Positions 1-64,000 of a DNA stretch of 64,000 bases are shown here, in pieces. A model generated the notes under the pieces. That model did no database searches. It worked only from the letters and a program-made list of their open reading frames with translations, and was not told where the DNA came from. Source of the stretch: Mesostigma viride (Eukaryota; Streptophyta; Mesostigmatophyceae; Mesostigmatales; Mesostigmataceae); contig RPFO01000253.1 of the NCBI GenBank assembly GCA_009746045.1, positions 5,241,145 to 5,305,144 on the forward strand. The letters run 5' to 3'. Position 1 is the stretch's first letter. Each line of letters begins with the position of its first letter. The position numbers were made by a program, and so were the translations under genes.

Positions 1-251
1 GCAACACTGAGAGCTTGGCCGTCCAGAATCGAGCACAGGGCGGCAAATAAAATCCGATCTTGCCGAAGTTCAGCCTGGGTTGGATCAGCATGGTCGACGG
101 GAAGTGACAGGACACTTGTCATACCGAAAGCGGCTGCTATCGATTCAAAACGAATGCGAATTTTTGGCCAGTCTGCTGGCTTGGTGCCGTCAAAACGAGG
201 AATGCCACTGCACGCGGCAATAAGGCCAACATCCTTATTATTATTCGCCAT
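1..251 (-). CDS. Gag N-terminus of a copia-type element, cut by window edge
   Basis: An ATG at 251-249 opens a frame that runs without a stop to base 1, giving about 83 residues. The protein contains FDGTKPADWPKIRIRFES near its start and later DRILFAALCSILDGQALSV. This is the usual look of a copia-type capsid N-terminus: a short lead, 'F.G..Y..W..R', then 'D..AL..I...L'. Gag would form the virus-like particle. The element lies on the minus strand and its pol would be beyond the left edge. The ATG follows directly on the TAA of the upstream 108-aa ORF, in the same frame. I see no frameshift in the visible part. Class assignment rests on the gag look and the TGG-type primer site upstream. Confidence 0.6.
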   Translation of the reverse strand, partial: MANNNKDVGLIAACSGIPRFDGTKPADWPKIRIRFESIAAAFGMTSVLSLPVDHADPTQAELRQDRILFAALCSILDGQALSV

Positions 252-578
252 TTAATTCAGTACAGTGGAAAATACGAATCGGCTGGCAAGGCCAATCGTA
301 AAAATTTCCTCTATAAACTGGACGTCGGAAATTTCAAATGTAAAAGTGTCGTCGAGATATGTGATCGTTATAGTGGCAGGTCGAGGAGCTGCGGCATTGA
401 CATTTAATGCGTCAGGTACTAGAGACGGAGTGGTCTGATCTGGTTCCACGTATTCCCAGCCATACGGGAAACACAGAACAGCATCGTCATCTAGGTTCAG
501 TGCCGGCTCGTCCGGGAATAAAACACTTAAATCCGAGTCAGTAAGCTCCGGGAAAAAATCCGCGAGCGTACTGGCCAT
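252..578 (-). CDS. Small ORF directly upstream of and in frame with gag
   Basis: A 108-residue ORF (ATG at 578, TAA at 254-252) lies between the primer-binding-like site at 625-636 and the gag ATG at 251. It is acidic (DSDLSVLFPDEP, NLDDDAV, DQTTPS) with a hydrophobic C-terminus. I do not recognise a family. It ends TAA-ATG with gag in the same frame, so it could be a separate leader protein, the true gag N-terminus with a stop that is sometimes read through, or a gag start broken by one nonsense mutation. No known domain supports any of these over the others. Confidence 0.45.
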   Translation of the reverse strand: MASTLADFFPELTDSDLSVLFPDEPALNLDDDAVLCFPYGWEYVEPDQTTPSLVPDALNVNAAAPRPATITITYLDDTFTFEISDVQFIEEIFTIGLASRFVFSTVLN

Positions 579-1123
579 GCCGGAATAGTAATAATAATAT
601 GACAGAGGTCGTAGACCGACAATCCCTCCGGTACCATGTCAGAAATTCGACACGATACACAGTGCATTGTTCTTAAGACTCGTTATATTAAAATTTAATT
701 CATTATGTCGGCATAGCAGCAAACGGCACAGAGTGAGCTTTTTATACCGTTTACAGATTCGTCAGTGATACTTTGAATATGCTATACGAATAGCAATAAT
801 TCGAATATGCTGTATGAATAGCGATAATTCGAATATGCTAGAAATATACGAGGGATATGCTGGGAATAATGTCACGACATATTCTAGGATGCTGTGGCAT
901 ATTCTGATAAGTATATATTCTAGAATGCTGTGGCATATTCTGATAAGTATACTGAACGTGGAAAAAATAAATGCTGCTTTAAACAACAAAACAAATAAAC
1001 ATCGATCAAACAAAAAACAAACAAGCAAAACAAACATTTAACAAACAAGACATGCCACCTGCCAATATAAAATATTAAATACTATTCTGGCTAGAGTGGA
1101 CACTGGGAATTATAATAAATTCC
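579..1123 (-). other. Primer-binding-like site and probable 5' LTR of the gag element, with local repeats
   Basis: On the minus strand 636-625 reads TGGTACCGGAGG, very close to the TGGTATCGGAGG site of element N (57375-57386) and to the primer-binding site of canonical copia elements. The LTR would end just above it, at base 637, with CTGACA on the minus strand. Its outer end is not resolved before element A begins near 1124. Between about 772 and 950 there are short tandem and inverted repeats: 'attcgaatatgct' units, and two copies of a 36-bp unit starting 'atattcta' that contains 'gatgctgtggcatattctg'. AT-rich DNA with no believable gene follows to 1123. Confidence 0.5.
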
Positions 1124-1135
1124 CAACAGAGAGGC

Positions 1136-1792
1136 ATGTGGGCCTGGTTTGCCAGCATCTGTGGTCCGTCTTTGATGGTCCATAGCAGAATGCCTGATGA
1201 TGTGCTTGAGGATGAGAAGCCTCGAGTCATAGCCCGATTGGTGGAGAGTACCCCTGATCTGATTTTGTCTGGGATTGACTTTGCCCAGCCTATCACCTTG
1301 GAGATCTTTGTTGACAGTTCCAAGGATGCTCGCCAGGTTACCAAGGTCAGGGGGAGATCTGCTGCTCTGTTTGCTTTTTATCAGAGCAGGGCAAGTTTGT
1401 TCACCTGGTACAGCAGACTGCAGAAGAGGGTCTGTATCAGTTCAGATGTGGCAGACTGCAGGGCCATATGCGAGGGGATCCAGTCCAGCTTGTACATAAA
1501 GGAGTTAATGCTGGAACTGGCTTCAGTTACCCCTTGGACTTTGCAGATGGAGACGTTGTTGCTAACAGACAGCATGGGTATGGTCCAGTTTGTTCACAAG
1601 CAGCTGGCCAGAAGCCGGGACCTGGATTATTTGTTGCTGAAGGAGTTGGCCAGTTTGGTTGACTTGAAGCATATCCCTGGCGAGGAGAACCCTGCTGATG
1701 CATTGACCAAGCTGCCACACAAGGCCCCAGCCCAGTACAATGTACTGAGGAAGCTCATGAATGCTGACTGTCAAGTCGGTCTATCTGTCTAA
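1136..1792 (+). pseudogene. Copia-type RT tail and RNase H (element A)
   Basis: 218 residues. The N-terminus (MWAWFASICGPSLMVHSRMPDDVL) is the end of the RT domain. RNase H follows, with IFVDSSKDAR (first Asp), SSDVADCRA (where B, C, D and E have Glu: AECRA or AEARA), LLTDSMGMV (Asp) and IPGEENPADALTKL. RNase H removes the RNA template during reverse transcription. The Glu-to-Asp change at the second catalytic position, together with loss of the rest of pol, marks a dead fragment. The stop is at 1790-1792. It is close to the inverted copy at 15860-16414. Confidence 0.8.
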
Positions 1793-2539
1793 AAGCTGAG
1801 AGCTGGGTGCTTAAGTCTCTGGATATCAGGCTGGGAGCTTGATTGTACATAATCCTGAGCACACCTTGAGGGTTGAGACATGTCTCTGGTGTGGGAATGT
1901 CTGACATTGTCTCTGATGGAGAGATGTCTATCTGGGGTTTTCATCTCAGTCTGAGGTTTCCCCAGATCTGTGGTTTGTGGGCGGGGTTCGATTCCCTGGT
2001 GCCGTCTTAAGGCGGAGTTTCACGGACTGGCTGACCCATCCACCATTCTGGTGAGGTGGCGACAGGTCCCCTGATTTTCCACGGTTGGAATGAGTATAGG
2101 AGCTTGTGTTTTGCATGTGCTTCGCCTAGATGTTGTGTCTGGTTCGATAAGGGGCAGCAGACCGGCGCCGACTCCCGTCTGGGGGTCAGCAATGTTTTCT
2201 GATGAGCTGTTCTGGGTGATCTGTGGGGTTTCGCCTAAGGTCCTGAAGGTTGTACATACTTCTCAAGTTCTTCGCTGAACACCTATGGGCTGCCACAGTT
2301 GGCCAACCTCTTGTACATGGGTAACACAACCAGCCTCCCGGGAAGGGATAGGGACTCATTGTAATTTGTTTGTGCTCCTGAACCAGTATGGGTGCTATGT
2401 ACATATAATAAGGAATCCAAGCTGACTGTCATGCCCAGCGGGTTGTGACTTGTAGTCGGGGAGGATGTCCAGTACCCATTGTGTGTGTTTGTATGTAGAC
2501 TTGTGTGAGCTGCTACAGCTCAAGAAAAGAAAGGATTGG
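1793..2539 (+). other. 3' untranslated region of element A
   Basis: No believable gene. The stretch is shared, inverted, with 15112-15859 of element B, so it belongs to the element. It contains 'ggggttcgattccc' at about 1984-1997, which looks like a tRNA T-arm or pol III B box, but no matching acceptor or D arm is visible. It ends in the purine-rich tract AAGAAAAGAAAGGATTGG that abuts the LTR. Confidence 0.6.
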
Positions 2540-3168
2540 AGTTAACGCCAAGCGCATTGGCGTGTTCCTGATTCGGCATATCTCTGCGATTCCAGCGGCA
2601 CCGGAACGAGTTCATTCCGACAAGTATCAAGAAAGTTATGGTGTTCCGACTTCCCGGTCGCGCGCGAGCGCGAGCCGGCTGTTCTTCTAAGTCGGACGTG
2701 AATATTTGCCGACGACATATGGGGTCGACAGTAATTCCTGGGCTGACAGGAATTAGGTGCTGAACCTACGACGGTATTGTCAGAAATTTTCATATAATTC
2801 CTTGGTCGTCAAGACTGATTGAGACAATTGATAATCAGTTTATTCATTGCATATTTAGGTTACGGACTGCCACCGTTTCACCGCCAAAGCCATGGTGCGG
2901 TTCCCGGGTGGGGACCATAGCATCCATAGCCACACTGGGCTCGGACTGCAAGGTAAGTGCAACGTAGGTGCGTCACTTCCTTATCAAGGCACATTGGGGC
3001 AGCGGTGCACGTTCTAGAATATTCTGCACAAGTTGCCAGCTGTCGATTATACAATTGACGATTAGGAGACTGCCAGATGTCAAGCAGCTAACACGGCATA
3101 CAATGCATCTAGAACTGGATTCAGTCATACGAAATATCCAACACGGAATATTCGGCCGAGGATAGTAC

Positions 3169-3641
3169 AGTTAGAGTGCGACGGGATATATTGCTTGAGA
3201 ACACTGTATGCTGTGAGCAATGAATTGCTTGGTTCATTAGAAAATAGGTTTACCCTTTATCAACGTTCCTCTCACTGGCTGCGCCGCCAGTGACCGTTGG
3301 GTGCAGACCGTTGGCCCGAGGCCGCACGATGACAGGTAGCAGTCTAGTCACTGCATCGTGTGATCACAGATCAATGCACGCTGCAGTACGGTCCCTATCT
3401 AGGATACTCTAGTACCGTCCAATGACAGGACACTACGTATACTGGGTACTGACATCTGTCACGTACCCCAGTACCCAAAGTACCTATCTAGGGAAACGTA
3501 TGCGACTCGACTAGCATTCCTATCTGCATAGCCCACGTGGTATTTATATTCACATACCAACGTAGGTTTACAAGGCTTATTCATACGTTGTATTCACAAT
3601 GCCTTTGAGACTTAGTCTACAGCAAAGCATGGAGACTAACT
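3169..3641 (-). repeat. 3' LTR of element E
   Basis: 473 bp with 6-bp inverted ends AGTTAG/CTAACT. On the element's own strand it is preceded by an A-rich tract ending ATACTGG directly before AGTTAG, comparable to the tracts in A, B and C, which also end in GG just before AGTT. Confidence 0.9.
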
Positions 3642-4015
3642 CCAGTATTGTTTTATTATTTATTTCTTAATGCAGGTCTGCACCCCCAACATTATTGTTA
3701 TTGTTTTTAAGTTGATTAGGGGTACAAAAGAGACATGGCTGGTTGAGCCAGGTTGGTTACAGCTGGCTGTTCTGGCCAGGTGTTATATTGCACATTAAAT
3801 AAGGTGTACACAGCTGGCTGGTTTGGCCAGTTATTGAAGCACACATTAAGTAAGTGGATACAAAGCTTGTGTCCTCAAGCTGCAAATGGATACAAATCTG
3901 ACCTAGCCAGCACTCACACCCCACAACGAATGTGTTGAATTTTATGGCGCCCAGCAGCTATCGCTGTGGTAAGGGGGTGTGGTGGTTGTGTACTGTGCTA
4001 TGGCCAGTCATTTAT

Positions 4016-4540
4016 TCAAACACTGACTCTGATATCATAGGGGTTCATGTTCTGAAAGAGGAGCTGGTACTGTTGGCCAGCAGCATCCCGCAGCTTCGTT
4101 AGAGCGTCTGCTGGGTTGTCCTCATCATCCACATGAGTCCAGCTGGAAAAGTAGGTTGCCTCCTGTTTGAGGATCACCCAATCCAGGTCAGTGTGGACAG
4201 CAGCAGAAACAGATTTCTTGGTTAGAAAACTGATCACAGAAAAGCTGTCAGTGTAGAGATGTGAGATAACATTGCATGTGCTGCCTGCCTGGGTTTGTAG
4301 CCAGGTGAGCATGTGCTGCAGGGAACGAGCATGCAATGCAGCAGACACCACAGCACGACATTCAGCTGAGTTGCTGCTGCCAGGTTTTCTGCGGTGTAGC
4401 CTGCTGTACCAGGAAGTGAGGGACATGTAATCTGACCTGTTGGTGAGAAAAAACAGCCCTGATTCCCGTGCCCCCATCTGATTGATTGTTCTGCTCTCCA
4501 TGGAGCTGTCCATGACACATTGGATGTGGATGTCTTCCAT
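4016..4540 (-). pseudogene. RNase H domain of element E
   Basis: 174 residues with CVMDSSMESRTI (first Asp), SSNSAECRAV (Glu), LYTDSFSVI (Asp) and DDEDNPADALTKL. The order and spacing match copia-type RNase H and the copies in A, B, C and D. The stop is at 4016-4018, about 375 bp before the 3' LTR. It is separated from the RT tail by frame changes between 4540 and 4610, so it cannot be made as one pol protein as it stands. Confidence 0.75.
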
Positions 4541-4604
4541 CAGATTCAGGCCATGGAGGATGAGGGGGGGCAGTCATTGACCAACTTCCTGATGTGACTG
4601 CATT

Positions 4605-4907
4605 TTACTTGACTAGAACATCATGGGTGACCCTGCTGATGACAGCTAAGGGAGCCCCACAGATGGCTGACCACCACCCCAGTTTGCCCTGAACAGTGGC
4701 ACACATGTGTAAGGGGAGGTAGTTGTCTTGCAGCAGATCTAGACAATCTTGGATATATTCTGCAGGAGGAGAGAGAGAGCAGACCCACTGATCTGGCTGC
4801 CTGTGCAGCTGCAACATGATGCCACAGAACTGGATGGGGGTTGTGCTCAATTCCACCTGTTTGCCAATCTCATATGATTCCTGGACCTGCTGAATAAATG
4901 TTTCCAC
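4605..4907 (-). pseudogene. RT C-terminal part of element E
   Basis: 100 residues (QVQESYEIGKQVELSTTPIQFCGIML ... CATVQGKLGWWSAICGAPLAVISRVTHDVL) that match the RT tail of C (38762-39421) and D. It lies in a different frame from the upstream pol ORF. The frame change falls just after the region encoding the catalytic motif; read in the right frame, 4920-4970 gives FVWHGDDQLI. This makes at least two frame breaks inside RT. Confidence 0.7.
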
Positions 4908-7389
4908 TCAGCTCTAGGCCCACAAATGAGTTGGTCATCTCCATGCCACACAAAGAGCAGCAGTCCAGAGGGGGTGGGTACAACAAAAAAGCATGGGTCC
5001 AGGTCATCATACGTGGCCTTGAGCTTTTTGAATACTTCCTCTGCTGAGTCTCTGAAAATTTTGGGGCACTGACAAGCCCTTCCACCCCAATGTTGATGAT
5101 AAGGTGGGGCTCATCAATGTAAGGTTTCCACACAGCTGGGGTGTCTACCACGTACACCTTCCCTTTCCACACAGATTCAGCCTTTTCTGGGTCCCCCCTG
5201 AGGAAGGCCCTTTTAATATCAGTGGCTTTGCAGACATAGTCTTGGCCTGCATTGAGGTTGTGGAGGAATAGGGAGAGCATGATCCTGAGTGAGGTTTGTT
5301 GCAACCCAGGTGTGTAGGTTTCCCCTTTTGGCAGTGTGGATGTCCCCTTTAATTCTGTGACACATGGTCTGGCATGGAAGATTGGGGAGCCCACTTTTTG
5401 TGGTTTTTGTTTGAGAACAAATTTTAATCTGAGCTTTTTGGCTCCCTCTGGCACGTCCCATGAAGGGGTGACAGGAGGTTTGTATTGAGGGTTTTTGGGG
5501 TTGGGCAGGACCCATTCCTGCCTGGCTTGGTGGACAATGGCCATCAGCCACTTGGTAAACCCTTTTTGTGTTTTGCATTCTTGTATGACGTGGGAGATTT
5601 GGTGGGGTGAGTGCATGGCTATGTCCCACTTACCCAGCCCAAAGGCTGAGGGATGGAGGAACTGGCTGTGCACTAACTTGTCCAAATCAGGGATCTCCCC
5701 TGGTGCATACTGAGTGTTGACTGCCTTGATGACAGCATCCATACCAGGGACAATACTGGAGAGAGGGATTTTAAAGTGGTCCAGAGGAACTGCACCCACC
5801 CCTGTGACACTGAGCTCATTAGCTGAGATAAGCACCCCAGGATAGGATACAAAAGGTTCCCCCAACAAGGTGTTACCAGAGTACCCCTCCACCACCTGGA
5901 AGGGTGTCTGAATACCAAGTATAGGGAGCATCACCTGTCCCACTACATCCAGTGAGCTTTGGCCTGAGAAATCCTGCACCCGTGCCCAAAATGAAGGTGC
6001 AATCTCAAGACCAGGGATGGCTTGTGCACTGATCACACTGACCTGTGCCTGAGTGTCTATTGCCAGGGTCCAGGGGTCCTGACTAGTGCACACAGCTGAG
6101 ACTTTTGCCAACCCTTCGGCCACAGCAGCTTGTTGCTTATGTGACCTGTGTAATGCTTGCAAGGCGACTGCCAATCTTGACCTCAGAGCGGGAGGGTTGG
6201 CAGACAATTTGGTGCCTTGGGGCTGAGCTAATGCTTCCAACCCAGCTACCTCGTGCCTGGTTAAGCAATCCCCAGGTTGTGAAGTGGGCCTGGCTTCACT
6301 GAGGGTGGAAGGGTTCACAGAGGGTGCTGTGGTGCTGTCAACAGCAGTAATTGGTGGCTCAGGGCTACTGCTGGGCATGCTGGAGTTGCCAGATAGAAGT
6401 AGTGAGTCCATGCTTAAAGACTCTTCCCCAGGCACGTCTGCCATGGGAGAATAATACTTCTTAATTCTATGACAGCTCACCCTGTGACGCTTCCCATTGA
6501 TATTGTGCTTGACCTCCACGGTCTTGCTGTTTTTGGTAAATCCACGGATGGTAACTGGACCTAGCCAAGTTCCAACCTTACCAAAGCTGTTTTCCTTGTA
6601 ATAGAGAACTTGATCACCTTTTTGGAATACTGGCCTGGGATGGGTTTTATCTTTTTCTGCCAGTTTTGCTGAGGTTTGTGCACGTGCAGTGTTGTACAGT
6701 GCTATCACCTCTGGGGGATATACACCTGCCTGCAGGCCTGCTGGGATTACTTCACCCCACTTGGCATGCAAGACAGGTCTCATGTTTAGGGTTGTGCACA
6801 TTTCATGACACCAGAGTGCCCTGTCACAATAGACCCCTGAAGTAGCATCCTTGGAAGGATTTTTGGCTAGTAGGGTTTTGACAGATCTGATGGTTCTTTC
6901 AATGACCCCCTGACCCTCATGATCTTCCAGCCCAGCAATCTCTATTGCTTCACACCCTTCCAGGTCAGTCAGACAAGAAAATTGTTGATCAAGCAAAATT
7001 CTGTCAACTGGGTAGAATCTGGGTAAAGCAATCATGAGTGCAACACGTAGCTGCCCTGCAGACATGCCAGGTAGGGGTTCCATTACTGTGAACCTGGACC
7101 ATGAATGTTTTAGGATCAGGTAGGGCTGGACATCTTTGTTGATGTGCATCACATCCCCCACTATCATGCCTCTAGTGGTGGAAGGAGTTGCAGTATGCCA
7201 TTTTTTAGGTTTGGGGCTGTTAAACTGACATTCTTGACAGTGTTGTCTAGCCAGTTTTACTGCATTCCTGAGTGGTTTTCCCATGCTACTACCCCCCAGC
7301 CGTCTGGCTAGTTCCTCAGCCACTGTTTCATGACCCATGGCTAGGCAGCAGCTGGTGAGCAAGCTCCTTGATATCAGTGGAGTTGTCAA
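4870..7389 (-). pseudogene. Pol of element E: integrase, protease-like module, RT N-terminal half
   Basis: 839 residues. The integrase zinc region has MGH at 18-20 and CQEC at 51-54; the first His of the HHCC set seems replaced by Leu. The integrase catalytic residues are D79 (GDVMHIN), D134 (LLDQQFS) and E164 (GVIERTIR), with 29 residues between D134 and E164 where copia and retroviral enzymes have 35. After a linker comes a retropepsin-like module with IDTQAQVSVIS (D445) and LLGEPFVSYPGV (508-519), the flap-to-ILG layout of aspartic proteases but with Gln for the usual Gly. RT follows with TDIKRAFLRGD (D724). The protease therefore lies after integrase. A one-base frame change near 7350 separates it from gag and the integrase start. 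Confidence 0.85.
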
Positions 7390-7727
7390 CAGTGGGGGTT
7401 AGTGCTTTTATGTAAGGTTCCAGTACAGGGTGTTGGGAGGACAGTAAGGTTGCTGCCTCAAAATCAATTATGCCCTGGCTGCCATCCCCAATGGTAATGA
7501 GATCATCATCCTCAGAGTAAGCAAGGTGAGAGAACTCACATTGATTTGGGTAGCGAGGCCTGTTGCAACGGCTGCCTGGAGCTGGCCAGGTTGTGCCTTG
7601 TGTAGTGGCAGCCTGGGCAGAGATCCACATTGTTGACCAGTGTAGGGTTGTGGTTGCACTGGTTGCGGCTGTGCCCCGTTTGGAAGCACCTCAGGCACCT
7701 GACCCTTCCAGGGTTGCCAGGTTGCCT

Positions 7728-7778
<51 letters not shown>

Positions 7779-7860
7779 GCCCTGTTGGGGCCGGTTGTTG
7801 TTGTTGTTACTGCCCTGTGAGGGCCTGTTGTTGGTATTGTTATTATTAATTAATTAATCG
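7328..7860 (-). pseudogene. Gag C-terminus with zinc knuckle, Asn run and start of integrase (element E)
   Basis: In one minus-strand frame this reads a run of about 16 Asn from the (TTG)n tract at 7730-7779, then RCLRCFQTGHSRNQC, a C-X2-C-X4-H-X4-C zinc knuckle as in retroviral nucleocapsids. It goes on to LCPGCHYTRHNL, a partial second knuckle also present in element C (VCPGCWEPRHPL). The frame 7328-7630 then gives an acidic linker (YSEDDDLITIGDG) and SSQHPVLEPY up to KELAHQLL, where one extra base shifts the frame into the integrase zinc region. Gag would bind the genomic RNA. Confidence 0.65.
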
Positions 7861-7893
7861 CAGCTTTTCTTGTTTGTTCGTTGTATTGATTGA

Positions 7894-8250
7894 GAGGACA
7901 GTATCTTTGCTGCCTCAAAACCCACCATGGTTTGGTAGCATTTTCGTTTGTTTGCTTGTAATGAGAGGACAGCATCTGTGCTGCCTCAACACCAACCATG
8001 GTTTGGTAACAGTTTCGTTTGTTTGTTTGCAGTGAGAGGACAGCATCTGTGCTGCCTCAACACCAACCATGGTTTGGTAACAGTTTCGTTTGTTTGCTTG
8101 CAGTGAGAGGACAGCATCTGTGCTGCCTCAACACCAACCATGGTTTGGTAACAGTTTCGTTTGTTTGCTTGTAATGAGAGGACAGCATCTGTGCTGCCTC
8201 AACACCAACCATGGTTTGGTAACAGTTTTGTTTGTTTGTTTGTTTTCTGT
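7894..8250. repeat. 71-bp tandem repeat, five copies, in the leader of element E
   Basis: Units start with 'gaggacag' at 7894, 7965, 8036, 8107 and 8178, exactly 71 bp apart. Each contains 'ccatggtttggta' and a 'cgtttgtttg' stretch. Copies two to five are near identical and the first is more diverged. They lie between the 5' LTR and the gag zinc-knuckle region. Confidence 0.9.
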
Positions 8251-9292
8251 TAGTGTTTCTTGTTATTGCCTCCCGGTGCTGCTTGAGCGTTAGCACCAGC
8301 CATGTCTTTACCCGCAAGTACATGCGTTTGGTAATGGCTTCTGCCACTACTGCATGCGTTATTGATTATGTGCGGCGGCTGGGCAAGCTCCATGTTTAGG
8401 GAGTTGACAGCAGTGGGTTTGATTAAGGGCCCTCAGCCCTGACATAGAGAGGATCAACAGTCTCCCTAGAGGGTAGAGGCTGTGCTGCCAAGAAAGCAAC
8501 AATACCCTTACACTCATCCCAAATAAAATGGGGAGATCTGCGTTCAAAAGACATGACATTCATTCAGATAAGTCACGTTGGGGTGGACGGAGATACTTGT
8601 CTCGTTTGCATATGCCGTCCAGCCCAGGCCGCCCACCGCCGGCGATGGGGATAGGCCAGGAGTGCTTTTATCACATAACAGCTGGAGCGTTTCTATGCTC
8701 CTCATGCTGCAGCGATAGCTTTCTGTTTGGTTATGATATGTTGAAAAGATAGCCACCGCTCTTGAGCATTATATCAGAGCATGCATGAGGAAAGAAAGCA
8801 ACGGACTTGCTTACGCTGGAAGCCCCAGGGGCCGGCGCGGGGCCGGTGCCTCCTGGGGGGTTGTTTTCCTGCCGCATTGCCGCCGCCATGGCTGCTCCAG
8901 CAGTGGGTGCTGCTGTCGCAGCCGCCGGGGAAGAGGGTTGGTCGGTGCCCCGTAGGGGAACCGGCTCAGCCACCGGCTGGCGCACAGGGGAGGGGGGTTG
9001 TTCGGACTGCCTCGCGGCAGCCGGACCCTCCACCTGGCTGGTATTGTCATGGTTGTTCTTTTGTTTTCTTTTTCTTTGTCTTCTTTTTTTTTTTTTGTTG
9101 TTGTTGTTATTGCATGCAGGCGCACCGACATCAGCCGGTGCCCTGTTGTCTGGCGGACGACGCTGATCATCATCGTCGTCCCCAAGATATAGTTTCTTTT
9201 TCTCTTTTTTTTTTTCTTTTCTTTTTTTTTTTTCAGTGCCGGTTTGAACCGTTGTTGAGTTTGATGTTGCTGAAGAGCGTTTATAAAATTCA
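8251..9292 (-). other. 5' leader or degraded gag of element E
   Basis: No continuous reading frame fits a capsid protein. There are long T-rich tracts at 9080-9110 and 9195-9235 (A-rich on the element's strand) and a GC-rich Pro/Ala-coding patch at 8810-9030. Gag capsid sequence must have been here or has been lost. I see no named domain. Confidence 0.4.
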
Positions 9293-9765
9293 AGTTAGAG
9301 TGCGACGGGATATATTGCTTGAGAACACTGTATGCTGTGAGCAATGAATTGCTTGGTTCATTAGAAAATAGGTTTACCCTTTATCAACGTTCCTCTCACT
9401 GGCTGCGCCGCCAGTGACCGTTGGGTGCAGACCGTTGGCCCGAGGCCGCACGATGACAGGTAGCAGTCTAGTCACTGCATCGTGTGATCACAGATCAATG
9501 CACGCTGCAGTACGGTCCCTATCTAGGATACTCTAGTACCGTCCAATGACAGGACACTACGTATACTGGGTACTGACATCTGTCACGTACCCCAGTACCC
9601 AAAGTACCTATCTAGGGAAACGTATGCGACTCGACTAGCATTCCTATCTGCATAGCCCACGTGGTATTTATATTCACATACCAACGTAGGTTTACAAGGC
9701 TTATTCATACGTTGTATTCACAATGCCTTTGAGACTTAGTCTACAGCAAAGCATGGAGACTAACT
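9293..9765 (-). repeat. 5' LTR of element E
   Basis: Same 473 bp as the copy at 3169-3641. On the minus strand it is followed by TGAATTTTATAAACGCTC, which resembles the TGCATTTATAAAAACTC that follows the 5' LTR of C. Neither starts with the TGG of a tRNA 3'-end primer site, so a different priming site, such as an internal tRNA part, is possible. Confidence 0.9.
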
Positions 9766-9770
9766 AGTAC

Positions 9771-10941
9771 CGTCGGCACCTAAGGTACGCAAAGTATTGT
9801 GCCGGAATTACAACTTCGGCACTACATAACTTTTGCTATACTGCACTATATTCAGTGCTGTAAGTTGTGCCGGAAAGCTCACGGCGGGCGCTACCAAGCC
9901 TATTTAATTATCGGCCAGAAAGACGGCAGGCGGGTGCGATTGTTAGGGACGCAACCCTAATACCTCCGTTTACAACATGATGGCCAGACACTACAAATGT
10001 AAACAGGCAGTTGGGCACACAGGGTGAAATTCACCTCTGACACCCCCCTTGCACAATGCCTAAAGTGAAGACACTACGCAGGTAGGGCAAACAGTCTCTC
10101 CCCCCTCAATTCAGGCAAGGGCCTAAAAGCTAGGTAGGGCAGCCAGGTATAAACATACTCTGACACCCCCCTTACATGGCTAGCCCGTCAAAACAGTGCT
10201 ACCAGTGCTATCAGCACGGGGAAGAAAACACATTGCTCGTGGCAAGGGCCACGGCCAAACCATTCCTGGAAAAATGCAGCATACAAGTTGATGTCGTCTT
10301 GGATGCATTGCCGAACTTGGCTCGATGAAGCAGCAAAGAATTCTTGGTCTTGGTGGAGTAGCACTTTGATCGTGCAGGTGGTAATGGCGGCGATACTCGG
10401 TGCAAAAAGTTGCTCCCGGCTTGAACGCCTACTCTCGGTCTGATCCCCTCGTTTTCGCATCAATTTATTGGGCATCTGCGTGGACTATGCACGTCTTATT
10501 AATCCCGTGATGAACGTCCGGTCAACCGACCACATACTCCCCATACTGGCATAGGCCAGTGACAGGTTCCGGCACAAAAATTCGCAGCTCCACGCTGCGT
10601 TGCCCGAAAAAATACCAAAAAATTAGCTTGCGACATCGCCGGCCGCAGGATTTGAACCTGAGCTCATTATGTGGCTCCGGCTTCAACCAACGACGCCTGA
10701 CGACATGTGAATATTCCGGAAATTGTTTTATATAAACTTCCGCGACTCCAGCCGCGACTGGTTCCAGGAAACGCGCCGGCCAGCAGGACTTCAACAAGAC
10801 GCCTGACCAGCAAATATTACGCGACTCACGGCCGCGAACTTCCGAACCATAATAATGCATGAAATACATTACGTCTCTCGCCATTTTCAGGCGGGTCTCG
10901 CTAATTGACGTCCATAGGGTGAATTCTATAATGGCTTTGTG
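9771..10941. other. Interior of element X
   Basis: No gene found. 'gtgccg' and 'cggcac' pairs at about 9790-9875 form small inverted repeats. Two CTCTGACACCCCCCTT motifs lie 123 bp apart near 10035 and 10159. At about 10645-10660 'aggatttgaacct' resembles a reversed tRNA T-loop, and a similar diverged sequence recurs near 10785, but no full tRNA fold is visible. Confidence 0.5.
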
Positions 10942-11283
10942 TCAGAAATTTTCATATAATTCCTTGGTCGTCAAGACTGATTGAGACAATTGATAATCAG
11001 TTTATTCATTGCATATTTAGGTTACGGACTGCCACCGTTTCACCGCCAAAGCCATGGTGCGGTTCCCGGGTGGGGACCATAGCATCCATAGCCACACTGG
11101 GCTCGGACTGCAAGGTAAGTGCAACGTAGGTGCGTCACTTCCTTATCAAGGCACATTGAACCGCACCATGGCTTTGGCGGTGAAACGGTGGCAGTCCGTA
11201 ACCTAAATATGCAATGAATAAACTGATTATCAATTGTCTCAATCAGTCTTGACGACCAAGGAATTATATGAAAATTTCTGACA
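10942..11283. repeat. 342-bp foldback at the right end of X
   Basis: Arm one starts TGTCAGAAATTTTC at 10942. After about 92 bp of spacer, arm two (11159-11283) is its inverse for about 125 bp. Base pairing appears near perfect by eye, so this could form a large hairpin or cruciform. The left 217 bp also match 2778-2994. Confidence 0.8.
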
Positions 11284-11754
11284 GGTATTGGATTAATACG
11301 TCGCACGCAGGAAATAGGAACCTTAACCTGTGGTCTGTTGGTACCGCAGGCTTAGTCCTGGACTTCTAGGTGCAGATGCAATAGTCACTGTGGACTGTGC
11401 TCTGTGGTCACTGCATGTACCTGTATGGCCGACCTACTGTATAGGATCTGGGCGCTGTACAGGTTGTGAATACTGTACCGGGAGTGTTATTACTAAGCAG
11501 GCCTCTTAGGCTGCTCAGGACTAGCAAAGCACAGTGCACAAGTATATAAAGAATAGGCCAGTGCCAATTGGGCAGATCTCTTGCGAGCCCGCCTCACGTG
11601 TGTTGCCTTGACTTGGCAAACTCGTGTACATTGAAGCCTCAAGTGTGTGAGCGCTGTAACATTATCCAATTTTAACAAAGCTCCGTTCCAACCACATTCA
11701 CACATTGCTGCATTGCAACCATATCCTATACATTGCGTTTTAAAAACGTTAACT

Positions 11755-12409
11755 ATTACTCCTTCTTCGAGGACTTAGATGTTCTCAATACTACTCTAGT
11801 TCCTACCACTCTTGGTGTAACCCCTTATGGTGAACTACCGGATGATGAACATTATGCCTACCTCTTTCATACTGCTGTTCGCATGCCTGACCTCCTTTCT
11901 CACGTAGGACTCTCCGTCTCCCGTGTGAGGCCCTTCCTGTGGTCTCTGTGGGGGGGGAGGGGAAAAATAAAATTTCTATACCGCTTAGCCATATAGCGAC
12001 TAGGTCAGGAAAGTCCTATGATAATATAGTCCCTCTAGGACCTCCCCTTCTCTTTGGCAAGGCGGTAGGAGACCTCTTTAAACCTGATATAGATACTTCT
12101 GTAGCGATGCCTACCTCTGATCTCGAACGCCTTATCAGTAGATTTACGGCCACTGAGCCGGAAGCTTTAGCTGCTATTGCCTCCCATCCCCAACAGTTAG
12201 GCAAATACCCCTGTAAATTTGTAGGTGGGTTTTTATATGTGCAGTTGACAGATTCTCCCCCTCAATGGCGCCTTTATGTCCCTCCTATCTGTCGCTCCTC
12301 CTTGCTTTTTGAGTTGCATGATTTAGCTGCTCACCAGGGCGGTAAACGGGTACGGGATCTAGTAACCCGTTCTCACTACTGGCCTTCCCTCTTAAAGGAT
12401 GTAGACTAG
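11755..12409 (+). pseudogene. Gypsy linker and integrase zinc region (element F)
   Basis: The first part (NYYSFFEDLDVLNTTLVPTT...) is an unassigned linker that breaks at a G8 tract near 11950. From 11939 the frame gives the integrase N-terminus with LFELHDLAAHQGGKRVRDLV and YWPSLLKDVD, then a TAG at 12407-12409, then YVRTCQSCQEMK. This is the HHCC zinc-binding region (H...H...C..C) of Ty3/gypsy integrases, interrupted by one stop. Confidence 0.7.
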
Positions 12410-13312
12410 TATGTTAGGACCTGCCAATCTTGTCAGGAAATGAAACCTAACAACGTAGGGCAGATAGCCGAGCCTAGGACCCTTCCTGACCCCATCATGC
12501 CATGGGATTCCCTTATGATGGATTTTGTAGGACCTTTTAGAAAGAATGATAAGGGTAATGCTCAGATCCTTGTGTTTGTAGATCGCTTTACGCGTATGTG
12601 CCATCTCGTGCCTTGTCCCCTGGAACTCACCGCACGCGATTGTGCCCGCCTATACCTCAATAATGTTTATAGATACCATGGTTTGAGTAGGCAGTTTATT
12701 TCTGACAAAGATAAGTTATTTACTTCTGATTTTTGGCAGCAGTTCCTCGCTGCTATCGGTACCCAGGTCACCTTCGGTACTGCCTACCACTCCTCCTCTT
12801 CTCATTTAGTAGAACGTTTGAATAGAGTAGTGGAAGAAGCTCTGCGGCACTATGTGAATAGCTCTGGAAGTGATTGGGAGGATTATCTATGTCTGGTAGA
12901 GTTTTCCCTTAACAATTGTCCTCAGGCCGAGCATGGTTATACGCCCTTCTTCCTAGATACAGGTAGACAACCTCTTACCCCTACCTCTCTCTTAGCCAGT
13001 CCTTTAAGGGACAAGGATGATGTGTCCCGAGATACTGTAGAAGGTGTGCAGGCGTTATTAGATAAGATGAAGAATGCCCACGACAATGCTATTGCAGGGT
13101 ACCATAGGGCGCAGGCCAAGTACCTTGCTAGGTTGCGTGCCTCATTAGATAGGAGAGCACCTGAGATAGAAATAGGAGATTTAGTCTTAGTAGAAGAAGG
13201 CCCTCGTGTTGGCCGATTCGCTCACAAGTTCGAGGCTGAACTTAAAGTGAAACTCAGGCCCGCCTTCTTAGGACCCTTCCGTGTGTTGTCTAGAGTAGGT
13301 AATCTTGTATGA
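12410..13312 (+). pseudogene. Gypsy integrase core (element F)
   Basis: Integrase core with MDFVGPFRK (first Asp), FISDKDKLFTSDFWQQF (second Asp) and SSSHLVERLNRVVEEALRHY (Glu). NNCPQAEHGYTPFFLDTGRQP follows, typical of Ty3/gypsy. The C-terminal part (EIGDLVLVEEGPR ... LRPAFLGPFRVLSRVGNLV) is the GPY/F-like module. It ends by a one-base loss at 13310, where the next frame continues YEIDIPTSWQ. The enzyme would insert the cDNA into host chromatin. Confidence 0.85.
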
Positions 13313-13634
13313 GATAGATATCCCTACCTCTTGGCAAACCCATTGGCGCACCTTTCATAGAAGCCAGCTAAAGCTTTACCACCAAAGCACGTTTGCTGGT
13401 AGAGAGTTAGCCCCTGCCCCATTAGAGCATAATCCTGATACTGGTGAGGTAGAGGACGAGGTAGAGAGTATCGTGGCCCATAGAGACATTAAAAGAGGCC
13501 GTGGTACTCAACGCCAGTATAAGGTTAAATGGATGTATGCTCGTAGCGAGGTAGATAAAGTCTGGTATACGGAGAGTGAGTTAGATGGGTGTAGTCGCCT
13601 TTTGCAGGACTATAAAACCCTGCACAAGCTCTAG
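13305..13634 (+). pseudogene. Gypsy integrase C-terminus with chromodomain (element F)
   Basis: Begins YEIDIPTSWQTHWRTFHRSQLKLYH, the usual integrase tail before a chromodomain. The chromodomain is VESIVAHRDIKRGRGTQRQYKVKWMY ... VDKVWYTESELDGCSRLLQDYK. It has the V..I...R, Y.VKW and W.....L....L..Y pattern of chromodomains, which read histone methyl marks. The stop is at 13632-13634. Confidence 0.85.
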
Positions 13635-14407
13635 TTGTAGACCTTCTCCTCTCTTATGTTATGTCTGCTGTCGACGGGTGGTTGGTTGTCCCCTCCCCTC
13701 CGCAGCCGTCATGTCAGAGCCTACCCTCCGTTGGAGTCCCTGCCGCCTGCCCCTGATCCGAGGCTATATTATGAGGTCCTTCCGGGCCGGTGGGTCTCCA
13801 GGTCCAGCTTCCCTGGTGGCCCAATCCATTCAGCCCTGCAGGCGAGTCATGCTGCTCTGGTTCGGGCCGCCCTCTTCGGGGTCTCCTGGTTTGGACCGGA
13901 CCCACAGGAACCGCAGCAGTTGGTTGTCCATGGTTTCGACGACGCTGGACACTGTCTCCTTGAGTGTGGGTCCCGCTGCCCTGCCCTTGGGCAGATAGAT
14001 GCCATCCTCCAGTGTCCCAGGATTTTCTCCTACCTTTCTACCCCTGTGGGCCGCTCTTGCCTCAGGGATGTTTTCCCGTGGTTTCCGGCAGAGGGCGACG
14101 CTGAGTTAGATGACCATCCCTGTGACCTCCTGCGGGCGGTCGAGTTCATGGAGATTGCGGACCAGTCGGCGGGGGTGTTAGCACATGGCGATCCTTCCCC
14201 TGTGGATGCACCGGTAGAGTCGCAGTACACGCCGGAGTATTCGGCCTCAGTCGCAGCTTCCTCCTCCTCCGTGTCGGCGCCTTCTCCTGTTCCGTCATCA
14301 CCGCGGTCGACCAGGCGCGTGTCGGTGGAGCCGACGCCTACCCCTCCGGGCGTGGATCCAGAGCCTGACCACCTAGCTTGCGGCTACCGTGTCTGCAATG
14401 CAGGCCC

Positions 14408-15111
14408 AGTTAAAGCGCAATGTGTAGGGATAGATAGATTCCAATGCGCGCGGATAGATTCATCATGAGAATGGTTGGAATGGAGCTTGGTTAAAATATA
14501 TAGGCTTACAGCACTCGTGCACGTGAGTGCTTAGACACGAGTTTGCCAAGTCAAGGCAACACACGTGAGACGGGCTCGCAAGAGATCTAACCAGTTGGCA
14601 CTGGCCTATTCTTTATATACTTGTGCACTGTGCTTTGCTAGGCCTGAGCAGCCTCGTAGGCCTGCTCAGTATTAACACCCCCGGTACAGTATTAACAACC
14701 TGTACAGCGTCCAGATCCTATACAGTAGGTCTGCCATACAGGTACATGCAGTGACCACAGTGTACAGTCCACAATGATTATTGCGTCTGCACCCAATAGT
14801 CCAGGACTAAGCCTGCGGTACCAACAGACCACAGGTTAAGGTTCCTATTTCCTGCGTACGACGTATTAATCCAATACCGTCGTAGGTTCAGCACCTAATT
14901 CCTGTCAGCCCAGGAATAACTGTCGACCCCATATGCCGTCGGCACATATTCACGCACGACTTAGAAGAACAGCCGGCTCGCGCTCGCGCGCGACCGGGAA
15001 GTCGGAACACCATAACTTTCTTGATACTTGTCGGAATGAACTCGTTCCGGTGTCGCTGGAATCGCAGAGATATGCCGAATCAGGATCACGCCAATGCGCT
15101 TGGCGTTAACT
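14408..15111 (-). repeat. 3' LTR of element B
   Basis: 704 bp with AGTTAA...TTAACT ends. On the element's strand it follows AAGAAAAGAAAGGATTGG, the same tract as in A. The part 14961-15146 also contains the palindromic GC patch 'ggctcgcgctcgcgcgcg'. Confidence 0.9.
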
Positions 15112-15859
15112 CCAATCCTTTCTTTTCTTGAGCTGTAGCAGCTCACACAAGTCTACATACAAACACACACAATGGGTACTGGACATCCTCCCCGACTACA
15201 AGTCACAACCCACTGGGCATGACAGTCAGCTTGGATTCCTTATTATATGTACATAGCACCCATACTGGTTCAGGAGCACAAACAAATTACAATGAGTCCC
15301 TATCCCTTCCTGGGAGGCTCGTTGTGTTACCCATGTACAAGAGGTTGGCCAACTGTGGCAGCCCATAGGTGTTCAGTGAAGAACTTGAGAAGTATGTACA
15401 ACCTTCAGGACCTTAGGCGAAACCCCACAGATCACCCACAACAGCTCATCAGAAAACATTGCTGACCCCCAGACGGGAGTCGGCGCCGGTAAGCTGCCCC
15501 TTATCGAACCAGAAACAACATCTACGCGAAGCACATGCAAACCCACAAGCTCCTATACTCACTCCAACCGTGGAAAATCAGGGGACCTGTCGCCACCTCA
15601 CCAGCATGGTGGATGGGTCAGCCAGTCCGTGAAACTCCGCCTTAAGACGGCACCAGGGAATCGAACCCCGCCCACAAACCACAGATCTGGGGAAACCTCA
15701 GACTGAGATGAAAACCCCAGATAGACATCTCTCCATCAGAGACAATGTCAGACATTCCCACACCAGAGACATGTCTCACCCCTCAAGGTGTGCTCAGGAT
15801 TATGTACAATCAAGCTCCCAGCCTGATATCCAGAGACTTAAGCACCCAGTTCTCAGCTT

Positions 15860-16600
15860 TTAGACAGATAGACCGACTTGACAGTCAGCGTTCATGAGCT
15901 TCCTCAGTACATTGTACTGGGCTGGGGCCTTGTGTGGCAGCTTGGTCAATGCATCAGCAGGGTTCTCCTCGCCAGGGATATGCTTCAAGTCAACCAAACT
16001 GGCCAACTCCTTCAGCAACAAATAATCCAGGTCCCGGCTTCTGGCCAGCTGCTTGTGAACAAACTGGACCATACCCATGCTGTCTGTTAGCAACAACGTC
16101 TCCATCTGCAAGGACCAAGGGGTAACTGAAGCCAGCTCCAGCATTAACTCCTTTATGTACAAGCTGGACTGGATCCCCTCACATATGGCCCTGCATTCTG
16201 CCACATCTGAACTGATACAGACCCTCTTCTGCAATCTGCTGTACCAGCTGAACAAACTTGCCCTGCTCTGATAGAAAGCAAACAGAGCAGCAGATCTCCC
16301 CCTGACCTTGGTAACCTGGCGAGCATCCATGGAACTGTCAACAAAGATCTCCAAGGTGTTAGGCTGGGCAAAGTCAATCCCAGACAAAATCAGATCAGGG
16401 GTACTCTCCACCAACTGGGCTATGACGATCGAGGCTTCTCATCCTTAGCACCTCATCCGGCATTCTGCTGTGCATCATCAATGATAGGGCCCACAGGTGG
16501 CAGCTAACAAACCACGCCCACATGCCTCTCAACTTGGGACATGTCGTGATAAGCACTAACATCTCTAGTGGCAAGGACCAAGGGATACATATCTGAAGCA
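15860..16600 (-). pseudogene. RT tail and RNase H of element B
   Basis: The 184-residue frame 15860-16414 has IFVDSSMDARQVTKVRGR (Asp), SSDVAECRAICEG (Glu), LLTDSMGMVQF (Asp) and IPGEENPADALTKLPHK. It keeps the Glu that element A has lost. The RT tail continues upstream to about 16600 with frame changes (RMPDEVL, RSLDR). It is the best preserved gene part of B. Confidence 0.75.
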
Positions 16601-19600
16601 AATCCAGCAAACAACGTAATGTATTCTTAGGCTAGATTGTCCAGATCCCCTCTCGTAGGTCCTTCAGCCTGCCACATATGCCCTTATCCAGAGCACAGAT
16701 CAACCCTCACATACAAACTGTACATGTCAGGCTGAAACTCATTCAGGAACAACCATACTGATAACCATGAAGCAACCATCATTGCAGGGTACACATAAGC
16801 ATCAGATGATAGAGGCACTGAGAAGAAAACCCCACCCAGGCTGAATAAGGCACCACACCGTGGAGCCAACCTTGGGCTACCTCGTGCACAGATCCATATC
16901 ACATCTGACAGTGTAACACCCCAGGTCAAACATCAGTAAGGTTTTTCAGTCCCTGAAACATGTCCTCAGACCAGCCAACTCCCATATCACCCTGGGAGAA
17001 ACCAAATCCTAGGTTTTACAGCAAAACAGTCGTGGACAGAGTAAATCATCCCAAGACCAGCCAACTCCATAATGAGGAGACAACCAAACTATATGGTTTC
17101 ACAGCATCACATCTGGGATCAATCATAACTTCCAGGCCAGCCAACTCCAAACTAGGAGGAAACCAAATCCTATGGTTTTACAGCAACACACCTGGGAACC
17201 ATCACAACTTCCATATGCTGATTGTCATACAGCAATCAATCTGAACATGCACAGGCCAGGGACAGGGTCAACTGGAATCACACATCCATCATCAGCAACT
17301 CACGTATGCAGATGCTGATCTGTATATACCCTCCACAGTCGGCCTTCAGCATTCAGCAGGTTTCAGATTGCTCTTGAAGCATCCTCTGCAGGCTCCATAG
17401 TCCCGGACCTTGTAGACTGGAAATTTTCTTCAGGAAGCTTGTGCCAACCCTTCAAACATAATCTGGTTTCTTCTCCATCTGGTAGCCAACTTTAAACATG
17501 CTGCACTGTTCCAACATTTTCTTTCTTTTTGAGGACATAATAATTCCCCAAAGCAGCATGGTTGCTACAAGAAACCATATATGTAAGCAACTGCCAAAAC
17601 GGGAGACAAATATAAATCTGGCACTCAGCCATGTATGTATCCCCTGGCAACACTCAGGTAGTTACCTCCTGCCACTCTGACAGCCTGAACTCAACAGGAA
17701 AATCTGGATCCACTTGACAATATTGTTAGCCCCCTCAGGACACTGGTCTGCATCTCTGGAAACTGGAATCTCTGGAACTCTGGAACTCTTGAATTCTGGA
17801 AATCTGGATTTCTGGATTTCTGGTTCATCACCTTCAAGCTCGACAGGTATCACTGGGCAGCTGAAGCTGACAGCATCTCAGGTTCACTTGCAGACACAGA
17901 ACTCTGGACCCAGCAACACTCCAACGTACCACATTGGAGAATCCAGGATTAGGAACCCCCTTGCAACAGACCCTGCAGGTCTTGTACATAGTATGGGGGA
18001 ACACTATTATGGATAAACTGTAAATACAGGAGTGATATTGCAGAATATACCATGAACACTGCTTGGATGAGGAGCAATGCTGCCAACGGCTATATTTTCT
18101 GGCAACCTGCCAGTGCATATCGGGTATCATCAGTTTTCCATTAACACTGGAAAGTTAGGGTTTATTAACCAACTGTTAATTTTCCCCTAAGGCATGTTGA
18201 GGCCCTTTCCACGTGTGTCCCAACACAAAGCTAGACACCCAGGGGCAACTTGGCTCACCGACCAGCAGTTCTCCTGTATGCTGACCAAGATCCCATGTCA
18301 GAGACCTGAGCATTGGTATCCACTTTAATGTTAGCAGCCTCAGGACGTAGCACCTGGATGAGCATGCTAGCCATCTTGGCACCGTCTTGTGCTTTGCCTA
18401 GCCAAGACCACAACATTAAAATCTCTCTGGGAATCCTCCCAACGCAGTTATAGGCGCACACCCGATCAGGCCTGGTGTTTGGCCGATCAATCCAGGGGTG
18501 CAGCCTGCCTGTCTGCTTGCCCAACCACCGTATATGAAGGTACCCCAGGGGCCTGGCCAGGGTCACCCTGGGGCCTCGATACAGCTGTAGCAAACTGATC
18601 CTCTGCATTACACCTGCAGCTGGCAAAGCTCAGGTACCCAGGTATAACTGACTCCCATCAGCTTACCTGTCCTTGAATGGCTGATCACAGAACAGGCATA
18701 TTATTGCTAAGGTGATGTTTCCAAAACCACTCAAAGCATTTATGGCCAACTGGTTTCCACCTGGCTCACCACGCCAAGCCCAGCTGCCTAAACCTTGAAA
18801 ATCAGATGCAAATGCTTGACTTCAGATTGTTGGCACAAATCAAAACATCAAACCGAACACTTGTTAGACCCTTCCCACACTTCAATCCAGAAGAGGTACT
18901 TCCTGGGTCTCGATCACTAATTACACACCAGCACATGGTGGTAACGGCCAACCGCGAGGCCCTTATCCACACCCTTATACAACTGTAATAAGGGTGCCCT
19001 TCCCTGTCATGAACTAGACCAGGGGCATTCTGCACAATGCTGTGAGTTGCCCACCCTCACACATCAATACAGAGATCACATGGGAGCTCAACCTGACCCT
19101 GTGCAAACAGGCCAGTCACCAACAACCGTCAAATTATTGCAGTAATTTTGGAAACACATTCAGCATCTGATCCCCCAGTGTGTTCATGCTTCAAGGAATA
19201 GCAACACCATGCTAGACCGAGCCTGGGGCTGTCCCTCACATATCCCTTAACAGGAATGATGTACTCAACACCCGCTCGGGGACACACTCAACATACAAGC
19301 GGTGGAGAAAACGGCATGTTACTTGGCCCTCAAGCCCCTTCACACGCAGAACAGCACAACTGTGCTTCGGCTACTGCATACATGACCCAGAAACAGCACG
19401 TCTTCAGCGAGACCTCCGGCTATGGGAACCCTTCAGCTCTCGCCTTATACGCTATCTGGCTACCCCCGACCAACAAAACCATCCCTGCCTGCCAGTCGCT
19501 GACTCAGGAAATGCTGACCTTGTAGGAGCTGCCTGCCAGTCACGTACACGCGCGCCAACTAATGATGGACGCACCATCCATTAATTCCTTGCAAACTCCA

Positions 19601-21028
19601 CGAGTTCTGCAATCACGGCCTCAATGCCATGATTCTCATAGCGCCATACCACATATAGCAGTGGAATGCTGAGAGCAAATATGCAATTAACTGCAACCTG
19701 CAGCCATCATTTGCCATCGCTCTACATACTCTAGATCTGCCGCCTGCGACATACCCGGTCGCTCGCGACATACCCAGTCGCCTGCGGCACACCCAGTCGC
19801 TCGCGACATACCCAGTCGCCTGCGACTCGCGCCAGCATACTCGCGTCTCGCCAGGTCGCCTGTGACATTCTAGTCGCCCCGCGATACTTCGCCTGGCCAT
19901 CCGCTCTTCTTGCTGCCGTCTCTCGCCGCAGTCGATGCCCGACGTCCTCGCGTCGCAGCAATGCAATCATCACGTCGCGCAGCACTGCCATTATTAATTA
20001 CAACAACACCGCCGACCTTGCCGCTTGTCGACACCGTCACCCGCGACTCGGAAAATTAACCAGGAACAACTTCTCCTCGCTGCTCCCCAGATGCCGACGC
20101 TCTCTCGTCGCAGTCGACACAACTTCACCCTCTAGCTGCCGACACGCCCACACCAGCGCCGTTCACAATCGCTCATCAAGCGGTATAAAGAGAACTCGAC
20201 AGCAATCTGCAGCTTTGCAATATAAATCTGGAAAGATTGACGATGGATAACTCCACACCGCACAAACTGCAACCTTGCAGATGACGCCTCGCGTAGCTCC
20301 TCGAGCTCGCGACCAGCACAGCTCGCAGCTATGTCGACTACATGCGCGAAAACTCGCCAGCATACTCGACAGTCAACACCAGCCGAGCTTGTCGTAGCCA
20401 ACACTGCAGCAACATGCTTGACCGCCACCCATGGCAGCGAAACGCCTTCGCTTGACGACAAATCTCGAACGCTTGAAACTCGTAGCTTCACTCAGCTGCA
20501 AAGCATAGCCATGCCGCAAACCGGAACGCAACCAATGATCTCGACTCGACGATCCATGCCGAACCGCATGCGCAGTTGACTCTTGATAAGTCTGGATAAC
20601 TCGATCCATTAAAACCCAGCAACCCACAAGGATCACTAAAAGCCGATTCCGCAACATCTTGTCATCAGGAAATGCGAAACAGCCAGGAGCGCTCGTCAAC
20701 ACGTAGCAGGCCAGCAACGAAACTCATTCGTCGCCAATAACGTGCCCGCAATCTGGATAGCTCAGGAAACCTTCACGCAGCCAATCCAGCTAGTCCTGGC
20801 GTACAAACGCCCACCAACAACCTCCAAGATAAACTTAGCCTCGGCCGTCGTTGGGAACTCAACCATTTCCGGAACGCATCATAAACCGATAATCTGGTAC
20901 CGCGCCCTTCTATGATCCGCTAGTCTCGATTCCGCGAGTATCCGCAGCAGTCCAGCGCAGGATTAAACTCGACGATTAAGCCCAGGCAGTAAACCGCCTT
21001 GATGGAACCGGAACATCGTTGTAATTTG
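16601..21028 (-). pseudogene. Decayed gag-integrase-protease-RT region of element B
   Basis: No long frame. On the minus strand near 18330-18290 the frame reads NIKVDTNAQVSDMGS, equal to the DTQAQVS protease site of C, D and E but with Asn. About 100 bp downstream in another frame LLVGEPSCPWVSSFVLGH matches their LLGEPFVSYPGV. This puts the protease-like module upstream of the RT/RNase H region, as in C, D and E. Three diverged tandem units of about 90 bp ('ccagccaactcc ... aaccaaa ... tttacagca') lie at 16970-17215. A TCTGGAA-rich array lies at 17755-17825, and 'cgacatacccagtcgc' units of about 20 bp at 19740-19830. The gag part is not recognisable. Confidence 0.55.
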
Positions 21029-21726
21029 AGTTAAAGCGCAATGTGTAGGGATAGATAGATTCCAATGCGCGCGGATAGATTCATCATGAGAATGGTTGGA
21101 ATGGAGCTTGGTTAAAATATAGGCTTACAGCACTCGTGCACGTGAGTGCTTAGACACGAGTTTGCCAAGTCAAGGCAACACACGTGAGACGGGCTCGCAA
21201 GAGATCTAACCAGTTGGCACTGGCCTATTCTTTATATACTTGTGCACTGTGCTTTGCTAGGCCTGAGCAGCCTCGTAGGCCTGCTCAGTATTAACACCCC
21301 CGGTACAGTATTAACAACCTGTACAGCGTCCAGATCCTATACAGTAGGTCTGCCATACAGGCACAGTGACCACAGTGTACAGTCCACAATGATTATTGCG
21401 TCTGCACCCAATAGTCCAGGACTAAGCCTGCGGTACCAACAGACCACAGGTTAAGGTTCCTATTTCCTGCGTACGACGTATTAATCCAATACCGTCGTAG
21501 GTTCAGCACCTAATTCCTGTCAGCCCAGGAATAACTGTCGACCCCATATGCCGTCGGCACATATTCACGCACGACTTAGAAGAACAGCCGGCTCGCGCTC
21601 GCGCGCGACCGGGAAGTCGGAACACCATAACTTTCTTGATACTTGTCGGAATGAACTCGTTCCGGTGTCGCTGGAATCGCAGAGATATGCCGAATCAGGA
21701 TCACGCCAATGCGCTTGGCGTTAACT
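21029..21726 (-). repeat. 5' LTR of element B
   Basis: 698 bp, near identical to 14408-15111. On the minus strand it is followed by CAAATTACAACGATGTTCC, with no TGG-type primer site. Confidence 0.9.
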
Positions 21727-23379
21727 GGCCCAGATCCAGTCCTTAGCCTCGGCATTCGGGGCCTTCATGGCGTCTCAGTCGCCTGCTTTAGTTGCGCCAG
21801 GTGTGGCGTCTGTTGCTGCTGTGCCACCTACCCCTCCTGTTGCCTCGGTGACTACGGCTTCGCCTGCGCCCCAGTGCGAGCCCGCGGTCGCTGTGGTTTC
21901 GTCTGCCGGCTGCGACTCCTACGCCTCCTGCTGCCTCCGCGCCTGTGACCGCCGTAGTAACCTGCGCCTTCGCGCGAGTCTCCTGCCCCTGCGATCGCGC
22001 CCGCCGTCGCTGCTTCCGAGCCTCCACAAGCTCAGTCGCAGCCGTCGCGGGGCTTCTTTGGCGATGCGAGTGGGCTTCCCAGGCTCTGGGAGGGGGGTCC
22101 CCCGCAGCGGGTTCCAGTGCCAGACTGGAGCCTGGATGGTAGCCAGTTTTATGGTAAGGTGCCTGTCCCCACGGGCCCCATTTTCAACATGTGGCCTGAG
22201 GGTGCGCCTCCAGCGGAGACCGGGGCGCCAGCTGCGGTGGCGGGTCCGTCGCGGTCTCCTGCGGTAGCGGGTCCGTCGCGGCCTCCTGTGGCGCCGGCGC
22301 CCTCTGCGCCTGTGCAGGATCCTACCCCTGTTTCGGTTCCGGCCCCTTCAGCTCCGCGCTCGTTGGCTGCGGTTGTTAGGGCCAGCGGCATTGATCATCG
22401 CTCCCTCCGCGCTGCCGACTCCTTAAGGGAGTTGTCCCAGGGCAACCGGGAACGTGCCCCCTCTGTGGTGCACGCTATGCCGGAGTCGCGAGATTCGCCA
22501 GTTCCTGGGTATACGGTATGTCGGCGCTGGCCTGCCGACAGTGTGAGCTACCGCGCGTCGCTGCTGAGCTGGCCATTTCGCCCATGTCCTATGGGTTTTC
22601 CCAGGTGTGTCGGGCGCCGCGTGACCGTAGCCTACCCGTTGATACCGATCGGCCTCCGTGTGACATGGTTGTTTTAGCAGATCCTGTGTTCCAGGGTGAG
22701 ATCCTGGTTCGGCGAGTCCTGTATCGCTGGGCGAGGCGTCATAACGACTTGGACACCTATGGTGGTTACCAGTGGGCTTACCCTCCGCCTCTGGGCATTA
22801 TGGCCTCAGATGCCCTTACGGTCGAGTATCCGGCGCCGCCTAGCTGGTGCCACGTATGGTGCGGTACACCTGCAGCCCCTCCTGGAGTGGGATGCCCGCC
22901 GCCCAGTGCCCCTCCCGGGCCAGGGCTTGGACTCCCGTGGCCATCCTCCCCCTCGGGCTAGCGACTATCTAGAGACATTCGGGTCGCGACAGTGCGCTCG
23001 TCGGTGGCGCTCACGTGAGATTCGGCACATCAGGTTGTGGCCGGCTAATGTGGAGCCTCTGCTAGATCTGTTCTTCCCGACGGGCTTGCGTCATCGGATC
23101 CGGTACCATCGCCTACTCCTTCGGGCTCTCTGTTTGATCACGGTAGAGCCTTTCCTACGCCTCTTTGCCTGTGGCTTCTTGGACTGGGCCCGTGGCCAGG
23201 TGGTCCTTACGCAGCATAGGTATTACTGGGCCTTTCTGGGCCTTTTTCCTGATGGCGTGTGGGCCGATGTTTTCCTCACTGTAGATAGGCATGACAATGC
23301 CGAGGATGTGGCCCACTACCATGCGTATCTGGATGTTCTGCTGGCCTCGCGTGGCACCTACCAGACTGATGGCAACTAG

Positions 23380-23745
23380 ATAGAGGGCCTTAGGCCCGAC
23401 CTGAGGGTGTTGTCCCTCCGGTATATAGAGTCGCCCTCATATTCTGGCCAGTTGATTGGTCGTTCTTGGTCCTTGGTGATGACTTTGTTCACTCTGTGTG
23501 TCCTGCCCAGTGCCGTCCCTCCCGGCAAGGCCTCTGTGCCAGGCAGTTAGGGGATCCTCCCACCAGGCTTGGTGCTGGTTAACCCTACACCACTCGGGGT
23601 GGAACCGAGTTAACTTGTTGGTGCTTTGTATCTTGGATGGCCTGTCGATTGTGTTGGTGTGTGCTGGGTGCGTTAGGTTATTCCTACCCCTTGGTTTCCT
23701 CCCTGTGCGTAGGGAGAGGGCTCCCTATCTTTGTGGGGGGGGAGG
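23380..23745 (+). other. 3' untranslated region and polypurine tract of element F
   Basis: No gene. It ends in TTGTGGGGGGGGAGG directly before the LTR start TGTTACG, a typical plus-strand primer tract. Confidence 0.6.
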
Positions 23746-24300
23746 TGTTACGTCGCGTAACAATTCGTTGTAGATACGGACGTAAATTAGGTCTTTAGCC
23801 TCGGTCGTTCCTAGGTTTACGTGTAGTTTGTACTGGGACACTGTTGTCCTCGTAACAGTACCGCGGTGCATTGGATGCTTTTGGCGTCGCGCCGCGTACT
23901 TTACTAGTGGTCCTTATCCTTCGGGTAGAATGTAGTGGACCAGCGTGCATCTGTGCAATTGTAGGCGAGGGCCATGTCGGCCCGAGCATGCTGGACCGTT
24001 GGTGATCATTTATGCACGTTCTACCCCTCGTGTTGGCACTCGGCGTGTGTTAAATGAATTAACACATATTAGCTTGGGTCATGGCAGTGTAGTTGTGTTT
24101 CCTTCCTCTATTCCTGGAGTAAACGGGTTTGTGTAAATGGCTTATTATGGCGTATTATAGTAGCACATACGTAAATGCATTGAGATCTGGATCGTCTCGT
24201 TCGTCTTTCGCTAGGGGTTTAACTAGAGGTGGCCTTACTAGTTTAGGTAGCGTTAGGCCGGGTAGAGGTAGAGGTGGCGGTAGAGGTTTAGGACGTAACA
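23746..24300 (+). repeat. 3' LTR of the gypsy element F
   Basis: 555 bp from TGTTACG to CGTAACA, a 7-bp inverted terminal repeat with canonical TG...CA ends, placed right after the polypurine tract. TGTGG follows and would be the target duplication, but the 5' LTR is missing so this cannot be tested. A Gly/Arg-rich frame at 24147-24338 crosses the LTR end and is probably chance. Confidence 0.7.
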
Positions 24301-24433
24301 TGTGGCACCTCAAAACCCTTAAAATTGACATATGCTAATATCACTTGAAATTCATTTGCACAATGCTAAGTTATGATTGGGGGCACTAAATAACATCTCT
24401 AGTGAGTTGTCCATGCACTTCTTGGGGGTACTA
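24301..24433. other. Short spacer
   Basis: No gene seen. It ends in a GGGGGTACTACCCCC palindrome (24424-24438) next to the RLE-LINE insertion site. Confidence 0.5.
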
Positions 24434-24450
24434 CCCCCATATATATTAAA

Positions 24451-25004
24451 AATATAATTACTTACAACAGAGTGAAATCACTCAAACCAAAGCAAACGCC
24501 CAGCTATAAACCTATATACAGAGCCATGTCAAAGCTCTATACTACGATAAGACCAATGGAAACGCCTAACGGGAGGAACCTAATAGCCCTGCTGCACCGC
24601 AAAATCAGCCCGCGTACGGCGGAGCATGATGTCAGCCATGGCCCGAGTCAGCGCCACCGACAAGCGCTGACGCCAATATGACGTCCAGGTCCGCGCCGAC
24701 CATGGGGCCCGCTGGCCCTCCAGGTCCAGCCGGTCCTCCCGGAGCCGGCAACACTCCTTGAAGAAGGCGGAGGTCAGGGGCCCCATGGCCCCAAACTCCT
24801 CCAGGACAAAGGGCACCACACGATGGTGCCCGACGTCGCCGTAGGCCAGGAGCTTGGCCCGCTCCGCCCGGTCCGCCGTGTAACCTGCCGTGAGGGAGGC
24901 CCCAGCCACGTGGCTAAGAGCCAAGGGCCGCGCCACCGAAACGTCAATAAGCAGATGCCGGCCACCCCCCTCAAAGTCCAGCACCACGATGTCAGGCCGG
25001 TGGT
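24451..25004 (-). mobile_element. 5'-truncated RLE-type LINE copy 1 with 17-bp duplication
   Basis: A 554-bp copy of the 3' end of a LINE on the minus strand, flanked by the exact repeat CCCCCATATATATTAAA at 24434-24450 and 25005-25021. The coding part (HRPDIVVLDFEGGGRHLLIDVSV ... AKLLAYGDVGHHRVVPFVLEEFGAMG) equals the C-terminus of copy 2. The frame ends with DFAVQQGY and a stop near 24580. The 3' untranslated part contains 'cgcccagctataaacc' and ends in an AT-rich tail. Truncation at the 5' end and a long direct duplication are the marks of target-primed reverse transcription. Confidence 0.75.
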
Positions 25005-25020
25005 CCCCCATATATATTAA

Positions 25021-25250
25021 AGGGCTATTAGGTTCCTCCCGTTAGGCGTTTCCATTGGTCTTATCGTAGTATAGAGCTTTGACATGGCTCTGTATATAGG
25101 TTTATAGCTGGGCGTTTGCTTTGGTTTGAGTGATTTCACTCTGCTGTAAGTAATTATATTTTTAATATATATATATTAAAAATATATATATTATTAATAA
25201 ATAATATTATTAAAAAATATAATATTATTAAATAATATATATTAAAAATT
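25021..25250 (+). repeat. 3' end fragment of the same LINE plus AT-rich tract
   Basis: 25022-25180 is the plus-strand 3' untranslated end of the RLE LINE, an inverted match of 24440-24600. It is followed by about 80 bp of TATTAA-type AT-rich sequence. With copy 1 it forms an inverted repeat with arms of about 150 bp. Confidence 0.75.
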
Positions 25251-26517
25251 TTGGGCTCCGTCGCTCAGTCGTGGGCGGAAAGCTGCCGGCTCCTGCCCCT
25301 TTTGGCAACGGCAGCGCCTGACCTCCTGGACCCCAGCAGCCCTTTGCCCTTCGTCACCGCCATCCAGGAGGCCTATGCTGAGATCCAGCAGGCCTGTTCT
25401 CCCGTCCGTGCCGCTCAGGCGGTACAGCGCCACCTCCCTCGCGGCACTCCCTCGGTCGCCTCCGTTCAATCTCCCGCCGCATTCCCTGCTCGCGTCATCG
25501 ATAAACACCAGAAAACCTACGCGGGTATTCTGCACACGGCTGATTGGATTGCTCTTTTCGCGGACCTCAACGCCCAGGGACGTGCGTGGCTGTTCTCGCT
25601 TTCCTTGCGGAGTGTGGGCTCGGCGTACCTTCGTGCTCTTCCCATGGCCCCCCCATTCGCCTTGGCTCCCAGCCACTACTCGGTGGCGCTCCGGCACCAG
25701 CTATTTGCCCCGCAGCCTCTTGTTCCGGCCGGGCGGCCTTGTGGTAGCTGTGGGCAGCCGCTGGATCCCACGGGGACTCACTACCTTGCCTGCATGGGGG
25801 GCCAACAGAATCAGAATTGGTATTTGTATTTGCACACTGTCCTCCTGACGGTGGTGCTCGCCATGATTCGGTCGGTTTTCCCCCACGCGAACATCCGGTC
25901 CGAGGATGCGGATGGCGCTGCCTTCTATTCCCCCAACCACCGGCCTGACATCGTGGTGCTGGACTTCGAGGGGGGTGGCCGGCATCTGCTTATTGACGTT
26001 TCGGTGGCGCGGCCCTTGGCTCTTAGCCACGTGGCTGGGGCCTCCCTCACGGCAGGTTCCACGGCGGACCGGGCGGAGCGGGCCAAGCTCCTGGCCTACG
26101 GCGACGTCGGGCACCATCGTGTGGTGCCCTTTGTCCTGGAGGAGTTTGGGGCCATGGGGCCCCTGACCTCCGCCTTCTTCAAGGAGTGTTGCCGGCTCCG
26201 GGAGGACCGGCTGGACCTGGAGGGCCAGCGGGCCCCAATGATGGTCGGCGCGGACCTGGACGTCATATTGGCGTCAGCGCTTGTCGGTGGCGCTGACTCG
26301 GGCCATGGCTGACATCATGCTCCGCCGTACGCGGGCTGATTTTGCGGTGCAGCAGGGCTATTAGGTTCCTCCCGTTAGGCGTTTCCATTGGTCTTATCGT
26401 AGTATAGAGTTTTGACATGGCTTTATTGGCTCTGTATATAGGTTTATTATAGCTGGGCGTTTGCTTTGGTTTGAGTGATTTCACTCTGCTGTAAGTAATT
26501 ATATTTTTAATATATAT
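25251..26517 (+). mobile_element. RLE-type LINE copy 2, longest, 5'-truncated
   Basis: An open frame of about 353 residues with no ATG at its beginning, then a 3' untranslated end from about 26340. N-terminal part: RAWLFSLSLRSVGSAYLRALPMAPPF, a region found after RT in several algal and protist LINE-like proteins. Then a zinc motif CGSCGQPLDPTGTHYLAC (C-X2-C-X9-H-X3-C, around residue 163). Then a restriction-like endonuclease pattern: PD at about 231, Asp 15 residues on (LLIDVSV), then AKLLAYGD. R2-type LINEs have the same order, zinc motif then PD-X12-14-D. The end differs from copy 1 by a small insertion at 26237 that changes the frame. The RT domain is absent. Confidence 0.65.
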
Positions 26518-27117
26518 TAAAAATATAATTACTTACAGCAGAGTGAAATCTGACACTCAAACCAAAGCAAACGCCCAGCTATAAACCTATATACAGAGCC
26601 ATGTCAAAGCTCTATACTACGATAAGACCAATGGAAACGCCTAACGGGAGGAACCTAATAGCCCTGCTGCACCGCAAAATCAGCCCGCGTACGGCGGAGC
26701 ATGATGTCAGCCTGATGGCCCGAGTCAGCGCCACCGACAAGCGCTGACGCCAATATGACGTCCAGGTCCGCGCCGACCATGGGGCCCGCGGGCCCTCCAG
26801 GTCCAGCCGATCCTCCCGGAGCCGGCAACACTCCTTGAAGAAGGCGGAGGGCAGGGGCCCCATGGCCCCAAACTCCTCCAGGACAAAGGGCACCACACGA
26901 TGGTGCCCGACGTCGCCGTAGGCCAGGAGCTTGGCCCGCTCCGCCCGGTCCGCCGTGGAACCTGCCGTGAGGGAGGCCCCAGCCACGTGGCTAAGAGCCA
27001 AGGGCCGCGCCACCGAAACGTCAATAAGCAGATGCCGGCCACCCCCCTCAAAGTCCAGCACCACGATGTCGGGCCGGTGGTTGGGGGAATAGAAGGCAGC
27101 GCCATCCGCATCCCCCC
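26518..27117 (-). mobile_element. RLE-type LINE copy 3, joined tail-to-tail with copy 2
   Basis: About 600 bp on the minus strand carrying the endonuclease-like part (DADGAAFYSPNHRPDIVVLD to the C-terminus) and the 3' end. It meets copy 2 at TTAATATATATTAA near 26517, so their 3' ends form a large palindrome (about 26320-26660). Its 5' truncation point abuts 'ccccccatatatac' at 27112-27125, similar to the duplication around copy 1. A dinucleotide-scale change ends the frame differently from copy 1. Confidence 0.7.
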
Positions 27118-27261
27118 ATATATACGCCAATTAAATTAAATTAAATTAAATTATAACATGCCTCCGTGGGGAGGTCATGTAGCACATATTTCATGATGGA
27201 TGGGATGGAGGAAGCCGCGTGATCGAACTATCCTAACTCTATCTAGAAAATCCTAACTACA

Positions 27262-29319
27262 CTACTCATCAAAACGCCTCCTCCGCTTGGGGGGAGGTGG
27301 CTTGCCCACAGGGTCGGGCGTGTGCGCCTTGACAATCTTCTTCCACCGCGTCTTGTCCTGCATGGCAGTCCAAAGACGGGAGAGAGAGTGGATGCGGTTC
27401 TCAAACTGGGCTGGGACCACTAGGTCGTCCAGCAACATCTGAACATAGTTGGTGACAGGTTTCCCTACCCTTTTGGGAATGTCCGCGGGGCCAGGCCAGG
27501 TCAGAATGTGCCGCCCTGGCTGGCCAAGCTGCTGGGGGCCGGCCAGACCAAGGGTGGTGTCGACCTGGCTGGTGCGGGCAAGGTGTCCTACAAATGCTAT
27601 CCTACGCTGCCTAATCTCGTCCGAAACACGAGGCATGCCATGATACAAAGACTCTGATGACGGACGCTCGGAAAAACCTACGCTGAGGACCTGCCGGAGC
27701 ATCCTGTAAACTGTGCCGTCGAGCCGAGCTGCCAGTTTGGGTGGGAGGGTCCACGCCTCGGCGCCATACGTGAGCACCGTGAGGACGAGGACCTTGAAGA
27801 GCATGCGCTTGCGGTGCCCGTCCAGGCCCTTCGAGCGCCAGTAAGGTGTGAGCGAACGGAGCTTGGCCCAGGCAAGGCCGATGCGGGTGTCCACATCGTC
27901 GGCGGTGTCAGGAAGCCAGCTCCCCAACAGCTTGAAGCGGTCGCGGAACGGGACCTCTGTCCCATCGAGCAGGCGCGGCAGCGGTGGTTTACTGGATGCC
28001 CCTATCACCATCGCCTCAGTTTTGACACTAATCTCCAGCCCCACCGCCCGCGCCTCCAGGCCCAGGCAGTCCAGCCAGGTCTGAATGTGCTCGGGGCGCT
28101 CGATGAGGGTGGTATCATCCGCATAAATCAGGTCGGCAAGGCGGTAACCAGGTCTAACCCCGCCGTGCTCTTTCATGTTAAGGATGTCCAAGCCTGGCTC
28201 GAACCCCTTAAGAGCAGTAAAGCGCGCACGTGCCTGGCGCATGACGTGATCCACGACAATAATGAACAGGTATGGGGACAGGACACAACCTTGCCACACC
28301 CCGTGGTGAAGGGGGAATGGTGGAGTGGTGCCCTCCGCAGTCCGCACTACTGCCTGTGAGCCCTCATACAGTCGGCGAATGGCAGCAATAAACGCAGGTG
28401 GTACCCGATCCAGAGCTAGGATGGCCCAAAGAGCCTCCCAGAGAACCGTGTCAAAGGCCTTGATATAGTCAACAAAAATGAAGACCAGCGGCAAACTGTC
28501 AGGGGGAAGTCGACGCACCTCCTCCATCAACCGGCGCGCGACAAACACAGCCATGACAGTGTTACGACCACGACGGAAACCCATCTGAGACTCACCCAGG
28601 TGTGGGTCCAGCGCGGCGCGGAGCCTGTGCAGCATCATGCGCATGAAGACCTTCAGCGCGGCGCTCTGCATGGAGGCAGACACCCCGGTAGTTGCCGGGG
28701 TCAGCAGCAGAGCCCTTCTTGTACAGCATGACGCGGATGGCCGTCTGCCACTCAGCAGGCGGAGGCTCGTCGGAGAGCAGGACACGGTTGCAGAACGCCA
28801 GCAGAAGATCCCTAACCGCCAGATCAGGGGTCAGTTCAGCAGCTCAGCCGAAAGGTGGTCGGCACCGACCGCCGCGTCGTACCGCAGGCGAGCAAGGGCG
28901 CCGTCCAATTCCTTCAAAGTGAAGGGGGGGACGACGTCGTCAGTGGCAAGGAAGCCCTCCTGCAAGGCGGGGACTTGGTAGTCCGCGGCCGAGGAGGGGG
29001 GCGCTGGCGGCGGCGGGGGTCCGGCAACCCCGAGGCGGGCGGCCGTCTCGGGGTGTAGCAGCGGGGGGGGGGCGCGCGCCCCACCGGTCAAGGAAACATT
29101 GTGGGCCAGCCAGCGGTCAAGGCTGACCGGCGCCGTGCCGTCCCCCGTGTGCTCCACCGGGGTGCGCTGCCGCCGGCCGCCGAGCCGGTTGAGGTGGTAC
29201 CACATGTCCTTGCCCTGGTTGCGGGCCTGGCAGGCCTTGGCATCCGCGATGCATTGGGCCGCCTCCGCGTCCTGAGCGTGCTCGTAGGCCTCCACAAGGG
29301 TGGCCTTGAGCAATGGTTT
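27262..29319 (-). pseudogene. LINE ORF2: reverse transcriptase part with frame breaks
   Basis: 29313-28831 holds the linker before RT (MWYHLNRLGGRR ... LKELDGALARLRYDAAVGADHLSAELL). A break near 28835 and another near 28690 shift the frame. The piece between reads EWQTAIRVMLYKKGSAADPGNYRG, the conserved start of LINE RT. 28785-27262 holds the rest: ESQMGFRRGRNT, FIFVDYIKAFDTVL (first Asp), GCVLSPYLFIIVVDHVM and LADLIYADDTTLI (catalytic YADD). The tail has VGHLARTSQVDT and ends with KPPPPKRRRRFDE. No RNase H or RLE domain is seen. Confidence 0.85.
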
Positions 29320-30737
29320 CTGCAGCGGTTACGCTTGAGGCGGTGCCGGGCGGCCAAGACCTTGGGGTCCTGGCGGTAGAGCGGGCCGGGGCGGCGGCGG
29401 GGCATGACCGGCAGGTGCCGGGCCGCCAGCAACGGGGCACGGGCCGCAAAGCCCGCAAAAATGGCTGCGTTGGGGGCACCCTTGTCCAGCTCGTCGACGT
29501 CCGCCCGGGCGTCCAGGGCCGACAGGTACTCCCGTCGGCACCGGTTCCGCTCGTGCTCGGCGTCCGTCCAGTCCTCAGGATCGCCCTTGACCGGACGTAG
29601 AGCAGACCAGTCAGGGCGGACCAGTGCGGCGCGGCGCGCGGGGACGTGGAACCGGAGCCGAAGGGTCGCGCGCACCAACCGGTGGTCAGAGCACACCGTG
29701 GGCGTGTCAAACACTCGGGCGTCCAGAACCGAGGTGCACCTGGGCTGCCGTACCACCACGTAGTCCAGACAGGCCTGACGGCCGTTAGGGCCACGAAAAG
29801 TGACCAAGTCCTGTGAGGGACGTTGGAATTGACAGTTGACAGCAACCATCCCGCTATCCCGCAAAAAGGCAGAGAAAAGGGGAGTGTTGGCGTTAGCTTC
29901 CGTGTCAGCAGGCGCAAAGCGACTGCCAGCAGTGCCCACGGGGAGCGTAGCATTGGCGTCGAGCAGCATGACCAAAAAGTGGCGGGCCGGAGTGACCCCC
30001 GCAAGGTCATGCAAAGATTCGAAGAACTCCTCACGGTCCGAATCAGGTAGACCACTGTGGGGTGCGTAGCCCACCCCCACCGTGAGGTGGTGTTTAGACC
30101 GCCCCTCAACGGAGGTGAAATGTGCTACCATAAGGCGTGGGGTTAGAAACTTAAGCGTGCTGAGGCTAGCAACTGCCAGCGGCGAACACAAAAGACCAAC
30201 ACCACCTTGGCCAGACGTACCGCTGCCAGCGAAGTAAAACCGCCAGCCACCCGCCAGGCGATCAGTGCTCACCATGCCAAGTGGCACCGTGCGGCGGTGC
30301 TCCTGGACGCCTAATATAGATACACGATGCTCAATGCAGAATGCGACTAGCTCCTCTACCCGGTAGCTATGGTCGTCATTTAGCAATGTGCGGGCGTTGA
30401 AAGTGGCAAGGGCCAAGGATGCCTGCTGGCCCACCAGGGGAGAACGACGATGGATGATGGGGGTGGGTGCGGCGGGGGGTGGAGGTGGGGGTGAAACGGA
30501 GGGGGGAAGGGAAGCGGTAGAAATAGTGCTTTTCATCGCATTTATTTTGTCCTGCAAGCGTAGGATGCGAGCCTGCCGCTTGCTCGGGGTATTCGGGGTT
30601 GGGGCTGATTGCACAACGCCGAGGCGTAGGTAATCTAGCAAACGTTGGGTTTTACGAATCTGACATTTGACAGATGAGGTTGTGGCCCGAAATACCGGCA
30701 CCACCATGGCTTTCACCCGACGGTTAGGTCGAGGCAT
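29320..30737 (-). pseudogene. LINE ORF2: APE endonuclease part
   Basis: From ATG at 30737, a Pro-rich lead is followed by an AP-endonuclease-like domain: LATFNARTL (Asn), ILGVQEHRR (Glu), FLVMLLDANATL (Asp/Asn pair), ACLDYVVV and CSDHRLVRATL (catalytic His region). This enzyme nicks the target DNA to prime reverse transcription. A linker then continues to about 29330, where one base is gained or lost. The correct frame goes on as KPLLKATLVEAYEHAQ in the next block. Confidence 0.8.
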
Positions 30738-30807
30738 GGTAGTGGAACGGGACTGTTTAGAGGCTGTCGCCGAAGCCTGTTAGCCGCGAGCCGACGAGGA
30801 GGGTTGT

Positions 30808-31995
30808 CTACCTACGGACACCACCGGAGGCAGCACCTTTCCTGCTAGACACCTCACGAGACTCCGCTCCAGGGGTGTTAATCTGAACACCTTTAAGCTG
30901 CTTCCCCTCAAAGAATGCTGCAAAGGTGCCATCCTGAAGCAGACGCAACTTAATGCGCTTACCCGGGGTCTCGCGCTCCTTGGTTGCCTGGACGATGGGG
31001 CTGTTCCACACCGCGCTCCTCGCCTTCAGTTGAGCTGGCGTGTAGTCCTCGTCGAGGCTGAACTCACCGCGCTGGAGCAGACGACGTGCTCCCAGAACGA
31101 GACGTTTGTCGTGCATGGAGGCCATGGTGACGACGACCAGGCCCATAGGGCCTGGCAGCCGAATGGCACGTTCAATGGCAACACGGTTCTGGAGCTGCAG
31201 CCTTCCCAGAAACGCTGGGCCGCGCAGCACTTCGGTAAGTGAGTGTGCTGTCTCATGGGCCTCGCCTTTCTGGAAGTTCTTGATTACCATATTGCGTTGG
31301 CGTTGCTGCACTGCATTCTGGGTGACCGCAGCGGTAGCGGCAGACTTGGCCGCCTGTTGAACAATGGTGGTCAACTGCTTGCCGGTAACGTCGGCAAACG
31401 TGCTCGTTTTGGCGGGGGCTGCCATGGCTTTCTTCAGCTCCAGCAATTGTGCTGTCGCAGCTGCAGACGCCTCCGTCAGGACCTTAATTTCGCCCTGCAC
31501 GGTCGTAAAAGACTGTGCTAGGTTCTGCAGTTGCCCGGTAATATCGGACGCGGGGGCTGGCCCGGCGATGGCTGTCGCCGGCAGCTCGACAAGCGCAGGG
31601 CAGCACGAAATAAGACAGGCAAGCTGACGCTGGTCCGCCTCCCAACCACCCCACTCATCCTCAGGAGCTTCCATAATCTTGCCTGTGGTAGGGTGGCGAA
31701 CCGGGGCGTCGTTGTCTCTGCGGAGCTTCAGCACGCTGGTTACGGCGGCGTCGTTGTAGGCGAGTAAGGTAGCGATGTTGGTCAGGCTCAAACGCTGTTC
31801 GGGAATGTAGAATGCTGAGGGAATGGCTTCCGGCAAGGAGGTTTCAGTATCTATCGGAGTTGCTTCCGAAGTCTTGGGCCGCTTTTGAGCGGCGTTCTCG
31901 GCGGCGACATGGCTGTCGTTGGCGATTTTGTTTGCAGCAAGCTGGGCATCGGTAGACTCGGCGACAGAAGCTGAAGACGATGCGGGGGCCTCCAT
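30808..31995 (-). CDS. LINE ORF1 protein (RNA-binding chaperone type)
   Basis: 395 residues from ATG at 31995, with no internal break. Residues 1-90 are Ala/Glu-rich and disordered. A helix-rich, coiled-coil-like stretch (LQNLAQSFTTVQGEIKVLTEASAAATAQLLELKKAM) lies near 155-190. An RRM-like core follows (RNMVIKNFQKGEAHETAHSLTEVL ... MGLVVVTMASMHDKRLVL). The end has EDYTPAQLKARS and KRIKLRLLQDGTF, which resembles the C-terminal domain of L1-type ORF1 proteins. Such proteins coat the element RNA as trimers. ORF2 starts 70 bp downstream. Confidence 0.75.
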   Translation of the reverse strand: MEAPASSSASVAESTDAQLAANKIANDSHVAAENAAQKRPKTSEATPIDTETSLPEAIPSAFYIPEQRLSLTNIATLLAYNDAAVTSVLKLRRDNDAPVRHPTTGKIMEAPEDEWGGWEADQRQLACLISCCPALVELPATAIAGPAPASDITGQLQNLAQSFTTVQGEIKVLTEASAAATAQLLELKKAMAAPAKTSTFADVTGKQLTTIVQQAAKSAATAAVTQNAVQQRQRNMVIKNFQKGEAHETAHSLTEVLRGPAFLGRLQLQNRVAIERAIRLPGPMGLVVVTMASMHDKRLVLGARRLLQRGEFSLDEDYTPAQLKARSAVWNSPIVQATKERETPGKRIKLRLLQDGTFAAFFEGKQLKGVQINTPGAESREVSSRKGAASGGVRR

Positions 31996-32304
31996 ATCTA
32001 CGTTTAATCACACCTAGACGATGGCAGGGGGCGCAGGCACACGGTTCACGTGCGTGGTGCCGCCATATCGTGCAGAAAAATAGCGATATCTGCTGGGCAG
32101 GCCGCTGGCGATAACTTTCGAAATCCTGGGCGATGGCTGCCAAAAATTAGATCAGCGTGTCCGTCATAAAAAGGCGAGTCTGTTGCAATTTACCCGACCA
32201 AATTTCGTGCCCGGAATCAAAAGTTATGAGCATTCTCGGCATCCATAGCTCGGCATATGGTCGATCTGATGACGGTGTGCACTATACTACACATATACGC
32301 CAAT

Positions 32305-33037
32305 AATGCGCTATAAATAGCAAAAGACGCTAACTAGGGCTGGTTATGCCCCAGCCAATCCACAAAACAGGTTGACCCAAAAATCACAAGCCACGTAGTA
32401 ACGTCCTGGCACATCGCAAACAGCAACTTACATGGGGCATATGGACACCGCCGTTCAAAAAATAGCCCTTGGCGCCAAAAACGCGATTTTTTTCAATTAT
32501 ATATTTTTTTCAATTATAAAACAATTCATAAACTTGTCAAATCAAGCCAAAAAGCACTAATCAAATTCTGCACGGGCGGTCCAAGCCACGGTCCAAGTTT
32601 GAGGTCAATCGGACAACCCTAGCTCAAGTTATTGCGTTTGGCAGATGCCACTCTCACGACCGCTAAAGAAGGTTTTTCTTTGTACAAGGCCACTTAGGCA
32701 TGATGTTTTCCATCCAAAAAGCCTGAAAGCATGCCCTACTCGATCACAAAACATAAGCAAACGCCTAGGCACCTTATCTGCCCTCACCTGCCCTCGGCAT
32801 GGCCAACCTTGCCAGCGCAAGCATAGCAACACGATCGCTAGGCATACATGCCGAGAGAGCATACACTATACTCAACCCAAGGTTACCTTGTAAACTTCAT
32901 GCCAAGAACTCAGCAAATCTATGACCAAAGCACCTCTAACTCTTGCTCACTGATGACGACACATGCTCAAGGTCGGGGGTCACTGTGGCACGCACTGATG
33001 GGTTTCCTAGACGACCACCTGACAAGGCGCTAAGGAC
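32305..33037. other. No gene seen
   Basis: AT-rich sequence around 32480-32540, then ordinary unique-looking sequence with only short unsupported frames. The stretch lies between the LINE and element C. AGGAC at 33033-33037 is the target duplication of C. Confidence 0.5.
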
Positions 33038-33558
33038 AGTTATTCTAGGGCTTCAGGCCTAGACTATCAGTACACGTGGCGTGGTCTCCGTTTCCCAAGT
33101 GGGATACGGACTTAGTCGGCAGTGTAGTACGCTGGACATATCTCTACTAGGATTTAGATCCGCACGTGCCATGTTGGGCACGTGGGTGCTAGATATTAGC
33201 GCTGAGATATGTAGGGATCACGCACGTGGGTATTCACGTGGTAGGGTTTGTGAGCTGTGATGCAGACCACAAGGTGGCTGCAGTGCTAGTCCTGTACGGA
33301 GGTCCTAGGGGAGGTCCAGGACCGACCACGTAGTGCGACTAGGCAGTCGTTGCCCGTGGGCGTTGTGTCAGTCCTAGCTGGAGTAGATCTAGCTGGATTG
33401 AGCCAGCACCTCATTGGTTAGCACTAGTGCAGGATAGCTAGGATACCCTATCCTACGTGCCCATGCAATCCAGCTTGGCAAGCTTGCATGGGTTGATATT
33501 ATGCCAGCCATTGCATAATCCAACACACGTTCGCATCCATTTGCATGAGTGCATAACT
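33038..33558 (+). repeat. 5' LTR of element C
   Basis: 521 bp, AGTTAT...ATAACT. It contains several CACGTG-like sites (around 33071, 33162, 33237). It is followed by TGCATTTATAAAAACTC, similar to the sequence after the 5' LTR of E. Confidence 0.9.
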
Positions 33559-33612
33559 TGCATTTATAAAAACTCTCACGGTTTTTATACCAATCTATCT
33601 ATCATCTTAAAG

Positions 33613-34878
33613 ATGTCGAACGTTCCCGATCACGATTCCTCTTCGGATTCGAGCCTGTCGCCATCGTCGGAAGACATGGACTACCGGGCGGCAGTGAGGG
33701 GCCGACAGGGCAGGGGTGAGCACGCTGGCAGCGATGCCGGCAGTGGTCGCTCGTCCTCAGACGAGGACCCGCGGTACCTCGACCAACTGGCGTTGAGGCC
33801 ACCGACATACAATGTCTGGCGGCCCGACGCGCCACCGGCTGAAGGGCAGCCCACGGCCCCTGAATTAATAACTGGGCCAGGGAGGGTGGTGCCAGTGCTG
33901 GGTGATATCCCGTCGGACGGCTACGACGAGGATGAAGACCTAGTAGACCTCGAGCTGCCTGAGGACAGGGCGCAGCGAGAGGAGCTGCTCCGCCGGGAGG
34001 CAGAGCGCCTTCGGCAGGAGGCCCAGCTCCGCAAAGAGCTGGAGCAGCAGCGCGAGCTGGAGGCTCAGCGCGAGGCTCAGCTTCGGGCGGAGAATGAGAT
34101 CGACAGGACAGCCCGAGTACTCGCGGAGCGGCAGCAGGAGCGGGATCGTGTGGCCAGGGCAGGCCTGCGAGCGGGACCAACCGGTGCGCGCGAGACGCCT
34201 CCTTACGTGCTTCGCAAGAAGAACGAGCTCTATACCTTTGCTCACAGGCGCACAGCGCGTAACTTCAGGCGCATGGCAGGGGAGGTGCTGCAGGAGACAG
34301 ACTCCTCTGTCGAGATGCAGCAAGGCGAGCGGGGGGAGGAACTGGTTCTTATGGACCCGGCCATGGTGGAGGCAGAGCGTCTGGCCAAGATAGAGTACGC
34401 TCGGCATTGCCAGCGGAAGGCCAAGAGGGCAATGGTGCGATCCATGGCGGAGAACAGTCTGGCCAGGGAGCGCGCAGCACGGGAGGCGCAGCATCGGGAG
34501 ATGAAGCGACTCCGTGCGAAGGCGCACGACGCAGCAGAGAAGACCCGGCGTCACCAGGCGAGGCTGGACGCGGCGATGAAGAGGTCAGAGGCGACACTGG
34601 CAACAATGGTGGGACCGGCGAGGCGGGAGCAGGAGGCTCGGTTGGCAAGGAAGAGCAGGAGGAATGCTCGTGCCTTAGACAGGCGTATGCGTAAGGAGGA
34701 GCGGGCTCTGCGCAGATATCAGGAGGCGGCCAGGACGTGGGCTCTGCAGGGAGAATTCGGAGATGCAATCCGGTTTGAGCGTGGCCTGGCGCCACATGAG
34801 CCGCTGCCGGAGGACGCGGTATGGACTTCATGCGTGCCCCACAGCCAGCAAGGGCCCAGCGAGGAACGGCCTTGTTAA
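33613..34878 (+). CDS. Coiled-coil first ORF of element C
   Basis: 421 residues from ATG 33613, intact, ending 67 bp before the gag ATG. N-terminus acidic and Ser-rich (DHDSSSDSSLSPSSEDMD). A segment PPTYNVWRPDAPPAEGQPTAPE follows near residue 63. From about 125 to 185 there is a strongly charged predicted coiled coil (REELLRREAERLRQEAQLRK...). A second Arg/Glu/Ala-rich helical stretch runs from about 255 to 385. I recognise no enzyme. Copia elements normally start with gag, so a separate intact ORF here is unusual. It could be a nucleic-acid-binding or packaging protein; that is a guess from charge and coiled coil only. Confidence 0.65.
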   Translation: MSNVPDHDSSSDSSLSPSSEDMDYRAAVRGRQGRGEHAGSDAGSGRSSSDEDPRYLDQLALRPPTYNVWRPDAPPAEGQPTAPELITGPGRVVPVLGDIPSDGYDEDEDLVDLELPEDRAQREELLRREAERLRQEAQLRKELEQQRELEAQREAQLRAENEIDRTARVLAERQQERDRVARAGLRAGPTGARETPPYVLRKKNELYTFAHRRTARNFRRMAGEVLQETDSSVEMQQGERGEELVLMDPAMVEAERLAKIEYARHCQRKAKRAMVRSMAENSLARERAAREAQHREMKRLRAKAHDAAEKTRRHQARLDAAMKRSEATLATMVGPARREQEARLARKSRRNARALDRRMRKEERALRRYQEAARTWALQGEFGDAIRFERGLAPHEPLPEDAVWTSCVPHSQQGPSEERPC

Positions 34879-34945
34879 ACGCGCGTGAGCGTGTTCGCGC
34901 TGGCGCAGACACACCCCACCCCCACCCCCCACACCCAAACACACC

Positions 34946-36284
34946 ATGCAGACCGACACGGACCTGGAGCTGGACCGCATCGCTGCACTACTCCACCAGG
35001 AGCTGGACGCAGCGGAGGCCAACCCGACCAAGCGGGCGCGGGCAGCAGAGGCAATCGAGCAACTGCTGAGGGCCGCCAAGCGGGTCCGCCAAGGAAAGTG
35101 GCAGGAGGGGTGTGGACCATCGTCTACGCCCCAGCGGTCGCATCCAGAGGAGGATGGTGACGAGGGGAAGGACGGGGGAGCACCAGGGGGAGGGGCACCA
35201 GCAAGCACCGGGGGTATGGCGGGCGGCAGCAACGCTGGAGCGACAACCCAGCAGCAGCAGCAGCAGCCACAGCATCAGCAACAGCAGCAGCAGCAGCAGC
35301 AGCGCGGCAGCAACAGCAACAGCAACCGCAGCAGCAGCAGCAGCAGCAGCAACCTCAACCACAAGCGACTGTCGCTGTACCACAGCGACCCAGGTTTGAT
35401 GCATCCCGTAGGGAAGATAGGATTACCTTCCCAGGTCTAGCTGAGGGATTTGTGCAGGAGGATGCACTTGAGTTTCTTTTCAAGATAGAACACTCATGGT
35501 CCCATGATAATATCCGTGATTGGTTTCCTGCTCTTAGGGTGTCTAACACGATCCACCAATCTGCACCTAGCATAAAACAAATGGTGCAGATGTATGAGAG
35601 GAGGGCAGCACGCCTGGGGCAGATGAGGTGCAAATCTTCACAGAATTCATAGCAGACCTAAAAGGGCTGTTGACCAAGGGGGAACACCTGCAGGCTCTCA
35701 AGGGGTTCACTGGTTGGCTTCATACAAAGTCAACAAGTCTGACTACGTACGGACAACAAACAGTATGTCCTGTACATAGACAGGGACGAGGAGTTGAAGA
35801 AGCTCAACTCTAAGTACCTGATCCATCAGTGGCTCACCAAAGCTGAGTTAGACAAGAACACCAACGCAGTTCTGCTGGCTGGCCTTAAAGACAAGTGGGA
35901 TGATTTTAGGGGGGCCATGTTGTTCATTCAGCAGAGCCTAGAACCCTTCTCCACTGTCAAGGAACCCAAGGTTAACAAAGTCCAAGGGGGGGGTAGTCAG
36001 GACGGTGCAGGTCCTAGCAGGAAGAAGCTCATCAAGGAGGTGGTAGCTCAGGTCAAGGCGGTGTTCAAGGGTCCCCAGCAAGGTAAGAAGGCAGGGGGGT
36101 CATCCAAGCAGCAGGGAAATCAGACAAGGGGGGAAAGGGGAACACAGGCAGTAAGGCAGGGCCCTCTCAGGGGCCTAGTCAAAAAGGTAAGCCTCACGAC
36201 TCCACCCTGTACTGCACCAGGTGCTCATGCAAGGGGCATGAGAGGGATGATTGCTGGAAGGGCAAACCCGAACTTGGATCTGAT
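34946..36284 (+). pseudogene. Gag of element C, frame-broken
   Basis: Starts at ATG 34946 with a short helical lead (DLELDRIAALLHQELDAAEANPTKRARAAEAIEQLL). A low-complexity CAG tract (35250-35355) follows, within which the frame changes. After it the capsid part reads PRFDASRREDRITFPGLAEGFVQ and EFLFKIEHSWSHDNIRDWFPALR. Further frame changes occur near 35625 and 35770. From 35794 the frame reads KKLNSKYLIHQWLTKAELDKNTNAVLLAGL, then a Lys/Gly-rich stretch. Near 36200 another frame gives YCTRCSCKGHERDDCW, a C-X2-C-X4-H-X4-C zinc knuckle, followed by a second partial knuckle VCPGCWEPRHPL. Confidence 0.65.
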
Positions 36285-37235
36285 GTGGATGTGTGCCCAG
36301 GTTGCTGGGAGCCCCGCCACCCGTTACCTGCAGGGGGACGCTGCAACAAGCCCAGGAAGGGAGCCTCGACGGGGCGCACCCCAAAACAAGCCAGCACTCA
36401 GGACGACTGTAAGTCTCCTGTACCCTGGTTTCTTAATGGCCGTGTACCCTCTATTTGCTCTGTATTGCCTGACAGTGAGGAAGTGGATTGGGACCTGGCT
36501 TATGACATGACGTTAGCACAGGTGGCCCAAGATCCCACTATAGCCTCCTTAGATGCAGCAGCAGATAAGGTTATATCCTATGCCAGGTTAGCCCAGCAGC
36601 TACACAAGGCAATGGGGCATGAGGCAGTGGCAGAAAGGCTGGCCAATAAAATTGATGGCCGTGACCTGGAACAGATGTGCAGGCATGTCAGGAAGCACTG
36701 TGAAGCGTGCCAACTGCATGCACCTAAACCCAAGAGATGGCATGTGGCCACCCCACCACTGGCTAGAGGAAAGCTAGTAGGGGATGTGATACACCTGGTG
36801 AAGGACACGGTGTATTACTTGGTCCTAAAAGATGCCTGGTCTAGGTTTGTGGTGATAGAACCCTTGCCAGGCATGGCCAATGAACAACTGCACAGAGCCC
36901 TGCTGATTGCACTAGCACGGTATCATCCTCAGGAAAAATTAATGCTGGATCAGCAGTTCACGTGGATACAAGATTATCCTGATCTGCCCAAGATAGACAT
37001 TGCTGGGGCTCAAGATCATGAACGCCAGGGGATGATTGAACGTACCATGCGTGCTATCAGGGACCTCATAAAGAAAAATGAGTCCAGGACAGCAGAGTCT
37101 GGGAGCTATGCTGATAGGACAGCGTGGGCAGCTGAGGTGTGCAGAACTCTGAACACCAAACCCTCATGTCTTCTCCTTTTGGTGAAATCACACCAATTGG
37201 CCTGCAATCAGGTAGCTACTCTCAGGAGGTACTAG
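36285..37235 (+). pseudogene. Integrase of element C
   Basis: 316 residues in one frame. The HHCC zinc region is complete: H107, H112 (LHKAMGH), C139 and C142 (HCEAC). Catalytic core: D167 (LVGDVIHLV), D222 (LMLDQQFTW) and E252 (GMIERTMR). There are 29 residues between D222 and E252. The frame breaks near 37160; the neighbouring frame goes on FGEITPIGLQSGSYSQEVLDHYN and FEVGDQVLYYREG to 37426, the integrase C-terminal part. Unlike E and D, C has no frame break before the integrase core. Confidence 0.85.
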
Positions 37236-37401
37236 ACCACTACAACACGCAAAGGCAACACTTGGCCAAGTTGCTGGCAAAAAAGGATAAAAGTAATGCC
37301 AGGCCTGTGTTTGAAGTGGGGGATCAGGTACTCTACTATAGGGAGGGGAAGGGAACAAAGCCCACTCTGGTAGATGGCATGGTCCAGCTGAAATCATCAG
37401 G

Positions 37402-38753
37402 TTGTCAGAAACAGGTGACACGGTGACTATTCAGCATCACAGAGAGCGAATGGTTGGCAAGCATAGACTGAAGCTTTATTACCCTCCTTTGGCAGACGTG
37501 TCAGGGGTAGAATTCTTGGACATGGATTCAGAGCCTCAGTCTGGTGGGTTGGTCTCACCCAGTGAATTGGCCAGGGACATAGCTGATGCAAGCAACACAA
37601 CCATAGACGCTCCTGTGTTCCTCAGTGGTGCAGCCCCACCACAGCCCAATGGTCCACTGGGCAGGAGGAACGTGCACTGGATGAGCAGCAGGTCGCTCCT
37701 CCCTCATCTCAGGAACAGCCACACGAAGCAGCAGATCCTGTTGTCCCCAGGAATAAATTTGCTGAGGCTCTAAAAGCTCTACATAGAGCACACACTGCCA
37801 AGGCACAAATGGCAGCAGGTGCAGCACAAGTCAATGCTGTGGGTGAATCTAACCAGGATCCCAGTATTCTGGCAGTAGACACACAGGCACAGGTGAGCAT
37901 CATCAGTGCACAAGCTGTATCTGGCCTAAGTCTGCAACGCTCGCCCTGGGCTAGAGTGTCAGATTTTTCAGGCAAAACAAAAATGGCAGTCAAAGGCCAA
38001 GTGCTAATTCCCATTCTGGGTGTGCCCACTCCCTTCCAGGTAGTAGAGGGCTACAAGGGGAATGCACTGCTGGGGGAACCATTTGTCTCATACCCTGGAG
38101 TAGTCATCTCAGCTGGGAGGTTGAGTGTGACTGGGGTGGGGCAGGTCACCCTGGACCATTTCAAAATTCCTTTAACACAGATCAGTGATGGCCTGGAAGC
38201 AGCCATCAATGCTGTCAACATAAAATACCTCCCAGGTCAGGAACCCTGTGTTGATTCCCTCATTCATTCTCAGAAGCTACACCCCTCTGCGTTTGGGCTT
38301 GGTAGATGGGACATAGCGTCCATGTCTCCCTTGTCCTATGATGATGTGGTCAAAGACTGTCAAACGCAGATTGGTTTTCTGAAATGGATGGAAGCCTTTA
38401 ACAGGGCTAGAGAGGAATGGGTTTGTCCTGATCCACGTAGCAAGTCCCAGGTACCACCTGTAACACCGATTGAGGCACTGCCACAAGGGGCCAGAAAGCT
38501 CAGACTGAAGTTTGTCTGCAAGCATAAACCCCAGGCAGATGGGACACCTCCCATTTTTCATGCCAGACCTTGTGTCACGGAGTTCAGGGGCTCCACTGAG
38601 CTAACAGAGGCTGAACTGTATACCCCTGGTATTCAGCAGACGTCTCTTAAGGTCCTGTTGGCCACTTTCCTTCACCATCTGAATGCTGGTAAGGACTACG
38701 TGTGTAAAGCCACTGACATTAAAGAGCCTTCCTTAAAGGCAACCCTGACATAG
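37402..38753 (+). pseudogene. Protease-like module and RT start of element C
   Basis: 37402-37773 is the linker (HRLKLYYPPLADVSGVEFLDMDSEP...). The frame from 37809 has ILAVDTQAQVSIIS (D24 of that frame), WARVSDFSG, LIPILGVPTPFQVVEGYKG and ALLGEPFVSYPGVVIS (87-102). This is the layout of a retropepsin with Gln at the third position of the active-site triplet. Then comes an RT N-terminal region (LHPSAFGLGRWDI, WMEAFNRAREEWV, RKLRLKFVCKHKP) to KATDIK, where one A is lost near 38725 and the frame ends at 38753. Confidence 0.85.
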
Positions 38754-39421
38754 CCCAAAAGGTGTGGAGGGGTCAAGTCTATGTGGTAAACACTCCCAAA
38801 GTCTGGTCTGGGGACATCAAGGAACCTCATCTAAGGCCTAACTTGGGGGTAGAAGGGCTTCAGTCAGCACCTAAAATTTTTAGGCTGTCTGCCCAAGAGG
38901 TCTTCCTGAAGCTGGGGGCCCAGTATGATGATATTGACCCTTGTTTCTTCACCATCCCTCATCCTGCTGGTATGATGATGTTTGTGTGGCATGGGGATGA
39001 TCAGCTCATTACTGGTCCCAGGGCAGCTGTGGAGGATTTCATTGCTCAAGTGTCTGCTAGCTTTGAATTAGGCAAGCAGCTGGAGCTGGGGAAAGATCCT
39101 GTCAAGTTCTGTGGCATCATTCTGAACCTGTTTAAGGAGCAGAAGGAGTGGGTGTGTTCTCTCAAAGCATCCCCTGAGTATGTCATGTCTTGCAAAGATG
39201 TTCTTCCCTCTGACATCACTCCTGATCTCTGTCCCACTATTAGGGGTAAGCTAGGTTGGCTGTGTGCCACTTGTGCTCCTCACCTGGCAGTGGTCAGCAG
39301 AGTGGATGATGATGTCCTCATGGAGGTAGGGTCTCGGGCTATTAAACAGGTGTTGCATGATGGCCCTCCCCTTATTCTTCATGCTTGGATCTGTTCCAAC
39401 CCATTCACATCACATGCATGA
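38726..39421 (+). pseudogene. RT catalytic half of element C
   Basis: Continues from the break as AFLKGNPDIAQKVWRGQVYV (motif A). It then gives LSAQEVFLKLGAQYDDIDPCFF and MMMFVWHGDDQLITGP, the catalytic motif with HGDD where copia has YVDD. IKFCGI-like KFCGIIL and GKLGWLCATCAPHLAVVSRVDDDVLME follow. It overlaps the RNase H frame near 39400, where the frame shifts again. RT copies the element RNA to DNA. Confidence 0.8.
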
Positions 39422-39903
39422 TGGACAGTTCCATGGAGTCACGGGTAGTCACTAAGGTACAAGCCAGAGAGGCAGGCCTCTTTATGTTGTCTAACCCCAC
39501 TGGCAAGCAGTCTTTGGTTTCCTGGTTCAGCAGACTCCACAAGCGCAAGGCAGTCAGCAGCAATGTAGCTGAATGCCGTGCTGTGGTCTCATCTGTGCTG
39601 CATGCCAGGTACTTGAACCATCTGCTGGTGTGGTTGCAGCATCAGGCTGGTAGTTATGCTGGTGTTAAATCTCATCTGCTGACTGACAGTCAATCCCTTC
39701 TCTCTTTCCTGGACAACCCCTTGGCTGTGCACACCGATTTGGACTGGATTGTCCTCAAGCAGGAGTGTACCTATCTGGAGTCCAAGACTCACATCCGAGA
39801 CCCTGACAATGCAGCAGATGCACTCACAAAAGTGCCACAGGCTGCAGGGCCTCAGTACAGAGTCCTATACACGCTGATGAACCCATATAACGGCAGAGGG
39901 TGA
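39385..39903 (+). pseudogene. RNase H of element C
   Basis: 172 residues: CMMDSSMESRVVTKVQAREAG (Asp), SSNVAECRAVVSSVL (Glu), LLTDSQSLLSFL (Asp) and IRDPDNAADALTKVPQ. All four catalytic positions of copia RNase H are kept. The stop is at 39901-39903. 372 bp of untranslated sequence follows before the 3' LTR. Confidence 0.8.
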
Positions 39904-40275
39904 AGTGCCTCAGCCTAGGGCTATTAGCACCAGATAGGAGGGTGGTCATGGGGTGGCAGGGTCTGAAGTGTCCCACCCGTAAGACTCTCTTTGCGTCATT
40001 AAAGCTTGAGGTCAGAAGGGTCCTCCTTTATTGATGGCTTGTTCTTTGTCAATAAAACGTGTGGTTATATTTTTCTGACAATGGTTTTCCTAACACAGGC
40101 ACCCAACCAGTGGGGATGTTGTATCCAACACGGAGGAGCTATGGGCGCTTTTATAAATGCATCTCTTTCAGTGTCCTGGTTGTCCCTGTGGGGAACCTTG
40201 CTCAGTAGTGGTTGGCATATGAGTGGGTTGTGGGAAGAGTCTTCCCCTCACTCCCCAAAGAAAAGTAATAATGGG

Positions 40276-40790
40276 AGTTATTCTAGGGCTTCAGGCCTAG
40301 ACTATCAGTACACGTGGCGTTGTCCCCGTCTCCCAAGTGGGATACGGACATGGAGTGTAGTACACTGGACATATCTCTACTAGGATTTAGATCCGCACGT
40401 GCCATGTTGGGCACGTGGGTGCTAGATATTAGCACTGAGATATGTAGGGACACGCACGTGGGTATTCACGTGGTAGGGTTTATGAGCTGTGATGCAGACC
40501 ACAAGGTGGTTGCAGTGCTAGTCCTGTACGGAGGTCCTAGGGGAGGTCCAGGACCGTCCACGTAGTGCTGTTAGGCAGTCGTTGCCTGTGGGCATCGTAT
40601 CAGTCCTAGCTGGAGTAGATCTAGCTGGATTGAGCCAGCACCTCATTGGTTAGCACTAGTGCAGGATAGCTAGGATACCCTATCCTACGTGCCCATGCAA
40701 TCCAGCTTGGCAAGCTTGCATGGGTTGATATTATGCCAGCCATTGCATAATCCAACACACGTTCGCATCCATTTGCATGAGTGCATAACT
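40276..40790 (+). repeat. 3' LTR of element C
   Basis: 515 bp, near identical to the 5' copy. It is preceded by AAAGAAAAGTAATAATGGG, a likely plus-strand primer tract. Confidence 0.9.
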
Positions 40791-40795
40791 AGGAC

Positions 40796-43700
40796 CACTC
40801 AGTAGTAACCAAGTAAACACAATTACACTTTGCATGCCATCCAACATGCATCAAATACATGCTGAATATGTTATGAAATACAAATGGGTGGCCACACACC
40901 TCATACCCCTTCACCGTCCCTCCAGCATGGCCAGACTTATAAGCATGTGAATAGCAATAATGATGATGGCACTAAAATGCCTAATCTGACAGCATTTTCT
41001 ATGTTTCTCCCAGGTTAGAGTGTTAAGGTTTATCCCAACCAAGCTAATCAACACTGCAGCGACTCCTTAACTGCCCTACCTGAGATGGGCAACAAACTGG
41101 AATGATGGAGGGCAAAGAACCAAGGAGATCATGGCATACAAAGCTTGCATGCAGTCAACCATGTCAACCATGGTTGGCTCAGCACATTGCAGTCTTTTCA
41201 CATCATCATATCAAGGGAAAGCTCAAATAAACCAATGGTGGCAGCTATCTACATGCAGTCACACAAATGCAATATCTCCGACATGTTCGTCAATAAAACA
41301 CTTCCTCCCCTGCACGATAAAATGGAAAGAAACCATTGGCGGGCCTCCAGCGCGTGAGCGCTGTGATGCCGCTGCGAAGAGAGGGTGCGTCACTCTCACA
41401 CAACTAGAAGCTTCCATACGCACAACATCCTTGCCAGAACACGTTTCATGAAATACCTTAAACCTTCCCGAGAAGCAATAGGCTTCGACTGAAGCGGCCT
41501 TGACCACGACATCAACGAAAACAATCTAAAGCTGCCAGGTATTCGACAACACCACGGCAAGCAACGGCGAGCTAGCTGGCGGAAACTGCCCAAAAAGAAC
41601 GAAAAAAACTTCGAACGATGAGCTAATAGAAGAAAGAACTGATAGCACAGAACATTCGCGACAAATCTATACCTTTCCCTCGCAGATCCCTCGCCCAGGC
41701 GCGCAACAACGGCCGTTCTTCCATGGAAGGTTCCGACATGCACTGCGGAGGCCTGAAGAATTACTTACCGAGAACGGCCGAAAATGTAGCAAAAAGCACC
41801 CGTTCGGTTTAGAATTCGATGATACAGATATGAATGCATCCTTCACGGTCAAAAAGACCCCCCACACTGAGAATTTACTGCCGCAACCACGAATTCTATT
41901 TTATTCGGCGCGACCAAAAAATGCAGATTACCCCCCATGCCGATGGCAGTAAAAGAAAGCAGCGATATTGTAAATCAGCTACTTGCCGCCACAAACCAAC
42001 ATTATTAAATCATTGCCTTCAACATTCGAGCATTTTGTTGGCATTTCTCTAGCCTTACATTGCTAGTTTCGCCTAAACGCAGTCGCCATGGCCACTTCCG
42101 CAAGGGGTGCGCGCACCGTGCACCCACTTTTCACGGTACGGCTGGTACCGCGAATTTTTTGGCGCGGAAAAAATTCGGCGCGCCGCGTCCCCTTAAGTTA
42201 CGTACCCGCGTTAAGTTACGACGCCCTGAAATTGGCGGCGATCGTAACTTAACGCGGGTATCACTGTACTTGATATGACGTCATGCGGCCAGCACCCGGA
42301 CCTCGAAAGGAAACCTCGGGGGAAGGTTGGAAGTCGGCGAATCTAAAAGGAAGTTGGACGGTGGATAAAGGCTTGCAGGACCCACGCAGAACGTCTGTCA
42401 AGGGCGGCTGGAACAAACCACGACCACCCTTCATATATGCAGGCACCGTGCGGACTGCAATTGGGTGCCTCCATGACATGCCCGGTGACTGGTGAGTGCG
42501 CTGTCATCTTTTGCGATGGCATCTGTGTTTGTCAATCGTCGACACTGTGTGCTGTGCTGTGCTGTGCTGTGCTGTGCGAGATGAGAACATATATATATGC
42601 CACCTGGCTCTTCCCCATCTTACTTAACTAATTGTCCTGCCACTGTCCCCTGTCGGCCATCCTGAAATTTTAATTACAGGACGCGGAATTCCTGCAACCT
42701 GCCAGGTCCATTAGCACTTAATTTGCCAAGTTAAACGTCTGAAGGCATCGTATTTGTAAAGGTGCGACACCGGCAACTTGTTGCGAGTCCGCGCGGGCCG
42801 GGCTTGGACGCCCTGTGTCTGCCGGGTCTGCTTATGCACGCGGTACGTCGTACGTCCTGCGTCATGACCTTATAGGCGCTGCCGGGTCTGCTTATGAAAC
42901 TTGGGCTCGGCCGGTTAACGTTTAACCTATAGCTATCGAGATATATATCGCCTTCGATCGGCCAGCTCACTGGCACATGCGCTTCTATAGTGCAGGCGCT
43001 GTACATCGCCAGCTGTCGCCTAGCTAGTTGAAGCTCATGTCTGTAATAATTATTAGCGGCCATCGACTAGTACGCTTGATCAGATCACGTACGTACGTCG
43101 TATACATGTACATGTACAGCTGTTGATCGTTTAATTAATCGCCCTGTAAGAGATTGTTATAGTTGGTTTCGCGTGATAAGATATTGTCAGTATTAATTAA
43201 TAACTATCGCATGACTTAAGTAATGTATTTCTTTGAGTGCGACGACTGCTCAGCTATATTTACTCAGTAAGTTCATTTGCATTCCAGCGCGTAGGTCGAC
43301 AGAACGTCAATTCGTGACGTTGCCGCTTTAGTTCACAATGGTAACTATATAGCTAATTAGCTGCTAGGTCTTATATATAGCTGCTATCAGCTGTAAGTCA
43401 TGAGTGTTCTGAAAGTTGGCCGCCTAGCTAGGAGGCCGAATTCCGTGCATACATAGGTAGGCTATATTATTTATATTTGTTCGGCCATGGCAGCCAGCTG
43501 TGCAGGCAATATCCGCTACAAGATGTGCGGCCAAGGTCCTGCACATGCTTGTAGCGTTACAAGCTAGTACATGGTCATACAGCACTGCACGGGTGCCCGC
43601 AGGGTGTTTGGCTGGGAAGTCACTAGAAGAATGCCTCTTGCAGATCATGAACGGGCGCCTTCTTGGGCTCGAGTGCTGGACTTACACGTCGTTCATATGC

Positions 43701-44159
43701 TTGCGCTGTACTGGGTGATAATTGTCTCTTGCAGCACCATCGCTGGGGTGATCAATCTAAATTGGTCCGTTGGACATCCCTTCATCAAGCCATTCATGAT
43801 CTAGATACTTGGTCCGTTGGACATCCCTTCATATCAAGCCATTCATCCTTCGATGGTGATTGCGAGCCTACATTGATCTTTCAGAGACCGTCGCATCCAG
43901 TCTCGTATCGATCAATCAAGCAATCAATCACTGGCTACGTACAGCTAGAAGCTAGCTGGACTGCCAGGCCTCTAGGCCTACTCAGTGGTACCTTGTGTCA
44001 GTCTTATAGCTCAGTGGCCATATATACCATCAAGGGTCAGGCCCACAGACAAGCAGTGTTATTAAGTCTTCCACAGTGGGCTGAGCGGCCAGAATTAGCA
44101 CTTTAATACGCAAGCGCTAATCAGTTGGGCGCGTGGTGGCGTGAGCAAGTAACATCACT
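40796..44159. other. Long stretch without a supported gene
   Basis: Only short frames without recognisable products. Notable: an inverted repeat with 18-bp arms at 42204-42221 and 42242-42259; a GCTGT microsatellite (42550-42577); two copies of CTGCCGGGTCTGCTTATG (about 42818 and 42880); many short ACGTACGT and TATATA patches at 42930-43400; and a 35-bp direct repeat 'ttggtccgttggacatcc...' at about 43763 and 43810. 'catatatacc' at 44018-44027 lies about 135 bp before the LRR start codon and could serve as a TATA box. Confidence 0.5.
42204..42259. repeat. Inverted repeat with 18-bp perfect arms
   Basis: ACCCGCGTTAAGTTACGA at 42204-42221 is the exact inverse of 42242-42259, with a 20-bp spacer. 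TTAAGTTACG also occurs once more just upstream (42193-42202). It could be the end of a small inverted-repeat element. Confidence 0.8.
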
Positions 44160-46589
44160 ATGGACGAGAACGACTTACACCGCAAGCTCTACGGTGACGA
44201 CAACGTCGAACCTGTGTGGTTCCGGCCATCCATCGGTGGGCTGATCGCGGCAACTGAGAGCCCGCGTCCCAATAAACTCCTCGTATGGAGCGCGGCACGC
44301 AGGACAGACCATGAGGGTTTGGTGCCTTTTGCGGACAGAGCTAACAACCGCTGGTCCCTGTCGCATCCCTGGGGCGAAGACGACCGCGTCTCCCGCTCGT
44401 TCAACAACCAGAAAGTGTTCCTCTTCCACGACGCACCGGAGCACAATCACGCGTCCCATCTCAAGGAGTTGAACGTGGCGGGGATACTCGGCGCGACCAA
44501 CCTGCCCGCGTGGATGCACGACGACAACTGGGGGGATCTGCGCTGCCCCAACCTGACGGCGCTGGACGTGTCCAACTCGGAGTTTGGAGACAGAGCGCTC
44601 AGGAAGCTCGTGACAAAGAAGGTCGAGGGCAGGCTGGTCGGCCCGAGCATGGTCGGTGCCAACCTGCGGCAGCTCATGCTCTCGGGCTGCAGCAGGTGGG
44701 TCGAGCTTTTGGGCAGTGTCAAGATATCGGACAAGGCCATGACAGTGGTGGCCAATAACTGCCCGAACCTGGCCGTGCTGTACGTGGACGGAACGCAGGT
44801 GACCGGTAACGGCATAGCATGCGTCGCGAGAAGGTGCAAGGAGTTGGAGCGCTTGGTGGTTCCCGATGGCATAAATGACGCAACCATCGTCCAGGTGGCA
44901 AGACATTGCACCAAGCTGGAGCACCTGAGCATGAGTGGGTGCAGGGGAGTCTCCGACGCCGGCATTACCGCCCTGGCAGCGAGGCAACCGCTGGCAGACT
45001 TGCGTCAAGCGCTGGCGGAGACCCAAGCGCTGGCAGCGAGCCAAGCACTGGCAGCGAGCCAAGCGCGAGCAGCGAGCCAAGCGCTGGCAGCGAGCCAAGC
45101 GCTGGCAGAGAGCCAAGCGCTGGCAGCAAGCCAGGCACTGGCAGCGAGCGAAGCGCTGGCAGCGAGCCATGCGGTGGCAGCGAGCCAAGCATTGGCAGTG
45201 AGTCAAGCGGTGGAAGCGAGCCATGCGGTGGCAGCGAGCCATGCGGTGGCAGCGAGCCGAGCGCGAGCAGCGAGCCAAGCGCTGGCAGAGACCCAAGCGC
45301 TGGCAGAGGCCCAAGCACGGGCAGTGAGCCAAGCGCTGGCAGAGAGCCAAGCGCGGACTGCCAAGCTCGGGCTGAAGCACCTGGATGTCAGGGGGACCGG
45401 CATCACGGATGTCAGCATGCGCGCACTGGTGGAACACTGGCCTAAGCTCGAGCGCCTGCAGGTGGGTGGGACGCGGGTGACGGCGGGCGGTATCGAGGCG
45501 GTGGCACACTCTAGCCCCGACCTGCGGTACCTCGACATGAGCGGATGCGCGGGCGTCAAGAAGGCTACGCTTCGGAGGGTTGGGCGTTTTTGTAAACGGC
45601 TGGAGCATCTCTCGTTGGCTGGATGCACCCAGGTGACGAATGCGGGCATTTGCAGTGCCTTTAATGTGCGGGACGGGATCTCCGACCCATTCCAGAATCT
45701 GCAGGAGCTGGTTATTCGGGATGTCACGTCCACCACACCAGCGGCCATTGACGCCATCGCCGCCCGCTGCACCCAGCTCCAGTACCTTGACATGCGGGGG
45801 TGCCACAAGGCCGTGGGCAGCAAGAGCTTTGCGAAGCTCGTGTCGCATTGCCCGCAGCTGCGATATCTGGACATGTCCCTGGGGAGAGGCCGGAAGCCAA
45901 AGTGGTCCCTCACTGACACCGGCTCTCTGGCGTCCGCCCCCAAGCCGGATAGCCCACAAGAGAAAGGACCCGCCAGTGCGCCGGACTGCCGCCAGCCGGC
46001 TGGCCTGCACGTTTTCCGTGCCGCCAACAACAAGATATCGGGCAAGACTCTGATTTCGCTTATGGGTGCGGGCTGGGCCGGGGAGCTGCGTGTGCTCGAC
46101 CTGAGTGGTAACACGGTCACTGATGCCGTCATCAAGGCAGTCGCGAACAACTGCCCCAAGCTGCAGGAGCTGGCGATCAGGGAATGCGGCAAGTTGACAA
46201 ATGCCGGCATTGGCGTCCTCGCTCCGAGCTGCGGTTCGTTGCGCTACCTGGACGTGCAAGGGTGTGGTGGGATCAGGGGGGACATTCCGGCGCCGGCTGG
46301 GGAGGTGTGCATCGTTGTTAAGGACGACGGGGTGACCAGGGTGCCATCAGATGACGAGCCCGATGACGAGCCCGATGACGAGCCCGATGACGAGCCCGAT
46401 GACGAGCCCGATGAGTACGTGGACAGTGATGTGGGCTCGAATGATGGACTCGAAGACGGCAGCGGCAGTGGTAGTGACATAAACTATGATGCATCGACAC
46501 AGTCGTCCGAGGAGGAGGAGGAGGAGGAGGAGGAGGAGGAGGAGGAGGAGGAGGAGGAGGAGGAGGAGGAGGAGGAGGAGGATGGTTGA
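44160..46589 (+). CDS. Leucine-rich-repeat protein (AMN1/F-box-LRR type repeats) with minisatellite insert and acidic tail
   Basis: 809 residues, one uninterrupted frame from ATG 44160, the only convincing host gene here. LRRs of the cysteine-containing type (LTALDVSNSEFGDRALRKL, LAVLYVDGTQVTGNGIACVARRC, LEHLSMSGCRGVSDAGITALA) occupy about 95-280. Residues about 284-398 are some 19 copies of a six-residue repeat, ALAASQ-like. LRRs resume (LKHLDVRGTGITDVSMRALVEHW, LRYLDMSGCAGVKKATLRRVGRFC) to about 565 and again about 625-700. The tail has five PDDE units (about 730-751) and about 23 Glu in a row (784-806). I see no F-box at the N-terminus. Such repeats bind protein partners, often in ubiquitin ligases or mitotic exit control; the actual role is unknown. 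Confidence 0.85.
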   Translation: MDENDLHRKLYGDDNVEPVWFRPSIGGLIAATESPRPNKLLVWSAARRTDHEGLVPFADRANNRWSLSHPWGEDDRVSRSFNNQKVFLFHDAPEHNHASHLKELNVAGILGATNLPAWMHDDNWGDLRCPNLTALDVSNSEFGDRALRKLVTKKVEGRLVGPSMVGANLRQLMLSGCSRWVELLGSVKISDKAMTVVANNCPNLAVLYVDGTQVTGNGIACVARRCKELERLVVPDGINDATIVQVARHCTKLEHLSMSGCRGVSDAGITALAARQPLADLRQALAETQALAASQALAASQARAASQALAASQALAESQALAASQALAASEALAASHAVAASQALAVSQAVEASHAVAASHAVAASRARAASQALAETQALAEAQARAVSQALAESQARTAKLGLKHLDVRGTGITDVSMRALVEHWPKLERLQVGGTRVTAGGIEAVAHSSPDLRYLDMSGCAGVKKATLRRVGRFCKRLEHLSLAGCTQVTNAGICSAFNVRDGISDPFQNLQELVIRDVTSTTPAAIDAIAARCTQLQYLDMRGCHKAVGSKSFAKLVSHCPQLRYLDMSLGRGRKPKWSLTDTGSLASAPKPDSPQEKGPASAPDCRQPAGLHVFRAANNKISGKTLISLMGAGWAGELRVLDLSGNTVTDAVIKAVANNCPKLQELAIRECGKLTNAGIGVLAPSCGSLRYLDVQGCGGIRGDIPAPAGEVCIVVKDDGVTRVPSDDEPDDEPDDEPDDEPDDEPDEYVDSDVGSNDGLEDGSGSGSDINYDASTQSSEEEEEEEEEEEEEEEEEEEEEEEEDG
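45008..45357 (+). repeat. 18-bp coding minisatellite within the LRR gene
   Basis: About 19 units of 'gcgctggcagcgagccaa' with single-base variants, always in frame. It codes for A-L-A-x-S-Q, which would form an Ala-rich helix. It lies exactly between two LRR units. Confidence 0.9.
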
Positions 46590-48372
46590 CTCGCGCTCTG
46601 ATGAACGACTGAAGTGAGGTGTGGTAGCGTATAAACCTGCAACAAAGGATTCAGATGGTGACATACTAGAGTAATTAACAAATTAATTAATAAGCACGTG
46701 ACTGCGTCACGTGGGTGCCAATACAGAGTAAAGGAACCTTAAACCCTCCATACACAACGAGGAGGGAGGGCGCCCTAGCTTCTCTCACTGCCGCAAGTGG
46801 GCAGGCCACAGAGCGCTCTCTCCACAGCATGGTGCCGGGGCGGAACACTGTGGGTGCAATACTAGATGGAAACAAATCGAGTGCATGTGTAACAAGCAAA
46901 AATGACTTTGTTGTTACATCCTTTGTTTTGTGAATGTTTGGCTTTTATTCGAGGACTTTTGGATCAGTATTGAGAAAGTTATGAGGTTTCTAAGACGACG
47001 GTACTTGGAGCTGATACTTTGTCAACCAACTGATAGGAACCCTCATTGGTCGTGGCCTGATCCACGTAGGGTTGTAGTTTGTTGGTTGGTACTACTGATA
47101 GGAGCCCTCATTGGTCGTGGCCTGATCCACGTGGGGTTGTAGTTTGTTGGTTGGTACTATTGAGTCTTAAATGCTCCTTTGGGACTTCAGTGCTTACGAC
47201 AGATTTAGGATCTCATGGGAAGATTCTGCCAGGCTGTGTGTGGTGTTGTTCTGTTTTGTGTGATTAGGATGGATACGAAGATCTTGTATAGAATTCCATG
47301 ATTCTGATTGGTTCTCTTCAGGCTAAGGTTGGAGCAAGTTCGACAAGCACGTCGATATCAAGGACGTGGGGTCGCCATTGTTGCTGCGTTTTGGTTTTGA
47401 TCCATCATGGTATAATAAAGCTTGTCTTTGTTGTCCATTCATAAGAGCCCCTTGGCTATAGACGACGGTCCTTCAGTTCCACAGAGGTCGTCTATACACG
47501 AGCTTGTCTTTGTGTCTACAAGGGGTTGTGATTCCCTAAATCACGTGCTGTGGAATTTCCATCTCAACGTTGCTCGGATACTTGAAGTTCTGCAACTCAA
47601 GAAAGCAACCCAGGTAAAAGATCTTTCATATTGGACTGTGGATGATGCTGATGATCATTTTTAGTCGTTACAGCATGGAGCGTCCGGATGTCGCTGTATC
47701 ATAACTTGTGCACGGATTGTGGGGCACGTTTATGCGGGGAATCCCTTAAATTGCATTTACCATAACATTCTCGATCTTTTCTTTAGGGGCACCATCACCT
47801 TGTCACATGTGTTGGCTATAATCGCCTCAGTCTCACGTGTGTGCTTCAGGCTGAGCATAGCAGTTTCCTCATGCCAGACCTGTTTCACATTATTCTTCTG
47901 TTTTATTTGGCTGTGTGGAAATATATTGAATTTTTAAAGTATAAAAATAGATTCGTGCTTTTTTTAGAGACTTCCATTTTATCCTATCGGCTGGGGGCTT
48001 AAATATTTAAGTCGGAAGTCACGGAAAAAAATCCTTTGCAGTCGGTTGAAAAATGGCGAACGTTTGGTTCTCAATGTTGAAAGTTTCGCGCAAACACCTG
48101 GAGAAGGAAGGTCGCGGGTCCGCGAAACACCGGAAAGGCGACCAATGAGAGCGTGGGAATGCGACGTGGCGCAGAACAGCGGTTTCGGCATTCCGGCGGG
48201 TACGCGTAGCGGAGCGGCGTGGGTTATAAGCTGTTACATCACGAGCCGGACGGTGCGAAAGATCTAATCTAGTATAAGGTGCAGTTAAATAAGACCGCAT
48301 AGCCGCGTATCCGCGTACCGCGATAGCAAGCAAAGATCGCAGTAAAATGACTAACTGAGCCGCGGTTTATCC
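46590..48372. other. Intergenic, no supported gene
   Basis: Contains GCACGTGACTGCGTCACGTG (46694-46713), an inverted pair of CACGTG sites just downstream of the LRR gene. A 64-bp direct repeat ('ctgataggaaccctcattgg...') lies at about 47030 and 47095. Short frames only, and none resembles a known protein. Confidence 0.5.
47030..47158. repeat. 64-bp tandem duplication
   Basis: Two copies in direct contact, each with 'ccctcattggtcgtggcctgatccacgt', differing by two or three bases. Confidence 0.85.
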
Positions 48373-48386
48373 TCAGCTAGGCCTTA

Positions 48387-49246
48387 ATTAATTAATTAAT
48401 TAGACTCGTGCTCCCGTTGGGGAGTCACGGAGCATTAAACCCGATGGATGGATGGGTGGGTGCAAACAGTCCTACCGGTCAGACTAAGCTATCTACATCA
48501 GCTACCTACGACATCTATCTAACAGCATTACTAACTACAACATCTATCTATACAGCACTGGCGTGCCTCCCACGGGTTTGCACACGCGGGCGCTTCCCCA
48601 CAGGGGGGGGCTCGTTGTCCTCCATGACCTGGGCCCATTTGGCCTTGTCCATCATCTTCTTCCAAATCACGGAGAGGCCTAGGCCCCCCATGTCCTCTAT
48701 GTACTAGCTGTTCTTTGAAGGTGCGGGCCTTGCGGCGTCTAACATCCTGACGGGGCCCGGCCCACGTCAGGAGGTGCCGGCCAGGCTGAGCTGGTCGCAG
48801 TCCTGCGGGGGGGCCACGTGAGGTGTCTACCTGGTTGGTGCGAGCTAGGTGCCCTACTAGCTGCAGGCGCCGCTGCTTAATGGTGCTGGTGATGTATGGC
48901 ATGCCCTGGTACAGGTCCTCATTGCGGACATGAACAGCTTATCATACTCTGAAAATGGAACGCAGCATGTTGGTGACCGCGCCGTCCAGCTTGCGGGCTA
49001 GGTCGGCGGTGAGGGTCCACGTCTCGGCCCCCATACGTGAGAACAGGAAGGACGAGGACCTTGAACAGGTCCTGTTTCTCGATCTTGCCCAGGGGCTTGC
49101 GCCACAGGGCCCGGTACTGGCGTAAAGCGTGCCAGGCGAGGGAGATGCGATGGTCCACATCAACCTCGCAGCTGGGGAGCAGGCTGCCCAGCAGCTTGAC
49201 GCGGTCCCGATACAGGACTGGAGAGCCTTCGAGGAGATAGAGGGCA
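48387..49246 (-). mobile_element. 5'-truncated APE-LINE copy with 14-bp target duplication
   Basis: 860 bp on the minus strand, flanked by TCAGCTAGGCCTTA at 48373-48386 and 49247-49260, with a TTAA-unit tail at 48387-48402. The coding remains (HRISLAWHALRQYRALWRKPLGK ... FKVLVLPVLTYG, then RRLQLVGHLARTNQVDTSRG ... PGRHLLTWAGP) match the end of ORF2 of the LINE at 27262-28785 but are clearly diverged and frame-broken near 48910 and 49030. Short 5'-truncated copies like this are the common product of LINE movement. Confidence 0.88.
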
Positions 49247-49260
49247 TCAGCTAGGCCTTA

Positions 49261-51380
49261 TAGCATGATTAATTAATCTAGCAATAACACGGCATGTCAT
49301 GAGGCAAATGACATCCGGATTAGTGCCCCTTGGTCTGAGAAAGTCGTCAACACTCGTTTCATTAATCATCAAACCAAAGAGAGCGAGTCCATGGTCCTCA
49401 GACCAATTTCACTTAGCTGCGCTACCAAGCTGACAAGTTGGTGTGCAGGCGCGCCGACATGCGCACCGATCTTCCAGAGGCTTCAGACTGCCGTCAGGCC
49501 CCAACAGGTTCTGTCTGACGTCTAGGGCCGGGCCGGCCCCTAGAAGATCTCGTACTTCTGGCTAGGCCCAAAGTAACTGGTCCGAAACACACAAAGTACC
49601 AAATAAACACACAAAGTCCCGAATTTAGGACATATTCCCAAATAAGTCCCGAATTGAGTCCTATAGTGCGGCGGACTATGAAAGCGAGCTATCGAAAGTC
49701 CCAAACGAATAACAAATGACTTTATTTATTGAAGGCATTGTTACGCCCATACAAAGGTCTGGGCCGTAACACTCCTCCCTTCCCCAGGGGACGATAGCTA
49801 TATCGTCCACGCTTGGGATGCACGCAACAAGACAATTAGCACAAACAAAACAAACCAGAAAAAAGAAGAAGCACTATACGCAAAACAAGCAACACACACA
49901 ATAATAATGTACTACTGACAAGTGACAATTGCCCAGGCTGGGAAGCCCTGGCACCTGTTTCTCAGTTAGCCATTGAGAATAATAGTACAAAATCGGCCAT
50001 GGGGATACTATGTCCCAACCCCTGTTCGCCAGCGGGTTGGAAAAGCCAATTCACCCCGGCATTGCCACACAAGGACAATTCCTTGATAGCCGATGGGATG
50101 ATGTCGTCATCCCGCTGCAATCCATCCATGAGGAGGTCGCGACCCTCACATTCCTCCAATCCTGGGGCCCACCCCTCTCGACTGCGCCTTCCGCTGGCGA
50201 TACTCGTGTAGTACCTGGCGACCCTGCTCACCAATTTCCTCGAGTATCTTCCCGGGGTTAGCTAGGTGATCCGCATTGTACGCGAGCTGGTATTCGTTCA
50301 CGTCGGTGCGCGTTTGAGCGAGGTCTACCCAGTGACGTCCCGGTGGGCCAGTACGACATAAATGCGGCCAGCTACTGCGGGTGGGTGAACATGATTGTGC
50401 CCGCGTTCCAATCAATAACCCCACATCCATGTTCCTCAAAGAAACCTCCCGCCATGGTCAACACTACGATGCGCACCTGGAGAGCGTTAAAGCGAAAGCC
50501 CGGAGCCCTCACAAAGTTGGGCGCGACCCAGTTGAGGAATGCCTCTCCCTGGCACGGAGCATACTTGGGATAGTCAACCTTTCGAGGTTTACCATCTACC
50601 ATGTATTTTGTCAGCTCCCGCTTGGGGCCGTATCGCGTACCAGAACCCTCTGGCGTCGATTCTAGGCAGTCCTGGGGTCGCCGGGCCCGGCTCTCCTTGG
50701 GTGCAAGTCAAAGCAGATTAGCTCGCGCATGGAGCCTCGCTCCACATACGCATGAGTTTCTGCCTCGAATTAAGTTCAGCGGTTGCGGTCGGTGACTATA
50801 GTCCGCGCTGCGGACGGCCACGAACGGCGATGGTGGGAGCTCAATGCAGACAGGAACACCCCGAAACTCGCGTATTAAAGGGGCGTACTCGCTGTGGGCC
50901 GGGAAACGTGCTGACGTAGGCGCCCACCGTCCATGGCGCCGGTCGAGCCACCGCCCGAGCCGACAAGACCACGCTCTGTCCCAATCTGGCCGTGGGCCGC
51001 GCTCCAGCACCCGGCATCTCCGCAGAGGCATAGAGTTGGCATCCACAAGTCCCATCCATACCTGGAGGAGGCGGAGTTAAGAACGCCCAGCGAGCGTGAG
51101 CTCCTGGTCTTTCACACGGCGAGATGAGCCAAAGTTGCAGGGCAGCAACCTTTTAACCCGTGCACCAAGTCACGACCACAGTGGTCACCTCCACGTCCAA
51201 TGTGGGCGCCCACGGTTCGTGCTTGCCAAGATAGCTGGTCATCCCCATGACCAAGCTATATCCTTCTTTGTTGTTCCTCGTCCGGACGGCGTGAGAGGAT
51301 CCTGGATCATACCTTATATACTGGAAAGTCCGTTATCAGTTAAGCGATAGTAGGCCAACAAGACAGGTGAAAATGCTGTA
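49261..51380 (-). mobile_element. Remnant of another LTR element (minus strand)
   Basis: On the minus strand GGGGAAGGGAGGAG (49785-49772) is directly followed by TGTTACGGCCCAG (from 49771), a polypurine tract plus canonical LTR start as in gypsy-type elements. The LTR extends toward about 49300; its end is not clear. The presumed internal part (49786-51130) has minus-strand pieces such as HWVDLAQTRTDVNEYQLAYNADHLANPGKILEEIGEQ and LNWVAPNFVRAPGFRFNALQVRIVV. They look protein-like but I cannot name them. Element D is inserted at 51381. Confidence 0.5.
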
Positions 51381-52100
51381 AGTTGAGATTGAGAATGATG
51401 TTTGCAAGAATGCGGCCCTAGGTGCCTGGGTTTATTATCAATTTATATGTTTACAAGTCATGCGTGCAACCCCAAGATTGCGATAGGCCTTATCGACATT
51501 GCACCAATCACATCTCATGTGCATTTGCGATTTCCAAGAGGCACACTGAACTAGCGTTACGCCAGCGTTGCACAATGCTTCTAGACGCTTCTAGAACCAT
51601 TTACAAATATCCATTAGCAGGGAATATTGCCGTATTTTTCTGCCCGCTGAAGGGGTGTTTTATCTCATCAATCCTTGGCACGACTTCAACAGCCTGACCG
51701 ACAGTCAGTGCTCGACAGTCAGCGTGACCACTAATTATAATGCATCAACGTGGCTATACTGCCACCATGGTCATGCACACAAGCTGTGTGCAGCAATTGT
51801 GAGTATTGTTTCACAGATTTACATTCCATTATGCATGCACCAGTTTATACACGCATTTCGGTCATGCAACAGATTGCAACTCCAGCCCTTTCTTTTTTCA
51901 TGTGGCAATAGGACTGCGTACTCAAATCTGTAAGAACTACGGCCGCGCAGGCCTTGCCATCATGAACGCACCTTAGGCCCCACATGGTTTTGGAGGGTAA
52001 TCCCCAGCCAAACAAATTACACCAGAGCATCGCTACCGGGAAAACCTACCAAGGTAAAACCCGAGTCAAGGGGCCATTCACACTCCACGACATCTCAACT
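51381..52100 (-). repeat. 3' LTR of element D
   Basis: 720 bp. The ends AGTTGAGAT and ATCTCAACT form a 9-bp inverted repeat. The pol stop codon (52101-52099) overlaps the LTR border, so no separate purine tract exists between RNase H and LTR as in A, B, C and E. Confidence 0.8.
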
Positions 52101-55100
52101 AGTGCCGTGGCTGACCCAGCGACATATTGTTCATTTGGTGCCTAAGAAGAGTATACTGTGCCTTGGCGGAGCTATAGAGCTTGGTAAGAGCATCCGAGCA
52201 ATTCTGGTCGCCTGCCACGTGCTCGGTATGGAGCGCATCAGAAAATTCCTTCACCCGGAGGAAGTCAAGGTCTCTCGTGCGAGCGTAGGGGTTCTCAATG
52301 AAGTCCACCAGCGCTTGGCTGTCGGTGCGCATGACGCGATCGATGCGTGTGGTGAGACCGCCCAGCTTGAGGATCCAGCAGAGTAGCGCGTGGAAATACG
52401 CGAGCTCACTTGCAGCCTCGCAATACGCACGCGCCTCGGCGGTGTCCGACCCCACATACACACGGCGGTGGAGACGTGAGAACCACGCAAAGATGGAGGA
52501 TGGCGCAGATTGTTCAGCGTTTGAGATATAGCTAACAGCCGCACACCTACCACGCATCTTGGTGAGCACCCGCGCATCCAAAGAACTGTCACAATAAGCC
52601 CCTAGCTCGATGGGCTTGTCCCAGTCAACACCCTGCAGGACCAACCCCGGTGAGGCCTGCACATACTCAGCTACAACCGGGCGGGCCAACAAGCAGAGAA
52701 CATCGTCTGTCAACCGACTAAGGACAGCCAAGTCAGGGCTCGTGGTACACGCAAGCCAATTGAGTTTGCCACGCAGCGCACCACACTCAGAGGGAAGGAT
52801 AGGCCCAGTGCGGGCCATGACCTCCTTGACCAGGTCGGGGACATAGCTACCCTTAGGATGCAGCAACATGACCCACTGCCCTTGCTCATCGTGATCGAGA
52901 ATAGTGTCCATGCCCATGAAGGGCACGATCTTGCCCGGCTCCCTAAAGACGAGCTTGCCCACAGGGTACACTGAGTGCACGAGCGAATGGAACCACACAA
53001 TCCACTCCCGTGGCCCCAGGCAGTCACAGTCATCGGCATGCACGAAAACAAACACGAGCTCCCCCTTCCAGACACCAACAAACAAGGAGGGGTCCAGGTC
53101 GCTGTACATCATGCGTGCGCGGTTAAGTAGAAGGCGCTCTAAACTCTTGCGCCACGCCCGCGGCCCGGCCACGGTCCCATCCACAGCCTTCACCAACCTC
53201 ATGAACTTCTTGCCCACAATAGGTTCCCACATCTTGGGTGTCCTAACATACAGCGGTGTGGTGCCCTCCCACAATTTAGCCGTCTCATCTGAATCCCCGT
53301 TAAGGAAGGCCTTAGAAAAATCCAGCACCGCGGAGCCATGCGGCAAGCCTTTGTTGAGGCGCCCGAGATGAAAGCACACTAACAATCGCCAAGTGTCTTT
53401 ATTTAAGCCCGGGGCAGTCAGGGCTGAGGAGGGCAGGTCAGAAGATCCAGAAAATTCTAGCACCACAGGTCTAGCAAACTCTACTTTCCTGTCAGTGCCG
53501 GGAACCGGCTTCATCTGGAAGGTCCATTTGAAACGAAGCAACCGGCCATCCCTTGGGACTAGGTCCACTGGCTCCACACAACCCAGTCCTAACCATCGTT
53601 CCCCTGCAGCCAGCATAGCCCCTTGGGTATTGTCTAGCCCTTCCTCGGTTGAGACGTGCCTGGCAACATCATGGAAGGACATGGGGCTTTCAGTGGCAAC
53701 ATCGTGGAAGCTAATCCCCAAACTGTCAGGGGTGAGGGCTTTAGGGGTGAGAAGATCGCGGGCAGGAGGCAATTCAGAATCCTTGTACTCTACCCCTTTC
53801 ATGGCAGCCACCATAGGCAATGAGAGACCCCGAGCAGCGACATCGAGGGAAAAATTATTCAATCGCATGCAGCCAAACCCCGCTCGGGACAGCTGTGTGC
53901 TGCTCACTGTAACCCCGGGTAGCGTCAAGAACGGCTGTCCTAATAAGGCGGGCCCATCATACCCCTCTACCACACACATGGGCGTGTCTGCGCCGAGTAT
54001 GGTTAAGGGAAATTCCCCCAGGACCTTGTAGGACCCTGACCTAGCAAAATCAGTGACCTGAGTCCAATGAGAGGGCAGCAAAGGAAAGTCTACACAATTG
54101 GCCCCGATAATAGAGACCTGGGCCTGGGTATCAATGAGGAGCCCACAATTCAGCGCCCTAGCGGTTAACAAGGAAGAGATGACTGCAGTGCTCGGGCCCA
54201 GCTGAGGGGGTACGCCTGCAGTCTGTGGTGGGCGGCGAAGGGAGCCTAACCCCATGTTATTGTCCCGGCGCAGCCCTAGAACAATCTTGCTGAGCAACCC
54301 ACCACCCCGGCGAGGCTGACTAACGGCAGCCGGACCCTGGCTAACGGCAGGGGTAATGCCCTCCCTACTACCCTCGCGCAGGTCAGCAGGGGGCTCGCGA
54401 GCTAAGCTCTGCACATCTGCAGCAAGTGCCACCAGATCACCGTCCTCCTCAACATGCTCATCGTCCTCTACCTCCCGAGCTTCGGCAGACATTTGCATAG
54501 GGTCAGAGGCAGGCATGGGTAAAAGAGGGGCAATCACGTCACCTGGTGGAGGCCGCAAGAAGTTGTCCGCGTCCTCGTAGTAGTGCAGAAGGCGCTCCCA
54601 CGCACTTGTGTTCGGTTGATAGTGCTTGAGCTTGCTCCACGGGATGTGGTGTTGCTTGTCCTGCAAGGAAACAACGGCCTTGCGCACACTCCCATCCACG
54701 GACACTACCGTGGCTGGACCATTCCACTGTCCCCTCTTTCCAAAGGGGCCCTCTTTATGCACCCAAACCAGGTCTCCTACACTATAGGCGGTAACCGGCC
54801 TACGTGTATCCCTTCGTACCAGGTTGGCAAATCTACCCTGCAAATGGCGTGCCCACTCCTCTTCTATCTCTGGTGGGTAGTGGCCGTGCTGCAATCCCTC
54901 AGCTGTTATCACCACATTGTGAGAAGGAATGGACAACAACACACGCCGATTAAGGCATGCACAAATCCGCAACGCCCACATGAGGCGGGCTGCGTATGCT
55001 GAAAGGGATGCATCACCTTGTCTCCGTGCAGCTTGCTTGTATTCTTGCACGGCACGCTCCACTATACCCTGACCAGTGTGGTCCTCACGCCCAACTGTCT

Positions 55101-55314
55101 TGAGGCATTCAAATTCAGGCTGGCCCTCTAGACACGCGAACTGCCTATCCATCTGTATTGACTCGAGTGGTGAGAAAAAGGACGAAGAGACATCAATGGC
55201 TTCTGCCAGGTCGGCGGCTTCCATATGACGCAAAGGAACTACAGCTACGTTGTGAGCATATCTATCTATTGCAATAAAGTATGGCATGTACGTGTGCCCA
55301 GAACAGCACATCAC
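52099..55314 (-). CDS. Pol of element D: integrase core, protease-like module, RT, RNase H
   Basis: 1071 residues without a stop. Integrase: D56 (IQMDRQFACL) and E86 (GIVERAV), 29 residues apart; the first Asp lies in the preceding frame (GDVLFW). Then WAVGDLVWVHK-like integrase tail and a long acidic linker. Protease-like: LLIDTQAQVSIIG (D395), ADTPMCVVEGYDGPALLGQPFLTLPGV. RT: AVLDFSKAFLNGD (D665) and LVFVFVHADDCDCLG (D761), with HADD replacing YVDD. RNase H: AYCDSSLDARVLTKMRGR, GSDTAEARAY, MRTDSQALVDF and VAGDQNCSDALTKL. This is the best preserved pol of the lineage and the reference for its domain order. Confidence 0.9.
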   Translation of the reverse strand: MMCCSGHTYMPYFIAIDRYAHNVAVVPLRHMEAADLAEAIDVSSSFFSPLESIQMDRQFACLEGQPEFECLKTVGREDHTGQGIVERAVQEYKQAARRQGDASLSAYAARLMWALRICACLNRRVLLSIPSHNVVITAEGLQHGHYPPEIEEEWARHLQGRFANLVRRDTRRPVTAYSVGDLVWVHKEGPFGKRGQWNGPATVVSVDGSVRKAVVSLQDKQHHIPWSKLKHYQPNTSAWERLLHYYEDADNFLRPPPGDVIAPLLPMPASDPMQMSAEAREVEDDEHVEEDGDLVALAADVQSLAREPPADLREGSREGITPAVSQGPAAVSQPRRGGGLLSKIVLGLRRDNNMGLGSLRRPPQTAGVPPQLGPSTAVISSLLTARALNCGLLIDTQAQVSIIGANCVDFPLLPSHWTQVTDFARSGSYKVLGEFPLTILGADTPMCVVEGYDGPALLGQPFLTLPGVTVSSTQLSRAGFGCMRLNNFSLDVAARGLSLPMVAAMKGVEYKDSELPPARDLLTPKALTPDSLGISFHDVATESPMSFHDVARHVSTEEGLDNTQGAMLAAGERWLGLGCVEPVDLVPRDGRLLRFKWTFQMKPVPGTDRKVEFARPVVLEFSGSSDLPSSALTAPGLNKDTWRLLVCFHLGRLNKGLPHGSAVLDFSKAFLNGDSDETAKLWEGTTPLYVRTPKMWEPIVGKKFMRLVKAVDGTVAGPRAWRKSLERLLLNRARMMYSDLDPSLFVGVWKGELVFVFVHADDCDCLGPREWIVWFHSLVHSVYPVGKLVFREPGKIVPFMGMDTILDHDEQGQWVMLLHPKGSYVPDLVKEVMARTGPILPSECGALRGKLNWLACTTSPDLAVLSRLTDDVLCLLARPVVAEYVQASPGLVLQGVDWDKPIELGAYCDSSLDARVLTKMRGRCAAVSYISNAEQSAPSSIFAWFSRLHRRVYVGSDTAEARAYCEAASELAYFHALLCWILKLGGLTTRIDRVMRTDSQALVDFIENPYARTRDLDFLRVKEFSDALHTEHVAGDQNCSDALTKLYSSAKAQYTLLRHQMNNMSLGQPRH

Positions 55315-55672
55315 CTACGATTTCCCCCTTTCTCGCAGGTGGATGCTTTACATGGTGGCGAGAAGGCTTGGGGCCCGACGATTGACATTGTGGACAGTTT
55401 TCGTAACACTCACGACATGCTTCCAGCATTGGCGCCCCACCAAAAGCCCTAGCAAACTTGTAAGCGTTTGTTCCATGGCCAAAGAAGATGTGAAACCGAG
55501 ACGCACAGGCATACTTGAAAATTGGATCTGTATTGATCAAGTTTAATATTGCCTTAACATCCGCAGCATCGGCCATAAAACTGCCTACATCGTCTACTGC
55601 CAGGAGCCTCCTATGCTCCATAGCGCTGTCCTGCCCTGGGGCCTTCAGTTTTCCTGAGCATTGCGCACCCAC
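55262..55672 (-). pseudogene. Integrase zinc region of element D
   Basis: 136 residues ending at 55262, overlapping the pol frame by 53 bp. HHCC region: FHIFFGH (two His, five apart), then CRECYENCPQC. It goes on to GEIVGDVLFW, which holds the first catalytic Asp. To join the core a one-base shift near 55295 is needed. Either this copy is mutated or the element uses a frameshift; E and C have no break at this place, which favours mutation. Confidence 0.75.
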
Positions 55673-56085
55673 GTGAACCGCTGGCGCCTAATAGGCCCAG
55701 CCTTGCCAACATTGTCCGCCCTGGTTGGCAGCAGTCCGCGACCTGCAAAACCGGGCCTTGTGCCCTGGCTTGTGGCACTTGCCACACAGGTTCGTCCCCA
55801 ACGGGAAAGCCTTGTTGGCCTTGCAGCCTGCAGGTCTCGCGGGTGTGACCAGTCCCCTGGCAGCGAGGACACTTCAGGCGCCCGTCACCGGCGCCAAAAA
55901 CGGCCCTGATGGCAGGGCCATCGGCATTGACTGCTGGCGTCGGCTTCACGGCACCCTTGCCGGCCAGCTCCTGAGCAGCGCCACCGAGCGCCATGATCTC
56001 GCGGATGCAGGCGAAAGCAGCAGCCTTGCTCGCCAGCTTCTCCTTGGTCAGGACGGACGCCAGACTCTGCACGGTGCTTTCTGAC
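55673..56085 (-). pseudogene. Gag C-terminal part of element D with two zinc knuckles
   Basis: From the MITE border the frame reads STVQSLASVLTKEKLASKAAAFACIREIMALGG, then LKCPRCQGTGHTRETC, a C-X2-C-X4-H-X4-C knuckle. After a 7-base repeat of TGCAGGC type the frame changes and gives LCGKCHKPGHKARFC, a second knuckle. Joined to the N-part across the duplicated 8 bp, the frame is continuous (GAMSE|STVQ), which shows that the MITE hit an open gag. No protease motif lies between the knuckles and integrase. Confidence 0.75.
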
Positions 56086-56459
56086 TAGGGCTGGCACATC
56101 CGCCGCATACCGAACACGGACATGTTCGGGCGGATACCGAACATGTGCGGTGTTCGGGTCGGCAAAAATGTTCGGCCGAACATGTGCTGTTCGGGTTCGG
56201 GTCACCTGGAAACTTTCAGAACATGTTCGTGTCCGTATTCGGGTCACCCTGGGAACCGGGCGAACATGTTCGCCTCTGACCCGGTACCGAACATTTCTGG
56301 CGGAATCCTTGTAGTACCATCCAGTGATCCGACTCGGCAAAGATTCTCTGATGAAAAGGCCTTAGATTTTAGTCCGCCGACACGCTGGCAAGAGCAAAGC
56401 TGTTGTACGGTTGTAGTCTGTAGAATTGTCTAAGCACGACCGGACTAGTTCAGGTAATG

Positions 56460-57374
56460 TGTCAAGGTTGTACCCAAATGTCACCTTGATAGTGAGTACT
56501 GAATTTAATTCTAGAGTCCTATGTTTGGTCCAGGCTTGACTTAGCTATGCAGGCTGAGAGCTTTTTCTTCCTCTAAGTGTTATACTTGACAGGATAGCAC
56601 TAGAGCAAGGTCATGTGTTGTAAGGGGGGTGTCAAGGACATGGTCCTTGTATTTGTACCCACCTGACCTGGCTAGATAGATAGAGGCTCTAATACCCTAG
56701 CCACTGTTCTTTATCCCGTTGGATTTGGCCTACAAATGAGAAAGTTGTGGCCAGTTTTAGTAATCAGGGATTAGTACCTATGCCAAGTGGATCCTTATAG
56801 GCAGCTGACAAATCTGTCTATGTCAGCTGACCTATGACATGTCAGATGAGAATCTATGACAGGACAGCTGACTGATTGACATGTACACTGTGCATGTCAG
56901 ATGTGGCGCTGATATGTTCACGCCAGATTTACTTCATCATCATCAGATCACACACAGAGAGATCTTTTATTAAATAGTTAGATTACTGTGCAGCAGTTAC
57001 AAGTTAAGACTGTACATCAGTTACAAGATAAGGCTGTACAGCAGTTACAAGATAAGATTTATTCTTGTCTAGATCTGATTGGTAGCCTGTACACTGACCT
57101 AACCTGATTGGTGGCCTGAGTATTACATGAGAATATTCCTAGGCACATTCCTAGCCAGCCAATCAGGTCATTCCAGTTTTCTGCCTGTGTTTTTTCCTCG
57201 AGTTAATAAAACAACTGAGGAGCCTTGCCAAAGGTACTCCTCACTATCATTCTGCCTCAAACTGAGTCTCTGTCTCTTTGCTTCCATCCTCCATAGCCTG
57301 TACCTGCAAGGACAGGCACATTTGGGTTCCAATCACAAGCATTGTAGAAGGCAAACCCATTAGTTCTTTCAACA
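56460..57374 (+). repeat. 5' LTR of N
   Basis: 915 bp. At 56621-56637 it contains TAAGGGGGGTGTCAAGG, the same 17 bases that form the purine-tract/LTR junction at 60707-60723. A polyadenylation-like 'aataaa' lies at about 57204. Confidence 0.92.
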
Positions 57375-57465
57375 TGGTATCGGAGGTTTGATGCCTACCC
57401 TGCATTTGAGGAGCAGAGACATTCATCTGACTACCCCAGAGACAACACCCAGACCCAGATCAACC

Positions 57466-59535
57466 ATGGAGGATCAAGACACCCAAACTGCTACCAGACA
57501 GCCTGACTACACCTCTCTTGTTTCAACAGTTGCCAAGAGCTGCAAGAAATTTGTTGGTGCAGCTGGTGATGATTACAGCAAGTGGGAGGAGTGGAAGAAT
57601 TTGTTTTTGGCTGTTGTCAGTCTTTTCAGTTTGGATGCTGTCCTGCTGGGCACTGAGGAGAATGACAGGGCTGATAAGGCCCTGTGGGCAGCTTTGCTCA
57701 CCTGTCTAACAGGTGAAGCTGCACGCCTAATGGCCACTGTGGCCAACAAAACTGGTAGCCAAGCATGGCAGTGTCTCATGGAGAACTATGAGCAAACCAG
57801 GCTAACCAAGAGTCACAGGTTTGAGCTGAGGAGCAAGCTGCACCGCCTACAGAAGCTTCCTAACGAGACCATGCAACAGCTTGTGAGGAGGGCGGAGCTT
57901 CTACGTGCTGACTACCAGGCTGCAGGGGGAGTCATCCAGGACCGTGATTTTGCTGCCATTCTACTGGGAGCACTGACAGACGAGTACCGCCCTGCGCTGG
58001 TGTCTGTACGGTTCAACGAGGAGGACCCACTACCTGTGGTGAAGAGGGCACTCATGGAGGCGGAGGATCTGCTCAAGGGGGGACGTGCTGTGGTGAAAAA
58101 GGAGAGTGCTGGCACTGGCCAGGCCTACCACACCAACAGCAAGGGGAACGGGGGGACCAAGAAATGCAGTCACTGTGGCCTGTCAAATCACAAGGACAAA
58201 GACTGCTGGAAGGAGCATCCTGAGAAGGCCCCACGCTGGTACCCCAACCAGCACAGGGGGGGCAAGGGCGGCAACCGAGGGAACCAGAGCAAGGGACGCA
58301 ACGCACCTGCTGGATCCGCTGCCAACGCAACTCAGGAGGCGGCTGAACTGCCGCCTGGCTTCTGCATGGTCACCATCGCCGAGGAGTCGCCGTCGACGCC
58401 GCTGGAGGCTGCTGCTCTCACGCAGTATACGGGCGACAAACTCAACTGGGTGCTGGACTCGGCTGCGAGCAGCCACATGTCCCCGTGCCGTTCTGACTTC
58501 GTGTCACTTATCCCCCACAACAGGCAGATCGTCGGATCAGGCGGCGACCTGCAAGCTGCTGGAGTTGGCACAGTTTCTGTGCATTTGCCGGGGAGCGAGC
58601 TCCGACTGGATGGAGCCCTTCTGGTCCCCGAGCTGCCCGTTCGGGTGCTCTCTGTTGGAGCGCTCGTGAAGGCTGGCCACAAGCTGGATTTCAACCAGGA
58701 AATCGCTGTGGTGGACAACAAGGCGCACAAGATGGAGCAGAGGGACAACGTCTACGTGTTACCTGCTCTCAACAAGAAGGCGGCGCTGGCGGCCACGACC
58801 GTGCGGCCGTTGGGGTCGCTGTGGAGCGCTGGCCTGCCAGTGGCGGCCATGTCCAAGACGCTGGGCTTTCTGCCTGGCTTTTCGCGGCCTTTGGGGCTGC
58901 AGGCTTCTTCCCGAGGCGCTTTGCTGCGCCCGGTGTCGTCGCCACTGTCGTGTGGCGGCAAGGGCGGTTTTTCCGCTGACAAACCTGCAATTGTGCAGGA
59001 TTTTGGCGTGGTGGGGACGGCAAGGAATGGGATCGGCTTAGTACCGGTCGTTGGGGCACACGGGGAGGACGGTTCCTGGAGTTCTGCGTCGGGCAGTACT
59101 ACTTATAGCCCTCTCGTGCCAGATCAGGTGGACTCTGCTCCACCAGTTTCCCTGACCCCTCCAGCGGCGAGCTCACCTGGCTTGCCGTTGTCCATGGATG
59201 TCAACCTACGTGGCGTGCTGGGAGAGCTTCCCCAGCCTGGCATCGTTTGGCCTACTAGTGCCAACACGCAGACGTCACCAAGCCTGCTGCGTGACGGTTT
59301 CGCTCCCTGGCCAGAATCAAGTGGGGGTTTGGCGTGGCGCGTCTCGGGCGCCAGCATTTTGGATTTTGCTGCGGGGGGAATTCCTGGTGAGGGGAGGCCA
59401 CCAGATGCACCAAGTCCAAGCCCAGTCCTGGAGCCAAGTCCTGGAGCTGGAGTCGTCGGCTGCCACGTGTCCCTGTCAATTTGGGACTGTGCTGAGCCAA
59501 CAAGTTGCCGGCACAAGTGCTGCCTTGAGCACTAA
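57466..59535 (+). CDS. Gag-protease of N
   Basis: 689 residues from ATG 57466 (context accATGG); the frame is open further up to 57391. Capsid part: KFVGAAGDDYSKWEEWKNLFLAVVSLFSL, then AWQCLMENYEQTRLTKSHRFELRSKLHRLQKLPNETMQQLVRRAELL, as in copia gag. Zinc knuckle KCSHCGLSNHKDKDCW. Protease: NWVLDSAASSHMSPCRSDF, the copia retropepsin site with DSA in place of DSG. The product then has ALLVPELPVRVLSVGALVKAGHKLDF and a Pro/Gly/Ser-rich tail of about 230 residues with no domain. The protease is here before where integrase would be, the normal copia order, unlike elements C, D and E. Confidence 0.85.
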   Translation: MEDQDTQTATRQPDYTSLVSTVAKSCKKFVGAAGDDYSKWEEWKNLFLAVVSLFSLDAVLLGTEENDRADKALWAALLTCLTGEAARLMATVANKTGSQAWQCLMENYEQTRLTKSHRFELRSKLHRLQKLPNETMQQLVRRAELLRADYQAAGGVIQDRDFAAILLGALTDEYRPALVSVRFNEEDPLPVVKRALMEAEDLLKGGRAVVKKESAGTGQAYHTNSKGNGGTKKCSHCGLSNHKDKDCWKEHPEKAPRWYPNQHRGGKGGNRGNQSKGRNAPAGSAANATQEAAELPPGFCMVTIAEESPSTPLEAAALTQYTGDKLNWVLDSAASSHMSPCRSDFVSLIPHNRQIVGSGGDLQAAGVGTVSVHLPGSELRLDGALLVPELPVRVLSVGALVKAGHKLDFNQEIAVVDNKAHKMEQRDNVYVLPALNKKAALAATTVRPLGSLWSAGLPVAAMSKTLGFLPGFSRPLGLQASSRGALLRPVSSPLSCGGKGGFSADKPAIVQDFGVVGTARNGIGLVPVVGAHGEDGSWSSASGSTTYSPLVPDQVDSAPPVSLTPPAASSPGLPLSMDVNLRGVLGELPQPGIVWPTSANTQTSPSLLRDGFAPWPESSGGLAWRVSGASILDFAAGGIPGEGRPPDAPSPSPVLEPSPGAGVVGCHVSLSIWDCAEPTSCRHKCCLEH

Positions 59536-60706
59536 GGCGGTCGGTGCGGGAGCCCTGCTTCCGCTATTTTCATGGCGATTTTTGGGGATGCGCTATGGTC
59601 ACGTTCGTTGGGAATTTGATAGCTAGCTTAACTAACCCCTATGATCTCAAGTCGCCACTGTTTTTCGTTCGTGAAAAATTGCTTTAGACACGAATATTTT
59701 GTGGTCTATTGTGCTGTTAGGTGCGGGGTCCTTCCGGCCTTATGCATCTCGCATAGTCTTGTTTTGTTTCTGCTAGACTTTTTCATAGCGCTTCGTCGGG
59801 ATGCGTTATTTGAGTTCTAGACCACCTGTGTTCATCGTCCCCATGACGTTCTTCTACCAGCAATGGTATGTTTTCCAAGTTCTTTGTAATCTTGGTACGT
59901 TTGGCTAGCGCCGGTTTGCTGGCCATGTCTCCGTTCTTGCTGACCCTTTTTGTGGTCAATCTGCACGTTCATTTCATGTCGTGTGTGTTGCCCATTCTTA
60001 GGGCATACTTTCTCGTTGCATGCTAGGTTTGTTCATGCAGTTTGCGGTTGTGTCTTTTGTACATAGCCTGCGTTTGTGCTCCTGACTTTGTCGTCGCTTC
60101 ATGTCCCGTTTTTAGTCGCTTTCAACTATCGTTGGTTAATCAGAGCTGTCTTTTCAGTTCGTTCATGTTGGCTAATGCTAAGATCCATGACTATGTCGGT
60201 TTATGTTAGTTACCTGTGTGATTAAGGTGTGTCAGGACTACGTGTTCTGCTCCTTGTTCACCGTTGGTGCTCTGCCGTAGGTCGGATGCTTTATGTCGTT
60301 AATCACATGTTTTATGCGTTAATCATACATCATGTCCCCTGCATTGTCTAAGAGTTTGCCTGTGTTAGAGCATTTTGTGTGCTTCTTCATGTTTTCAGGC
60401 GACGCTAGAGTGAGGGGGGTGTGATCCAAAGCGCATCTTCCCAACGAAGTTTTTGACTTGGCAACACATGCTAGTTGCTGGGCGATGCGGCAATCTTTCC
60501 TGCTGCTTTCGTTGGACACTCGGCGCGTCACCGGTCCGGAGTTCCAGTTTCCAGTTTCCGTGGAGATCGTCTTTTGACTACTTTGACCACGGTGTTTGCT
60601 AGCGAGGGGGGTGGATGTTTTTCGCCCACTTACCCGTGATCAGTTAGTGTTTGATCCTTACCACTGGCCTGGGTTGCATCCCATTTTTGGTTTGGTGCCA
60701 TGTGGG
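59536..60706 (+). other. Non-coding interior of N
   Basis: 1.2 kb with no supported gene where integrase, RT and RNase H would be expected. It contains two extra purine tracts, GTGAGGGGGGTGTGATCC (60410) and GCGAGGGGGGTGGATG (60602), before the true one at 60707. Confidence 0.7.
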
Positions 60707-60715
60707 TAAGGGGGG

Positions 60716-61624
60716 TGTCAAGGTTGTACCCAAATGTCACCTTGATAGTGAGTACTGAATTTAATTCTAGAGTCCTATGTTTGGTCAAGGCTTGACTTAG
60801 CTATGGCTGAGAGCTTTTCCTCTAAGTGTTATACTTGACAGGATAGCACTAGAGCAAGGTCATGTGTTGTAAGGGGGGTGTCAAGGACATGGTCCTTGTA
60901 TTTGTACCCACCTGACCTGGCTAGATAGATAGAGGCTCTTGTACAGGAGCCACTGTTCTTTATCCCGTTGGATTTGGCCTACAAATGAGAAAGTTGTGGC
61001 CAGTTTTAGTAATCAGGGATTAGTACCTATGCCAAGTGGATCCTTATAGGCAGCTGACAAATCTGTCTATGTCAGCTGACCTATGACATGTCAGATGAGA
61101 ATCTATGACAGGACAGCTGACTGATTGACATGTACACTGTGCATGTCAGATGTGGCGCTGATATGTTCACGCCAGATTTACTTCATCATCATCAGATCAC
61201 ACACAGAGAGATCTTTTATTAAATAGTTAGATTACTGTGCAGCAGTTACAAGTTAAGACTGTACATCAGTTACAAGATAAGGCTGTACAGCAGTTACAAG
61301 ATAAGATTTATTTCTTGTCTAGATCTGATTGGTAGCCTGTACACTGACCTAACCTGATTGGTGGCCTGAGTATTACATGAGAATATTCCTAGGCACATTC
61401 CTAGCCAGCCAATCAGGTCATTCCAGTTTTCTGCCTGTGTTTTTTCCTCGAGTTAATAAAACAACTGAGGAGCCTTGCCAAAGGTACTCCTCACTATCAT
61501 TCTGCCTCAAACTGAGTCTCTGTCTCTTTGCTCCCATCCTCCATAGCCTGTACCTGCAAGGACAGGCGCATTTGGGTTTCAATCACAAGCATTGTAGAAG
61601 GCAAACCCATTAGTTCTTTCAACA
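60716..61624 (+). repeat. 3' LTR of N
   Basis: 909 bp, with the internal junction copy at 60870-60886. It differs from the 5' LTR by lacking small insertions near 56550 and by 'ttgtacagg' for 'aataccct' near 60938. Confidence 0.92.
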
Positions 61625-61920
61625 TAATGATTACGTAATGATTAATAGGATATCATGTATTTAAGGAAAAGTGACAACAAACTATGTATAGTTTCTCACT
61701 TATTATAATTTATGAATTGTTCGTGTTCGGTAAAATGTTCGGGTAATGTTCGGGTTCGGGTTCGGGTCACTTGACCCTAAACAGTACATGTTCGTGTTCG
61801 TGTTCGGGTCACCTGGCAATGTACCGAACATGTTCGTGTTCGGGTTCGGGTACTCTCCCAGGTGTTCGTGTTCGTGACCGGGTCGAGAAAAGACCCGGAT
61901 GTGCCAGCCCTATTTCTGAC

Positions 61921-62453
61921 ATAGCACCGCTGCCAAGGGCCTTGCCCAAGAACAGGACCACCGAAAAATCATCAGCAAATTTTAGATTGGTTTCTTCTAG
62001 CATCCGCTCGAAGGCCAGCGTGGCCTTGGCAGTTGGCTGCAGTGTCACCGGACACTTCGAACGTCAGAATCTGCATGACGTCCTTGATGGACTTCACCAG
62101 CCCTGTCGGCGCGAGAAGCTCAGTGAGCCGCTCAAGGAACTGATTCCAGTCCCATGCCTTCTCCTGGGCGATCCGAATCAGGTCCCGCACCGCCTGCGGC
62201 CCTTTGCTGGCCAGTGGAGCCCCCCGCAAGATCCGAAAAATCTGCGCGGGAGTCTTCACTACCGTGCGGACTTTCTCCTCCCAGGCCTTGATTGCCCAGA
62301 CAAAGTCACGGTTTTCCTTGTCCGTAGCCTTGTCGGCCAACGGCTCTGGCAGCATGCGAACCACCAGTTCGTGCTGTCGCAGCTCCTTGTAAGCATCGGC
62401 ACCATCGCCAGTCAACTGAATGGCGTCCGTGTCGGAACGGGAGCCGCGAGCCA
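61921..62453 (-). pseudogene. Gag N-terminal part of element D
   Basis: From ATG 62453: MARGSRSDTDAIQLTGDGADAYKEL, then NRDFVWAIKAWEEKVRTVVKTPAQIFRILRGAPLASKGPQAVRDLI and FLERLTELLAPTGLVKSIKDVMQILTFE. A frame change near 62050 leads to AKATLAFERMLEETNLKFADDFSVVLFLGKALGSGAMSE. It is helix-rich like a capsid domain but without a known signature. It is cut by the hAT-type insertion at 61912. Confidence 0.7.
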
Positions 62454-62478
62454 TTGTAAATAGCAGCTTTTGAGTACG

Positions 62479-62552
62479 AGTTGAGATTGAGAATGATGTT
62501 TGCAAGAATGCGGCCCTAGGTGCCTGGGTTTATTATCAATTTATATGTTTTA
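62479..62552 (-). repeat. Truncated 5' LTR of element D
   Basis: Matches the first 73 or so bases of 51381-52100 (AGTTGAGATTGAG ... 'tttatatgttt') and then stops at 62552. Confidence 0.85.
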
Positions 62553-64000
62553 ACTCGTCGTCTGTCCCAACTCAGTCCTAATAATAGGACTGAGTTGACC
62601 TTTTTCAACCGTGTGTAGTGACTAGGTGGGGGGTCCATTCAAGATGCTTAGATGTGGGTCTATGGAGTATTTGATGTCCTCTTGCTGGCAAAAATACTAC
62701 ATCAGTGAAAACTTGACCCAAACTCCTAAAAATTACATGGATGTATGGCACCGTCGGCGAATTTGCATTTTTGTGTGGAAGCATGAGTGGCAAAAATTGA
62801 ATAAATTCCATATGCATGTTAAAAAAATACAGGCATGTAAACAATATAGTTCTTGACCTGTGGCAAAAAACTGGACTCAATTTGGCCACTGGCACTGCCT
62901 GAAACACGCCAAATACTGCCAGTCCTATACATAGGACTGGGCCATGCTAGCAATTTGCAAGCATGTAAGTGCGGTCATACTTCATAGTAGCGTGGCCACA
63001 AACCATGTCAATCAGCCCATTTCCCTTCAGGCATAATAGGAAAACATACTTGCATCATCATATTGCAGTTATATTGTACCTTAGTATGTGTGAAAGCCTA
63101 TGCATACATATAGGGAATGCGTATGGATACGTAGCTACCAAGGGATGTATTATAAGTAATAACCACCGATATAATGGGTAGGTTAGTCACATTTAATTGT
63201 TCTTTACAAATATGGACATGGATAAAACTGTATTACCTTGCCATGACATGGCCAAGATACCTGCTGGCACATTATGACAGTGGTTTATCACCAAGATTTT
63301 TCACTCACCCGTATAAGCTTGACAGTACCCTTGACGCAGCCCATGACCACACAATCATGCAGTATGAACATAGCAAGAGAATAACTAACATCTATGAAAG
63401 TGTTTTAACCCATTCAGCACCTAAAACCTTGTACAGCCACGCTACGGTAAGGCAAATGCCTGGTAAGATCATCTAAAAAGATGGTTTTAGAGAGGGGCAG
63501 GCAACGGTCAAGAAAGAGCAGCAAGACTCAAAACTGACAGCGCATCGCAAGCTTAAACTCATGTAAGAATACCAAGAAACGATGAAGCAGCGATATTCCA
63601 GCTTTACCTGGCACGGCTGGCGTTACCTTGGCCCAGGCGGTGCCAGCAAAAGTGGCACTTTGTGGCACACAAATCATGACGTGACAGAGTGGTCGAAATC
63701 ATCAAATCTTTACTGCCACTAGACTTAATCTACGACAATACATGATAAAAGGTAGAAAGAAACCTATAAACCCTTCGATTTGATCCGGGAATCAATTGTA
63801 GTAATCCATTCCGTCGACCTGCCTAATCGCAGATTTTTCCAGCAAGAACAGTGCCGACACCCAGTAAATCGCATCCCCGCGAGGTTAAAATTCACTTGTA
63901 TCATCTTTAGGACATAGAAAATCTATTTCCTGGGTTTGGCCCGCAAAATCGTCCGAAAACGTAAACTGCATGCATGGGCGCAAGCCGCCATGGCTAGGTC
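62553..64000. other. Unassigned flank of element D
   Basis: Only short frames with no known product. Two perfect hairpins share the core AGTCCTA/TAGGACT: CAACTCAGTCCTA with its inverse at about 62569-62598, and CCAGTCCTAT with its inverse at about 62920-62941. The rest is AT-rich and looks unique. Confidence 0.5.

Follow-up and report, generated by a model that had tools for sequence, protein, structure and literature searches.

The position of integrase (INT) relative to protease (PR) and reverse transcriptase (RT) is a character for separating families of LTR retroelements. The accessible part of PMC2774666 tabulates five states of integrase position, and gag-INT-PR-RT is not among them. 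According to the same part, every known Ty1/Copia genome, as well as Gmr1, has INT located downstream of PR, and the fifth state is that of PVCV, in which INT is upstream of gag and hence also ahead of PR. Copia proteases are described there as carrying LLS with very few exceptions, ILG being predominant in the others, and the GPY/F module as missing from copia integrases. The Gmr1 clade comprises Ty3/gypsy elements with a copia-like order, in which integrase is ahead of RT (PMC3587641, accessible part). In fungal LTR elements, protease is the fastest-evolving pol domain (PMC3248453, accessible part).

Here, we analyze three diverged elements, D, E, and C, located in a stretch of 64,000 nucleotides (the window), in which a predicted retropepsin-like module lies between INT and RT. 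An earlier note on this DNA had proposed that no described lineage has this order. The list of five integrase positions mentioned above agrees with the proposal, and no INT-PR-RT element was found described among the papers listed in searches of an open-licence library or in the accessible parts of PMC2774666, PMC3587641, PMC3248453, and PMC3465219.

RESULTS

In D, E, and C, CCHC knuckles are followed by the integrase zinc site and core, a W-x-G-P tail, a variable linker, the module (approximately 137 residues), RT, and RNase H (Table 1). The integrase core residues Asp, Asp, and Glu were read in IVGDV/LVGDV, DxQF, and QG-ER. E and C are LTR elements with the LTR termini AGTTA...TAACT and with exact 5-bp target duplications on both flanks (AGTAC for E and AGGAC for C), and therefore misassembly does not explain the order. 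We conclude that the order INT-module-RT-RNase H is genuine in three diverged elements.

The earlier note had read the order in D from a single open frame. This is correct for the later part of the INT core, the module, RT, and RNase H, but the INT zinc site and the first catalytic Asp are in a neighboring frame. The same order was confirmed for E, where the remainder of RT and RNase H follows downstream in other frames, and for C, although its coding region is split over several frames. A fourth module carrier, element B, was rejected, since the module profile yielded a nonsignificant E value of 1.8; its DTNAQVS motif (positions 18300 to 18320) and its second motif are in different frames.

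D is likely an LTR retrotransposon, like E and C. It has an identical 72-base repeat (51381 to 51452 and 62479 to 62550), which is not flanked by a target duplication, and its RNase H stretch terminates in SDALTK. A canonical copia element with TG...CA LTRs is nested inside D. This nested element contains DSAASSH (58456 to 58476), which is also not D-S-G; the frame that encodes it matches Pol_BBD (1.6e-12).

Judged by RVT_2 matches below the cut-off and by the lack of RVT_1 matches, the RT is copia-type. RVT_2 matched D, one frame of C (Table 1), and the public gene models P0001 (3.1e-4) and P0002 (2.7e-3) described below, in all cases below 31.6 bits, while the E frame gave no RVT_2 match and RVT_1 matched none of the frames or models scanned. 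The integrase core was detected by Pfam in C (PF00665 rve; E value, 1.9e-4; 22.1 bits, below the cut-off of 32.6), whereas Pfam recognized none in the E frame or P0001.

Table 1. Positions of the LTR elements and their domains and motifs in the window
Element	Feature	Position	Strand	Remarks
E	LTR element	3169..9765	-	LTRs 3169-3641 / 9293-9765, identical over 473 bases
E	Open frame with INT, module, and first part of RT (842 aa)	4870..7398	-	
E	Retropepsin-like module	5719..6126	-	DTQAQVS 6037-6057, LLGEPF 5851-5868
C	LTR element	33038..40790	+	LTRs 33038-33558 / 40276-40790, 96% identity
C	Single frame, gag zinc knuckle (36213-36254) into integrase core	36087..37235	+	
C	Retropepsin-like module	37809..38216	+	DTQAQVS 37878-37898, LLGEPF 38067-38084
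C	Rest of RT and RNase H, two frames	38723..39900	+	RVT_2 E 0.14
D	Open frame (1071 aa) with later INT core, INT C-terminal domain, linker, module, copia-type RT, and RNase H	52099..55314	-	
D	Copia-type RNase H stretch	52129..52686	-	tblastn links to the tails of E, C, A, and B; type by eye
D	Copia-type RT, residues 586-762	53029..53559	-	PF07727 (RVT_2) E 2.7e-4, 21.1 bits, cut-off 31.6
D	Retropepsin-like module, residues 372-510	53785..54201	-	Module HMM E 2.8e-63, profile includes D
D	LLGQPF, psi-loop (ILG-type) motif	53929..53946	-	
D	DTQAQVS, active-site position, Gln for Gly	54112..54132	-	
D	QWNGP, GPY/F-like motif, integrase C-terminal domain	54715..54729	-	By eye; label from PMC2774666 (accessible part)
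D	First catalytic Asp of INT (IVGDV), upstream frame	55307-55321	-	
D	Integrase zinc-binding HHCC stretch, upstream frame	55385..55492	-	Motif by eye
D	Two gag CCHC zinc knuckles, two frames	55745..55871	-	PF14787 E 0.023 for one, below cut-off

The public gene model P0001 (jgi Mesvir1 Mv26004; 1157 aa) is 99% identical to the D frame over 99% of its length and contains INT through RNase H within one reading frame. Because of this identity, the window very likely originates from Mesostigma viride, a streptophyte green alga. A second public model, P0002 (816 aa), shows 49% identity to D and covers 72% of it. In searches in which scoring was restricted to the candidates with the most shared words, there were 2 matches to the D frame (7994 candidates scored) and 4 to profile A1 (7993 scored), all of them Mesostigma gene models; A1 additionally found P0003 and P0004, two shorter gene models. 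Profile A4 yielded no match among 7999 scored candidates, but because it likewise missed its own members P0001 and P0002, we give this result no weight. In viral contigs, two peptide patterns hit 14 stretches, none of which was a relative.

The fold of the module was then considered. For the C module, a structure with a pTM of 0.70 was predicted, and in two Foldseek comparisons against the PDB, the best 50 of 349 and the best 50 of 744 matches were all retropepsin-like, with no match having an E value below 1e-3 in either comparison. The E model, a weaker one that was built on an alignment partly shared with that of C and in which the INT core is poorly predicted (overall pLDDT, 47.5), also has a retropepsin-like module. 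The DT and LLG motifs are in register with those of retropepsins. In a viral structure library, the C module had 216 matches with an E value of ≤10 and none at ≤1e-3; the higher ranks of the best 50 of the 216 are in large part aspartic-protease proteins of retroviral or other origin, with an unrelated protein at rank 15, and past about rank 34 unrelated ones are common. In VIA, the listed matches of the E model were Tudor/SH3 folds for the integrase tail, and the lack of proteases among them does not count against the module. Thus, the pepsin-like fold suggested in the earlier note was recovered by prediction. The best protease profile match of the C module in Pfam, PF13975, is below the cut-off (E value, 0.011), the D module alone had no protease match in single-sequence searches, and NCBIfam and PHROGs contained no protease match for the module. 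In summary, a retropepsin fold of the module is well supported by prediction.

A profile of four modules, which contains C, E, and D themselves, detected C (4.8e-67), E (5e-66), and D (Table 1) in the six-frame translated window, and nothing else was significant. The pairwise module scores of 232 (D-E), 212 (D-C), and 446 (E-C) compare with maxima of 53, 51, and 58, respectively, in 500 shuffles. Over the whole module, D is 40% identical to E and 39% identical to C; in the motif-bounded core, identity is 51% for D-E, 51% for D-C, 69% for E-C, 49% for D-P0002, 48% for C-P0002, and 38% for E-P0002. The other domains measured (INT core, first RT part, and RNase H, in this order) show 37, 33, and 31% identity (D-E), 28, 30, and 36% (D-C), and 54, 67, and 62% (E-C). 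The module is therefore the most conserved of the measured domains in the D-E and D-C comparisons. The pattern is reversed between D and P0002 (RT, 66%; RNase H, 62%; module core, 49%) and slightly so between E and P0002 (RT, 41%; module core, 38%). Such unevenness could conceivably stem from an exchange of modules among lineages. According to NG86, the E-C module has a pN of 0.238, a dS of 1.6, and a dN/dS of 0.18, and the E-C INT core has a pN of 0.319 and a ratio of 0.14. Elsewhere between E and C, where dS is saturated, pN is 0.278 in the stretch from the module into RT, 0.289 in RNase H, and 0.43 in the linker; in every comparison with D, dS is saturated. These data show that the module is conserved and under purifying selection.

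At the predicted active site, all four distinct sequences (D, E, C, and P0002) carry Asp-Thr-Gln instead of Asp-Thr/Ser-Gly, and the latter triad is absent from their modules. Since the motif deviates in this way, catalysis is not to be assumed. The hydrophobic-hydrophobic-Gly loop is present as LLGQPF (D), LLGEPF (E and C), and ILGQNF (P0002), and Asp, Thr, and the loop Leu-Gly are invariant in the four modules. In D, E, and C, Asp-Thr-Gln is encoded by differing synonymous codons, suggesting that the Gln is likely kept by selection.

Because Asp, Thr, and the loop are conserved and no other protease motif was found (see below), we propose that the module is active. For the LTR elements E and C, and for D, likely one as well, we consider it somewhat more probable than not that the predicted retropepsin module located between integrase and RT is the only protease. 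This putative protease would likely be an unusual, working enzyme. It would cut itself, the upstream integrase, and the downstream RT-RNase H out of the polyprotein. Two modules may dimerize within the particle and thereby bring two Asp residues together, the cleavage sites may lie in the long, variable linker that precedes the module and in the segment leading up to RT, and catalysis would proceed despite Gln at the usual Gly position. Such an arrangement could have originated in a copia-type element through loss of its pre-integrase protease and acquisition of an ILG-type one after integrase and ahead of RT.

The main rival to an active protease, and a serious one, is a retropepsin without catalysis, blocked by the Gln, which would serve as a dimerization or spacer domain; cleavage would then be performed in trans by the protease of another element or of the host, or would not occur. 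We regard this as unlikely, even though Gln in place of the expected Gly in four of four sequences speaks for it, as does the conservation of the module, which is unusual for a protease when compared to the fast-evolving one of fungal LTR elements (PMC3248453, accessible part). A dead site should drift, whereas Asp, Thr, and the loop Leu-Gly are invariant in all four modules, and because a search of the three elements for a further D-[ST]-G motif was negative, processing would rely wholly on outside enzymes. Since fixed Asp and Thr residues, despite synonymous saturation, are unexpected in a dead domain, we favor an active module over an inert one.

Whether a true protease is encoded upstream of integrase, which the earlier note had named as a refutation, was addressed in the window copies of D, E, and C, and none was found. 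D-[TS]-G-A is absent from the six frames of the window, and hydrophobic-x-D-[ST]-G is absent from every frame on the coding strand of D, E, and C. Twenty open reading frames (ORFs) situated upstream or in the integrase region matched no retroviral-type protease family at an E value of ≤10; low-complexity ORFs among them produced chance rows including Presenilin (0.65), PepSY_2 (1.3), and PFF1_TM (9.6). From the last knuckle to the integrase zinc site, there are about 84 (D), 98 (E), and 116 (C) amino acids, and at least the gap in D is short for a retropepsin. As far as these gaps, ORFs, and motif scans reach, the claim that no protease lies between the zinc knuckles and integrase holds. Profiles scarcely detect the module itself (best E value, 0.011), and a more divergent protease in the upstream gag could thus have escaped, which would make the module an extra second copy. 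We consider this improbable in view of the negative motif and ORF scans, the length of the gaps, of which at least that in D is short, and the six-frame module search, which had no second significant match.

It is similarly improbable that the module is a small beta domain of another kind in which the DT motif occurs by chance: the family matches are all under the cut-off and D alone has none to a protease, but the sequence profile, the Pfam ranking, and the predicted C and E models agree on the fold, with the motifs in register. Finally, an artifact of decay, nested insertion, or misassembly, to which the frame breaks in all three window copies and the copia element nested within D might point, is extremely unlikely. 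The three diverged elements share one order, and E and C among them have paired LTRs and target duplications; the 1157-aa model P0001 shows this order as well; and the reading frame continues from the module into RT in both D and E, with the junction aligning across D, E, C, and P0002.

DISCUSSION

Tentatively, we propose that the elements represent a distinct LTR lineage of an early-branching streptophyte alga, which would combine a copia-type RT-RNase H and a gypsy/retrovirus-like integrase with a working ILG-type Asp-Thr-Gln protease between them. A lineage that breaks the order rule and whose domains look like a mixture of copia and gypsy types would show that the reshuffling of pol modules has been freer than a division into two families implies. 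Furthermore, the Asp-Thr-Gln motif poses the biochemical question of whether a retropepsin can function without the triad glycine.

The elements share with Ty1/copia (Pseudoviridae) the RVT_2-type RT, the integrase before RT, and a terminal RNase H ending in ADALTK/SDALTK. However, the PR-INT-RT-RH order was not found, since the module in D, E, and C follows integrase. The module loop is LLG/ILG and not the LLS of copia, and the integrase tail has a W-x-G-P that, as judged by eye, may be GPY/F-like, GPY/F being a module reported to be absent in copia (PMC2774666, accessible part). Of the copia criteria, D, E, and C thus match by RT only, as judged from the profile matches, and we do not class them as Ty1/copia.

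With Ty3/gypsy, they have in common the ILG-type loop, a protease-like domain immediately before RT, and possibly a GPY/F-like integrase tail, but their integrase precedes this domain instead of being last and their RT is copia-type. The Gmr1 clade provides a precedent for an integrase shifted ahead of RT (PMC3587641, accessible part), although the Gmr1 integrase is still downstream of protease and its RT is gypsy-type (PMC2774666, accessible part). PVCV, a caulimovirus with integrase, is the sole state listed in the accessible part of PMC2774666 in which integrase comes before protease; its integrase is upstream of gag, whereas here it lies between the gag knuckles and the module. Lastly, the module resembles Ddi1, ASPRV1, and retroviral proteases (retropepsins, clan AA) in its predicted fold and in the register of DT and LLG, and it differs from them by Gln in place of the triad Gly and by its position inside the polyprotein.

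LTR ends and neighboring elements

At the LTR termini of both E and C, two LTR-type elements with a retropepsin-like module between integrase and reverse transcriptase, AGTTA...TAACT stands in place of TG...CA. The sequences directly after their 5' LTRs, TGAATTTTATAAACG and TGCATTTATAAAAAC, do not look like a primer site matching a tRNA-CCA end. Element D, of the same domain order, is bracketed by a repeat beginning with AGTTGAG, and its right copy continues into TAACT, the bases that also close the LTRs of E and C. The two copies lack a target duplication and may be very short LTRs or else a truncated end.

Coordinates of the features
Feature	Position	Strand	Details
RNase H tail	1130-1762	+	~40% identity to D's RNase H
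RNase H tail	15890-16435	-	~40% identity to D's RNase H
E LTRs	3169-3641, 9293-9765		termini AGTTA...TAACT
E tandem repeats	7820-8242		71-base
C LTRs	33038-33558, 40276-40790		termini AGTTA...TAACT
C ORF	33442-34875		478 aa
ORF	44145-46589		814 aa
Tandem array within 814-aa ORF	44934-45443		18-base
Repeat either side of D	51381-51452, 62479-62550		72-base, identical
Canonical copia within D	56459-61625		TG...CA LTRs, duplication TAATG
Copia protease motif	58456-58476		DSAASSH

Both RNase H tails, contained in long inverted repeats, are what is left of two more such elements, A and B.

The E tandem repeats lie upstream of the zinc knuckle. The C ORF, upstream of gag, is charged and coiled-coil-like, and had no Pfam match. 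The 814-aa ORF has, by eye, a leucine-rich-repeat look, with a poly-Glu tail.

In the canonical copia inserted within D, the Gly position of the protease motif is Ala, and the primer site is TGGTATCGGAGG, presumably of the initiator-Met type.
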